64,000 nucleotides of DNA, from contig WPIO01000016.1 of assembly GCA_009760855.2 (NCBI GenBank), positions 4,919,001 through 4,983,000 of the forward strand, written 5' to 3'. Position 1 is the first letter of the stretch; each line of letters starts with the position of its first letter. Positions 1 to 64,000 of the stretch are shown here, piece after piece. A program made the translations under genes and the position numbers. The notes beneath the pieces were generated by a model, which saw only the letters and a program-made list of their open reading frames with translations, was not told the origin of the DNA and searched no databases. The DNA is from Cristatella mucedo. Lineage: Eukaryota; Bryozoa; Phylactolaemata; Cristatellidae.

Positions 1-348
1 CCTCGTGCCGTGTGATGTTCGCAAGGTCATGCAGATCAAAGAGACAAAAGAGGGCAGTTCTTTAGTGGGGGGTAGAGAAGAGATGGCAGGTGTTTGCTCC
101 ACTCGAAATCACGTTACAGCTGGGTGCTGCAAAAAGCCTTGATGTTAGACCAGATGAGGGGCTGCAACATCTGGCAAAGCAAATAACTGGGTCTCAAGTA
201 ACAGCAAATGCAGTTGCAAAACGACATTGCACTCATTCTAAGCCTTTGCAGCAGTAGCTCGAGCAGCAGCTCGAGCAGCTGCTGCACATCGCTTGCGCGC
301 TCACAGCGAGTCTGCAGCTGCTGTCAACGCTTGCCGAACGGTGCATAC

Positions 349-469
349 CAATGCGGATATGTTCACAGCCTGGGTACACGATCCACTCGTAAACTTCGTC
401 GGAAATGCAGATGACATCGTGTTTAATGCACAGCTGTGCAATCTGCTGCAGCTCGTCTCTGGTGTACAC
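349..469 (-). CDS. KYAT: KYAT exon: VYTRDEL to EHIRI
   Basis: The exon starts in phase 0 after a TGTGCAG acceptor and ends with one extra G before donor GTATGC. It encodes [18 protein letters not shown] followed by ISDEVYEW and EHIRI, the segment carrying the Asp-x-x-Tyr pair that holds the PLP ring nitrogen and phenolate. The phase-1 end fits the next expected residue (Ala of the IA..PGMWERT region), whose exon is outside the window. Confidence 0.93.
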
Positions 470-3400
470 CTGCACAAACAAGGAGCAGCTGTGGTGATGT
501 ACATGCGCATGATATGCTTGCCATAAACATGGCAACCATACAAAAAACATTTCAAAGCCAATCACAATGAGGATCCAGCAGTGCCCACTGTGACTGACAG
601 CTTGGCAGCGTGTGGCTGCAGCAGCCACTATAGACGGCAACTGTAGAGAACCTGCTAAGAAGTAGACCAAACCAAAGAGAGACCAGAGAAAAGTCAGGTT
701 ACAGAAACAGTGAAAATTCACTTAGTAATAATGACTCATTGAATAGTTGCTATGATTTTAGTAATGATTTAGTATTTATTAATGATTTAGTAATGAGTTA
801 TAGCTTATAACTTGTTGCTTACACCAGTGACTTATTAGAGATGATTAGATTTGCAAATGGCCACAAGACAGGAACTAGCAGGCAAGACCAATCGAACAAG
901 CAAAATATAAGGGAAAGCAGGCCACAGATCATCTGCCATAATTGGACTCGAAGCAGAGAATGGTGTGCAAGCATGTGCTTGCTGCCAGTTCACAAAAGCT
1001 AGCACGCTGAGCACAAACCTTGCCGAGCGGATTGTTGGGTGTGTTGACGACGATCATCTTGGTGCGCTCGCTGAACTTGCTGGCCAGCTCGTCGTAGTCC
1101 AAGGTCCAGTCGGCACTTGTGGTGGCACGTCCGGTGGTAGCCTTCTGGTGAGCGGACAGGAAAGAAATAAAACTCAAATCTACAGCTGCGGCATGACGCA
1201 CGTGAGCTGCAGCTGCATCGGCTCACGAACACCGGCAGTCATGCACACTCTCACCCGATGCAGCGTCAACATCCAGGGAGAGGAAAGCGACGAGATAGAG
1301 CATGAGCACGAGTGTGTGTATGCATGCCCATGAGTGTGCGCATGTGTGTGCACGAGTGTGTGCGTGCGTGTTCATGAGTGTGTGTGCGTGTGTGCATACG
1401 TGTGTGCATGCGTGAGGATGTGTGTGCATTCGTGCATGCACGTGTGCATGCGCGTGTGCATGCACTCGAGCATTAGAAAGAGACTTTGAGGGAGAGAACG
1501 AGAGAGAGAACAGAAGTGGGTGTGTTCGAGTGAGAGTAACGATTCAGTCATGAAGAGACACAGAGTTGGAGTGGGAGAGAGCGTATGCATGTGAGACAGC
1601 AATAGAGGGTGAGATAAGGAGAGACTGGGTGGCGGATGTGGAATGAGAGGAGGTGAGAGAGGGGAGAGCAAAGAAAGATAGTGAGGTACAGAGTGAGTGA
1701 CAGAAAATAAGTGGGGTAACAGTGAGACAGCGATAGACAGAGACGAACGGAGATGAGAGAGACAGAGTGCATGTGCGTGACAGAGAGTAAGTGACTGACA
1801 AACAGATTGAGCAGGAAATAAGAGAGAACAATTGACAGACATGAAGAGACAGACACGGGGTGTTTTGTATGAAAAGAAACATTTAGATAGAAATTCGACA
1901 AGATCTCTGCACTCTGTTTCACGGCGGCCCTATATATGACAAGCAACGTACTCAGCCATTCGGCCATACTAATTGGCCTGTGTGGAGACGGCAGCATGCA
2001 GGCTTGCTGCAGCAGCATGAACACTCTATAAACAGGACAAAAGATGATTGTCCAAGACCTCTAGTCGAAAAAAAGGTCGGTCAATGTGAGGACCGATGGC
2101 TTGCACTGAGTATCTCGCTAATGCACATAAAAATCGACCAGGAGGCTGAGATCTTGATAAATTGACAGGTCTCTTAAGCTTTGTACATGATGTCACCGCA
2201 TTCATAGAGCACACGTAATAAATAATACCAAGACATTTGTTTAGACCTATGAGAGAACTAAATCTCTTTGCAGACACTTAATACATGATGGAAATGAACT
2301 ATACAAATTGGCCGGTGATCATATGCAGGTGTTCTGCATATATAAGCACGAAGGATTAATGCACATTATGACAGAGAGTGTGGTGCGAGGACGGGTGGGC
2401 GTTTGGAATCGTGTCTCTCTTGGTATCCAGCTCAACTATTTGGGATTTTTTCCAACTCGTCGGCAAGGACTTGGGTGTCCGACTGCACACAGTTACAAAT
2501 ATCAGCGAATGCCTGCAATAGAGAGGGAGTAGCAAACTCTCTCAAGCTCAGCAAGCTTAAGGAGCTGCTGCAAGATCTGCTCTTGCTCTCTTAAGCTCAG
2601 CAAGCACAGCTCTCATGCTCTCATGCTACTTGTAGACTGAGCTTCTGCAACTCACTGTTTTGCAAACATCCAAAAGAGAAATCGTGATATTTGCACAGAT
2701 CATACAAAACAGAGCTGGCTGCTCCAATGATGCATAGTGGCAAACATGGGATTTCTGATATTAAATAGTTGGGAAAGTTTCACTGCTGCAAGTAGAAGAG
2801 TGGATAGTATACTAAGTGCTCATGGTATCACTTAAAACTACAGATGCTCCCTTACATATTCTACACACAGCCTTCATACAGCCTTCCGGAAGACTACAGA
2901 CCACTTGAAGAGTTTAGATCAACGGACGACTGTTTCGGCCAGCACGGACGTTCATCCACTCCAGCATGAGTGACGATTGGCTGGCTGCGAATGATTGTTT
3001 GATGGTCCCACTAAGTTACTGATGGCTACTAGTGCTTCATTTTCCCAGATCACTCCTAAAAACAAACTCGCCGCCTGACACTGTCTTCAGAGCGGATTGC
3101 AGCCGAGCCGTGGCCGGCCGCTTGATGCCAGAAACGTAGGAGCAAGACCTGCTTTCCGCTTGACTGAATAAGTAAATTGTGCTCCCACTTATGCTAGAAC
3201 TCTCATGTCTCCTCACAAAGTCAGACTAGGATAGCACATTGTTAACGGTGCCTTCCAAAACCAGGGGCAACTTGTACAACTGAGCACTTCCTTCGCTTTT
3301 GTAGATGGCAGTGACTGGCACTCTGAAGTGTCAACTGCAAGCCTATTCCTTAGCGAACGTAGTGATCAAGTCAGCTCTCAAACGATTTGCTACTAGTAGC

Positions 3401-6400
3401 CTAGCTTTTCAACACCGGAGGTTGCCGGGTCAGGGAGTAAGTTCGAGACCCTGCAGAAGGCAGTCCTGTGTTGCCAGCTACCAGCAGATGATAGCCGGTA
3501 AGGCTCTTTGGCCATTGCAAACAAATGACGTTGCTAAATTAGCTACCCTTTACGCTTTGTTCAGCCCTGGGAGGCTTTAGCCCAGGGCTAAGATGCTTAT
3601 ACTTCACCGCCCAGGTCCCAGGTTTGAATCCAGCAGGCAAAACTTTACTGCTCCTGCAAGTACTAAAATTCCTCCTGCTGCTAAAATTCCTCCGTGGTTA
3701 TAATAATCAACAAGACTGCTGAGCCTGCTGACCTTTCCACTCTTGGCCTCTGGGCATTAGCTTAGGGGTTACTTACTTGAACTGCATGACCCAGGTCGTG
3801 AGCTAGAGTGATGAAGCAGGCAATTCTGCATTGCCCACTGTAAATGAGAGCGCCTGCTGCTAAGGCTCTTCTGCCGGTATAAGTCAATCAAGTTGTTGAA
3901 TCAGCCACCTGTTTAACCTTTTTCTTTTTTTATTCCACATCTTAGCCTTGGGACAAGGCAGTCGCACTTCGAGACCCAGGTCGCAGTCCTGCAAATCCTT
4001 ACATAGCCCATTGCACGCGGAACAGATAGCCACTAATGGCAAATATGCTGCTACATAATTGGGGCTGCTTAAATCAGCAGACTTTTACGTAATAATAATA
4101 ATAATATTGCACTTGATAAAGCGCCCTCAGAGAACTTAATCTCTTTCTAGGCGCTTTACATTTGCTGCAAAGTGATACGCAATAGAATAGTAAGTAAAAT
4201 CATGCTTGAAAAACAAACAAAATGAATAACATGGTTAGGGGTTACATGCACTGGGTCAGCACTTTTTCGTTAGAAAATTATCGGCCGTATTTTAGTTTTC
4301 ATGAAGCACAGTCTTCAATGAAGTTGGGCTGCCCCTGAGAGTTGCAAGATGCCCATAGCAACATGCAGCCCACATGCCCATAGCAACACAGTACTGGCAG
4401 CCAGTTGCCCATGGCACTGATGCATCGGCCTCGAAAACTGCCGCAAATGTAGCATCTCACGCTCCGTCCGACGAGCTACAGCTAGCTTCATGCAAAAAGT
4501 GCGAATGAAGCATCACGACCAGCAGCACACAGAGGCGAATGCGAGATGTGCAAGAGCTTTATGTCACGACGACGGTCAACAAATGGCCTTACCGGACGAA
4601 GTGGTACGAACACTGGTGTGCCGCCAGCCACGGTGGTCATCGGCGCGTAGCAGTCAAAAAATGGTTCAATGATGATCACCTGATCAAAGTCGCAGGGTCA
4701 CATGTGGGTAGGCACGCAAGCATATCTGCTGCAGCATACAGGAAAAGTGTCATCGCACTAGATGCTAGCAGCTCACGCCCTGCAGTTGTGGCATGCAAAT
4801 GTCATCACCTGCTCTGTGGCACGAAACAAAGGTCACACTAAGATGGAACAATCAACGTTTTGGCCAGCTGCAAAATTCAATTGGGGCTGCCCTAGACATA
4901 CATAGACAGATCATTCCTCATCTCTTTCCAAAGACTCTTGCGGTAACAGCGCTGCCATATTTGGACCGGTATACCGCCATCACTTTGCCCCGTTAGAGTG
5001 CAGCTGTGGGGCTAGCATTATCGCTGACACTCTAAGCTTCAAAGGCAGTCATTTTGCAATACCCCAATAGGTATTTTGCACTGCTAACTGTTCTTGAATC
5101 CCAAATCAATCAAGTGAAACCAGTAGATTAATAACACTATCTCCTGGTTTGTGCCAGAAAAATGGGCCAAATCTTAAGAACTGTAGCTCTACTCTCTGTC
5201 TCCTAGCGACGTCCTACCCTACCCCCAAGGTAGCAGCTACTTGCTGAACAGCCAGGTCACTTTCAGCCAAGGGAAATTGCTACGGGCATCATGGGCTGCC
5301 CACAATCGCTTTTAGCTGACAGCGAGCTTCCGGGACAGACTCCGATCGCTGTGTTTCCCCCAAGGCAGCTTCTTTCGTTCTCTGAGTACCATAACCCAAA
5401 ATGCATCGGTGACAAAAGACAGCACGGCTGCTTCTCTCCACTGCCCTTGTGCCACCCTTGTGCCAAAGAGTCTTTCACAATGCCTGTGTACTTATTGATC
5501 TTGCTGTCTGCAGCCTTATCCGTGGTGTCAAACGGGATGATGGTGACATCTGCAGGGAACGAACCCCATCAGGCCTCACTATCGGACGCGCAGCATGACC
5601 AACAACGAGAGAGCCAGCGCAGAGCGAGCCGCAGATGTCCTCTCCGGCACCTGCTGTGCATTGCACAGCGGCGTCAGCGAGCAAGCAGCCGCACTCTGCA
5701 TGCTGCTGCCAAACGCTTTCTTATGGTCCGGGAATGTGGCAAACGGCTAGCAATCGTCCTACTGGCTGTGTATAGCAGAACTGAAAGCAGCTTCCGGTCA
5801 GGAACGACTGCTCGAGGCAGCCGTCGAGCAGTCAGGCAGGAAGCCCTTCGGCTGCTGGGCTGCAAGCCAGCCAGCTGACCGATGGTGGCCAATCGGCTTC
5901 GAGGGCAAGCCACCAGGTAGCACTTCTGCGGCATCAGCAAAAAAGCAGTCGTGTCTGAAGTTGCCGGTTAGCAAGGCCCCGCCCAGCTTGTGGTGGCGGA
6001 TGGTCCAGCCATCCTTACGTGACACCGGCATGTCGGAAAGTGAAGGCATGCATTGAGGCACCGTGGCTATGAGACGACAGTTTGGATCAACAGCTCTAGT
6101 GGTCTGCATCCCCGGTGGCATTCCCCGGCGAGGCGCCTCGTACGGGGAGGCAGCCGGCGACCACAGCAGCGGCAGCTGCTTTGCAAACTGAACCGTCGGC
6201 TGCTGCCTTCTCCTCACATACCATAACTTCCATCCGGTTTCCTCGCAGCAGCTAATAATAATAAAAATTATTCACTTGATAAAGCGCCCTCAGAGAACTT
6301 AATCTCTTTCTAGGCGCTTTACATTTGCTGCAAAGTGATATGCAATAGAATGGTAACTAAAATCATGCTTGAAAAACAAACAAAATGAATAACATGGTTA

Positions 6401-8520
6401 ATAATAATAATATTGCACTTGATAAAGCGCCCTCAGAGAACTCAATCTCTTTCTAGGCGCTTTACATTTGCTGCAAAGTTATATGCAATTGAATAGTAAG
6501 TAAAATCATACTTGAAAAACAAACAAAATGAATAATATGGTTAGGGGTGACATGCACAGGGTCAGCATGCAAATGTGGTTAGTGGCAGCATGCACAGTGT
6601 CAGCACGCATAAGCACATCAAGGACGAATCACAGGGACCCACTAAATGCTGTCCTACATAGGTGTGTTTTTAAGTTTCTTTTAAATGTGGTCAGGTCAGG
6701 GGATGTTCTGACGCAGGTCGGGAGGGAGTTCCAGGCTTTGGGAGCATACGAGCTGAATGCACGGTCTCCAAAGGATTTAAGGTTTGCACGAGGTATTTCC
6801 AGACTGTTGGATTCCGAAAAGCGGGTGGTACGATGCTTGGCCTGATGGGGTAGTATATCTGAAAGATAGGCTGGAGCCATAGAATGAAGAGACCTAAAAG
6901 TGAGCGACAAAACCTTGAAGTCAATCCGTTGCTTGACTGGTAGCCAGTGCAGGTCGGCGAGAAGTGGAGTAATGTGGCAACTGCGACGCTCACGACAGAC
7001 AAGCCTAGCTGCAGAGTTTTGCACCAGCTGCAATCGCCTGATCGCACATGCTGGTAGGCCAGTAAGCAGTGAGTTGCAGAAGTCGAGACGGGATGTCACG
7101 AATGCATGGACCAACTTAGACGTGGTATCTTTATCTAAACAAGCCCGAATTTTAGCAATGTTATGAAGCTAAAAATAGGCGAATTTGACTGTGGAGCTGA
7201 TATGGTCGTCTAACGAGAGGTCGCTTTGGTTCGTATCCTCTCAAAGCCTGGAACTCACTCCCGACTTGCAGCAGAACATCCCCTGACTTAACCACATTTA
7301 AAAAGAATTGAAAACACGCCTATTTAGGACAGCATTTAGTAGGTCACTGTGATTTGTCCTTCGTGTGCTTATGCATGCTGACACTGTGCATGCTGCCACT
7401 AACCACACTTGCACGCTGACCCTATGCATGTCACCCCTAACCATGTTATTCATGTTGTTTATCAAGCATGATATTACTCACCATTCAATCGCATTCCCTT
7501 TGCAGCAAATGTAAAGCACCGAGAAAGAGATTGACTTCTATAAGGGGTTTTTATCAAGTGCATTATTATTATTATTATTATTATTACTATGCGGGTGAAT
7601 TACAACTTAACTGCAGTAAGTTAATTTTGATTACAGGCATGTGACTGGTACAGGCAATATTAAACATAAGCAATATTGGCATGGCAACCATAGGCAGATG
7701 ATCAACGATCAAGATATGTCTCCGAGATACGGCTGCGAGAAGAACTAAAGAAATACCTTCCAAACCGGTGCCGAGCCAACACACATACACACTGCAAACA
7801 GACTACACTGGCACATTCCTAGCAGGTTCGTACGAGCCGACTCTCGAGAGCCTGTAAGCTCAGAGCAAACAGCTGCACTCGTGGTGTGCAGACGAGCCCA
7901 CGCCCAGGCTGAGGTTAACTCACCTCATCACCGGGATTGACGAACCCCTGGAAGATGCAAAACAGTGACTCGTAGGCGCCGCAGGTTACGAGGAAGTTCT
8001 TCAGTGGGTCCAGCTGGCGGCCGAACAGCGGCCCGAACGTGTTAGCCATGGCGTTAACCATCCGCGGATGTCCCTGGAAGAGAACGGCGGCTCGTGAGCA
8101 GCCGCGCTCATGACAGCAGAGGTGCTGACAGCACCGGAACTGATCGTTCAACGAGGCCTGAACTATGCAGCAGCAGCAGCAGCATCGGCAGGAGCCAGAG
8201 CCGGCAGAGCGGCGGAACAGTGTGAGCAGAGAGAGCCAGAGAGAGAGAGAGTGCACAGAGCGTGCACGAGTGCACAGAGCGAGCACAGCACAGAGCGAGC
8301 ACAGAGCGTGCACAGAGCGTGTACAGAGCATGAACGAGTGCGAGCTGCATGACAGCGAGCACAACTTACGAAGCCACGCGTGTACTGCTGCATCAGCGGG
8401 TTGGTGCTGCCGGCAACAGCTGTCAGTGCTTCGGTGACATGGTGAGGCGGCAGGTAGTCGGGGAAGCCCTGGCCCAGGTTCACGGCACTGTTCAGACGGG
8501 CGAGTTCGGTGAACGTGACC
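349..8520 (-). CDS. KYAT: Kynurenine aminotransferase / cysteine-S-conjugate beta-lyase (partial, 5 exons)
   Basis: This is a PLP-dependent fold-type I aminotransferase that converts kynurenine to kynurenic acid and can also act as a cysteine conjugate beta-lyase. Five minus-strand exons (8370-8520, 7924-8073, 4593-4679, 1019-1144, 349-469) join in phase into about 178 residues that follow the KYAT1/KYAT3 order: [76 protein letters not shown] and ISDEVYEW. The PLP-contacting Asn of NNPLG and the Asp and Tyr of SDEVY are present. The PLP lysine (SAGKTF region) and the C-terminus lie beyond position 1. QYTRGFGHP resembles KYAT3, while the FFDCY segment resembles KYAT1, so I do not choose between paralogues. 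No stop or frameshift is seen, so the gene looks functional. Confidence 0.95.
470..1018 (-). other. KYAT intron
   Basis: Intron between the NNPLGK and VYTRDEL exons. It contains an AT-rich stretch near 720-830 with repeated ttagtaatgatttagta motifs. No other gene or recognisable transposon is seen. Confidence 0.8.
1019..1144 (-). CDS. KYAT: KYAT exon: [10 protein letters not shown] to NNPLGK
   Basis: A 126-bp phase 0-0 exon read after acceptor CACCAG. It encodes [20 protein letters not shown], then [10 protein letters not shown] and NTPNNPLGK. The NNPLG asparagine is the conserved PLP/substrate contact. The first dozen residues sit in the variable loop between the small and large domains. 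The donor is AAG followed by GTTTGT, unusual because position +3 is T. Confidence 0.93.
1310..1470. repeat. Degenerate TG-rich microsatellite
   Basis: Alternating GTGTGTGC/CATG-rich run inside a KYAT intron. It produces artefactual His/Ala-rich open frames on the minus strand. The following 1480-1850 is purine-rich (GAGA-type) low-complexity DNA. Confidence 0.85.
1850..3390. other. KYAT intron interior, no gene seen
   Basis: Between the low-complexity tract and the SINE-B cluster I see no exon, no clear transposon and no long conserved frame. The short open frames have no recognisable content. Confidence 0.6.
3395..4082 (+). repeat. Cluster of four degenerate SINE-B copies
   Basis: Four diverged copies of a tRNA-derived SINE follow each other at about 3395-3545, 3552-3730, 3745-3915 and 3940-4082. 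Each shows a remnant of the head (ggt...ggtttgaatcc or gttcgagaccc), then a ggcaa/ggcagtcct block, then a tail of the type gatagccggtaaggctctt and an AAATCAGCAG-like end. Better-preserved relatives are at 22857-23150 and 57492-57675. Boundaries are approximate. Confidence 0.7.
4087..4261 (-). mobile_element. LINE-A 3' end fragment
   Basis: Reading on the minus strand, this is the 3' UTR, terminal hairpin (AAAGCGCC...GGCGCTTT) and ATT-type tail of the LINE-A family, truncated just upstream of the CACCCCTAACC motif. It abuts the SINE-B cluster in a KYAT intron. Confidence 0.9.
4593..4679 (-). CDS. KYAT: KYAT exon: [11 protein letters not shown] to FVPLRP
   Basis: An 87-bp exon encoding 29 residues: [20 protein letters not shown] then TPVFVPLRP. 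The acceptor is TGATCAG and the donor is CCG followed by GTAAGG; it is phase 0 at both ends. The FFDCY block is the conserved substrate-side segment of KYAT enzymes. Confidence 0.95.
5263..6217. other. Unassigned open-frame cluster in a KYAT intron
   Basis: Several overlapping open frames occupy both strands here. On plus, a 195-codon frame contains a hydrophobic stretch ([15 protein letters not shown]) at 5480-5525. On minus, 5798-6217 is open for 139 codons, and a stretch at 5440-5545 reads [18 protein letters not shown] after a CCCTGCAG acceptor-like sequence. I recognise no family. It could be an old insertion, an unrecognised nested gene or chance in CpG-rich DNA. Confidence 0.2.
6251..6399 (-). 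mobile_element. Extra LINE-A 3' tail (doubled-tail subfamily)
   Basis: A complete LINE-A 3' tail (ATT repeat, hairpin, conserved 3' UTR) ends at an AACCATG motif and is joined through a second TAA/TTA microsatellite to the tail of the next element at 6400. The identical arrangement is at 59562-59709, so this is a unit of one subfamily rather than an independent insertion. Confidence 0.85.
6400..7227 (-). mobile_element. LINE-A, 5'-truncated copy (C-terminal ORF2 and 3' UTR)
   Basis: Minus-strand CR1/L2-like LINE. An uninterrupted 161-codon frame (6629-7114) carries the family C-terminal domain: [46 protein letters not shown], and ends in FRTAFSGSL-type residues. It differs from the copy at 59710-61137 at only scattered positions over about 800 bp. 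It stops abruptly at 7227, where an oppositely oriented copy begins. Confidence 0.93.
7228..7590 (+). mobile_element. LINE-A 3' fragment, head-to-head with the preceding copy
   Basis: Plus-strand LINE-A starting inside the [14 protein letters not shown] codons (ttcgtat...caaagcctggaact) and running through the 3' UTR, a partly decayed hairpin and a tail of about eight ATT units. Its 5' end touches the 5' end of the minus copy at 6400-7227, giving an inverted pair with tails outward. Confidence 0.92.
7924..8073 (-). CDS. KYAT: KYAT exon: GHPRMVNAM to NPGDE
   Basis: A 150-bp, 50-codon exon, phase 0 at both ends (acceptor TTCCAG, donor GTGAGT). It encodes [38 protein letters not shown] and [12 protein letters not shown]. 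This is the aminotransferase segment with the NxLVTxGxYxSLF motif, matching KYAT1/3 over its whole length without gaps. Confidence 0.95.
8370..8520 (-). CDS. KYAT: KYAT exon: [10 protein letters not shown] to QYTRGF
   Basis: A 151-bp exon with acceptor CATGCAG and donor GTAAGT. After one nucleotide completing the previous codon it reads [37 protein letters not shown] and QQYTRGF. The leading G fits the last base of a Trp codon, matching the conserved ..N-x-W-[VI]-E-F.. start of KYAT proteins. So at least one more coding exon, ending in TG, is expected upstream. Confidence 0.94.
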
Positions 8521-8599
8521 CTGCATGACGCGAAATGCATGCACCTACTGGCACCGCTGTCCGAGCCGGTCTGCACAGCACGCAATGCTGGACAGCAAG

Positions 8600-8640
8600 A
8601 CGCGCCAAGCGGGGGGGGGGGGGGGGGCCCCCGGCGGCGC
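8600..8640. repeat. Long G homopolymer followed by CCCCCGGCGG
   Basis: About 18-19 consecutive G at about 8610-8628, next to a short C run. Similar runs of 8-14 G or C occur near 11869, 16930, 21108, 24398, 33286, 36266 and 49080. Their exact length is prone to sequencing error. Confidence 0.8.
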
Positions 8641-9650
8641 GGATGGCCTAGTCCAAACTGGATAAATGCCAAGACAGCGGTCTGAGATAACTGGAACTAA
8701 GCCACGCAGAAAGACGACCACATATAGTCTTTCCCCAAAGCTGCAGTTATTCACTGGCTCTCTAGTTCCTCAGGCTTACCACGACCCTGCCCCGCCACCA
8801 GCAGCAGCAGCACCTCTTGACTTCGGTCAGCTGTGCCTGTAACTAACCTCAACTCCAACAAAGCCCATGCCTTCAAGACACTAATAAGAATAATAATAAA
8901 ACACTTAAACAGCAATCTAGCAGAACCAGATCTATTTCTAGGCACTTATTACTTCCTGGAAAGGAAGCAAACCAGTTGGCTACTTCGACAAAATACAACA
9001 TGAACCGGAGACCCGTCTGCGGCAGAAGTCAACGCCAGAAGTACTTTGCATCGAGCCGATAGAGATCCTGCAACGTCTGAATAGCCAGCCTAGAGCTCTA
9101 ACCGATTGAGCTACCGACGATTCTCTCCCTACAGCATTCAACACTGTGCTACAAAGTCTGGGATTTGAAATGCCAGTGACGTGTTCAAGCCAAATGGAGG
9201 TAGACAGCGACTGTGAATGTGCTCATTTATAACTGCGAATTTTGGCACCAAATGCAATCACTACGTCTGCTGTTGGGGCGAGAGAGAGAGAGCGTATCTG
9301 CTGCTAGACTTCGAGGATGGGTCCAGGCACGTAGGATAAATCCCCACATATGGTCTGGCACTGAGTCCTTGGCTAGTCATAAACTGGACAAAGTCAGCAA
9401 TCACAAGCACACGAAGTACTATTCATTTGGTCACTGCAATGGCTAATAGTAGCAGCAATATGGAGCACAAGATCAAGTACATAAAACCTAGTTTACAGCT
9501 AGCAAATTTTTCCTGTGCTTTCGGCAAGATGAAATTGAATTAACAGCTTTGCAGAGACAGAAGCCTTGCCCCAACCAGGCAGCACACACTGAGCAAAGCC
9601 TCATTGCACTAATATTGATCTCTGATTGGCTGGTAATGGGGTGTTGCTAG
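8641..9650 (-). other. Probable KYAT first intron, no gene seen
   Basis: No recognisable exon or element. I searched the minus strand for the missing KYAT exon (a Gly-Leu/Ile-Asp-x-Asn-x-Trp motif ending in TG before a GT donor) and found no convincing match. Confidence 0.5.
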
Positions 9651-9651
9651 C

Positions 9652-9918
9652 AATAATAATAGTACATTTGTGTAGAACCCTCAGAGAGCTTTATATCCTC
9701 CTAGGCACTTTATATATGCTGTAAAGGAAGCACAATCGAATGATTAATGGTGGCGTGCTCAATGTCAACAAGCACAACATGGTTAGGGGTGACATGCACA
9801 GGGTCAGCATGGAAATATAGTTAGTGGCAGCTAGCATAAGCACACAAAAGGACGAATCACGAAGACCCACAAACTGCTAATAACCACACGCGTTTTAGCT
9901 TCTTTTTAAATGCTGCTG
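9652..9918 (-). mobile_element. LINE-A 3' fragment, diverged
   Basis: Minus-strand 3' UTR with recognisable hairpin remnants (ccctcagagagc...cctcctaggcac) and the GGTTAGGGGTGACATGCACA motif. It ends in the TTTAAAAAG block. It is older than the 6400 copy. Confidence 0.85.
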
Positions 9919-10399
9919 AGTAAGAGAAAGTCGTGACGTCACTGTAATGCCTATGTTGAATTACTGGGGAACAGATCCTAACCGGGTTATTTAAACAAAC
10001 GCTAAATTTTAGTTGATTAGTGCTCATAAAAGTATGCATTTTCGAGGTGGCGGAGTAACAAGCAAGACTAGTCCAAGTCACTGCTAAGGCTATAACTCAA
10101 AAATTACCGTGAGTTTTGGCCTGAAACTCTTTTGCATATATCAGCAGCATATTAGTATGCTACTATGGATACAAGGTCATTGCTTTGCACGAGTACAGCA
10201 TGGTATTTGCCGTAACGCCAGTTCTTTTAAACCGTATACGCCCATGTGCTTCCCCTGTGAGTTTTGCAGTTGGGCTTACTGCCAAAATGACTAATGATCT
10301 GCTTAATGACAAAAAGCATATCACCACTAACCCACTGACTATCGGCGATTGTATCATTGCATCATCAGCTACGAGCTACCGGTTCGATGGCAATTTGGT

Positions 10400-12420
10400 C
10401 TCTACCCCCAGCATTTGTTTTTACCACGACAGACGTCACTAGCTAGTCAGTCCGACTGGTGGACCGCAAGGACAGCATGCTTGTCCCGAGATGATCTGCA
10501 CGGTCAAGTGGTAAGCGCCACGATCGGCACGTGGCTGGGGGGCTTCGGGTGAACTGGCCGTGGCTCCGGATCGCGACTGGAGCGCTCACGAGGTACGCCG
10601 CACAGTAATATCAGCAAGTTGGATACGAGAATGACAGTGAGCTACGACGAGCTGAATCCAATGAATCTCTGACGAGCAGCGGCAAACTCCGCTACGTTAC
10701 CAAACGTTCTTTCCGGTACCCTCGAGGCGCTTGGCCAACAGCTGTCGGGACATCCTTCGGATCTGAAAAAGCCGAACTGTCGTGGAGCTCTCAATCAGCA
10801 CGAGGCTGCCAATGTCGGCTGACTAACACTGGGCGGAAGCGCTACGGCACGTGCACTGGGCCACCGCCCCCACTCACCTGGGAGACGACCGGCGGCGGCG
10901 AGGCACACAGCGAAGCCCTGCAGACGCCCACGGCCAGAACAGACGGGAGGCGAAGCAGCATGGAATGTGAGCAAACGGGTGGCACGAACCCTGGGCACCT
11001 GCGAAGTAAGCGAGAAAGCGGAAGCTCATCAGGACACGCCACCGCAAAGCCGTTCACCTGAAGATGGTGCGATGACTGATTTCCGGCGCTTGGCGAGGGG
11101 TGCATGCTTGACCACCGATCAGACTGCTCGCCTGATCGCCACGCCACTTTTTCGCATCCCGGTGGACAGTGTTTTCAAGAGCGCGGCAGATTTTGGGCGA
11201 ATGAATCAGGAGTCGCCAGCAGCGGCGCGCCTTCCGAACGTCAAGGAGCAGCAGTGAAGGCAGCAAGCAAAGCCATACGGCGACGGGAGCGCGCGCAAGT
11301 CTAATGACATCACAGTAATGCTTTGATCGTGCCGTCATTTACTGGCTTTGTGAAAGCCCGCGACGTAGATCACTGGAAGTAATGACAGTCAGAGGAAAAG
11401 CGAAGGCAAGATAAGAAATCGACAGACTTGTGCGCTGCGTGCGAAGCTGGGTCTCGGGGTGGCGGTGAAAACATTACAAAGCGTTGCGCGGAGATACTTG
11501 TAGAACCAAATCGTCAGAAAATGACTAACTATTCAAATGGGCTATACAATCGCGGGCCACTAGAAATAGCAAGGAACCAAGTGCACAAACCCCTAAGGCG
11601 GTAGACGTAAGGTAATCCCTCGGTCGGCAACGAGGAACGCAAATGAGAAGAGTTAAGAGATTTCCATTATTTTTCGCAATAAAGACGCAAGAATTATTTA
11701 TATAATTAAAAATATTAATAAAAATGAAAGTGAAGGTTCATGCAGGTAGACTTATCTCGTGTATTTACAAACTCCAGCAAAGCTTACATCTATGATTCGA
11801 CAAGGTGGGTGAGCAGCTGGAAACATTTACGAATGCGGCCACAGTATCCGGTTTCGCCAGGGGTTGCCCCCCCCCCCATCACGTTGAAACGGACGGACCA
11901 ATCGATAGGAAGGTCGCGGCCACTGCCTACCAGCAGCCTCGATTCTATCGCTGCCACGGCGTCTGTCGGCGGATCGGACCGTTTTCGGGCGCTGACTGCT
12001 CGACGTTCTGAGATGTGCTCACAGCTAACTAGCGCATACGCGGTTCACTTTCGCAAGCATTCAGAGGAGATTGCTCGGCAAACCAAGGGCCTCGTTGCTT
12101 GGATACTGGCTCTCGTTTTCCACGCGCCGACGAGCTGTTGCATTTGCGCCGTGGCCATTTTGTGTTCCGTTTTGTGAGGGACGGCGATACGACGAGAGAG
12201 CGGTGTGAGAAAAAGAGAGAGGTAAGAGAGAGCGGTGAGAGAGAGAGATGCGTAGAGCCAGTCGATGCCCGGGCGATGCACGAAGGTAGAAATTCGACGA
12301 GCCACTCGGCGGCGAAATGCCAGCACAATTTGGCATTCTCGAAGACCTCGGAGTTGTGCGACGTGGCTCTGCGTTCCCTCTGCTTCCCTTCCTTCTCTCC
12401 TCCTAGAGGATGCTAGGCGA
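10400..12420. promoter_or_regulatory. CpG-rich region, putative KYAT 5' end/promoter
   Basis: CG dinucleotides are visibly much denser here than in the flanking repeat-rich DNA (for example 10501-11300 and 11880-12300), and recognisable transposons are absent. A candidate first exon with a strong splice donor sits at 10878-10961. A transcription start region for the minus-strand KYAT gene is the simplest reading. No TATA element or defined start can be assigned. The plus-strand 145-codon open frame at 11740-12177 has no recognisable content. Confidence 0.35.
10878..10961 (-). CDS. Candidate KYAT first coding exon (mitochondrial-type leader)
   Basis: An ATG opens MLLRLPSVLAVGVCRASLCA then SPPPVVSQ, ending in CAG followed by the perfect donor GTGAGTG. 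The leader is hydrophobic and Arg-containing with no acidic residue, as expected of a mitochondrial presequence, and KYAT3 enzymes are mitochondrial. It ends in phase 0, whereas the next identified exon needs two preceding nucleotides, so an intervening exon must exist. The link to KYAT rests on position, strand and leader type, not on sequence homology. Confidence 0.4.
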
Positions 12421-12844
12421 TCTGCTGCACAGCTTATTATTCATAGTTACAGTTATTAGGTCAAAGGTCATAGTTTTCGATGTCTAGCCCCACACTCCTG
12501 CTCTGCTCTATATTCTCGCTATTTCATTTCTATTATGTATACTATCATGTAAGTATGAGTATTTCGGCTGGGCTGACACCGGGTGCTCTGACACTGCTAC
12601 CGGGAAATCCGCTAAAGATTAGCAGAAGTCCGCTTGGCCTTTTTCCTTAGAGGTAAAAACATGTATATCTGGGATGGTATCTGCGATATCTAACGTGGAG
12701 CCTGAGTGGCGTTCGTGCACCGTCCCACTGTTTCCGTCTTACTTTCGTGCTATCCACACTATCTGATCTCTCTCACCTCTCTCTCTCTCTCTCTCCATTG
12801 ATGACGGATGCTTTGCTCTAGATGTCCGAGACTTCAGAGCTCAC

Positions 12845-13112
12845 ATTCGCAATTCTTACGCACATATATTCTCCTGCTGTCGCCTGTGTCGTACTCTTTC
12901 CAACCGTCCAGGGCTGCTACTTCCATGCTACTTACAACCTTAACTGGCGTCCTGACTCATCTGTGTTTCTCACTTTCTCTTTGTCGCACGAAGTCTATAG
13001 GCTACCGAATGCATACCGAAAGCCACTCAGGCTGTGAGTTCGCAATAGAAAATTCTCATGCGTAGTACACGGAGTCTTCGTGGCTTTGCGGGTTTAAAGA
13101 TGGAGATACATT
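12845..13112 (+). mobile_element. LINE-B 3' fragment, diverged
   Basis: Matches the 3' ends of the LINE-B copies at 34150-34612 and 28620-29112: gctgctacttccatgctac, then the cactttctctttgt and cgaagtctataggctaccg blocks, ending in ggagatacattgcattt. Confidence 0.8.
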
Positions 13113-13157
13113 GCATTTCCGAGCCGGCCCTTTTTTGCTTCAAGTACTTTCCGCATT

Positions 13158-13240
13158 TAAAAATAATAATATAATCCATTTCTGTAGCGCCCGCCTAGAA
13201 TCTAATCTCTTTCAAGGCACCTTAAATATTCTTTATTTGT
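13158..13240 (-). repeat. Decayed LINE-A/SINE-A type tail
   Basis: aataataatataatccatt followed by gtagcgcccgcctagaat and aatctctttcaaggcacc resembles, on the minus strand, the common LINE-A/SINE-A terminal hairpin. It is too decayed to say which. Confidence 0.55.
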
Positions 13241-13472
13241 CATGCTAGTTACATAAAATAATAAAATTACCTTACGATCATTGGAAAATAGTACCATATC
13301 ATATCATACCGTATCATATTGAAGCCACATATTTCGCTAACATTTCTTGAAAATTTGACGGTTTTAAAGCTTTGTAGAGCCAGTATATAAATAAATATAT
13401 AATATATATATATACATATCTTTTTCTTTATTTACTTGTACAGAGCACGTGCTTTATGATTATTCACAATTG

Positions 13473-13612
13473 AAGCTGGTTTGGTCTAGCGGTTAAGGTG
13501 CTCGCCCCGACCTAGGTCTGACTTGAGGTCGTGGGCTGGAGCCCCGAGGCATATGTGAAGCGCCTGAATAGAGATTATGTTCTCTTGGGACGCTATATAA
13601 ATGAATTATATT
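13473..13612 (+). mobile_element. SINE-A copy 1
   Basis: tRNA-like head (ggtctagcggttaaggtg A-box region, gtcgtgggctggagcccc B-box region) followed by a tail hairpin (aagcgcc...gggacgcta) and an AATGAATTAT end. The tail is colinear with the LINE-A 3' end. A second copy follows immediately. Confidence 0.88.
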
Positions 13613-13613
13613 T

Positions 13614-13756
13614 TGCCGAGCTGGTTTGGTCTAGCGGTTAAGGTGCTCGCCCCGATCAAGGTCTGACTGAGGTCGTGGGCTCGAGCCCCGAGGCATATGA
13701 GAAGCACCTGAATAGAGATTAAGTTCTCTTGGGGCGCTATATAAATGAATTATATA
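13614..13756 (+). mobile_element. SINE-A copy 2, in tandem
   Basis: Near-identical second copy: gagctggtttggtctagcgg, gaggtcgtgggctcgagcc, and tail gaagcacctgaatagagatt. Head-to-tail tandem SINE copies suggest a dimeric insertion or insertion into the A/T-rich tail of the first. Confidence 0.88.
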
Positions 13757-15079
13757 TTTTATTTGACTTCTTTCACATCTGCGGGCACTTAACACTGACA
13801 ACATAACAAAGCGGTTATTCCAGATATTGACTCTCGCGAGAGCAGCCATTTCAAGTCTCGTGCCGCTCCGGTAACCACTCACGTTGCGGTCGCCGCCGGA
13901 TGTCTATAGTCAAATTCGTTTGAATGATACTAATTGATCTTTTTGTTGGAATGAACAACAATGCCAGAGAAGATTGCGGTGTGAGTTCCAATTGCTGCTC
14001 TCTTATAAAGCTTGCGGCTTGGCGATCAAGCAGGTCAGCACAAGATGCTGTCTTAGTCCGGCAGTCATGAACGCTTAGCTTTTTCTGCCGTCAGCTCAAT
14101 CAATGTCATAATAGTAATCGCGCGTATGCGCAGCTCATGTGACATTGAAGGAAAATGAAAGCAACATTTCAGCTAAATTAGCTGCAAACGTGAAACTGAG
14201 CATTTCTCTCCGGCATTTTCACTCCACGGCCATTCGTAAGGTTCGCTCATGTAGGTCGCCGACTACCTGGCGATCCTAACCGGTTCGCGCGACCCTCACT
14301 GGTTCAGGTGGTTGTCTATACTCGCGAAAGCGTATGCGAATGGGACGCTCTTAGCGCACCAAACGTTAAGCGGCGAAATCCAACCAGCCTCGTGTCCTCT
14401 CGGGCAGCCCAGAAGAAACGACGTCTGCAAGTTGCGACAAGCGTGCATGCGCAGGGCAACGACTCGTCGGCAGTCGCCAAAAAGAGTCATACGCTTGTCT
14501 CAAAGATTAAGCCATGAGTGTCTAAGTACATACCTCGACACGGTGAAACCTCGAATTGCTCATCATATCAGTCACGATTCATTAGAACGCACAATCCTAC
14601 TTCTGCAAGCTGTGACAAGCGCGCATGCACAGGGCAACGACTCGTCGGCAGTCGCCAAAATAAAAGAGAATAGACAGGCGGATTGACAGAGAAAGAGTCG
14701 GCCGCCGCCTGGGTCTGGCTCTCTCCTTCCTGCGTGCCGGCGAGGTATGAAATCGTGCATCGACGACGGGGTGACGTAGATCAACATCGCGCCGCTCATG
14801 TGCCAGATCATCGCGGCTATTTCGCAAGCGGTCTCTCCAGTTCAAAGTCACCGGTCTCTCTCGAAGTTCGTAAACAAGGGCTATAGCACAACAGCACCGA
14901 ACCGGAAGGCGGAAATAGCAGGTCAGCGGCCACTTCAGGAGGCTGGCATCCCGCGAAGAGCCTTGCATCTTTCGCTTTGACCTCGTTTTTTGACCTCGTT
15001 CCATTCCAGACAAAACGGAGACGCATTGCCGCGTACTCCCACGTTGGCAGAGTCTTCACATTACGGCAGTACATTCACG
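13757..15079. other. Intergenic stretch with a 60-bp direct duplication
   Basis: No gene recognised. A block at about 14418-14481 recurs at about 14599-14660 (shared core gggcaacgactcgtcggcag, with several substitutions on the left side). Small open frames on both strands have no recognisable domain. Confidence 0.6.
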
Positions 15080-15327
15080 GAAGCTTTACTACCGGTCTTT
15101 GCTTGCTGACGCTGTCTCATGCATGCCACTCACTACCTCAGCAGCTCTCCTGACTCTGCTATGTTTTCCACTTTCTCTTTGTTGCGTGAGATGACGTCAG
15201 TTGGCTACCAAATGCGTACCGAAAGCCGCTTAGGCTGTGAGTGCGCTGCTGCATAAAACTCTCCTTCGCAACACCCACATAGTCTTCATGGCTTTTTGGA
15301 GTTACTAGCGGAGATACATTACATTGC
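15080..15327 (+). mobile_element. LINE-B 3' fragment
   Basis: Contains ccactcactacctcagcag, gctctcctgactctgctatg, cactttctctttgttgcgtg and the terminal cggagatacattacattgc, matching other LINE-B copies. Confidence 0.85.
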
Positions 15328-16300
15328 AATTGCGCATTTCCATATATTTCTCTTCAAAATGTAACTCTGCAATTTATTTAAATAACCGACAGTCCACATT
15401 TGAGCTTCGTGTTCAATAGTCGGTAGCTGTTGACGTAAAAACTGTAGCAACCGGTTGCCATTGGTGCTGGCGTAAGTAGTTAATTCGACTGTAAATTGCT
15501 TGTCCAAATTTTCATGCACGCTGCATGGTAAATGGGGTCTTATGATGAGGCAAGCAGAATAGATCCCTAGCAGTATCGATAAAGAACTTAATTAGATTAT
15601 ACAATGAACGCCAAAATATAATGCATCAGTTCTAGAAACCTTAGTATCGGCCATTTTCAGACTGACAGGGAAGACAGCTTCAAGACAGCCATTCCATAAT
15701 GCCCTAAAGCAATACTCCCCAAATTGCTTGTGCAGCCGCCCTGGTTGCGAAACTCGTTACGAACACCTACTGCAGTCTGTTCAAGCGGCTACTCTATCAG
15801 CCAAATTTTGTTATCGCAATCGGGCTGCAACACCAAGCACTAGCAGCTCTTTAAATACGTATTCATTATAATTTAAATAATAATTGTAAGACATCTTTGG
15901 TGCCAAAACTTCTAGGCAATTCACGAATTACTAGTATTCTAACAAAGCCTCGATGCAGTTGCTAGTCTTGATGAGACATAGTAAATTAATTTTTCAACGC
16001 CTTCATTGAAATTACATTGAAGAGTCTGTAAAAATAAATTCGTTAGCTTAGTGTTGATTGGTCTACATTTAAGACAAGTCGGATGCCCATATTTAAACCT
16101 CTTTCAAATAAATACGGTATTAAACATGCCAAAGGAATCTCCTAACCCCAATCGAAAGTGTGCTAGCCTAATATGAGGATTGTGTCTTTAAAAACTATTC
16201 GGTAAGATCCTGAAAAAATTGGCCTAGACTAACAATCACTTCATCACTTAACTAATTTCTATTTATCCAATTTTTATCAGTCTAAATCAATAGCTGTATC
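15328..16300. other. AT-rich intergenic stretch, nothing recognised
   Basis: No exon, transposon or repeat array is identified here by eye. Confidence 0.5.
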
Positions 16301-16308
16301 TACTGTCG

Positions 16309-16414
16309 TCTCTCTGTCTCCCTCTCCCTGTCTCTGTTCTTCCTCTGTGTCTCTATCTCTCTTTGTCTCTCTCTGTCCGTCTCTTTCCTTCCTGTCTGTC
16401 TTTGTCTGTCTCTG

Positions 16415-16504
<90 letters not shown>

Positions 16505-16599
16505 ATCTCTCTCTCGGTCTGTCTGTATGTTTCCGTATCTGTCTGTCTCTGTCTGTCTGTCTGTCTGTCTGTCTCTGTCTGTCTGTCTGTCTCTCTCTT

Positions 16600-16668
<69 letters not shown>
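16309..16668. repeat. Long CT/GTCT microsatellite
   Basis: About 360 bp of (CT)n with interspersed GTCT tetranucleotides. Pure CT runs span about 16421-16500 and 16605-16668. It creates long Ser-Leu or Arg-Glu open frames in several frames, which are artefacts. Confidence 0.97.
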
Positions 16669-16671
<3 letters not shown>

Positions 16672-16679
16672 GCTAGTCG

Positions 16680-17930
16680 CTGGCTCTCGTAAGCATCCAC
16701 GTGAGCTATGCACCAACAGCTCGCCTGCTCAATCGCCTAATCTAAGCGGATGCTTACTTTTAATTTCATCGCCATCGTATAGCACTCCGCAGACGACTAC
16801 TTTCGGAAAGGTTTAATATTCACCATCAGTAAAGCGAGACTTGCATGCTTTTCGATCGGGCTGCATGCTTAGCCGCTAGGAGTGGAGCAACGGATGCCGC
16901 GTACTACGGCGACTCTATTTACCAATGTGACCCCCCCCCCACTACGCAGGTTACTATACTTTATATTTGTACACCGGTCCCTCGCTTTCCGGCCACCGAC
17001 CTCACCAGGTTAGCACGAGTATGTGTGGCCTGCGTGCACTTGCATTCTCGCTCTCGCTGCCTGCCATATTCTCCATTCGCAGGCTTATATTTGTAAATGC
17101 TACCACGTGCAGCCTCGCTTCGGTATCATTTGCAATCTACTGCTTCGGATCAACCCCGGCTCGTCCCAATCCCTTGCACACCGTGGAATACTCGTAGGCA
17201 TTTCGATACCGCACAGTGACTTCCAAGTGCGAATGTGGGTTTTCCGCTGAGCATACGTCAAACCACTCATCCAAACATGCGCCGACGCCACGTAAAGCTA
17301 CCAGTGGCGCTTATACGATAGGGTTTGCCCGTAGACGAATTACATAGATGGCCTTCGCTAGATGTGATATCACATTTGTTTGCAACAGTACCCCGATCCA
17401 GCGCCAGGGTACGTAGGGCCATCTCCCTTCCGATAAGCCACTGCATGCTATGGCGCGCGAGCAGGTGGCTGAGCCGTCGGTCGGCCAGCTGAGCTTTTTT
17501 GACCCCTGTTTGACCCTGTTTGCTTCGAAACTCCCCATCCGATCCGCAGCGAAACAGCATTTCGCGCGTTCGCCAATAAAAGTGCAATTCTTTCAGCAGC
17601 CCTTCTTATGCGAGTTCTCTCAGGTTTAGCCCCGTGGCTCCCAAAGTGGGCTCGGTCCTCTGACAACGAACGCCGCAGGAATGCGTAGGCGGACGTTGCA
17701 ATGCTCCGCGACTATGAACTACGAGCTCCACAGCGAACCTTGATTATAAGCTGTATAAAAGCATGGCCGCCGAATATAAACACTTCGACCGTCTATGAAA
17801 GAGCAGACATAAACCGAGGCAGCGCGAGCAGCGCGATTTCAAGATCATACAAGAATGAGAATGTAAGAATAAGAATAATAAATAAAAATAAATAATAAGA
17901 ATAATAAATAAAAATAACAATAAGAAGATC
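16680..17930. other. Intergenic stretch, nothing recognised
   Basis: Moderately CpG-rich with several unconvincing open frames (the longest, minus 17267-17587, has no recognisable domain). An AT-rich aataaaaataa tract is at 17870-17930. Confidence 0.45.
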
Positions 17931-17939
17931 ATATAAGAA

Positions 17940-18229
17940 TTGCTTGAACACACCTATTTAGGACAGCATTTAGTGGGTCCCTGTGATTCGTCCTTGATGT
18001 GCTTATGCGTGCTGACACTGTGCATGCTGCCACTAACCACATTTGCATGCTGACGCTGTGCATGTCACCCCTAACCATATTATTCATTTCGTTTGTTTTT
18101 CAAGCATGATTTTACTTACCATCCAATTGCATTTCACTTTACAGCAAATGTAAAGCGCCTAGAGAGAGATTATGTTCTCTGAGGGCGCTTTATCAAGTGA
18201 ATTATTATTGTTATCATTATTACTATAAA
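17940..18229 (+). mobile_element. LINE-A 3' fragment
   Basis: Starts in the codons for [12 protein letters not shown] (acacctatttaggacagc) and runs through the 3' UTR, an intact hairpin (aaagcgcctag...gggcgcttt) and an ATT tail. It preserves the family almost unchanged. Confidence 0.95.
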
Positions 18230-19410
18230 AGGCACGGGCTGGACCTCGGTTGCCCTCTTATAAAACGGTCTGCCATTCGGCGAGTCAGAGCGCTGTGGGT
18301 GGGAGCTGCTGTAAGCTTGCAAGCGAGTCTGTCAGATGGGACCTGCTGTATCAGCCGTAACGTTAATGTAATTCATTGTCCTTGTCCTACTACAGTGTTT
18401 GTGCTGCCAATGTCTGCAGGATTTCAGACGATTTCGAGCGTCACCACCGTCGTTAGCGTATTGCGAGCTTCCGGCCACTGCACGGTGCCTGTGTTTGGCC
18501 GCTAACCGAACTAGCTAGGGTCGCATACCTCGATAACAACGTGCCGACGCAGCTAGGAGAAATCCGCGCCAGCGGGGAAAAGGCCGAAATCTCTGCTGAA
18601 TTGTAAATTCGTATATGTCTATGCGTTTCTTCGTCTGTAGCTCTGCAAAGCTATAAAGACTACGCGCTCACTAGGCCTGAGAGGTATATGTGGCGCACGA
18701 AAAGTCGAAGCGGTTTTTTCGCAGGCTCTAGGCACTGAGAACTTCTAGAAACTTTGGTACGCAGGTTGTCGGTACGCAGGCTCTAGGCACTAGGAACTTT
18801 GGTACGCAAGTTTTTGGTACGCAGGATCTAGGTAAAGGACTTAATCGCACGTAACAAAGAGAAAGTGAGAAGCATAGCTCGCCGAGGTGGCTTTAGTATG
18901 CGTGCGGTGGTGTGTGTGTGCATGCATGTGCACGCACGCACTCACCGCCGCACGCGTATGTGTGTGTGTTGGCGCTCGCTCGCGTGCACGTGCGCGTGTG
19001 GGCACTTGTACGCTGGAGAGTTTTCTAGAAGTTAGCTCACATAGCACATTCTTAACTTAATTCGCGACTCACAGCTTAACTTTGATCTCATTATTGATAT
19101 TCGGGGATATTATTATTATTGTTGGTATTGTTAAGGGATGTTAGTGTGGAAGTTCTCGATGAGAAATTTTCGCGAGCCACAAAACTTTAAAAGGGGCGAG
19201 TGTGTCACCGGTTTTTGAAAAGCTTTTTCAGCAAGTGAAAAAACTTGAAAGCCACTTCAAGCCTTAACGTACGGAAAAGCCAGATGTCAGGGCATCCGAG
19301 ATCCCAGCAAATTTGTTCGTGGCTGAAGGAAGAGGGTTGGCGTTAAAAAAAAACGCTATTCATAACTTCATGCCAAATTGCTAAATGTTATCAACGAATC
19401 ACTCTGCACC
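18230..19410. other. Intergenic stretch with short GGTACGCAG repeats
   Basis: At 18695-18840 the words gcaggctctaggcact, ggtacgcag and aactttggtacgca recur several times in irregular order. A short minus-strand LINE-B scrap (cacgtaacaaagagaaagtg) lies at 18848-18880, and a TG/CACG-rich tract at 18900-19010. No gene is recognised. Confidence 0.55.
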
Positions 19411-19420
19411 ATACATCTTT

Positions 19421-19553
19421 AGACGTTTGGTTATACATCATGCGTCTCTAGACGTTTAGTTATACATCATGCATCTCAAGACGTTTGGTTATACATCATG
19501 CATCTCTAGACATTTGGTTATACATCATACATATATAGACGCTTGGTTAGACG
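19421..19553. repeat. 29-bp tandem repeat, about 4.6 units
   Basis: Units start at 19421, 19450, 19479 and 19508, with a partial fifth at 19537. The core is agacgtttggttatacatca followed by tgcatctct. Units differ by one to a few bases. There are no unique spacers, so this is a minisatellite and not a CRISPR array. Confidence 0.95.
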
Positions 19554-20103
19554 ACGCCCTTTTTTGACTTCATTCGTCTTGGAATTCGCGCCTTCAGTTT
19601 TTAGTCTTTCACAGCTTGGAGCTCCCGATTGACATCTCGACATCTCCTGATTCGACGGCATTTTAAAAGAGGCTAGGCGTGCATTTGCTCTGCACAGCTC
19701 TGTCCGAGTGGATTGTCTTTTTTGAGCTATCGTATACGACAATACGCATGTCATTTACGAAACTACGCTTGGCGTCACCGAGGGTAGGAATTATTTGCTT
19801 TCGTATTGACCGTCCTCGCTGAACTCACCTTTTTTTCCGGCGCGATTTGAGCCCTCAACTGTTCGTGATTCTGTGCACGCTAATAATCAGGGGTACGAAC
19901 CAGAGGCCCCAAGTGACTTTTTGTTGCACGCTTGCCAAAGCAAGCGTGCCTTGTTTGCCATTACCCATTGCTTATTGTTTCTCTTTAAACGAGTTTTAAA
20001 GCACCTGAATATGCAATAGTTTCTCTCAGTGTGCATGCACCTGCGTGTGCTTGCTCGTGCCTGCTGCTTGCGGATGTTAGCACCAAACATTTGGTAAAGC
20101 AGC

Positions 20104-20167
20104 ATCTGCAAAGGGCCTAGAGAGAGATTCAGTTCTCTGAATGGGATACACATATGTATTATTATTG
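20104..20167 (+). mobile_element. LINE-A/SINE-A tail remnant
   Basis: ggcctagagagagattcagt then tctctgaatgggatacacat and an ATT tail: the terminal hairpin and tail only. Confidence 0.7.
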
Positions 20168-20329
20168 TACCAGATTGCCCAGATTACTAGGTTGGATGTA
20201 TATGCCTTTTAATGCTAACGCTGTTGAGTGTTTTGCTCATTAACTGAATTATTTGCAAATTACAGGTTAGTTTAGAATAAAAACTGCGAGGATTTTTATA
20301 TGCTTTCGTATTTTTTTGAGATGACTGAA

Positions 20330-20686
20330 CATTTCAGCCCAGATTTACAGCGGATCCTAGTTCTACTACATCCCCTGACCTGACCACGTTTAAAAGAAAC
20401 TTAAAAACATACCTATTTAGGACAGCATTTAGTGGGTCCTTGTGATTCGTCCTCGATGTGCTTATGCGTGCTGACACTGTTCATGCTGCCACTAACCACA
20501 TTTGCATGCTGACCCAGTGCATGTAACCCCTAACCATGTTATTCATTTTGTTTGTTTTTCAAGCATGATTTTACTTACTATTCTATTGCGTATCACTTTG
20601 CAGCAAATGTAAAGCGCCTAGAAAGAGATTAAGTTCTCTGAGGGCGCTTTATCAAGTGCAATATTATTATTATTATTACTATTGAC
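20330..20686 (+). mobile_element. LINE-A 3' fragment
   Basis: Covers the last codons (acctatttaggacagcattt), the complete 3' UTR, the perfect hairpin aaagcgcc...gggcgcttt and an ATT tail. Confidence 0.95.
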
Positions 20687-22680
20687 CGCGGTCCTACCGA
20701 TAAGTCAGTAGTGAATTAAGATAAGAGTCATCTAGACGTTTGGCTATCTAAGAAGTGAAGAGGGTTTCGGAAAAGAGCGCTAGGGGTAAGCCCGAGTATG
20801 ATACTTGTTGACGACTAGCAAGTAGTCTTAACCCAGGGGTGTGGTACTCGCTCCTAACGTACCTGGTCGTGGCTTCGACTACCGCAGTGAGGGATCCTGT
20901 ATTACCCACCCGCTGCAAGCGGCGGCGGCGATTGTCTTTCGAGCTCTACAACCCATATATAATAACGAAATCAGCCAGCCCATGAGTGAGGTGCTGGTGC
21001 TAACTTGTCTGATGATCAGCCAGTGCCTTCGCACTTCTTAGAAGCTAGGTCGCCATGTTTCAGATCGCCAGGTCCGGAAACTCAGCGAAACACCAGCCCC
21101 GGGTAAGGGGGGGGGGGGAGCCGCAGATCATGACCGCTGAGCTCTCGCATCAAATCGACTACAGCTCTTCGCTGGCGGCTAGACGCCCTGCCAATGCTTG
21201 GATTTTCAGCGTAGGGGCGACAGAAGCTGCTTAGAAAACGGAAACTGTATTCGTTTACTGATGCGATCTTACTCTAGAAAGCTTCGCGGAGAAGCTAGTT
21301 TGTGAAGAATAAATTGCTTTGCTGCGAATTAAATTGTATAGCACGAAGGTTGACAGACACTAGCAAGCCTTCCATTCCGTCCGACGCCCGTGCGTAAGGA
21401 TGCATCTAAGTGTGCATGAATTAGTAAACTCGTGTAAAGACAAACTTGTAATTAATTCATCGCTTTGAGAATTTTCGTTCACACATTTTACTCCCGAAAT
21501 AATATGCTTGAGAATAGGAAGGTGCCACACGCTTTGGCGAGACATTCTGAAATGTGGGACTTTCGGAAGGTAAAGCTGCACAACATACTAAGGGCATCAA
21601 CCTGAACTTCCTACGATACCTTCAGAGGATGAGAGACAGAAACTTGCATCGGATTAGTTAAAAACAAGCAGCCAATGCAAGGCGATTAATCTTTCCTAGA
21701 CACCGAGACGCCATTAATTAAGTAATTGGGATTTATCCGAATCAGAGCTTTCTCGCTCCTCCGAGCTTCAAGATCTTCAGCTGAGGCTGAGGCTCAAGAA
21801 AAGCACGCGAGAAATCTGCCTGTTCAACGTATCCCTGGGAAGGCCCATAATGCAACAATCAGAACATGTAAAGCGTCTGCTTTCTCTCTCACGCGATGGC
21901 ACTTGCGAGTCTTTCGTGGTGGCGCCTCGTGCTTTCCAAGACGTCTCCTTAGGTTTTTAAGTTAAGATGCTCACTATAAAAACGTTCCCTGTCCGTAAAA
22001 GATCTGGACTGTTATGGGAACTAACATCGATTCGTACCGTGCCATTTTCTCGGTCAGCTTGTATGAGTCAGCGTAGAGCATATGTGCGAACGCCATTTTG
22101 ATGAATTGGTCATAATACTTGCAGCGAGAAAGCAGCAACCCCAGCATGATCAAGAGACAGGTCTGTCACCCTCACGGGCTGGCTGAAACGTCCGGTAATT
22201 TCTCAAAAGCGATTGCAATTTGATAAGGAGCACGTCATATGTAATTTACTTTGCACTACTATTAATAAAAAAAAAGTTGTCTTGATAGAGCCTGATGAAA
22301 GCCTCAGCACGCTGGAGTTTAGTTATTGCACACATACCTTAACATGTGTTTCAAACCTAAACAACCGGCTCTATCACAACCTCAAGTTTATCACCTATAC
22401 ACACACAAACACTAATGCTAGATTACACAAACATTGCACACGGTATACAACATACACTTAGATGCTGATATCAACACACACACACACACACAAACACCTA
22501 TTCCCGTATGTAGTGGTGCCAGTATTTGTTCAGTGTATGATAAGTTCAGCCCAGGGTGCTGTGTACATAATCAAGTCATGCCGAAACAATTCCTAATTTC
22601 CTAGAGCTGCAGCTGTAATTAACTGTTTAACCAGTATGGTCTTTAGAAAAGAACCAGCTCGGCTAAGGTGTGAATCACAA
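20687..22680. other. Intergenic stretch, nothing recognised
   Basis: Contains an 11-G run near 21108 and a short CA microsatellite at 22477-22493. No exon or identifiable transposon. Confidence 0.5.
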
Positions 22681-22685
22681 TAAGA

Positions 22686-22745
22686 CATTGTAAAGCCCCT
22701 TAAAAGACGCAAATCTCTTTCCAGGCACTTTCGTATGCTAGAAAG
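22686..22745 (-). mobile_element. Decayed LINE-A tail
   Basis: Minus-strand remnant of the terminal hairpin (cccttaaaagacgcaaatct, ctttccaggcactt). Confidence 0.5.
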
Positions 22746-22856
22746 AAAGGACGTTTGGTTAAAGTGGCTTGTGAAATATCGATACTCACAAAACAGTAAA
22801 GAACGAACGGTTGGTCCCATCTCAGTATGCCTCATATGTAAAAAAAAAGGCATAAA

Positions 22857-23030
22857 TTGGCCGTGATGGCACGCCAGGTAAAGCAGTAGCTTTTCACAAC
22901 CTCGGTCCCAAGGTCGTGGGCTCGAATCCTGAGGCGGCCGATCTTTTATTGCCCCTGCAAGTGGTGGTGATAGCCATAAAGGTTCTTCTGTCGCTATATA
23001 AAAGTGGCTGTCAAATCAGCAGGTATTATT
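22857..23030 (+). mobile_element. SINE-B copy
   Basis: tRNA-like head (gccgtgatggcacgccagg, gtcgtgggctcgaatcctg), then ccctgcaagtggtggtgat and a tail hairpin agccataaaggtt. It ends in aaatcagcaggtatt. Confidence 0.88.
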
Positions 23031-23032
23031 TG

Positions 23033-23150
23033 ATGAGCCGTGATGGCACACTAGCTAAGGCGGTTGCTTTTCATGCTCTCGGTCCCGAGATCGCGGGTTC
23101 GAATCCTGCAGCAGGCAGTTCTCATTCACTATGACAGTTAGCTGCCATCG
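23033..23150 (+). mobile_element. SINE-B copy with canonical B box
   Basis: Starts gagccgtgatggcacact, has gatcgcgggttcgaatcctg (B box GGTTCGAATCC), and a shortened, diverged tail. It lies directly behind the copy at 22857. Confidence 0.88.
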
Positions 23151-23511
23151 TGTCAAGGTCAGTAATACACGGAGTCGTAAAAAAAGTTCTCGATATTGGG
23201 CTGAAGCTGGTTTGGCTTCCATGCCGTTTGGATACTAAGTCGCAGCAAGTAAAACTGTCTATTGACAGTTCAAAAACAAGCTCATGCTTTTGGTATGTAT
23301 ACGTTTTATGTGCTGACGATTCGATCTAATATGACATAATTACACTTTGGGCAACATTATGAGCTTTTGCGCATACATTAATCAGTGCAGTGAGTGCATT
23401 CACCAATTAAGCAATAGGTCACTGCATTAGTTAGTATTAGGTGTAAAACGTTACTTTGCGGAATTGGATATACATACATACCACAGACAGAAAATGACAT
23501 TCAAGCGATTC

Positions 23512-23641
23512 TCACAAATGCACCCAAGCAGCCTCGGCAAGAAAAGCTTGCAGCAAGAGTGGTTGGAGCATGCATAAAGCTGCAGATACACATACAACAG
23601 TCGTCGATGGGCACGGCTGCACTAGCGCACCAAGTGTCCGC
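23512..23641 (-). CDS. Tentative MUS81 terminal exon
   Basis: After a CCTGAG acceptor the minus strand reads RRTLGALVQ in the phase (2) demanded by the last secure MUS81 exon (27616-27705), and the frame then runs to a stop. MUS81 proteins have an R-N-L-G-P-x-L-S motif at this point. The match is limited to about six residues, the remaining tail does not resemble the usual SQLY end, and an alternative acceptor lies 27 bases upstream. The exon may be wrong. Confidence 0.25.
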
Positions 23642-23659
23642 CTCAGGCCGCGATGGGTC

Positions 23660-24490
23660 TCGAAGCTGCACACACTACTCAGCGACAGGCAATGAGTAGC
23701 ATCAGGCTGCCAGAACGCTAAGGAGTGGCCCACAATCACCCTGCTAGATGTCACTTCAATCTGCCGACACCGAGAACACACAGCAATCGCCCGCTCCCAC
23801 AGCTCCGACACTCTGCTCGCTGACTGCGTTACGCCGACTCATGCCAAGGGTGACTGCCTTTGTGGATGGCACCCTCAGGCTCGAGCAGGGCGGCTCACTG
23901 TCGCCGAGCGATGCGCCACGTGATTACACAGGAGACCAGCGGCGCCTCAAAGTGCAACGGCACAGCAGGATCCCAACCGCAGTTGCCAGCCTGTTCCAAC
24001 CAAGGTCCAGCCCACGATGATGATCCCGGAAAGGCACCCTTAAAGAGCTTCGGATATGCGACGGCAGTTATCACGATTGCTGCTCGTCCGGACAAAATAG
24101 ACTGCACAGCAGCTCACTCAGCTGCCGGCCAAGTCTCCTGAAAACACGGCAAGCACAGGCGCCGATGATGCAAAAGAAAGCCTCTGCTTGACGCTGCAAT
24201 GACAGCTACAGCTGAAGTAGCGGCAGACACGTGCCCGAGAGGCGTGGAAAAGTGAAGGACTTCAGTTGCAAAAGTTTTGCACGAGCGACTGCAACTACTG
24301 GTGGTCGGCATCAACTATCGCCTCCTCTACCGACATAAGCCAAAGCCACAGCAGGTGAAAGGCAAAAGTATCACGGCAACATGGCCACGATGCTCGGGGG
24401 GGGGGGTGAGCTGCCACGGCAGCATGGCTTGCAGCATTTTAGAGGCTGCCGTTTTTTTGCCGGGCCCCACTTGTCGATGGTAATGAAAAA
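23660..24490. other. No gene recognised
   Basis: Lies between the tentative MUS81 end and a LINE-A copy. Open frames on both strands are of moderate length without recognisable content. A 9-G run is near 24398. Confidence 0.45.
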
Positions 24491-24499
24491 AATATTGAT

Positions 24500-26760
24500 A
24501 TAATAATAACCCACTTGATAAAGCGCCTTCAGAGAATTCAATCTCTTTCTAGGCGCTTGACATCTGCTGCAAAGAAAACATGATCAAATGGTGAGTGGTA
24601 TCATGCTTGATAAGCAACATGAATAACATAGTTAGGGGTGACATGCACAGGGTCGGCATGCAAGTGTGGTCAGTGGCAGCATGCGCACAGTGTCAGCACA
24701 CATAAGAACATGAAGGACGAATCAATGGGACCCACTGAATGCTATGATAAATAGGTGCGTTTTTAGTTTCTTTTTAAATGTGGTCAAGTCAGGGGATGTC
24801 GTGACACAAGTCCGGACTGAGTTCTAAGCTTCGGGAGCATACGAACTAAATGCACGGTCTCCAAAGGATTTAAGGTTTGTAGGAGGTATTTCTAGACTGT
24901 TGGATTCCGAAAAGCGGGTGGTACGATGCTTGGCTTGGTGGGGAGTAGATCTGAGAGATAGGCTGGAGCCAAAGAATGAAGTGACCTAAAAGTGAGTGAC
25001 AAAACCTTGAAGTCAATCTGTTACTTGACTGGTAGCCACTGCAGGTCGGCGAGAAGCGGTGTCATGTGGCAACTGCAAGTGACGCTCACGACAGACAAGC
25101 CTAGCTCCAGAATTTGCACCAGCTGTAAGTTCTAATTGCACAAGCCGGTAGACCAGCAAGCAGTGAGTTACAGAAGTCAAGACAGGATGTCACAAATGCA
25201 TGGACTAACTTAGATGTGTTAACCCTGTCTAAAACAGCCCAAATTTTAGCGATGTTATGTGGCTGAAAGTAGGCAGACTTGATGGTGGAGCTAATGAGGT
25301 CGCCTAAGGAAAGGTCACTCTGGAGCATGAAACCTAGATTTTGCGCCGTTACAACAGGAGATATGCTGGCAGAGCCCATTTTGAGGGTTAGCCGTTCCAA
25401 TTTAGATGTGTTAACCCTGTCTAAATCAGCCCAAATTTTAGCGATGTTATGTGGCTAAAAGTAGGCAGACTTGATGGTGGAGCTAATGAGGTCGCCTAAC
25501 GAAAGGTCACTCTGGAGCATGAAACCTAGATTTTGCGCCGTTACAACAGGAGATATGCTGGCAGAGCCCATTTTGAGGGTTAGCCGTTCCAATTTCCGAA
25601 TCACACTTAGTTTGCCCGTAACTAGTAAGTTGATTTGATCATAGTTCAATTTGAGAAAATTTGCTGTCATCCATGTGCAGATGTCATCTGTACATGCAGC
25701 AAGGAACTGAAGAGAATTCGACGTGCTCGAGGGCTTGGAGGGATCAAAGCTAGGTACAATTTAGTGTCATCCGTATTGAAGTGAAAGTGTAGATTGTGCT
25801 TGGCAATCACATCGGCAAGAAGAAGGGTATAAACCATGAAAAGAACAGGACTAAGCACGGAGCCCTGAGGCATTCCATATTTCAGAGATTCCTCGAATGA
25901 CCATTGTATATTCACATCAATATTCTGGAGTCTCTCACTGAGGTAGGACCTGAACCATTGCAATGCAGTGCCACTAATGCCCAGGCGAGATGAGAGGCAC
26001 TCTAAAAGGCCTTATAGATCGATAGTATCAAATGCTGCCGAAAGATCAAGCAAAACAAGCAGAGATACTCTACCAATCTCTGCATTCCTCAGTAGGTCGT
26101 TGTACACACGAAGTAATGTTGACTCTGTGGAGTGATTAGCTCTAAAACCAGACTGGAACTTAAAAGCAAGATTCGAAGTTTCAATATGAGTTCAGCAGGT
26201 CTGCCACGACTCGTTCCAGTGTCTTTGATGGGAATGGTAGAAAAAAGATTGGGCGGTAAAAGTTCAAGTTTTCCTCTAGTATTGCTTTTTTGAGTAGTGG
26301 CCTTACTACAGCATTTTTGATAGGTGCTGGGACATTACCTGAGGCTAATGACATATTAATGATGCTGGTTATGCACGGCAGCAGCAGACCAATGCAACGT
26401 AGAAGCAGGACAGTGGGAATAGGGTCCAAAAAACTAGTTGTCATCTTGATTGGGATATGAACTTCCGGCCGAGGTCACTAGCTACCTCCTTGAATGAAAA
26501 CATTGAGGTGCTGCAAGGTATTGAGGGACAGCATTCAAGGGGGCGGTGCTGCCATCGCAGGGATGGACTCCCTGATATTGTCTATCTTTTGGACAAAGAA
26601 GCTAGAGAAGCGACCAGCTAAATTATCACATGGATTATTAGGTAAGGAGCTAACCTGGGAGCCGTTTAGGAGATGGTTGATCGCCGACATAGCATTTTTG
26701 GATTGTGCGCCTGAGATTCACAGTGTTTTTAAAGAAGCTAGACTTGGCATTTGCTAGGAT
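24500..26760 (-). mobile_element. LINE-A, longest copy in the window (about 2.2 kb), decayed
   Basis: On the minus strand it runs from a pre-RT segment (FFKNTVNLRRTIQKC, FFVQKIDNIRESIPAMA), through RT ([30 protein letters not shown]) and the C-terminal domain, to the 3' tail. The catalytic YADD appears as NTDD, and several frameshifts and stops are present. It contains a 192-bp tandem duplication (about 25211-25595). Its 5' end abuts an oppositely oriented copy. Confidence 0.93.
25211..25595. repeat. 192-bp tandem duplication inside LINE-A
   Basis: The segment beginning gatgtgttaaccctgtcta at 25213 repeats at 25405. The two copies are nearly identical (for example aaaacag versus aaatcag, aagg versus aacg). 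192 is a multiple of three, so the RT thumb/connection codons (LTLKMGSASISPVVTAQNLG) are duplicated in frame. Confidence 0.93.
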
Positions 26761-27413
26761 CGATTTGTACCGGAATGTGCAATCAGGCGATTACAGCTGG
26801 TGCAAAACTCCGCAGCGAGGCTTGTCTGTCGTGAGTGGCACTCGCAGTTGCCACATCACACCGCTTCTCGCCGACCTGCACTTGCTACCAGTGATGCAAC
26901 GGATCGACTTCAAGGTTTATCACTCACTTTTAGATCCCTTTATTCTTTGGCTCCATCTTATCTCTCAGATCTACTCCCCCACCAGGCCCAGCATCGTACC
27001 ACTCGCTTTTCGGAATCCAACAGTATCCCAATACCTCGTACAAACCTCAAATCCTTTGGAGACCGTGCATTTAGTTCGCATGCTCCTAAAGCCTGGGACT
27101 CACTCCGACTTGCGTCAGAACATCCCCTGACTTGATCACATTTAAAAAGAACTTGAAAACACGCCTAGTTAGGACAGCATTTAGTAGGTCCCTGTGATTT
27201 GTCCTTCGTGTGCTGACACTGTGCATGCTGCCACTAACCATATTTGCATGTTTACCCTGTGCATGTCACCCCTAACCATGTTATTCATGTTGTTTATCAA
27301 GCATGATATTACTCACCATTCAATCGTGTCTCCCTTTGCAGCACATGTAAAGCGCCTAGAAAGAGATTGAGTACTCTGAGGGCACTTTATCAAGTGCATT
27401 ATTATTATTATTA
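26761..27413 (+). mobile_element. LINE-A 3' fragment, head-to-head with 24500-26760
   Basis: Plus-strand copy starting near the [18 protein letters not shown] codons (gcgattacagctggtgcaaa) and running to a hairpin and ATT tail at 27400-27413. Its C-terminal codons are frameshifted. Confidence 0.93.
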
Positions 27414-27615
27414 CGACCTACAGCAGTCCTTGTATGCCTGTCTATGGACAATCAGTCCTCATCTTTGGTATACTTTTCTAAGCTTTTGCTTAGTAGACGT
27501 AGCTAGTTCAATGTCTGTGGTAAACCATAGGCCGTCTGGGCGAGGACGGTCAAACAAATCAAACGAGAGCCAGCCAGCAGCGACGGCAGCCGACATGCCC
27601 AGAGAGCTAACTCAC

Positions 27616-27705
27616 CTGCCGCCGACTGGCCCGCCCATCTTCAAGTCGGCCAGCAAGCTTTCTTTAGCGGCCCGAGACTGGACTCTCTGATATGCTGCCC
27701 TGAGC
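27616..27705 (-). CDS. MUS81: MUS81 exon: [18 protein letters not shown] to GGPVGG
   Basis: A 90-bp exon that completes the split Ala codon of the preceding exon (GC|G) and reads [20 protein letters not shown] then LKMGGPVGG, the counterpart of the LLAAYD..ETLLSTIKCG block of animal MUS81 C-termini. It ends in AG before the donor GTGAGT. Reading through the donor would give an immediate stop. Confidence 0.9.
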
Positions 27706-30700
27706 CTACGGCGACGCAAAGCAAGGCAGGTGCAGCCTTCGAGGCACGTCGGCTGTGGATGCAGATGCACGCACGACAAAAGGGCGTGGCACCTAGACTC
27801 TGCCGTTTGCCGGGATAAGCCTAAGGAAGTGAGGTGAGAGATAACCGCCGGCATTGGCACAGGATCAGATGCACATGACGCACACGAGGGCCACGTGCCA
27901 TGTGCACAGGACCGAAAGGGACAGCTGGACAAGCTAAGAGTTGGAGAGGAAGAGGCACGGCAAGCATAGCCGTTCGTGGTTCACTGTGCACTCGGAGGCA
28001 CCTGAAAAAGAGGGACATCGTTAAATGGCCAACGAGCGAGTATGCACACTTCAGGAGGAGTGAAGCGTCAGCGCCGGGAGCCGCGGATGCCACGAGGACT
28101 CCAGCTGCCACTAATGAGCTCAAAAAGACCAATACTGCAATCCTATCTCGCCTATCTAGCACACACGGCTGCTAACAGATCGCAATGGGGCTCAGCACCA
28201 TGCACGGCACTCGTGATTGCGGCTTCACAAGCAAACTAACTCAACCTGCTCCTGCAACACGTGAGGCGACAAACACTTGAGTGTGAGCCGAGTGGCCACA
28301 CACTTCTCTCGTCTGTCTCGAAAGTTTTGAAAAAAGTTTAACTAAATTATTGGTCGGCTGACTACGCAGTCTCAATTGCACATCGACAGGAGAAAGCTTG
28401 CAGTGGGCAGCAGACGATTGCCTGCAGCACGACTCGCACTCACAACCTGGCTCATTTAGTAAAGACACCCTATTTCTCCCCACCATTGGCCCTGGCCCCT
28501 CCATTGGCCTGGGCTCAGGTCCCCTCACATACCTTGCCGTAGCTGGTTCGAAAGAGCACAGCAGGCAGCCTGCAGCTTGCTCTGCTCTCTCCTTTTTTTT
28601 TTGGCAAACCATCGTTACAACAACTTTGCTACACTTTTAATGTAGTCTGTAACTCCATCACGCCATAAAGACCATGTGGGTGTTACGCAGGAGAGTTTTG
28701 TATAGCGCACCCACAGCCTAAGCGGCTTTCGGTACAAGCATTCGGTAGCCAACAGACTTCGTCTCACGCAACAAAGAGAAAGTGGGAAGCATAGCAGAGT
28801 CAGGAGAGCAGTTGAGGTAGTGAGTAGCATGGAAGTAGCAGATCAGGACCGCTGGAAAGGATGAGCCATAGTCGGCAGTAGAAGAGTAGTTGTCGTTGCG
28901 TAAGAATTGTGGAAGCGAGTTCCACAGCCTAGGACCTGCCAAGCTAAAGCTTCTGTCACCAACTGTCTTTAAGCGGAGGAATGGAAAAGCTAATGTATTG
29001 TCCACACAGGACCTGAGGGCACGAGGAGGCTGAAAATGGTGCAGCAATTCAGCTAGGTATGGAGGAGCCAAGACGTGGCAGGCCTTTGAAGACTTTTGAC
29101 AGTTCCTCCGTCTATGTAGCCACATCTCTTACTCACCAGAAACACATCAATAAGAAAATGAAATAGCACACCAGGCAGAGAGATAAGGACACGATTAATT
29201 ACAACATGGAAAACAAGCAAATGCATTCACAAGTGAAGACCAAGGTGCTATTGCCAGCATGGAACCTGCTGCTGCTCCCGCAGGGGGAGCTTTAGTTTCA
29301 CATGCCAGCGGCAGCAGACCAGAGGGCTTTGTCAAGCTGCGCATAGATTGGAATCTGATTAACACCACAGCTCCTATTATAGTGTCGTGGTGATTGCATG
29401 GCTATCTAGTACCCACCCCAGGCAATGCCGGTGCAGCCCTCTGGGTTGCATGCCAGCACTAGGCAGGCGTCTAGCCGATCGGTGTGTTCCTTTAGGTGTG
29501 CAGACGAGATTTGTGCGACCAACGAACGTCTGCGCACCAGAAGAAACATGCACGCGGTGTTGAGTACTACCGAGTACGTGTTCTCGAACGGTCTTGGCTA
29601 TTTAGCAAGACAGACACTCACAACAGTATCCTCAACAAGTGACATCCTGATAGCACTAGCAATTGTAGGAGGCATGGCTTGTCATTAAGCAAAAAGGGAG
29701 CATTATATTTCGGCATAGCTCGCACGAGGCACTCTAAAGGCAGGTCGATGAGGACGATGAGGACGATGAGGACGCACTTTCGTGGCTTCTTTCTCGCGCC
29801 ACTTTCTTCACTTTTTGCCAGGCTTGGTCAAGCAATAGTGACAGGAAGTAGCATTGACCAAGTAAATTGCAATACTCTTGTTTATCAAGCATGATATTAC
29901 TCACCATTCAATTGCATTTCCCTTTGCAGCAAATGTAAAGTGCCTAGAAAGAGATTGAGTTATCTGAGGGTACTTAATCAAGTGCATTATTATCATTATA
30001 ATTATAATTATTACTCCGAGTTATCCTCCTCCAAAAAACCGTGCTACTGGCAGAACACCAACAATGCGATCCCAGAATTGGAGACAGTGGCCGCTTGGTT
30101 GCTGCAGCTTTTATGGAAACACCGCGAGAGTGCACGAAAGAGCACCTGCAAGCTTGGGCGCCGCCCGCTGCATGCCGAGGCGAGCACGAAGCAGGCCCAG
30201 CGCCGGGTTTAATGCTTGCGGGCAAATCGTAAAAGCAGAATCGTGCGAATTACCTACACAACAGTTTGCAAGAACCACGCACTACTGACCACTCAGCAAC
30301 AGACAAGCCGCTCTGAAAAGCACGGCGAGCAGTCGAGCACCGAGCAGCACTTACGCTGCCGGCGTCGGGTACTGCTCAAGAATGGCAGAGGCTCGTGCCG
30401 ACGACACTCCAGGTAATGCTTGCAGCAGAGCTGCAAACGTGTCGCGGACAGTGCGAGGTCGGGTCTTGGTAGCAAGCCTGTTGAATTCGTCGAACGACAG
30501 CTGGGCAATCTCCTGCTCCGCCAGGTTGAGATCGCCGTGAGGCATGTCCTCCTGGCGAAAAGCACACAGCGTTTTGTGCTAAAACAGAGAAGCAAAGGAA
30601 AATACACGACTGCAAAATGTCACATCCTTGCTAGAAGTTTGGCTCTCGATGCACGACAGCAAGGTAGTCATCACATCCGAAAGAGGGCATCGTGGCGGCT

Positions 30701-33700
30701 GCTGAAAAAAAGAAAGAATAAGAGAGCAATCGGGTTTCAGAACAGTACTCATTTGTTTGGTCCTTGTGCATGGTCCTTGCATGCTTATGTGTACTGACAC
30801 CATGCATATTATCACTAACCATATTGAAATGCTTCCTGCACATCATATGTGAAGTAGTTAGAAAGAGATGTAGCTATGTGAGGATGTTCTACAAGTGTAT
30901 TATTATAATCAAGAAAAGTCAAGGGGCACTACATGATTTCTGTGGGCAAGGAGGGACAGCAGAATGTCAGAAGTATCCACAAGGATGAAATCCGAGAATA
31001 GCATATATATACAGGCTCACAAAAAGACAGAGAACATGCATCTACGGATAAGTTAATCGGGATAGTAACAGGGGGAGGGCAAAAGACGTGCAGGACTTTG
31101 TGTACTAGTCACCTGGAAAGAAGGATAATCCGGCATTGAGCCGACCAAATGAGATTATATGAAAGCTAAAAACGAAAGGGCACACGGGCCACTTCCAGCA
31201 AAGCAGCACTGCGGTCAACTTGAATGATGACTTTTGCACATCAGACGGTCGCCTAGCATGCGACGAATTTCAAGCAGATGGACCAGTAAACAGGTGGTTG
31301 ATAGCTCTTGCCTATTTTTATAACCTCATGTCCACTGACCTAGGCTATATGCACGTAGAAGTTCAGCTACAATTCAATCAATAAATAATCTATTTTGACC
31401 ATGGGTAAAGCCAGACTCAAGGCCCAACTTCGCCATCTTGCTTGGCTGGTCAAGCCTAGAAAAGCCTGGAAGAAGGAACAGTGGGAGGCTGAGAAAGGGA
31501 GGCTGAGAGTGCTGGGCAGAGAAAGGGAGGCTGAAGGGGCAGCGCCACCGTGACGTGAGACTACTGCACTACGTAGCTCCCCTTCCATGTTGCTACACAG
31601 CCATGTCTGCCTGCTGTCACCAATATAACATTGCACAAATTCGGGCCTGCTTAGGCAGGAATGCCGTGGTGAAGTTGGTTCATGCATTCGTGACATCCGT
31701 CTGGACTTATTTATATATCTTACTGCTTGCCAGTCTACCGGGCGGCGCTAATAAGGTGCTCGCAGTTGGTGCAACGCTCTGCAGATAGGCGTGTCTGAGG
31801 ATGGCGGTGCAGTTGCCACATCATGACACTTCTTGCAGACCTGCTCTGGCTCCCAGGCAAGCAACGCATCGACTTCAAGGTTTTGTCACTCACTTTTAGG
31901 TTTCATCATTCACTTGTTCAGCCTACCTACCCAAAACTAATTCCCAATCGGCCTAGGCATCGTAGCAACCGACTCAAGTTGCCTCAAAAAGTGCCTCTAA
32001 CCATCCTCAAATTCTTTGGGACGGTGCCTTCAGTTCATATGTTACCAAAACCTGGAGCCCACTCTAGACTGACGTCACGACATTCCCTGACTTGACGACA
32101 TTTAAAAAGAAGCCAAAAAATCTGCCACATCTTAAAAGCATCTTCTGGGTCCTTGCAAATTGTACTTTGAGCGCTTATGCATGAGAAAGTGCTGTTTGCA
32201 ATGGTAATATTAATACACTTGTATAGCATGCTCAGAGAACTTTTTACATATGCTTCCTTTATGGCACATGTTAAGTACCCAGAAAGAGACATTTTCCCTT
32301 CAGATGCTATATAACTGTCATCACTATTACATTAATTTGTAAGATAAACAATACTAAGAAATGGACAAACAACATAGACAACATGAAATGATTGCAAGTA
32401 GTGCTGAAGCTGCATACTCATTGTTCACTCATAAGGCAGCATGCTCCAGACGTTTAGTGGTGGCCAGAAGAGCAAGGATTTTCCCCTGGGAAGGTCAAGA
32501 CCACAATAAATGAAAAGCTATAGCACATTAATAATAATAATAATAAATTTGATAAACCACTCTCAGAGAACTCAATCTCTTTCTGGGCACTTTACACTTG
32601 ATGCAAAGGAAGCACGATCGAATGGTTAGTGGTAGCATGCTCAATAAACAAGACGAATAGCATGGTAAGTGGTGACATGCACAGAACGCGGCAGTGTCAG
32701 GATAAGCTCATAAAGGACGAATCACATGGACCCACTAAATGATGTCATAAATAGACGCGCTTTTAGTTTCATTTTAAATGTGGTTAATCAGAGGATGTCG
32801 TGGTGCAAGTCTGGAGTGGGTTCCAGGCTTTGGAAGTACACGAACTAAAGGCACGATCTCCAAAGCATTTGAGGTTTGTATGAGGTATAGTTAAACAATT
32901 AGATTCTGAAAAGCAAGTGGAACGATGCTTAGCCTGGTGGGGGAGAAGACCTGATAGGTAGGCTGGGGCCAAAGAATGAAGGGACCTGAAAGTGAGCGAC
33001 AAAACCTAAATAAATCATGGTTTTTTATTCGACAAGAACCGGAGGTTGCTCAAAAGTAGGACATAAGTTCGTCGTTGGCCACGGTCGCAGGGGGGCCACT
33101 GGTGTGTAGGCCGAACACTCAACCTCAGCTGCCTGTCGATATAGCTCAAGAGTCGTTACATAGGATCAAATCAGGCGAGTGGCTGTGCTACTGCCTCAGC
33201 ACCAAACAATGATTCATAAAAAAGTACTTCATTTAAGTTAGTATTGGTCAAGCATGTTGGATTTCAATTCTCAATCACTGTTCTTTGGGGGGGGGGGGGT
33301 AATTACATTTGGCAGCAAGATAACGACCCTATACACACGGCAGAAAAGTATTTTTTGACGAATCCTTGCTTGGTGCTGGTGAACTGGCCCTGCCAGTCAG
33401 TCGTCCGATCTGAATACCGTGGAATGATATGGAGCGATATCGACAGGCGGCTGAGGCATAGTGTTCGCCCTACACCACTAGCTGACCTTTTCAGTAAAAC
33501 TCAGGCGCAGTGCAATGTGCTACACCTGAATACACAATTCAGAAGCTTTTGGCCTTTATGCCTAGCCAGACAAAGGAGGCCATAAAGAACCGTGGTTGGA
33601 CGATGTCGTGCTAAAAGCTTACTCTGCTTGAAGACCGTTGGCTAGAGGAGCTTTTGCTTTGCAGCTTCCTCGACTGCGGGAATCACTTCCACAACGATTA

Positions 33701-36700
33701 CTCCTGCTGCTCACTATCTCAACTGTCCCCCTGAGTCAGCCATGCTTCTCACTTTCTCTTTGTTGCGTGAGAGGAAGTTTGTTGGCAACCAAATGCGTAC
33801 CGAAAGGCTCTGAGGGCCCAACAGGAAACTCTCCCGAGTAACGTCAGCATAGTATTCGAGGCTTCGTAGATTTACAGACGAATGCAAATTGCATTATGTT
33901 TCACATACATGCCAGCAGCGCGTGTTCGCTTTTGGGTAACCAATAACTGCTTTCACATGCTACACATAGCAATAGTGTGCCTGCCATCGTAGTAAACCCT
34001 CTTTATCCCAGAACGATTATATACAGCCACAGCAGCCACACTGCAAGAAATATTTTGCACCTCGCTGTATGTAAAACAGTCTAATCTCTCGATACTACTC
34101 TCCCTTCGACCGTTTAAAAAATACTAGCTGATTTAACAGCCTCTTTTTGTATAGCGACGGAAGAAGAGCCTTCGTACCTAGCTGAATCTGCTGAACTGCT
34201 GCATCAGTTTCAGCCTCTTCGCGCCCTCAGGTCCTGTGTGGACAATAAATTAGCTGTCCCATTCCTCCGCTTAAAGACAGTTGGCGACAGAAGCTTTCGC
34301 TCTGCAGGTCCTAGACTGTGGAACTCGCTTCCACAATTCTTACGCAACGACAACTACTCTCCAAATGCCGACTATGGCTCATTCTTTTCAGCAGTCCTGA
34401 GCTGCTACTTCCATGCTACTCACTACCTCAACTGCTCTCCTGACTCTGCTATGCTTCCCACTTTCTCTTTGTTGCGTGAGACGAAGTCTGTTGGCTACCG
34501 AATGCTTGTACCGAAAGCCTCTTAGGCTGTGACTGTGATACACAAAACTCTCCTGCGTAACACCCACGTGGTCTTTATGACTTTGTGGAGTTACAGACGG
34601 AGATACATTACATTGACGACTATCACCACCGCTTGTAGTGTCGATAAAGGATCGTGCACCGCAGGATTCGAACCCACGATCTCGGGCCGAGGTCGTGAAA
34701 AGCAACCGCCTTACCCAGTGAGCCATTACGGCTCATTGTTTCCATACATATGGAGAGGTTGTACTTACAATGAAGTAGTTATGGGGTGTACCATGGTCTG
34801 ATGTGACAGGCACATTTTATTGCTTTCCTCATAGCTCATATCAGGAGAGAGTTAATTGCCCCAGAGTTAGCCAAGAGCATCCTCTTGGGCGAGTTTAGTA
34901 GCATTACTTACACGCTTGGTACAAAAAAGGCTATCATGACACTATTTACGTCGGTAGATTACTGAGTTTTCGAGCATGTATACCATCAACCTGTTTAGTT
35001 CTACGCACTCCTAAGTGGCAAAATGTCAACACTCGTGTCCTCCCAGTACCTATACTTCAGGATCGGCCCCATGGAGATACAAAGTATCGGATGAGAAACA
35101 TTGCAGCGACTAGGTGCAAGCACGTGCTGACACTGCTCGGTCAACAAGGTTCAAGCAATTATGAGATCGAAAAATACATTTTCGAATTCACCATGCACTA
35201 TAATATATCAACAGATCCAATGGTACTGGTTGGCTGCAGCAGAATCTGGTTGACTGGGCAGGATTGATACCAGGGGTGACCGACTCATTAGGATGGTTCG
35301 AGTCTAGACATCCAAATCAAGCCAGCCAATCGAGTAACTGAGCAGCCTCAGTATCCACTCTGCTGCACTCATCTCATACGAGTGCTCAGCCAAGGGATGA
35401 CTGCAAAAAGGCACCACTTCGTTGATTAATGAACCAGATTAACTAACCGCCTTTTTGTTGCCCAGTTTCCAAACCCACACTGCTGTTCCCAGGCATGATG
35501 TCACAAGATCAGAATGCTAAGGCCGGCAGGCTCACGGACACGAGCAAAGCAAAGGCAGGAGGCCAGCTGGGCTAAAGTCGGCCGAGGCTACGCTCACGGG
35601 CTCACAAACGCTCACGGGCTCACAAATGCTCACGGGCTCACAAACGCTCACGGGCTCACAAACGCTCACGCAAACGCTCACGGGCTCACAAACGCTCACG
35701 GGCTCACAAACGCTCACGGGCTCACAAACGCTCACGGGCTCACAAACGCTCACGGGCTCACAAACGCTCACGGGCTCACAAACGCTCACGGGCTCACAAA
35801 CGCTCACGGGCTCACAAACGCTCACGGGCTCACAAACGCTCACGGGCTCACAAATGTGCGCAGGCGAGGCTAAGGGCGATGGCACCCATGCCAGGCATGC
35901 AGTGCAACCAAGGGGGAGGAACCATTGAAAGAATGTGCTACTAGTACGGTTATGGCACAGATCGAGGGATTCTCAATGTGCCATGTAGTGCCCAAGCTCC
36001 GACGAGCACATAAACGAGAGCCCGTGCTGCGGCAGCAGAGACCAACGAGGCGTGTACACATTGGCTGCTATCGTGCACAACATGGCAAATCGACGACAGA
36101 CGTTGCAAACACAGAACCCGACGAAATAGCAGCAAGCCAAACTGAACCAAGAGTTGTGCACGGTTTGGCAGCACACCCGCAGTAAGGAGTTGGCAGCGTG
36201 GGATGGGTAAACGAGCCCCTGCAAGGAAGCCTCCTCGGCTGCTGCCGAGGCAAGCACACATGCCACCCCCCCCCCCCCGTAGATCGTCCAGAAACAGCTC
36301 CAAGCATGGCTCGTCTTACCGAGTAAAGGCTTTGCAAATGCCGGGTCATTATCGTCAGATATGCCACAGTTTCGTAAAGATCCTTGGTGCGCTTGACGTA
36401 GAACTCTTCGATTACCTGCCCAGACGAAGGAAGAAAGAGCCTGCAGCGAGCTGCTTGGCCGAGCACGGCTTCTTGGTGTGATACCTTGTAGTACAAGGTG
36501 TAGCTCCGAGAAGTACGCCTGCGCAGAAGCCCTCGGCAAGGCGCCTGGGCCACACTACCATACAAATGCTGCAGCCGCCTCGTGGACACGGCACGCAGCA
36601 ACCCAAGGTGCAAGACACGCCAAACGATGAGTAACACGAGCCCATTCACTACCTTCGCATCGTAATCGGTCTATGCACTGCTGCTGGGGTAGAGCTGCCC

Positions 36701-39700
36701 AGTATACCTGCGTGTTCATGATGGCTTGCTGCAGGACCTCCGGTTTGATGCGCTCGTGGCCGATGCTCCTCGGTTGTTCGATCAAGTAGATAGGTCGGCG
36801 TAGGCCACAGGCTTTCATACGGCGCTGCATCAATGTGGATAAAAATAAGAAGCTAGACAAGGCAAGTGTCAGCGCAACAGACGCCTTCTCCCGGAGCCTG
36901 GCAGGCACGAACTCGGCAAGCACAAAACTCGCTTTATCAAACGATCGGTGATTAGACAGAACGGTGGTGCACACGCTAGACATGCAAGGTAAGAGAGATG
37001 GGCTCAATCGTTTGCTGTTTCAGAAACAGCCGACAGCCGACTTCCCTCCTCCTCGTGTCCAACTAGAGCATCGAGCGATTAAGTGATGAGACAGTCGGGC
37101 TATTTTCAGATATCAAAAATAGCTTAATGTCTGACTGACACGCCACACAACAGGAACTGAACAACTACTAGAGCAGTAGGTTTTGCACGGTGGCCAGGTA
37201 AATAAGGCAGAGACAATGAGGATAATAACAAAAATAATACGTTTGTTATAATGCCCTCAGAAAAATCAATCTCGTTCTAGGTTTTTTATACTTGCTGATA
37301 GCATAGATAGAAGCATTCACGGCTTTCACTTGGGTTTCATTTGCCATAATGAAAGACCAGTCCTCCACGGTTCAGAGGGCAGACATGAACATGCTGGCCT
37401 TCCTCATTCTGACCACGGTGACTAGTAGTCGACGTGCCCGCTACAGCTGGTCCTCTCTTGCCTCACTGAATTGCCATCCCTGATCGGCCGCAATCAGACG
37501 TGGACAAAGAGTGAGACAAGAAGGCACCATCCCAGCGAGTCAAGCACTGGCTAGGGCTCCTAAATTTAGCTTACTAGTGCTGCACCCAAGCCGTGTGGAA
37601 TTTTCCTAGGGGCCCTGCCTTGACCTTGGCTGGCCCTAACTGCAGCAGCTAAGAGACGTGCTGAGTACCAAGATGCTCCTTCGGATTAGTCCACGACTGT
37701 ATCTGGCCTCACTCCCGTCCCCCTTCTTCCTGGCATGCCTATGTGAGGTGCAGTGCAGAAAAAGCACAATGTCTGCAGATCAAACTTCGTGATCACAAGA
37801 GTCCGCAAAGAGTAGACTAGAACAATCAGCCGTTGTAGTCACCGTGGCTGTTAGACGTTTTGAAAGGCATTACCACAGTAAGAAGATGTGCAATCACAGC
37901 AGCAACATATGCGGACTTGCATATGCCATATTAAATCGTAATTTAGTAGTAATTAAGTAATTGACATAATTAGGTCGAACAAAAGTCGTAATAATAAAAA
38001 TTGTGCACAGTATAATTTGAGTTATATCTTCTGATTCAAGTCGTTAGCTATGCCACAAAGACCCTCAAATTCAGGCTTGATTAGGCAAGGATACTACATA
38101 CAAATTGGGGTCAATCCATTTGTAACACCCCCTTTCGACTTCCGTTAACTCACTGCTTTCTGGTCTACCGGCCTGTGCCATCAGGAGCTTACAGCTGGTG
38201 CAAAACTGTAGCTAGGTTTGTCAGTCGTTAACGTTGCAGTTGCCACATCACACCACTACTCGCAGACCTGCACTGGCTTTCAATCAAGCAGCCTGTCGAC
38301 TTCAAGGTTCTGTCACTTATTTGCATGTCCCTTCATTCTCTGGCTCCAGCCTGCCTATCAAAAATACTCCCCTGCCACCGCCAGGCCAAGCATCGAAACA
38401 CCAGCTGCTCTTACTCAAATCGTTTAGCTATACCTCGTACGAACCTCAAATCTTTGGAGACTTTGCCTTTAATTCGTATGCTCCCAAAGCCTGGAGCTCA
38501 CTGCCTACTGACGTCACGACATCCACTGACTTGGCCACATTTAAAAAAGAGCTGAAAGTGCACCTTTTTCTCACAGCATTCACCGGTCCGTGTAAATTGT
38601 CTACGGTGTGCTTATGTGTTCTGAAGCGGTGTATGCTATCCCTAACAAATTGACATGCTTCTTTTTAAGCTTAAGTAAGAGTGGCCAAAAAGAGATGCAG
38701 ATACCTTGTGATGCTATAAAAATATTATTATTCCTATTATGACTAATTAAGGAATCATATCAGCCGATTAGTGATAAGATGCACAATGTCAGCATGCCTT
38801 AAGCACAATAGGAAAATGCATATGGACAGAGCAGCTGCTGGAACAAGAGTGATACTAGAACCCTTTTAAATGTGGTCAAGTCATGGTAACTCGTGACGTC
38901 GGCCGGTGGCAAGTTCTAGGCTTTGGAAGCATAGGTACTGAAGCCGTGGTCAGCAAGGATTTGGAGTTGGTCTGTGGCACACTAAGGAGAGCAAGTTACA
39001 GAAGTCTAGACAGGATATCATGAACGCATCAACTAACTTTGATTAATTACCCTTATCTAAACCTAACCAACTTGCTTCAAAATAATGAAGCAGAAAGTAG
39101 GCAGACATGGCTGATGAGCTAATGTAGTGAAAGATGATGCGATCTAGTGAAAGGTAGTTTTGGACCAGGGCACCAGATTCCGCAAAAGCTACAGTGGAAA
39201 TGCTGGCCGAGCCTATGCTGAGGGCTAGGCTTCCCTAGACCTGTGTGTCATATGCATTACAAGAAAAGCCTCGAGTGTGCATGGCGATGCCATCGACAAA
39301 ATGAGGGTACATGGTGAAAAGTAGTAGACCTAGAAGGAATCGTTGGGGTACCAAATTCCTTAATGGTTCGCCGGATAAAGAGCAAGCACAGACCGACCAC
39401 AACAGCTGCCAGCACTGCAATCATGAAGCGATGTAGCTAACCAGGTGCAGCAGGTCACTGGTTCCACTCTCTAGAAACCCAGCTCAAACCGGCTCGAGTG
39501 CCTAGAAGTGTAGAAATAGAGGCACACCTGCAGTCAGACCCTAACATGGTGACGTCAATCAAAAGAAGATTTAGCACCCATCAGCTACAAACAGCCACAA
39601 TGAAACTGCCGGCGAGCTAAATCGGCCTGTTTATGACTGATGATAATTATTCGTTGTTCTAAACTAACTTGAAGGGGCTAATCTAACATAAGTCTAATTT

Positions 39701-42700
39701 GATGAGCCTTGTGGACAAAACCTGGCCACAGAATTATATGACTAAGCTTGCATTTCGAGCAAAACAGCGTCTGAGCACTGGCTGAATCAGCTACAAGATA
39801 AAAGCAGCACAAAAGACAAGTGATTAGTTGAGGCATCAAACCTTCTGCTCTTTGTAGCGTCCGTCGATTATGCTTCCAGAGAGATCGTCGAGCCGCTTCC
39901 GCTCGATCACATAATCCAGCACGATTTCCTGCGGCTGTGCTGCTTCCAGAGTTGCACTCCCTGCAGTGAGGCGACGTGCAGATAGCCCTCGGCTACCAAG
40001 GCCACATGCTTAGCAACAACACAAATGCGACCCCCACTCTAAGACCCCGGTCTTCCTCTACACAACAGAGAGCTCCTATCGACATACTGCCGGGTATACA
40101 AGGGAGAGGTCGGATCGCTGATTGACCTCGACCAAGCCAGTACACTGTCACGAGCTTTTCTATCGGACAGGCTGATCTCCAGTCATACCTGTTATGCCTG
40201 GCAGCTTGATCTGAGGGGCCAAGGTTTTCTCTCGAGCGAGCCAAACGAAATCTCCTACACTTAGCAGACGCACTTCGAAGGCCACACCATTCCTCGCCAG
40301 CTCGGGCAGCAGCGCCTGCTTAGAGCTTCCAGCCCTGTAATGGTGGCAATGAGCAATGTGCAGCCAGTTGGCATCGGTACAGCGCTGCTACTTAGAATGC
40401 CCTTATACCCATCCTACCGCCGACCCAGAAGCAGAATCGGCACTGGAGCAGCAGCAGCAGTTGTGGTGGCAGCAGGAGTAACAGCATGGACGCAGTAGCA
40501 GCAGCGTCAGTGGCAGGGCAGCAGCAGTAGCAGCAGCATTGGCTCAGCAGCAGCAATTCTCGGCAGCTTTTGATACCATCGATCACAAAGTTCTTCCAGA
40601 GCGCCTCTCATCTCGCCTGGGCATCACTGGCACTGCTCTGCAGTGGTCCAGGTCCTATCTCAGTGGGATACACCAGAGTATTGATGTGAATGGACAAAGA
40701 TCATCTGAGGTACCTCTGAAATATGGCGTACCTCAGGGCTCCGTGCTAAGTCCGGTTCTTTTCACGGTTTAAACTCTCCCTCTTGCTGATGTGATTGCCA
40801 AGCACAATCTAGGCTTTCACTTCTAAGCAGATGACACTCAATTGTACCTTTGCTTTGATCCGTCCCAGCCTTCCAGCACCTCGAATTCTCTCAACTCACT
40901 TGCTGCATGTATTGATGACATCTGCACATGGATGGCAGCAAATTTTCTAAAATTAAATGACGATAGAACTAACTTGCTAGTTATGGGCAAACCCAGTGTT
41001 ACTCAAAAATTGGAAAGGCTGAAACTCAAAATTGGCTCTGCCAGCATATCACCACTTGAATCAGCTCGAAATCTAGGTGTCATATTCCAAAGCAACCTCT
41101 CGTTAGACGACCATATCAGCTCCATAGTCAAATCTGCCTATTTTCAGCTTCATAACATTGCTAAACATCGGGCTTGTTTAGATAAGGATACCACATCTAA
41201 GTTGGTCCATGCATTCGTGACATCCCGTCTCGACTTCTGCAACTCACTGCTCGCTGGCCTACCGGCATGTGCGATCAAGCGATTGCAGCTGGTGCAAAAC
41301 TCCGCAGCTAGGCTTGTCTGTCGTGAGCTTCGCAGTTGCCACATTACTGCACTTCTCGCTGACCTGCACTGGCTACCAGTCAAGCAACGGATTGACTTCA
41401 AGGTTTTGTCGCTCGCTTTTAGGTCACTTCATTCCTTGGCGCCAGCCTATCTGTCAGATATACTCCCCCAACAGGCCAAGCATCGTACCACCATCTTTTA
41501 GGTATCTACCAGTCTACAAATACCCGGTACAAACCTCAAATCCTTTGGAGACCGTGCATTTAGTTCGTATGCTCCCAAAGCCTGGAACTCACTCCCGACC
41601 TGCATCAGAACATCCCCAGACCTGACCACATTTAAAAAGAATTTAAAAACACACCTATGTAGGACAGCATTTAGTGGGTCCCTGTGATTCGTCCTTGATA
41701 TGCTTATTCGTGCTGACACTGTGCATGCTGCCACTAACCACATTTGCATGCTGACCCTATGCATGTCACCCCTAACCACGTTATTCATTTTGTTTGTTTG
41801 TCAAGCATAATTTTACTCATCATTCAATTGCATTTCCCTTTGCAGCAAATGTAAAGCGCCTAGAGAGAGATTAAGTTCTCGGAGGGCGCTTTATCAAGTG
41901 CATTATTATTATTATTATTACTATTAGCAAGGCATCAGCAGCGCAGTGCCGAGTCATCTGCATGCCTAGTCACGCGTAACCTGATCGGCAACCCTGTTGC
42001 AAAGTGCTTGAGAAGCAGGCGGCAGCTATAAAAGTACAGCAACATCTCCGGCAATGCTTGACAAACCCGTAGTGCTCTCGATTGTCCACACAGAGGACGA
42101 TCTCGAATTCCCCAGGTCGAAGTGTGAACAGTGGAGTTGCAACGGCAGGCGTCGGAGCAGTAGTCTGTTGCTGGGACATGGCATATGCTATGACGCCAGC
42201 ATTGGCATCACTGTCGCTGCCCACAGTGAAATCGGATACTGCACTGCTGATGCTTACAGCCACTGAGCTCTGATAGCGGGCAGCAGAAGCCACTTTCGGC
42301 TGCTTTGAACGAGCCGGGCCGACCTTTTTACCCGTCGGCCTGCTGCTGCCAATCTGAGAGTCGGCCACTGTGATCCCGTCAGTTATTGCAGAAGGACAAA
42401 CCACAGGACGGCTGTGATGTGCAGTAGGTGCAGCGGCTGCAGATAGCTCACAGTGATCAGGGATGCCTGTGTAAACTGGCTCAGTCGAAACATCAGGCAC
42501 GTCCTTTTCGCACAGGTAAGCGTGCACCTCGTCATTACTCGGAGTTTTCCTGAAATAATGAGCCATGCATGCAGCAGCTGCTGAGAGACATCGGAAATTT
42601 AGACCGACAAGTCATTCGGCGATAATGATATAATATAAATAGATGTGTATGGCACCCTTGGAAAGCTGAATCACTCTTTAGACAGTGGCTCGTCGATGTA

Positions 42701-45700
42701 CAGCCAAAGGCAGAGATGCTGCCTCGTTTATCGGCAGTAGCCAGCAGCGGCCGAACATTGGCTGGCTAGGTCTCTACTTCAGCGCTGGTGATCGCTGATG
42801 GCTTACCTGCTGAGGCACAAATCATAGCTAAGGCCCGACATGAGTAAATCCTCGTAGGAACACCTGATCAAATAGCGTAGGCAGCTGCCTGCAAATGGCA
42901 AGAACAAGCCTGCAACTGCAGCACTGCCAAAACACTGCGCGCACGAGCTCACCAACACTGCAGGCATTTGCACACGACTGCTGCACAGAGCACGACTGAA
43001 ACCAAACAGACCAAGTGGAGGCACTTGCTGGCGTTGCCTAGAGAATGCATCTAAACGAGCCGGTGCACAGCCTCAGCCTTGCACAGATATACTGCCCCAT
43101 TTCCACGCCAGATTTCAAGATAGCCTCCTTGCTTCATTCCTGTGCGCATCTCGACTAATTATAAAATAACAACAATAACAATAAGACATTCGTACAGCAA
43201 CCTCAGAGAACTAAACCTCTTACCGGGCCCTTTAAATATGCAGGAAAAGAAGCATGTAAACTGGTTAGTGAAAACATCGATGGCATAAGCATGCATATGC
43301 ACACAAAGAAAATGTGGGAACAGAAGAAGCAAATGCTGTGAGGAACAGGTCGGTTTTAGCATCTTTTCAAACGTTCATGTCTCAATACGTCGTGGCGTCA
43401 ATCAGGATCAATTGTGCGCCTTTGGGTACATCCGAACTAATGGCATGGTCTCTAAAAGATTTGAGGTATGTTAGAGACACAGCTGAGCAACTGAGTCAGA
43501 AGAGCTGGTTGTGTGATGTTAAGCCTAATGAAGACACGGTTGCAATAGGTAAGCCTGGGCAAGGAAATTGAGGGACCTACAAGTCAGTGGCAATAACTTG
43601 AAGTCGATAAGAAACTAGATGTGGAGTCAGTTCGGATCGTGAGAAATGCTGTCAGTGGCAACTGCAACGTTGACGGAATAGATTTCAAATCACACAAGCT
43701 CCTGTACAGCCAAGCCTCAATATATCTATAGCTCCTACTTTACATTTTTGCCAAGACGACATGCCAGCCGCAGGCAATAGTTTCCGCATTTATGGCCAAT
43801 TCTCTTCTATATATAATTTTCAATGAAATCGTGGCTCCACCTAAGCTTCGACATATAACGGATATATGATTAAATTATGATTATATGATTAAAGTACTTA
43901 GAAAGAGATTAAGTTCTCCACGAGCACTGTACAAATGTATTATCATTATTATTACTATTAAAAAGGTCATCAACAAAGGAGATGCAATCACAAGCAAATG
44001 TGATTTATTACCTAAACTTAGCAGGTGGAATGATGCATATCAATATGAAGATAGGCTATAGACAAAATAAAAACTCAACGTTAGAATTACCGAGCACAAA
44101 TAACTAGCATTTAAGTAATGCTCGATATCGCGACAGATCGATAGGTAGAGAAACATCGACATGACATGGCGTAGAGTAAACAACTCAGGGCACGCGAGAA
44201 TAAAAATGTTAAGAAAAATGTTTTGACACCGGCAGGCAAAGAAGATGAAAGTCAATAAAACTTCCTAATCGTTGTGGCAGCAACCTACCAGTACCAGTGG
44301 ATTCTGCAGACCGTCTGCTGCTCACCGGGATCCCACTTGCATCAATATAGACAAACTTGAATGGCAATACTACAGTGCTTCGCACGGCAGAGACCTCAGC
44401 AGCTGCAACTGCAGCTGAAGAACGCCTGCAATGAGTAAAACGTCCAAGGTCATTTACTGGCCAACCATGACCGAGATGGCTTAACTCACCCTGCACAACA
44501 GCATTGCCCTAGCAAAGCAGATCATATGTGGGCAAGGCTTGCGAGAAAAGGACGCCAGGCCTGCCTTTTGGCTCAAATAATCAGTGGCTTAAAGACGACT
44601 GCATTACTACAAACAGCAGGGCAGGAGATCAATTGCACACTCGACTTAAAGACCCGAAGTCTGCCCTCACACTTTTCCCTTGCCAATCTTACAAGCAGCT
44701 AAATTCACTGGGTCTTAGCCTCGGAGTCAGTTGCTTGCTCTTCACGATCCCTGTTGTGGATTCGAGCCCTTCAGAAGGTAGTCTCTAATTTCACACTGCA
44801 AGTGGAGGTAATAGCTATAAAGACTCTTCCGTGTTATTTAAATGAGGGTACTGAATCAGCAGATATTATCTTATCCTCGGATCGTCCTTATGCGTGCTTA
44901 TGCCTGCTGACACTGTGCCTGCTGCTACTAAACATATTTACATGTTGACCCTGTGCATGTCACATCTAACAATGCTATGCTTGATAACTTTGTGAATGTC
45001 ACCACTAATCATTTGGTCATCCTTTATTTACAGCATCTGTAAAGTGCCTAGAGATTCAGTTCTCTGAGGGCCCTATACTAAAGTATTATCATTATTATTA
45101 TCTAAAGTCGTAGAGTAAGGTGCTCACACTTCACGGCCCAGGCCTTGGGTTCGAATCCTTCAGCAGGCAATCCTTTACTGCCTGTTGCAAGGTGGGGTGA
45201 CAGCCGCCAAGGCTCTAATGGTGCTACATAAATGAGAATACTGAATCACCCACACTTTTCTTTACTTGAGGGCCCACGGCAAGACAAAAATGGCATGCCT
45301 GTATCAGCAAACCTCCTGAATACATCGATGGAAAAAACCTGCTCACGATAAGCAATGCCGATGTAAATTTACCAAATATCGACCAACATTGCTTCACTCA
45401 GGCGATCTGCAGACCTCACTTCTGGATTCAGGTAACTGCAGTTTTGGTTTTCAGCATTGCGGGCCTAGCTACACCTGTCTACAGTGGCAGGACACTAACG
45501 ATTGACTGCTACTGGATAGATTAGCTTCGGTTGGATCCCACCGCAACAAAATGTACCTTGTAGCTCTGTCATTAGGGGCTGCAAGCACTGGTGAAGGTAC
45601 TCTGCCTTCACCATCATCAACCTCAGCACGTCTATCAGAAGGCAATTTCTGTTGGCCATATGCATCACTCAAATGTCGAGCAGATAGTGGCTCAGGCGAT

Positions 45701-48700
45701 GGTGACATCTCATGAATTCGGCAAGCAGTTGATGCTGATCTGTACGGTGACAGCGACACGTCGTGCAACCCGTCTGATGAGAGCTTAACGGCGGTAGACT
45801 TGGCAGACTTTCTCTTGGTACGACGCTCTTGATAGCCAGGCAACCCCTGATGCTGGCTGCTGGCGCATGCTGATGGCAGCGCTGACGAGCATGAGCTCAC
45901 TCTATGCGATTCTTTTGCAGCAATACCAGCAAGCGACCCGGCAAGCTGGTGGCCTTCGTCTGTGAGCTGGTACCTAAAAAAGAAATATTCTTTTATATAG
46001 CACCTTAACAGAGCCTAATCTCAACCCAGGTGCTTCACATGTGCCGCAGGGCTCGAGCCCACGTCCTCGGCCGTCAAAGGTGAGCACCGTAACTCCTGGG
46101 CCAAATAAGGTCGGCCTATAGTAGCGGTGACATGCAGCTCCGTCAGCCGCGGCCCCGCAGCAACAACTGACCGACAGATGCACAGCAACGAGGCAGATAA
46201 TGAGCTTCCAGCAGAGCTTTCTTTGGAAATCGTGCAATGCAAACCTTAAGACACAGGCTTTGCCTGCTCACTAGCAAGTGAACATAGCACAAACACATCA
46301 AGCAGCAAACAAACAGGATATAAAAGCACACATGTATCCCCTAAGCAAAAGAATTAATTTGCTAACATGGCCGTTCCTCGTGTAAGCGCAAGCTGACACG
46401 ATGGGTACCACAGACTGCCGTAATGTGGCAGAGTAGATCAAGGTCATCTGAATGGCAAGTAGCCATGGCAAAGGCAGCAACCCAGTAAATACAAAGTAGG
46501 AGTTTGATATGGGCTATGGCTGAAAACAAATCCAATAAAGCCATTGTCTAGTGCAGCATCCAATCAGCATGCTGACGACGTTGTCACACAACAAAAGTTG
46601 GCACCTATGCATGCAAATCAGAATTCCACTGCAACAACACCTGGAAGTGGTTAGTTCTAGCAATGATCCTTTCGGGTGCCCAGAGAGCCCGCAAAAATCT
46701 GACGGGCCACTGCTGACCCCATGACCACAACAACAGGCAACAGCAGCTACTGCTGTGACTTTGCTATCCTGTCTGAGTGCTTAAAGAATTAGAGGTTCGG
46801 GGTCTGATCAATTGCACAGGAGGCCGATCGGTGCTTGAGAGATAAATCACTGTAATAGGTGAAGCACAGGGCTACTGAGTGAGCCAGAAGATGGCCAATG
46901 AGTTCTGCACAGAGCAGTAACTGCAGCATGCTGTATCGCCAATTAAGAGTAACCAGCAGCTACTCCGGCTGTAACTTGGCCGCACAAGCACAAGAATCTA
47001 CTTACTTGGCCGGACGGCCAGTCTTTACCGCCAGTCCTTTGCCAACAAGGGTACACATGGACGCCCAAGCAGTGTAGCGGCTGCCGGCAGGCGCCTGTAA
47101 GGAAGCAGCAATAGCGTGCCAATGCCGACTGTGTACTGAGCACAGTGCTAGAAAGTTAGTTTGCTTGCCACTGCAGCAGATGGGATGCACATGCACAGTA
47201 AGCATTACATTAGCTTGCTCGTGCTAGTCAGGTGAAGCAAAGATAAGGGGTTGGAGAAACACACCTTGCAAGCTACGGGCTGCAGCTGGGTGAATGGTGT
47301 AACCATAAAAAAGATAGGGTATGTTGCCGAAAGTTTGCAAACAAAGGAGCCGAATGTACGGCAATTTCGGGGGAGGAGGCAGAGCAGCAAGCGCCCTCGT
47401 TAATAGACCCAATGTTGGTAATGATAACACATTTGCAGGGCACCCTCAGAGAACTCAAATCTCTTTCTGAGCACTTTAAATGTGCTGTAAAGAAAGCATG
47501 TCAATATATTGAATAATAACATGCACAGTTTCACACAGACACACGCATGCGCGCTCACACATACATACACACACACACAGCAACTATGCTGTGAAGAATA
47601 GGTGCGTTTTACCATATTTTTATGTCATCAAGCCAGAGGATGTCGTGATATCAGTCGCAAGCGAGTCCCTGGCTTTGGGGACATATGAACTAAAGGCATG
47701 GTCTCCAAAGGATTTGGGGCTGATTCGATGCACAGCTAAACGACTACAGTCAGCCGAGCTGGTGGTACAATGCCTAGCCTGATTGGCAAGCAGTTTTTAG
47801 AGATTGGTTAGAGCAAGAGGAGAGTGGAGGTACATAAAAGTGAGTGAAAAAGCCTTGAGGTCGATGCACTGCTTGATTAGGAGCCAGTGCAGATCTGTGA
47901 TTAGAGGCATGCTGTGGCTACAGCTACGCTCACGACAGGCAAGCCTAGCAGCTGAATTTTGCACAAACTGCAAGTGCCTGATTGCATAAGCCGGAAACAC
48001 TGCAAACAGTGAGTTAAAGAAGTCGAGACAAGATACTACAAATGCATGGATTTAATTGGATGTGATTTCCCTGTCTAAGCAGGCCCGAATTTGGGAAATG
48101 TTATGTAGCTGAAAGTAGGCAGACTTGACGGTGGAGCTGATGTGGTCGTGTAGTGAAAGGTCACTTTGGAGCAAGACACCCACATTTCGTACACATACTA
48201 CACGAAATATACTATCACTGACCAATATATGGGCTAGGTTTTCCAATTTCTGAGTCACACTGGTTTACCAATAACTATTAGTAAGTTGGTTTTATCGTCA
48301 ATCAATTTAAGAAGTTTTCCCCGAATCCAAGTGCAGATGTCAGCAATAGTTAACAGCAAGAGAGTGGACAGAGTTTGACATGCTGCAAGGCAAGGAGGGA
48401 TCAAAGCATAGGTACAGCTGTGTGTCATCGGCATAGAAGTGAAAGCCTACATTAAACTTGGCGATCAAATTGGCAAGAAGGAGAGACAAAATTGTGACAA
48501 TAAGAGGACTAGGCATTTAGCCCTAGGGTACCCCCTACTTTAGCGGCTCTTTGAATAATTGCTGCCCACTGATATCAATACTCTAAAGTCTACACTGTGG
48601 TAAGACTTAAACCATTGCTGTACAGTGCCAGTGATGTTCCAGCCTGATGGGAGACACTCCACAAGGACTTTCTGAACAATAGTATCAACAGCAGCCGAAG

Positions 48701-49574
48701 GATCGAACAAAACAAGCAGGGAGACTTTATCTAAGTCTGCATTCCTGAGGTCGTGATACATATGAAGCAACGCTGACTCGGTAGAGTAATTAGCCCTAAA
48801 ACCTCACTAGAACTCACTTAGAACTTACGGTTAGAACTCGCGGTTTGAACTTTCAACATGCGAGTTCGGCTGCTCTTCACTACTCGTTCTGGTGTCGTTG
48901 ATAAGAAGAGCATCAGGAAAACATGCACCATTGCATGACTATTGTGCACGTGGTGCGATTGATAGCTACAGCATCAAAGCAGCCAGCAGGTGTGGCCTTC
49001 TGAGGAGCAAGGGGTAAACAGCAAAAAAAATGATCCACAGTAATGTATGTGTGACTATAGTCGCCAGGGGTACAGACATCCCCCCCCCGACATTTACCCT
49101 TGGGGTAGGACATTTCCCCTTGGGGTAGGGCATTTTCTCCCCACGAAATGCTATGATATAAACTGTCTTGTTTACATATCTTGTAAAAATACTATATAGC
49201 ATATAATATATAACACATTCCTATATTATAGTCATAAGAAATGCGGTCGCTGCGGCCCTGCTTTTCGGCAGACCACAAAGTGCAAGGTCAAAGCTCTGCC
49301 CCGGGCGGCCAGCAGCAGACTCGAACGCATAGCAGTATCCTTGGCCGACGCCCCTTCCGACATCGGCACCGCCGGCTACCGCCCCTCCAAACCTCACCGC
49401 CGCCGCAGTTGCTGCTGCACCAGGCGTAGTAGCAGCACGTCGACAGCTGTCACCACCGAGACCGTCTCCGACGATGCCACGCTGGCCGTACTGCCTCTGT
49501 CGGTCTTGCAATTGAGTTGCCACTTATACTGAGTTGATTTTATTTCAATAGAGCGTGAACTTCATTTGATCATG

Positions 49575-49616
<42 letters not shown>

Positions 49617-50226
49617 TTCTTAGTTTTACATTCATCAATATAGGGGGAAATGTCCTACGGGGGAGGGGATGTCGGAGGGAGAAAACGTCCTACAACCAGT
49701 CACCACACTTTGAAGTAATTAAAAGCATTGCAATGCTGCTGCCACTATAACAAAGAAAGCTGGATTTCCAGGCTGCTTGCTAACCTGTCGAAGGATGAGT
49801 GAATAACCCCAAGAAGGAACAACAAATTTTCGAATTGTTTCTCGAGCACATCACTTGCTCTGTGCAGCCAGAAAGATGCCTTCAGAATCTTACAGCATGT
49901 GGATACTGGTCCGGATCATGCTTGACGGCTAGTATTCTGTCTCTTGCTGATATGGAAGGTCGACCCAACAGTCGTTGATAGGTCGAGTTGGATATAAACT
50001 AACAGTATCAGCTTCTTCTGACTGTCTCAGCAATGGGCCACTAGTTCAGGCAACAACTCAGCAAGTAAAACTTATAACCACTTGGGGAAATGCAGAACCT
50101 AAAATGTTAACCTGACCTTGGGGTGGCACTTATACAACCCACCTCACAAAAAGATGTATCACAGAAAGGCTGTGCGAGAAGCTGAAGCTCTTGCTTAGTC
50201 ATCCATCTTTTTGATCCACCATATCT
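27616..50226 (-). CDS. MUS81: MUS81 structure-specific endonuclease subunit (11 exons, N-terminus missing)
   Basis: MUS81 is the catalytic partner of EME1/EME2 and cuts 3'-flaps, replication forks and nicked Holliday junctions in the nucleus. Eleven exons (50143-50226, 47006-47094, 45557-45973, 44289-44425, 42067-42580, 40189-40334, 39842-39960, 36708-36824, 36320-36415, 30355-30551, 27616-27705) connect in phase into about 670 residues. Order: helical segment ([19 protein letters not shown]), winged helix ([31 protein letters not shown]), long Ser-rich linker, ERCC4 nuclease ([37 protein letters not shown]), then the (HhH)2 domain. The catalytic Asp of GDF and the Asp pair of ERKRLDD are intact. 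No stop interrupts it, so it looks active. The linker between winged helix and nuclease (exons 45557, 44289 and 42067) is longer than in human MUS81. Introns carry many transposons. Confidence 0.95.
27706..28614 (-). other. MUS81 intron part, no gene seen
   Basis: The exons on either side join in phase, so the open frames here (minus 27612-27932 beyond the exon, 27821-28162, 28241-28612) are not required and have no recognisable content. Confidence 0.6.
28620..29112 (-). mobile_element. LINE-B 3' part with C-terminal codons
   Basis: The minus strand carries an open stretch with [35 protein letters not shown] and [14 protein letters not shown], the C-terminal domain of a CR1-type LINE ORF2 distinct from LINE-A, followed by the LINE-B 3' UTR. 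It closely matches the plus-strand copy at 34150-34612. Confidence 0.9.
29125..29879. other. MUS81 intron, nothing recognised
   Basis: Contains a short 9-bp repeat (gatgaggac, about four units at 29747-29775) and no exon or element I can name. Confidence 0.5.
29880..30016 (+). mobile_element. LINE-A 3' tail fragment
   Basis: gtttatcaagcatgatatta, gcagcaaatgtaaagtgcct and a decayed ATT tail: the last approximately 130 bp of the element. Confidence 0.9.
30355..30551 (-). CDS. MUS81: MUS81 exon: nuclease C-terminal edge and first HhH
   Basis: A 197-bp exon (acceptor CGCCAG, donor GTAAGT, phase 0 to 2). It encodes [60 protein letters not shown] and YPTPA. FDEFN...K..TVRD.FA corresponds to the FSDFN..A.K..SVREVFA segment of human MUS81, and [19 protein letters not shown] is the helix-hairpin-helix that contacts DNA and EME1. 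Confidence 0.96.
30780..30907 (+). mobile_element. LINE-A 3' tail, decayed
   Basis: tgtactgacaccatgcata, atcactaaccatattgaaat and a weakened hairpin (gaagtagttagaaagagatg) with an ATT tail. Confidence 0.75.
31610..32332 (+). mobile_element. LINE-A, decayed 5'-truncated copy
   Basis: Plus-strand C-terminal ORF2 codons, frameshifted ([33 protein letters not shown]), and a degraded 3' tail. It is arranged tail-to-tail with the minus copy at 32530-33005. Confidence 0.88.
32530..33005 (-). mobile_element. LINE-A, decayed 5'-truncated copy
   Basis: Minus-strand tail, 3' UTR and codons for [20 protein letters not shown]. It stops at 33005. Confidence 0.9.
33244..33600 (+). pseudogene. Tc1/mariner-type transposase fragment
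   Basis: The plus strand reads [17 protein letters not shown] followed by LVNWPCQS, the hallmark QDNDPKHT...WPxQSPDLNPIE block around the second catalytic Asp of Tc1/mariner transposases. The next motif (LNTVEW, near 33412) is in a shifted frame, and a 14-G run interrupts the upstream part. Neither terminal inverted repeats nor the N-terminal half is recognisable, so it is a dead fragment in a MUS81 intron. Confidence 0.85.
33640..33895 (+). mobile_element. LINE-B 3' fragment, diverged
   Basis: Contains gggaatcacttccacaacga, cactttctctttgttgcgtg and aaccaaatgcgtaccgaaag, ending near aaattgcattatg. Confidence 0.82.
34150..34612 (+). mobile_element. LINE-B 3' part with C-terminal codons
   Basis: Best plus-strand LINE-B copy: [39 protein letters not shown] and QFLRNDNYS in one frame, then the 3' UTR ending in cggagatacattacattga. 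It is immediately followed by a SINE-B in the opposite orientation. Confidence 0.92.
34622..34737 (-). mobile_element. SINE-B head
   Basis: Minus-strand tRNA-like head with B-box complement ggattcgaacccacgatctc and gagccattacggctca. The tail hairpin is missing. Confidence 0.85.
34738..35590. other. MUS81 intron, nothing recognised
   Basis: No exon, element or array identified between the SINE-B and the 18-bp minisatellite. Confidence 0.5.
35592..35853. repeat. 18-bp minisatellite, about 14 units
   Basis: Tandem units of gctcacgggctcacaaac with almost no variation. Exceptions are an aat variant (near 35625 and at the right end) and one 12-bp short unit near 35668-35680. The unit is itself a near-duplication of GCTCAC. 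Because 18 is divisible by three, it creates long hexapeptide-repeat frames on both strands (GLTNAH on plus, VCEPVS on minus). It lies in a MUS81 intron between exons 36320-36415 and 30355-30551, so I do not regard it as coding. Confidence 0.97.
35854..36319 (-). other. MUS81 intron, nothing recognised
   Basis: The overlapping minus-strand frames that run out of exon 36320-36415 are intron read-through. A 12-C run is near 36266. Confidence 0.6.
36320..36415 (-). CDS. MUS81: MUS81 exon: [10 protein letters not shown] to LQSLYS
   Basis: A 96-bp, 32-codon exon, phase 0 at both ends: [20 protein letters not shown] then [12 protein letters not shown]. It is the equivalent of the QVIDGFFVKRT...YLALLTRGLQRLY helix region at the end of the nuclease domain. 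The donor is GTAAGA. Confidence 0.96.
36708..36824 (-). CDS. MUS81: MUS81 exon: [17 protein letters not shown] to AIMNTQ
   Basis: A 117-bp, 39-codon exon: [20 protein letters not shown] then [19 protein letters not shown]. It matches the LKRCGLERRVYLVEE..LPESTLLQAVTNTQ strand/helix of the ERCC4 fold. The acceptor is GATGCAG and the donor is CAG followed by GTATAC. Confidence 0.96.
36825..38060 (-). other. MUS81 intron with a LINE-A tail remnant
   Basis: A decayed minus-strand LINE-A tail is at 37210-37300 (ataatgccctcagaaaaatc, tctcgttctaggtttttta). Nothing else is recognised. Confidence 0.6.
38060..38745 (+). mobile_element. LINE-A, old 5'-truncated copy
   Basis: Plus-strand C-terminal codons in broken frames (ggagcttacagctggtgcaa, actcgcagacctgcactggc, [15 protein letters not shown]) and a degraded tail. 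It lies tail-to-tail with the next copy. Confidence 0.85.
38760..39420 (-). mobile_element. LINE-A, old 5'-truncated copy
   Basis: Minus-strand match to the C-terminal codons (gttacagaagtctagacagg, gtgaaaggtagttttggac). The terminal microsatellite is lost. Confidence 0.75.
39842..39960 (-). CDS. MUS81: MUS81 exon with the ERKRLDD catalytic motif
   Basis: A 119-bp exon whose first two bases complete a Gly codon. It reads [46 protein letters not shown] is the metal-binding active-site signature of the XPF/MUS81 nucleases and is unaltered. The donor AAG followed by GTTTGA is atypical at +3. The join to the next exon reproduces the REQK..R.K.CGL spacing of human MUS81. Confidence 0.97.
40189..40334 (-). 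CDS. MUS81: MUS81 exon with the VGDFVW catalytic Asp
   Basis: A 146-bp exon, phase 2 to 1: [54 protein letters not shown] carries the first catalytic aspartate, corresponding to D307 of human MUS81, 31 residues before the RLDD pair there. The acceptor is ATTACAG and the donor is GTATGA. Confidence 0.96.
40440..40540. repeat. Interrupted AGC trinucleotide tract
   Basis: gcagcagcagcag blocks interrupted by gtggtg and gtaaca, just before the LINE-A copy, in a MUS81 intron. Low complexity. Confidence 0.8.
40540..41928 (+). mobile_element. LINE-A, 1.4-kb copy, RT inactivated
   Basis: Plus-strand copy from the RT motif [15 protein letters not shown] through the C-terminal domain, an intact hairpin (41853-41892) and an ATT tail. 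[14 protein letters not shown] is followed by an in-frame stop (gtttaaact), and a second stop replaces the Tyr of the catalytic YADD (ttctaagcagatgac). A further stop cuts the C-terminus at 41501. It lies in a MUS81 intron, opposite to the gene. Confidence 0.96.
42067..42580 (-). CDS. MUS81: MUS81 exon: Ser/Thr-rich linker to [10 protein letters not shown]
   Basis: A large exon. It begins with a linker ([38 protein letters not shown], repeated Ser/Ala/Thr) and ends in [20 protein letters not shown] then YG, the first strand of the ERCC4 nuclease, whose LCVD Asp is conserved. The donor is CGG followed by GTTTGT, with T at +3. Two acceptors are possible: CTCTCAG (start 42580, used here, phase-compatible with the strong donor GTAGGT upstream) or TTTCAG (start 42549, needing a weaker donor GTTGCT). 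The linker has no recognised domain. Confidence 0.88.
42600..43160. other. MUS81 intron, nothing recognised
   Basis: A very decayed tail-like stretch (gataatgatataatataaat) is at 42623-42700. Otherwise nothing identified. Confidence 0.4.
43160..43740 (-). mobile_element. LINE-A, old 5'-truncated copy
   Basis: Minus-strand tail (cctcagagaactaaacctct, accgggccctttaaatatg) and diverged C-terminal codons (ctctaaaagatttgaggtat). Confidence 0.8.
43868..43962 (+). mobile_element. LINE-A tail fragment
   Basis: gattaaagtacttagaaaga, gattaagttctccacgagca and an ATT tail. Confidence 0.8.
44289..44425 (-). CDS. MUS81: MUS81 exon: [14 protein letters not shown] linker segment
   Basis: Encodes [45 protein letters not shown]. 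The [10 protein letters not shown] block corresponds to a short conserved patch of invertebrate MUS81 between the winged helix and the nuclease; the rest is low complexity. The acceptor ATTGCAG joins in phase 2 with the previous exon. The donor GTAGGT is assumed; GTTGCT four bases further is the alternative linked to the other acceptor of exon 42067-42580. Confidence 0.8.
44752..44870 (+). mobile_element. SINE-B, diverged
   Basis: gttgtggattcgagcccttc, gcaagtggaggtaatagcta, and an end in ctgaatcagcagatatt. Confidence 0.75.
44880..45102 (+). mobile_element. LINE-A 3' fragment
   Basis: gtgcttatgcctgctgacac, ctgtgcatgtcacatctaac, gtaaagtgcctagagattca and an ATT tail. It is sandwiched between two SINE-B copies. 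Confidence 0.85.
45104..45260 (+). mobile_element. SINE-B copy
   Basis: agagtaaggtgctcacactt, cttgggttcgaatccttcag (canonical B box), and tail gacagccgccaaggctctaa. Confidence 0.85.
45557..45973 (-). CDS. MUS81: MUS81 exon: end of winged helix and serine-rich linker
   Basis: A 417-bp exon starting in phase 2 (AA|G Lys) and reading [20 protein letters not shown], the C-terminal helix of the MUS81 winged-helix domain. There follows about 115 residues rich in Ser, Lys, Arg, Pro and Asp ([38 protein letters not shown]), a basic then acidic linker with SP and SPSP sites that could be phosphorylated. It ends in ATR with donor GTACAT. The acceptor TTTTTTAG lies at the very edge of a same-strand SINE-A (45976-46112). 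Confidence 0.92.
45976..46112 (-). mobile_element. SINE-A abutting a MUS81 3' splice site
   Basis: Minus-strand SINE-A: head ggcccaggagttacggtgct and gacgtgggctcgagccctg, tail hairpin gaagcacctgggttgagatt...aaggtgctatataaaag, then AATATTTCTTTTTTAG, which is the acceptor of MUS81 exon 45557-45973. Element and gene share orientation. The polypyrimidine run is at or inside the SINE end. Confidence 0.85.
46113..47005 (-). other. MUS81 intron, nothing recognised
   Basis: No repeats of the families above and no open frame with recognisable content. Confidence 0.5.
47006..47094 (-). CDS. MUS81: MUS81 exon: winged-helix core
   Basis: An 89-bp exon (acceptor CTTACAG, donor GTAAGT, phase 0 to 2): [20 protein letters not shown] then LAVKTGRPA. 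It matches APGSARPWPALRSLLHRNLV of human MUS81 followed by the RTHQPARYSL hairpin; the Lys codon is split AA|G into the next exon. Confidence 0.95.
47420..48890 (-). mobile_element. LINE-A, 1.5-kb decayed copy
   Basis: Minus-strand tail, 3' UTR interrupted by a CA-rich microsatellite (47535-47580), C-terminal domain ([32 protein letters not shown]) and RT remnants ([16 protein letters not shown]). Many stops and shifts. In a MUS81 intron, same strand as the gene. Confidence 0.9.
49072..49696. mobile_element. Inverted-repeat-flanked element of unknown class
   Basis: The left flank (49081-49140) holds ccgacatttacccttgggg, taggacatttccccttgggg and tagggcattttctcccc. The right flank (49640-49695) contains, in reverse complement, gtaggacgttttctccctcc, gacatcccctcccccgtagg and acatttccccc. 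Both ends are thus built from the same GTAGGACATTTTCTCCCC-like words in opposite orientation. The interior is CpG-rich with a plus-strand open stretch ([18 protein letters not shown]) and a (TA)n run at 49578-49611. No transposase is seen; a non-autonomous foldback/MITE-like element is possible. Confidence 0.5.
49578..49611. repeat. (TA)n microsatellite
   Basis: About 17 TA units inside the inverted-repeat-flanked segment. Confidence 0.95.
50143..50226 (-). CDS. MUS81: MUS81 exon: [19 protein letters not shown]
   Basis: An 84-bp, 28-codon exon, phase 0 at both ends: [20 protein letters not shown] then FCDTSFCE. It corresponds to the HHFLTKEELLQRCAQKS helix of human MUS81, directly before the winged-helix core. 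The acceptor is TTGCAG and the donor is GAG followed by GTGGGT. It is the most 5' MUS81 exon I can assign securely; the N-terminal HhH and the SGAxxxLLxLY segment must lie at higher coordinates or outside the window. Confidence 0.93.
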
Positions 50227-51765
50227 CTGCAATCAAAAAGAGATTAACTCATAGCAAAAAATGCTACCTGTAGATGGCACCAAGGAACCAAGTGGGGAGA
50301 TTGACCAAAATATGAAATCGAATGCAGGCCGTCCCTTCGACAGAAAAAGTGCTGGAAACACTTGATTTCAAAGTGTCAAGAGAAGCTCAGAGGACTTTTA
50401 CAACTTCAACTTCAATCCATAGCACTTTTTTAAATGAATTATATATAGCGAAGATTACAGATGGAAAACTGCTGGTAAGGACCAGCTCAAAACTACTCCT
50501 GTTGCGGTAATGACTCCTAAAGTATTGAAAGTAATCACTCAGATGACTGAGTGTAGGAATCAACAGTAGGTAAGAGGGAGAGAACATGTAAATTCTACTG
50601 AGAGGAGGGCACAGAGGCACGGGCAGTGCAGGGAAACAATGTTCAACCAGAAGACTCCCTACCGTGATACGTGACGATGAAGAGTTAGCAGAAGATGAAA
50701 AGAAAAGAGAGGACGAAGAGGAGCATAAGTATGGGAAGTGAGAACGGCAACGAGCGCAAACAAAAGTGACAGAAGAGGGTGACAGTAGGAGACAAGAGAG
50801 TGCACTGTCCGAAAGACACGGTCTGATGACAGCACTCAATCAGACAACGACTGCTTCAATCGACTCTATGTGGACATATTACAACAACAGCAAAGGCAGC
50901 AGTGGGTGTCCAAAATGGGTCACATCGTAAACAGACTGCAGCTGAGAGGCTAAAGTGACTCTTGCTATGCCAATGAGAATTATAAAGGGCTCGTATTCGA
51001 AATAGCAGCGAATGTATAGTGCTGACCATTTCGACTTGGTCAAACCCAAAACCACCGCATGACTATCACGATCCACTAACCAAAGTGCAATAGTAAGTGT
51101 GCCTGATAGGAACCAGCATTTGCTGGTCATTGAATATGAGACCAATACCAAAGTAAGATAGCACTGCACCAGTGGCCGAAAAAAGAAGAGCGGCTGACAC
51201 GTGCACATGTGCAATATTAGACGACAAAGCATTTTAATGCTACATTAAAACAATATCACAGCAAGGATTATGATGTAAACAAGGAAACCGGCATGAAAAA
51301 ACTGGACGGCACACATAAACATGCCCACACGTGCACGCAGACACACACGTATGCATATCGACAACCACCCGAAACAAATTTCTACCTTTGTGCATTTCAA
51401 CTCGCTGTAAGAGAAGCAATACCTAAGAGCTAATGACAAGCAAGGTGTCATGCTTTAACCAATATGCGAAAGCAAACAAGAAGACACTTGGGATGCTGGT
51501 TATTAGGCAACCTAGAAAGTAAACGGCTTTTAGCGCTTGTCAATGCACGTGAGGACATCTGCCGGAAGCAAGCTCCAGAATGTTGGTGCATAAGAAATGA
51601 AGGACCTATCACAAAAACATCTCAATTTATCACGAAAACCTTTCAATTTAGTGCAAAGGCTGGTAAGACGACTGGATGCCGAGGAACAGGTGATGAGAGA
51701 ACACACCGGGTGAGCAAGGCGTTCTGATATGTAGGTTGCTGCAAGCTAGGGAACAACATTATTAA
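50227..51765. other. Probable MUS81 intron, nothing recognised
   Basis: Several open frames without recognisable domains, including minus 50879-51232 (117 codons, hydrophobic). CA-rich microsatellite-like DNA lies near 51310-51360. Confidence 0.45.
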
Positions 51766-52085
51766 TAATACATTGTTTTAGCACCCTCAGAGAACTCGAT
51801 CTTTTTCTAGGCACTTTAAATTTGCTGCTAACGAGGCATGATCAAATGATTAGCGGTAGCATGCTCAATAACAGCAAGGAAGCGATCTGCAAGCTGATTC
51901 TATGCTTGATAGGGAACCAGAGAAGCTCACACGGGATGGGTGCACTGTGCCACAGCTACGCCATTGACGACAGACCAGTCGTTCGTCTAGGTTTTCATCA
52001 CCAGCAAACGATTAAGGGCACAGGCAGACTGAGAGTCCTGAATAGAGGGAGCTGCAGTAATCTAGATGCAGTGTCAAAAAAAAGG
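51766..52085 (-). mobile_element. LINE-A, decayed 3' fragment
   Basis: accctcagagaactcgatct, tttctaggcactttaaattt and scattered C-terminal codons (agcgatctgcaagctgattc). Confidence 0.75.
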
Positions 52086-52485
52086 TAAACTAGTTTGCTC
52101 AATGCAGAGGTACACCCTCACGATGCACAAGCATGCAGGCCCATATACATGCACACTACACATGCATAAGATCGACAGAAACTCAAAAAGCGCAGGCACG
52201 GCTGCAGCACTTTCAAGGGGCCTAATCACGGAGGCCAGCAGGAGCGGCAGCAGACGAAGGAGCAGGCCAGCCAATAATCCTTACCGAGGAGTCGCCGTGC
52301 ATGGCTAGCAACAGGGCGAAAGCCCCGGACCGAGGCTTTGGTGAGTATGTGCTGCTGTGGGAGAATGATTGACTTGCCTCAGGCAATCTCTGCAAAAGTA
52401 AATGAGAAGGCTAATAATGACGGCGCTTATTCCATTGCAACGCAAGTCCTGGTGCATGCAACCCGGAGCAACACTATGAAAAAGC

Positions 52486-52627
52486 CAAGGCTGGTATGGT
52501 CCAGCGGTTAAGGTGCTCGCCCCGACAAAGGCCTGGCCGAGGTCGTGGGATCTAGCCCTGATGCATACGTGAAGCGCCTGAATAGAGACTAGGTTCTCTT
52601 AGGGAGCTATGCAAATGAATTATATAA
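52486..52627 (+). mobile_element. SINE-A copy
   Basis: ggctggtatggtccagcggt, gaggtcgtgggatctagcc, tail gaagcgcctgaatagagact and gcaaatgaattatataa. Confidence 0.88.
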
Positions 52628-53189
52628 GGCCGACTTTCACTCAAGGCAGAAGCAATCAACTGCCAACAAATGCTACACATGAAGACAAAATGTGACAAAG
52701 CAAAGATAACCGAATTAGTAGCGGATAATACACTGTTACTGTGGGAGACGGGTGCCTGTAACAGATACCAGAGGTTGAGCTGATAGCGCCAAATGATATC
52801 CAATTACAAAGCCAGCCAAGCTCCGACTACAATATGTAGTTGAATCGTTAGCCCGACTTCATACATGTGGCAACACACTCAAAAGGGAAAACTTTGCCAC
52901 TGGAGCTGAACCCAAGGCCTCTAAAGCCAGAGATCATGAGTTCGGGGTCAGGCCAGGGTCACACCTAACACCCATTTTGATAGAAGTAGTCCAGTCCAGC
53001 TTTATGCCCAAAGCACTAGACCCAATGACCAACAAAGACTGCCCCCCAAAAGTTTCTACACACCAGCTACGAGCACACTATTTAACTCTAAATTAAAATT
53101 AAATTAAAATACGATTTAGATTGGATCTAATTCTGTAGCAGTTTTTTATGCAGGAAAGCTAAGAAATGTAATTTTTAAATGGAAATTAT
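52628..53189. other. Nothing recognised
   Basis: No exon or element identified. AT-rich near 53085-53190. Confidence 0.45.
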
Positions 53190-53332
53190 TTGGTAAATAA
53201 ATAAATAAAAAATTCGTTTGTATAGCGCCGTACGAGAACTTAATCTCCATTCAGGCGCTTCATATATGCCACGGGGCTCGAGCCCAGGACTCGGCTGGGG
53301 CGAGCACCTTAACCACTGGGCCAAACAGGTAC
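53190..53332 (-). mobile_element. SINE-A copy
   Basis: Minus-strand: tail complement tatagcgccgtacgagaact, ctccattcaggcgcttcat, head complement gggctcgagcccagg and gcgagcaccttaaccactgg. It borders the Tc1-like relic. Confidence 0.87.
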
Positions 53333-53339
53333 AATCGAT

Positions 53340-54620
53340 AAAATGTGAGGCACCGGGATTTTTGATAACTACACCCGATCGTCTCGGCATTGACACCACC
53401 AGCTTCCAGCACGTTTCTAGAGGAATTAATGCCTTGCAATCCTTCAAAACCTCGAAGAACTCGTCGGGTTTCATGCGCGGGAGAGCTCTGAACCTTAAAG
53501 CGTGGTAGACTTCACCCCACAGATGCTCTATTGGGTCGAATTCTGGGGCTTGGCTTGGTCACTGCATGACCTCAATCGGCTCGAAGCCACAAACAGCAGG
53601 TTCGTGAAAAACTGTTTAACCTCCACAGCAGTAAGCTTCGTATCGTTGTCATACTGCCGAAAGAAATCGAGAAATTTCGTCTGCTGAAGAAATCCTGAAG
53701 AATGTAAGCAGACGAAAAGCCAATATTCTGCACACTCTGTCAAGAAAGACATTCTAATTCACGATTCCTTATATCCTATGCAGCCGCCCAACACTGGAAG
53801 TTGAGAAGCAACCCCATACCTTAGTACACCTTGACCAACGAATTTCACGGTCTTTTGTAGGCGAACGTCCAGGTAGGCTTCACTCATTCGCCAGCAAACG
53901 TAATTCCTCCTTTGTCACAGTCAAAGAGATTAAATTTGGACTCGCCGGTCTACAGCACTCTGCTCCATTGTGTATCTGCCCAGTGCAAGCAAAATCCAGC
54001 CTTGCTTTTTCGTGATGCACAGTAAACAATGACTTGCACTTGGTCACCCATGCAATTAGCTGTTGTTCGTTAAGCCTACTGTTCACGGTATTTTTTCCCG
54101 AGCTGGTTTGACCCAGCGGTTAAGGTGCTCCATGCCCCGACCAAGGTCTGGCCGAGGTCGTAAGCTCTTGCCCCGTGGCATATGTGAAGCCCATGAATAG
54201 AGATCAAATTCTCTTAGGGTGTTATACAAATTAATTATATTATATATTAAATCTTTTGGCTTACGACCGTTCCGGCAGCTTGACAGAGACTCTTGCAGTG
54301 CATTTTATAGTGTACAAAATGCCCTTCAGAGCCATGCTTTTGAGGAGCCGGTTACTCGAGGGCGACCCGAGAGTGCAGTGCCCCTGTGCTACCATAGTCC
54401 AGGTGTTTCCTAATAACAATCCTAACAGTGCCCTCAGATAGCTTCAGAAGCCTCGCGATTTCTCAGTTTGAATGGCCATCTCCATGCAGCGACATCAAAA
54501 CTGCTCTTGTGCTGTCACAAAGCTATTCAACTAGTGGCTTTTTCCGGTCTCCATTACAAGGGACAAAATTGCATATGTTGGCCTCAAAATGTCAAGAAGA
54601 CATCCGAGTACCTTAGCTCA
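53340..54620 (-). pseudogene. Tc1-like transposase relic, split by a SINE-A
   Basis: On the minus strand, from high to low coordinates: an HTH region (EIARL, LSEGTVRIVIRKH), the KARLDFA segment, ESKFNLFD with a degraded flank, DNDTKLTAVEVKQFFTNLL around the second catalytic Asp, and the C-terminal MKPDEFFEVLKD, LETCWKLVVSMPRRSGVVIK. This is the order and spacing of Tc1/mariner (IS630) transposases. Stops and frameshifts interrupt it in several places, and a SINE-A sits in the middle (54098-54245). Terminal inverted repeats were not identified. It is inactive. Confidence 0.88.
54098..54245 (+). mobile_element. SINE-A inserted in the Tc1-like relic
   Basis: gagctggtttgacccagcgg, gccgaggtcgtaagctcttg, tail cccatgaatagagatcaaat and aaattaattatat. 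An extra CATG-containing insertion is in the head (gtgctccatgccccgac). Confidence 0.87.
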
Positions 54621-56000
54621 TCACTGGCAGAGGCATGTCGGTGACGAAACGGGACAAAAATAGGTTCTGCTGAGTAGCACCCAAGAGAGGATGGAATGGT
54701 CACGTGACTGTACCTGCCCACGTGCTTGCCGTTGACCAAAATAAACAGCAAACTGCAACTAAAGCCAAAATTATATTGACAATAGTTACAATTTAATAAC
54801 TAATGTAGCATAATGACAAATTGTTACAATTCAATAACTAGTGCAGCATAATGACTTACTCGAGTGCGGCTTCTTGCAACAACCGAACTTGGACCAATGG
54901 ACAAGGTGCGTAGAAACTTATGGAGGGCCGTGTCTCTACTCTTGTCTAATTCGATATGCAATATGACACTCTATAATCCACCTCAGGTTCAATGTACTAA
55001 AGTTCTTGCCCAATCAAGCAACGGAAGGGTAAATAACCTAATTGGAACATATGGAGTAGCAGGGCATTGCAGTTCAAGTCATTAGCTTAAGTGCCTCGGA
55101 ATGGTCGAGACAAGCAAATGGTAGCAGGAGAATGGTTAGCACGTGTTGCCTTCGGTGCAAGCATGTTGAATTCAACATCCTAGACCTGCAAGGCATATTC
55201 TGCACTTGCTAGAGCTAAGTACGGAGGGTTTAGTTTGTTCAAATGGCTCAATCACATACTCGTTTCACCAACGGAGAAGTTCGCTCGACCACAGCACCTC
55301 CGGCTATCCCAATTGCACACGGCATGCTAATAGCAGTGACAACCGAAGACTGCTCACACCTCGAGGCACTAGCTGGCACTTATGCACACTTACACCACCA
55401 GGAATGTGGCGATGGATGCTTCGAGGGCTTGAAGCGAAGAGCAGTAAGTGCAAGCAAAGTGCAATCAGGCTCGGCAAAGTCGAGGCATTGCTGCTCCACA
55501 AATAACGATTATCAGCTATGCTTCCCCAGGGTGCAATCAGGCTCATTGGCTAAAACTCGAGAGCCCCTCTCAAAATTCAACGACCGGGTACAACCGTAGG
55601 TCAACGTCTGGAGATGTCATCGTCCCACACAGCGACAGAATACCAGCAATACCGGAAATATAACTACCATGGTGACCCTGCAAATGCTGAGCAGAGGCAT
55701 CTATCATGTTCCTCTCAACTAGAAGTACAATCTTCAGATTACCTTACTGAAAGTAACCCTGTGGCTTTCTAGATGCACTCCCTCATTACTGTATCAGCTA
55801 ACTCAGAATTATGCAAAAAGCAGACACTTTGCAGCTGGTAACAGCACTTCCTCAGTCTGTAAAAAATATGCGGGGCTGCTTGGGGAGGCTTCGCCATGAC
55901 TGACCCGGCCGAACTGAAGAATGCAAGTTCAGGACGACCGGCAGGTCGTCCTTGCTGATGATCACCCGCCCGACGACTACTACAACACCGACAAACAGCA
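54621..56000. other. Nothing secure recognised
   Basis: Short open frames only. A minus-strand stretch at 55400-55465 reads TALRFKPSKHPSP, faintly like the N-terminal HhH of MUS81 (ALRSL..YPLPL), but nothing around it supports this. Confidence 0.35.
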
Positions 56001-56004
56001 ACAA

Positions 56005-56278
56005 AGTTTGGGCTTGCTTAGATAAGAATCCCGAAGCCAATCGGGTTCAGGCATTTGTGATATCCAATATGGACTTCTGTAAATCACAACTAAAGGTCTT
56101 TCTGCTTGTAGTATAAGGCGATTATAGTTGCTGGACACAGTGTACCTCTACAGTTGTGCTTGTTGTCATTGAGCATGCTACCACTAATCATTCAATCGTG
56201 CTTCTTTTGCAGCAAATGTGCAGTGCCTAGAAAAAGATTGAGTTATGTGAGCATGCTATAATAAATGTATTATTATTA
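56005..56278 (+). mobile_element. LINE-A, old fragment with internal deletion
   Basis: Codons for [15 protein letters not shown] (gcttgcttagataagaatcc) jump to the 3' tail (cattcaatcgtgcttctttt, cagtgcctagaaaaagattg) and an ATT tail. Confidence 0.8.
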
Positions 56279-56287
56279 TTTGTATTA

Positions 56288-56775
56288 TTAAAGCTGGCCT
56301 TATCTGTGGTGAACGCTGCAACTGTCACACTAGACTACTTCTCACCGATCTGCACTGATTCCCCATCATGTAGCCCATTGACCTCATGGTTATGTCTCTC
56401 ACCTACAGGTCTGTTCATTCTATTGCTCTGGCCTACCTATCAGAAATACTTCCTAATGAGGCTTCCCCGTCATACTGCCTACTCCTAAACCGGGAGATTA
56501 GTTGTGCCTCTAACCGCTCAAATCTTGTTGAGACTGCGCTTTTAGTTCCTATGCTCCTTAAGCCCAGAACTACAATCCTACTGACATCACGCCATCCTCT
56601 GACTTGACAATATTTAAAAAGAAACTAAAACCCACCTGCTTCTAACAGCACTTGCTCCATGCATGTGAATTGTCTCTTACTTGCTCATGCATGCCGTATT
56701 GTGCATCTTCTGCTAATCAATTGACAGGCTTCCTTTCCAGCATGTGCAAAGAGTCTATTTAAGATCTCGATAAAG
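56288..56775 (+). mobile_element. LINE-A, old fragment
   Basis: Diverged C-terminal codons (ctacttctcaccgatctgca, VMSLTYRSVHSIALAYLSEI, LPNEA) and a degraded 3' UTR. Confidence 0.82.
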
Positions 56776-57365
56776 AACTCTAGTTTGCTCAGATGTGCTA
56801 GCATGTGTTTATATGTGTTTATTTATAGCATTTTTATAACAACTATTGTTAGTGCTGATGCTTGGTCCTCGTTCAATTTCAGGCCGTGCCCTCAAAGCAC
56901 TGTTCTCTTTCTCATGGCTCACGAGCACTGTCCTACTCACAACAGAGGCTACATTCGACGGAATGGTCCCTAACGATTGTATGCAATCAACTCAAATTAT
57001 TACTCAATTATGCACATCTCTCTGCATGTGATTCTCATTCTCTGTGCAGACCCTCCTTAGGTATAAAAAATCGACTCTGAATAGCAAAATAAATATTCTA
57101 CCTTTTAACCCTTGACAATGATGCAGTCTGCTTCCTCACACCTTATGCTCAATCCTCAACCCAAGCACTATCAGGTGGAGTGCTACAACACGATGCTAGC
57201 CAAAAGTCCATATGAATGGGCTCAGCTGACTAAACCAACTTATAACCTTGCTCGGATGCCTGCAGACTGTAAGCTACTATGTGCATGCTTGATAAGCACA
57301 CACAAAATCACGAGTGACTGACTATACATCAGCTGGCATACGATGGCTACCGTAGGTAATAGCTA
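56776..57365. other. Nothing recognised
   Basis: A plus frame at 57112-57321 (69 codons) has no recognisable content. Confidence 0.4.
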
Positions 57366-57490
57366 TCCATTTTGCAGAGGCTAGGGTTAAGGAGCTTGCA
57401 TTTCACGACTCAGGTTCGAGTCTTGAAGCAGGCAGCTATTTATTGCCCACTGCAAACAGGAGAGATAGTCTCTGTGGCTCTTCCACCTGC
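57366..57490 (+). mobile_element. SINE-B, diverged
   Basis: ggctagggttaaggagcttg, ctcaggttcgagtcttgaag, gcccactgcaaacaggagag. Confidence 0.75.
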
Positions 57491-57491
57491 T

Positions 57492-57675
57492 ATATTGGTG
57501 AGTCGTAATGGCATACTAGGTAAGGCGGTTGCTTTTCACGACCTCGGACCCGAGGTCGTGGGTTCGAATCCTTTGGTGGGCGATCCTTTATCGCTACCGC
57601 AAGCGGTGGTGATAGCCGTAAAGGCTCTTCTGTCGCTATACAAAAAGAGGCTGCTAAATCAGCTAGGATTAATTA
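57492..57675 (+). mobile_element. SINE-B, best-preserved copy
   Basis: Head gagtcgtaatggcatactag and gaggtcgtgggttcgaatcc (canonical B box), body ccgcaagcggtggtgatag, tail hairpin agccgtaaaggct with an outer atagc...gctat pairing, and an end in aaatcagctagg. Confidence 0.92.
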
Positions 57676-57835
57676 ATTATATAAACATAATTATAATATA
57701 AATAAAATATTATAATAATATATGAAAATATATGAATATACAAAAACATATCTATATGTCTATAGATATGTTTGCATCTATATAATATATCTATAATATT
57801 GATAAATATATAGAGAGAGACAGATATAAATGAGG
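57676..57835. repeat. AT-rich low-complexity tract
   Basis: Repeated aaatata/tatatc words, probably expanded from the SINE-B A/T-rich end. Confidence 0.8.
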
Positions 57836-58404
57836 CTGTGGATTCGGCTACCGTTTACTTTTTAATTTTTCTTTTATGAAAACAACATAGCGGAATCACA
57901 GATGCACAATCCAAAAATGCTGGTGTCAACCTTCAACCACCAAAACCCAACCGTAAACCATCTTCTTATCTCAGGCAAGCACTTTCAGTAGTGACCTTTG
58001 CGGCAATGCAGCAAATCCATCCCCACAGTAATATTCATCCCCACAGGACTCTTCACTTTCCTTTCCTAGCTCTATCTCAATTGTGGCCTTCAAGCCTACC
58101 GCTGATGACCTCATCTCGAAGGTCATCCACCAGTCTAATCAGACCACTAGCCCTCGAGATGTCATACTATTGAGGTGCTACATTTCCTGCTGCTCACCAT
58201 AACTAACAAACATGTCCTCAATTCCAGGATTCGTGACAGCATCCTTCAAACAGCTGCTTGCCATTCCACTAATTACGAACTGAACTCTAGTCAAGGAGTC
58301 AGTTAATAACTTTTGTCTAATTAATCTCTCTCCTGAATTATATAAAAGATAATCGAGCAAGTAGTAGCACAACAGCAAAATTCTTGCGTAATACAAACAT
58401 TAAA
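57836..58404. other. Nothing recognised
   Basis: No exon or element identified. Confidence 0.4.
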
Positions 58405-58560
58405 TCAACCCAGTAAGTTCAGACCTGGATTTAGAGCAAATCCTTCCACAGGTCAGCACAACTAAGTGCATACTCAGGAACGCTGATTCTGGTGGCATCT
58501 CTGGTAGGTAGTTTTGCTCGACCTTTCAGCAGCGTTTGATACGATTGATCCCCACTCTTT
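58405..58560 (+). mobile_element. LINE RT N-terminal fragment
   Basis: Codons resembling FRPGFRANPST and, after a shift, [12 protein letters not shown]: the start of the RT domain of a LINE-A-type element. This part is rarely present in the window because most copies are truncated further 3'. Confidence 0.75.
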
Positions 58561-58711
58561 CGTCATTCCCGGAAATTCACGTCGAGCACGATTGAAAGTC
58601 ATGATAAAGACATGTCATTCTTACCAGAAACTTTAACATATTATAGCAGCAGAAAGATCGCAATAATTTAAACCAGTTGCTAATAGCTACCATTACAAAC
58701 TGCAGCACAGA

Positions 58712-58714
<3 letters not shown>

Positions 58715-58745
<31 letters not shown>

Positions 58746-59210
58746 GGACATTTGTATAGCACGAAGAAAGAACTAAGTCTCTTTCTGGGGGCTTTACAAC
58801 TAACTGCAATAGAATCAATAAGCAAAGGTTAATGGCACGTAAGATATTATGCTTAAGACAACCATGAAAGCAGGCAAGCAGCATGCTTAGGCCAGCATGC
58901 TAAAGTACACAAAAAAAAGACAAACCGGACCATCGACTAGTAGGTCCTCTGGCAAAACTAGCACTGAATCATGCACAGGTAAGCAAGCGAAGCAAACGGA
59001 ACAAGAACAGTTCAATGACGCAAAGGGAAAGCTGACCGGAACAGAGGTACGTTTGGCTTAGACTTGAGTGATGCTAAGTCATCGCAGGTAGCGACAGAGA
59101 CACGAAGCGAGTCCCAGACTGAAGGCGCATATGAGCTGGAGGCCCAGTCAACGAAAGATTAAAATTCAGTGCGAGGGACAGCGAGACTACTAGAAACCGG
59201 GGAACGCATG

Positions 59211-59277
<67 letters not shown>

Positions 59278-59460
59278 ACACCGGAGGAGCAACGAGGACG
59301 GAAAAGTAGACTAGTGCAAAAGCGACCTGTACGGCAAGTATCAACCTTGTTAAGACAAACAGACGAAAAGAGAAGACGATAAATCAAAGCTGTTCAGTAG
59401 CACTGGGCACGGACAAATGCAGTTAAAATACAGGCAGAGAAAATATCACTGCCGAAACTG
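58715..59460 (-). mobile_element. LINE-A-related, diverged copy with GA expansion
   Basis: (AAT)n tail at 58716-58745, hairpin-like gtatagcacgaagaaagaac, and diverged C-terminal codons (gcgagtcccagactgaaggc, ggcccagtcaacgaaagatt). A pure (GA)n run at 59214-59276 splits it. It may be a sister subfamily. Confidence 0.7.
59214..59276. repeat. (GA)n microsatellite
   Basis: About 31 uninterrupted GA units. Confidence 0.97.
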
Positions 59461-59561
59461 CAAATTATTTTTAATTAGCCCTACAATCCAACTATGACAG
59501 CAACATGAACATAACATGAATTCGGATACAGTATATACTACTGATGAACCAATCCAAACTT

Positions 59562-59707
59562 AATAATAATAATAATAATAATGTACTTGATAAAGCGCCC
59601 TCAGAGAACTTAATCTCTTTATAGGCGCTTTACATTTGCTGCAAAGAGAAATGCAATTAAATGGTTAGTAAAATCATGCTTGAAAAACAAACAAAATGAA
59701 TAACATG

Positions 59708-59709
<2 letters not shown>
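59562..59709 (-). mobile_element. Extra LINE-A 3' tail (doubled-tail subfamily)
   Basis: A full 3' tail unit with hairpin, joined at gaataacatggttaataata to the tail of the following element. Structure and junction are the same as at 6251-6399. Confidence 0.9.
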
Positions 59710-59738
<29 letters not shown>

Positions 59739-61137
59739 TTGCACTTGATAAAGCGCCCTCAGAGAACTCAATCTCTTTCTAGGCGCTTTACATTTGCTGC
59801 AAAGTTATATACAATTGAATAGTAAGTAAAATCATACTTGAAAAACAAACAAAATGAATAATATGGTTAGGGGTGACATGTACAGGGTCAACATGCAAAT
59901 GTGGTTAGTGGCAGCATGCACAGTGTCAGCACGCACAAGCACATCAAGGACGAATCACAGGGACCCACTAAATGCTGTCCTAAATAGGTGTGTTTTTAAG
60001 TTTCTTTTAAATGTGGTCAGGTCATGGGATGTTCTGACGCAGGTCGGGAGGGAGTTCCAGGCTTTGGGAGCATACGAGCTGAATGCACGGTCTCCAAAGG
60101 ATTTAAGGTTTGCACGAGGTATTTCCAGACTGTTGGATTCCGAAAAGCGGGTGGTACGATGCTTGGCCTGATGGGGTAGTATATCTGAAAGATAGGCTGG
60201 AGCCATAGAATGAAGAGACCTAAAAGTGAGCGACAAAACCTTGAAGTCAATCCGTTGCTTGACTGGTAGCCAGTGCAGGTCGGCGAGAAGTGGAGTAATG
60301 TGGCAACTGCGACGCTCACGACAGGCAAGCCTAGCTGCCGAGTTTTGCACAAGCTGCAATCGCCTGATCGCACATGCTGGTAGGCCAGTGAGCAGTGAGT
60401 TGCAGAAGTCGAGACGAGATGTCGCGAATGCATGAACCAACTTGGACGTGGTATCCTTATCTAAACAAGCCCGATTTTTAGCAATGTTATGAAGCTGAAA
60501 ATAGGCAGATTTGACTATGGAGCTGATATGGTCGTCTAACAAGAGGTTGCTTTGGAATATGACACCTAGATTTCGAGCTGATTCAAGTGGAGATATGCTG
60601 GCTGAGCCAATTTTGAGCGTCAGCCTTTCCAATTTCTGAATCACACTGGGTTTGCCCATAACTAGTAAGTTAGTTTTGTCATCGTTTAGTTTTAGAAAAT
60701 TTGCTGCCATCCATGTGCGGATGTCATCAATACATGCAGCAAGCGAGTTTAGAGAATCTGAGGTGCTCGAAGGCTGGGAGGGATCGAAGCAAAGGTACAA
60801 CTGAGTGTCATCCGCATAGAAGTGAAAGCCTAGATTGTGCTTGGCAATCACATCGGCAAGAGGAAGAGTATAAACCGTGAAAAGAACCGGACCTAGCACT
60901 GAGCCCTGAGGTACTCCATATTTCAGAGGTACTTCATATGATCTTTGTCCATTCACATCAATACTCTGGAGTCTCCCACTGAGATAGGATCTGAACCATT
61001 GCAGAGCAGTGCCAGTGATGCCCAGGTGAGATGAGAGGCGCTCTAGAAGAACTTTGTGATCGATGGTGTCAAAAACTGCCGAAAGATCAAGAAAAACAAG
61101 CAGAGACACTCTACCCATTTCTGCATTCCTAAGTATT
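59710..61137 (-). mobile_element. LINE-A, best-preserved copy, intact RT/C-terminal frame
   Basis: Minus-strand CR1/L2-like LINE, 5'-truncated at 61137 inside the RT domain. One uninterrupted frame holds [59 protein letters not shown], catalytic [31 protein letters not shown], then the C-terminal [20 protein letters not shown] and [19 protein letters not shown], ending at 59955. No stop or frameshift occurs, so the insertion is recent. The endonuclease domain and ORF1 are absent. The frame continues upstream into non-LINE sequence (61138-61283). Confidence 0.96.
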
Positions 61138-61169
61138 GAAGAAGAAGGCCAGCAGATTGCTCTTCTCAC

Positions 61170-61284
61170 CTGAGTGTCACACGGCTGAGAAGCTAAGCAG
61201 CCACTGAGAGCAGCTCCAGAAACGCTGGGAGCAGGAATGAAAGCAGACGAAGCTGTTGAGCAATGCTTAGGCCTGCTTTCCATG
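61170..61284 (-). CDS. Possible host exon next to the LINE-A insertion
   Basis: Between an AG acceptor (GGCATTAG) and a near-perfect donor (CACTCAG followed by GTGAGA), the minus strand is open: MESRPKHCSTASSAFIPAPS, VSGAALSGCLASQPCDTQ. Its composition (Ser, Ala, Pro) fits a disordered linker, and strand and position would suit an upstream MUS81 exon, but there is no diagnostic homology. The polypyrimidine tract is poor. It may not be an exon. Confidence 0.2.
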
Positions 61285-62619
61285 CTAATGCCTATAAGTC
61301 ATGAACATAGGTTACAGGCAAGGAATCGAAGCAAGCACTTAAGCATCAAGCAATAACAATAACTAATGCTGCGACCACAAACAGTGAAGCTGGGAACTTG
61401 CGACTGGTCAAGGCACAACACAGTGACAACCATCTTCTTACAGCTACCTCCTGCTGTCACCGCAGCAAGCTTGCATTATTGACTGACGGTATGCACATGC
61501 AGATATGAGGCTATAGAGATTGAGGAGTGTTTCGCCAAGCTAGAAGAGAAATCGCTGTGCCACGACTTTGGCTTCAGACCTCGTTTAGAAGGTTCTGGCC
61601 TTCTTGATATTTCTCTATCTTTTATCCTAACTGTTATTAAGCGTTCAAAGAGCAGCAAGGCTGCCTGCCGTTTTTATGCGAGTTCCTAACACAAAGGAAT
61701 CATGAGAAGTGTGCTTTGGTTTTAAGGCAAGAAAACAGCACGGCTTGATAGGTACAGAGCTGGCTGCGGACGCAATCCATCCCGAAAAGAATCTTTTTTC
61801 TCTTTTATGGGTGGACACCTTTACCCATGGCTATTGGATAGGGAGTATGCCCTAGAATAACCCAATGTGGCATATCCCCTTTTCTTTTGACAGGTTGCCT
61901 ATGGAAAGTCAAAAGCCAGGCGAAGTCTTATTTAGTCTAATCATGGCTAAGACCCATTCTTTTATCGCCAACCTCCTCATCAGAACAGTCCAGCCGTAGG
62001 AGCTCCAAGTATAAACGAGTCATAAAAACGTGGTAAGTCTCGATCAACCTGACACCTAGCTATCATCGGCCATTCTGCTTAATGATGGTGGACCATTAAC
62101 GATAGCTGTGATTGATTTTTTAAATATCACTGCAGTAAGTACCAGCCAAAAAGTACGACGTCCCGGTCCCAATGGCATAACCCCTAAACTAGGAAGAAAG
62201 TGGGAACAAAAACGACGATATGAATTTTGCTAAAAGAGCAGGTGGCCTTTCAGCACCTCAATCCTCAACGTAAGGATGTGCAGAATGGGCTTCTGTATGT
62301 GCATGTCTAATAAGATCACAAGGAAGTCTTGGTTGAATAAAAGTCGTATCCTTCATATCATACTGATATATTTGCTGCTGAAAAAGCCACCATTTAATTA
62401 ACTCTACCTTGAGGTAAATGCATGCAGTACAGTTTGGCTTGCAAAATTGGAAAGCTTGTTAGATGAGTAGGCAGGTGACTATAAAGATTTCCGGTGTGCT
62501 AAGGTCTATGCCTATTGTAAGAGCAGGACACAAGGTGGCACGGAGTAATCTTAAAAGGGTATCCTGGTATACTACACGACGTGCTGCTATTGTGTGACTA
62601 CTGCAGTGCACAAGTACAT
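61285..62619. other. Nothing recognised
   Basis: No exon, LINE or SINE identified. Open frames are short. Confidence 0.4.
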
Positions 62620-63834
62620 GAATGGACAAAGATCTGAAATATGGGGTACCTCAGGGATCCGTGCTAGGTTCGGTTCTTTTCACGGTTTATACTCTCCCTC
62701 TTGCTGATGTGATAGCCAAGCACCATCTGAACTTTCACTTCTATGCGGATGACAATCCGTTGCAACTTGGCTTTGATCCCTTCCAGCCTCCGAGACCACG
62801 AATTCTCTCCACTCGCTGCATGTATCGATGACATCCGCACATGGATGGCAGCAAATTTTCTAAAACTAAACGATAATAAAACTAACTTACTAGTTATGGG
62901 CAAACCCAGTGTTATTCAGAAATTGGAAAGGCTGACGCTCAAAATTGGCTCAGCCAGCATATCTCCTGTTGAATCAGCTCGAAATCTAGGTGTCATATTC
63001 CAAAGCGACCTCTCGTTAGACGATTATATCAGCTCCACAGTCAAATCTGCCTATTTTCAGCTTCATAACATTGCTAAAAATCGGGCTTGTTTAGATAAGG
63101 ATACCACGTCCAAGTTGGTCCAGGCATTCGTGACATCCCGTCTCGACTTCTGCAACTCACAGCTTACTGGCCTACCAGCATGTGCGATCAAGCGATTGCA
63201 GCTGGTGCAAAACTCCGCAGCTAGGCTTGTCTGTCGTGAGCGTCGCAGTTGCCACATCACACCACTTCTCGCCGACCTGCACTGGCTACCAATCAAGCAA
63301 CGGATTGACTTCAAGGTTTTGTAGCTCACTTTTAGGTCCCTTCATTCCTTAGCTCCAGCCTATCTCTCAGATATACTACCCCATCAGGCCAAGCATCGTA
63401 CCACCCGCTTTTCGGTCCAACAGTCTACAAATACCTCGTGCAAACCTTAAATCCTTTGGAGACCGTGCATTTAGTTCGTATGCTCCCAATGCCTGGAACT
63501 CCCTCCCAACTTGCGTCAGAACATCCCATGACCTGACCACATTTAAAAAGAACTTAAAAACACACCTATGTAGGACAGCATTTAGTGGGTCCCTGTGATT
63601 CGTCCTTCACGTGCTTTGCGTGCTGACACTGTGCATGCTGCCACTAACCACATTTGCATGCTGACCCTGCGCATGTCACCCCTAACCATATTATTCATGT
63701 TGTTTGTTTATCAAGCATGATATTACTCACCATTCAATTGCATTTCCCTTTGCAGCAAATGTAAAGCGCCTAGAAAGAGATTGAGTTCTCTGTGGGCGCT
63801 TTATCAAGTGCATTATTATTATTATTATTATTAT
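62620..63834 (+). mobile_element. LINE-A, 1.2-kb recent copy
   Basis: Plus-strand copy starting at [20 protein letters not shown], with FHFYADDNPLQL (the Thr and Gln after the ADD are altered), a short frameshift near 62800, then a 193-codon frame through [14 protein letters not shown] to a stop where a Ser codon became TAG (63324). It has a perfect hairpin (63763-63802) and eight ATT units. Confidence 0.96.
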
Positions 63835-64000
63835 TAAGTAGCACAGATTCAGTGGAATTCCTTAACAGCCACCAGCAAATGAAGGAAATTACAAATAATG
63901 CAACAATGCCATTTCATAATGACTTCTGCAAGCTTACATTTCAGCCACTATGTAGTAGTCTCATAAAACCACTTCGGCATAAACAGAACTAGCTACAAAT
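63835..64000. other. Flank after LINE-A, unresolved
   Basis: The minus strand contains RNSTESVLL, faintly like the RANHSTESTLLRVYNDL segment of LINE-A upstream of the RT. The surrounding codons do not match. It might be an older LINE into which the 62620 copy inserted, or chance. Confidence 0.25.

Follow-up and report, generated by a model that had tools for sequence, protein, structure and literature searches.

Positions 13473-13756 of a Cristatella mucedo window (the whole stretch of DNA that was analyzed, 64 kb in length) raise the question of whether the retroposon SINE-A ends in the same 3′ hairpin as LINE-A and, if so, whether the two elements are partners, as the initial annotation had proposed. 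The initial description simplified the interval, which holds two SINE-A copies arranged head to tail. Copy S1 (13475-13614, + strand), which is truncated by a few bases at the 5′ end, has its LINE-like tail at 13549-13612 with the hairpin at about 13554-13599. Copy S2 (13615-13765, +; tail 13693-13756) begins with GCCGAGCTGG directly at the A/T-rich end of S1. A Blast search of the SINE against the window revealed six copies, with 5′ ends near 13475+, 13615+, 52490+, 54101+, 53335-, and 46110-. The remaining four are S3 (52490-52633, +; tail 52563-52626), S4 (54101-54248, +; tail 54178-54241), S5 (53199-53335, -; tail 53206-53269), and S6 (45978-46110, -, 5′ end approximate; tail 45981-46044), the most diverged copy. 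The tail of S6 continues at about 45974-45985 (-) into TTTCTTTTTTAG, which resembles a splice acceptor and lies within the beginning of a long open frame (45469-46014, -); for this frame, no Pfam domain was found and the PDB search gave only a chance match (E 0.4).

SINE-A is short, non-coding, and present in high copy number, and has a variable A/T-rich 3′ end. Its length of about 140 nt is made up of a head of about 75 nt and a tail of about 60-65 nt, with no body between them. When the heads were scored against the familiar box A and box B consensus words, a box A word with 0-2 mismatches was present in all six window copies and a box B word with 1-2 mismatches followed 28-41 nt behind it in five; the best such word of S4 is situated elsewhere. 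In S1, the stretch from the box A-like word (0 mismatches) to the box B-like word (2 mismatches), which are 41 nt apart, covers 13482-13544 (+). ARAGORN reported 0 tRNA genes in the window, and Rfam gave no tRNA at E ≤ 10 in 13150-13800 or 13615-13705, and on the strength of the box A and box B words we call the head tRNA-like. A second family of tRNA-like SINEs occurs in the window at 22860-23020 (+), 23037-23108 (+), 57504-57663 (+), and 34620-34732 (-), with a box B word having 0 or 1 mismatch. Two of its copies end in a different tail (GATAGCCRTAAAGGYTCTTCTGTCGCTATAYAAAAG) with fold z-scores of only -1.88 and -0.99, and this family may depend on another LINE.

The 3′ parts of LINE-A are located at 63300-63836 (+; tail 63755-63821), 41400-41926 (+; tail 41845-41912), 26899-27413 (+; tail 27341-27408), 24488-25021 (-; tail 24500-24567), and 6399-6929 (-; tail 6404-6471), and a LINE-A open frame of 447 amino acids with a reverse transcriptase domain lies at 59955-61298 (-; tail 59731-59797). 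The hairpin described for these ends, AAAGCGCC-5-AGAGA-6-TCTCT-3-GGCGCTTT, is present as such at 63763-63802, and at 41853-41892 it is as described except for TCTCG instead of TCTCT. Two of the older tails of the same lineage are those at 45033-45095 (+), which has TATAC without an extra T and is nearer to the SINE end, and at 47419-47485 (-), which has decayed LINE frame pieces upstream and stands beside the LINE-A group in the tree described below. By resemblance, LINE-A is probably an L2-clade LINE. The LINE-A copies at 6253-6929 (-) and 59561-60255 (-) are 97-100% alike in the blocks they share, and in both a solo second LINE 3′ end of about 150 nt lies directly behind the main tail; these double ends may represent either a tail-on-tail tandem or a duplicated segment. 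Elsewhere in the window, a MUS81-like piece (36068-37019, -) matched a PDB entry at E 7.8e-6 over 35 residues, with the ERCC4 domain below its cut-off, and a piece of an aminotransferase class I/II (233-721, -) scored 21.2 bits at a cut-off of 19.7; both are probably host gene exons.

To follow LINE-A beyond the window, the genome (572,011,866 bases in 688 contigs) was searched with the 447-aa frame, which gave at least 94 matches, scored out of 173864 candidates. Among the matches listed, open frames reach 1068 amino acids, and this longest frame (L073), the one long frame examined for its domains, contains the Pfam domains Exo_endo_phos and RVT_1, i.e., endonuclease and reverse transcriptase in one frame. 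The 3′ ends of twelve LINE-A copies were retrieved; the frame preceding the end measured 794-1068 amino acids in 11 of these copies and 418 amino acids in the other. All twelve carry the hairpin, in nearly identical tails that end in (ATT)n and not in poly(A), the exceptions being a single stem change in L066 and an altered hexaloop in L069. One further LINE-A copy, L078 (G000:C677:852290-853300), has a SINE-like internal loop, TGAATGG, in a tail that is otherwise of the LINE-A type, owing either to a chance mutation or to a template switch.

By iterated profile search, 38 tails of the kind shared by LINE-A and SINE-A were detected in the window (64 kb, E < 1e-3), of which six belong to SINE-A; three truncated tails (32206, 32264, and 38680) were omitted from alignments A1 and A3. 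A profile HMM trained exclusively on 29 LINE tails recovered all six SINE tails at E-values of 3.5e-11 to 2.9e-7, compared to a best E-value of 0.079 in 20 simulated windows and the reversed window, and thus bore out the annotated likeness in architecture; the test is slightly circular, since the older LINE tails came from the iterated search, whose later rounds took in SINE hits. The alignment of consensus sequences likewise went far beyond chance: the SINE consensus reached a local score of 70 with the consensus of the recent LINE tails (8 of 14 copies) and of 71 with that of the older ones (12 of 15 copies), the maxima of 2000 shuffles being 26 and 30, respectively. The similarity begins sharply at the GCA that adjoins the SINE head and extends through the A/T-rich end, and the shared stretch of about 60-70 nt is longer than initially stated. 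The head itself is unlike the LINE, its score against the LINE consensus lying below the upper 5% of its null distribution. Beyond the six copies, Blast matched LINE 3′ ends only with the last 60-70 bases of the SINE, apart from two exceptions, a 25-nt match of the head to the second SINE family and a 16-nt match of the tail end. A covariance model of the 29 LINE tails (R1) also found the six SINE tails with 34.6-53.1 bits; we dropped this as an argument for structure, because a sequence-only model (R2) found all six as well. Rfam, which includes a UnaL2 family, gave only chance matches and no LINE-tail family for three SINE and LINE-A tail stretches at E ≤ 10, and none for the whole window at the gathering score. 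Searches of viral_contigs with one exact pattern and of phages with the LINE protein gave no match.

The tails of SINE-A and LINE-A have in common a lower stem, an internal loop, an AGAGA/UCUCU upper stem, and a hexaloop. The inner pairing, annotated as kept to some extent in all six SINE-A copies, is retained in 27 of 30 pair cells. The outer stem can be extended to 11 pairs with one position unpaired, which is A·A in all six SINE copies, non-standard in 14 of the 15 older LINE tails, and paired in all 14 recent ones. Across 35 aligned tails (34 distinct), standard pairs accounted for 82.9% of the pair cells (95% in recent LINE, 73% in older LINE, and 82% in SINE tails), compared to 40-53% when the partners were slid. 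RNAalifold predicted no structure for the pooled 35-tail alignment. Eleven tails were folded singly: the three recent LINE tails had fold z-scores of -5.07 to -5.95, the six SINE copies of -1.28 to -3.15, and the two older LINE copies were near background (-0.15 and -1.43). The corresponding values for consensus sequences were -5.56 for recent LINE, only -1.74 for older LINE, and -4.87 and -5.74 for two SINE consensus tails.

Compensatory changes in the hairpin stems, whose absence the initial annotation had named as refuting its reading, were not demonstrated, as double changes were no commoner than in slid controls either in the 35 tails (34 distinct) or in a set of 149 distinct tails. In the 35-tail alignment, two-sided changes occurred in 8 pairs and 12 cells, compared to 5-10 pairs and 9-17 cells in slid versions. 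The covariation score of this alignment was 0.160 versus at most 0.102 for slid versions, and 9 of 500 shuffles, which ignore relatedness, were as high; we regard this as a modest point in favour. The larger set comprised 77 tails labelled LINE and 72 labelled SINE, these labels being rough in that the LINE-A copy L078 and the doubtful L074-L076 were counted as SINE by their loop. Double changes fell in 16 cells of the LINE tails (mean of shuffles 11.4, with 29 of 300 shuffles as high; slid 12-33), seven of which are accounted for by two CpG pairs, and in two cells of the SINE tails (shuffled 1.7; slid 2-8). When all 149 tails were pooled, 29 double-change cells were counted (shuffled 19.3, 2 of 300 as high; slid 19-49), an excess that is partly made up of differences between the groups. 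With respect to paired cells, 2 of 300 shuffles were as high for LINE, 0 of 300 for the pooled set, and 255 of 300 for SINE tails, again with shuffles that ignore relatedness. By the standard of the initial annotation, this outcome speaks largely against its reading, but we do not give it final weight, because the majority of the copies are in decay and the stems differ little from one family to the other.

The consensus tails of SINE-A and LINE-A differ in 15 of 64 columns, and these differences are unevenly placed. None of the 29 columns of the core (stems and hexaloop) differs, compared to 15 of the other 35 (Fisher 4e-5); when all paired columns and the terminal loop are counted, 3 of 38 differ, compared to 12 of 26 others (7e-4). 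As the core columns were chosen after the structure had been seen, both p-values are indicative only. The upper hairpin is identical in 16 of 16 columns, whereas five of the eight columns of the internal loop differ, with TGAAT in the SINE in place of TAGAA in the LINE. In a survey of 134 tails from 72 loci (134 of 141 tails were kept), the TGAAT loop was found in SINEs only, namely in 65 tails recognized by a crude head test and in three more that by inspection are SINE copies with a shifted or cut head. The ends differ as well: runs of at least three ATT-type units were present in 2 of 62 SINE copies versus 12 of 12 LINE-A ends, and the usual end of the 62 SINE copies is AAATGAATTATAT followed by A/T-rich sequence, not poly(A), with AAATGAA repeated in three copies.

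Tree building with the 35 tails placed all SINE copies in a single group (UFBoot 99). The split between SINE and recent LINE-A tails received a support of 76, with one older tail included on the LINE-A side, and the position of the SINE group among the older tails a support of only 51. Several comparisons place the SINE tails nearer to the older LINE tails: an older-LINE model outscored the recent-LINE model on five of the six SINE tails, and in the terminal columns the SINE differs from the older consensus at 2 of 15 and from the recent consensus at 5 of 16. Others favour the recent tails: in the first 46 columns, the SINE differs from the recent consensus at 7 and from the older one at 9, and with CpG columns excluded the nearest single tail of all six SINE copies is a recent LINE-A copy, perhaps because the older copies are more decayed. 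Taken together, the tail sequences suggest as likely, without proving it, that the SINE tail split from the LINE lineage before LINE-A acquired its own tail changes. Of the proposed partnership between SINE-A and LINE-A, the shared descent of the 3′ ends and the conserved core stand, but the 15 differing columns, the end repeats, and the tree do not fit a simple direct pairing. An older relative or an unsampled sister of LINE-A is just as plausible a partner.

A genome search with SINE-A gave at least 41 matches (40 of 1882 candidates were scored), with up to 97% identity outside the window. A 39-nt pattern of the SINE tail, which carried the LINE-type CA before GCA with the aim of meeting a LINE, was found with ≤ 3 mismatches at 6641 places, the reversed control at 0. 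When the best 30 of the 6641 places were fetched, a SINE head adjoined the tail in all 30, although over only 13-19 nt in three of them. From 53 of 60 SINE loci, 62 SINE copies with both ends were obtained, a sample that favours young copies; their median identity to a typed consensus was 96.4% (range 69.7-99.3%), and 31 of them begin at one and the same base, with GCCGAGCTGG. Flanking words of at least 6 nt were common to both sides in 10 of the 62 copies (null mean 3.8, maximum 8 in 200 shuffles) and words of at least 5 nt in 22 (null mean 13.8, maximum 22), the set including the tandem pair of the window, which is the source of the longest word. The check for target-site duplications thus yielded only short words slightly above the null in the 62 copies, and the six window copies were no better than the null. 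At best, SINE-A has short target-site duplications.

We also searched the genome for a LINE with the loop and end of the SINE. A pattern combining LINE-type upstream bases with the SINE-type loop was found with ≤ 3 mismatches at 1249 places. Eight places were fetched among 100 listed of the 1249, and no clear partner was found in these eight. The candidates L074-L076 were rejected as a LINE with a SINE-type loop, because they are duplicates of one block, in which the tail is not adjoined by a LINE frame; a LINE-like piece of 33 amino acids is encoded on the strand of the tail some 1 kb upstream of it. L077, L078, and L080 combine a LINE frame with a LINE-type end, and L079 and L081 have LINE-like tails with no matched frame in the fetched stretch.

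We consider it probable that SINE-A is a retroposon with a tRNA-like head, whose tail split early from an L2-like LINE lineage and is recognized through its hairpin. SINE-A would be non-autonomous, with a head that contains internal promoter words joined to a tail derived from the L2-like lineage that includes LINE-A. It might be transcribed by RNA polymerase III, and the tail of the RNA is predicted to form the lower stem, the internal loop, and the upper AGAGA/UCUCU stem with the hexaloop UUAAGU on top. This hairpin would be bound in trans by a protein that a LINE from the same lineage encodes, and target-primed reverse transcription by that protein would copy the RNA starting at its 3′ end. 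Among the LINEs at hand, the best helper candidate is LINE-A, in those copies whose open frames are long, and little-diverged copies are present in both families. We infer each of these steps, from transcription and binding to mobilization and the identity of the helper. The retention of the core while the rest of the tail changed fits the zebrafish model, in which the loop is read. In one variant, which we put forward tentatively and consider rather unlikely, the SINE and its helper LINE would be coupled via the hairpin core alone, the internal loop, the flanks, and the 3′ priming repeat being uncoupled. Under this variant, the SINE would initiate on its own AAATGAATTATAT end, although (ATT)n serves the helper LINE. 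If true, core-only coupling would separate hairpin binding from the choice of the priming repeat within one natural pair.

It is extremely improbable that two A/T-rich ends, each with a simple hairpin, came to resemble each other by chance or convergence: the only feature in favour of this view is the simple composition of the AGAGA/TCTCT stem, and it is refuted, at the level tested, by the E-values and shuffles and by the identity also of the loop and of non-paired bases. A tail captured once from an old LINE, which then drifted while the SINE was moved by a machinery that ignores the hairpin, e.g., a relaxed poly(A)-type LINE, would account for the divergence of tail and end and for the lack of clear compensatory changes. 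We consider this unlikely, as drift alone is not expected to leave the core unchanged while flanks and internal loop change, and as the SINE copies mostly have the non-poly(A) end described above. Another possibility, doubtful on balance but to be taken seriously, is that the helper is a separate, unsampled LINE family with a TGAAT...TTRGGG...AAATGAATTATAT tail, LINE-A being only a cousin. The separate grouping of the SINE tails, their internal loop, private to SINEs among the 134 tails, the rarity of ATT runs, and the AAATGAA repeats of some copies agree with it, as does the fact that the HAmo pair of carps shares tail and repeat almost exactly (PMC2653535). On the other hand, no such LINE occurs among the 134 tails from 72 loci, and the best three of the eight fetched pattern places turned out to be one duplicated block. 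This alternative overlaps with a hairpin-recognized SINE-A whose tail split early from the L2-like lineage, the difference being which LINE serves as the helper.

SINEs with LINE-type 3′ tails are known from eel, carp, salmon, and others (PMC3747384, PMC4176376, PMC2653535), and experiments with the eel elements are cited in two of these papers as strong support for mobilization in trans (PMC4176376, PMC3747384). SINE-A and LINE-A look like a new case of such a partnership, with a tail that is unusually diverged, the literature having been searched for the kind only. Like UnaSINE and UnaL2 of eel, the latter a stringent L2-type LINE, they are a SINE and a LINE with a common 3′ hairpin tail, but the loop of UnaL2 is given as GGAUA (PMC2653535), whereas that of SINE-A and LINE-A is UUAAGU. 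HAmo SINE and HAmo LINE2 of carps resemble them in that a tRNA-derived SINE of 150 bp carries an L2-type tail with a hairpin. However, only one base of about 42 differs between the carp tails, in contrast to 15 of 64 columns here, and the carp elements have a TAAATG repeat in common, whereas the end repeats of SINE-A and LINE-A differ; a GGAUA loop and a central region are further features of HAmo (PMC2653535), whereas SINE-A has the loop UUAAGU and no body.

The comparison with ZfL2-1 and ZfL2-2 of zebrafish concerns the LINEs' own tails and not that of a SINE. These tails contain an upper and a lower stem, as do those of LINE-A, and ZfL2-2 has one ORF with endonuclease and reverse transcriptase, as in the 1068-aa LINE-A frame (PMC4176376). 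In zebrafish, deletion or disruption of the stem-loop abolished retrotransposition, an exchange of the stem left activity (about half for ZfL2-1), and the loop decided which protein acts (PMC4176376). The present data add a clear SINE/LINE 3′-end relation in a 572-Mb genome where the SINE-tail pattern occurs at thousands of places and long frames persist in LINE copies, and leave the known model standing. As the tails are more diverged than those of the carp pair, their changed and kept columns map, in a natural setting, which parts the LINE enzyme may require.
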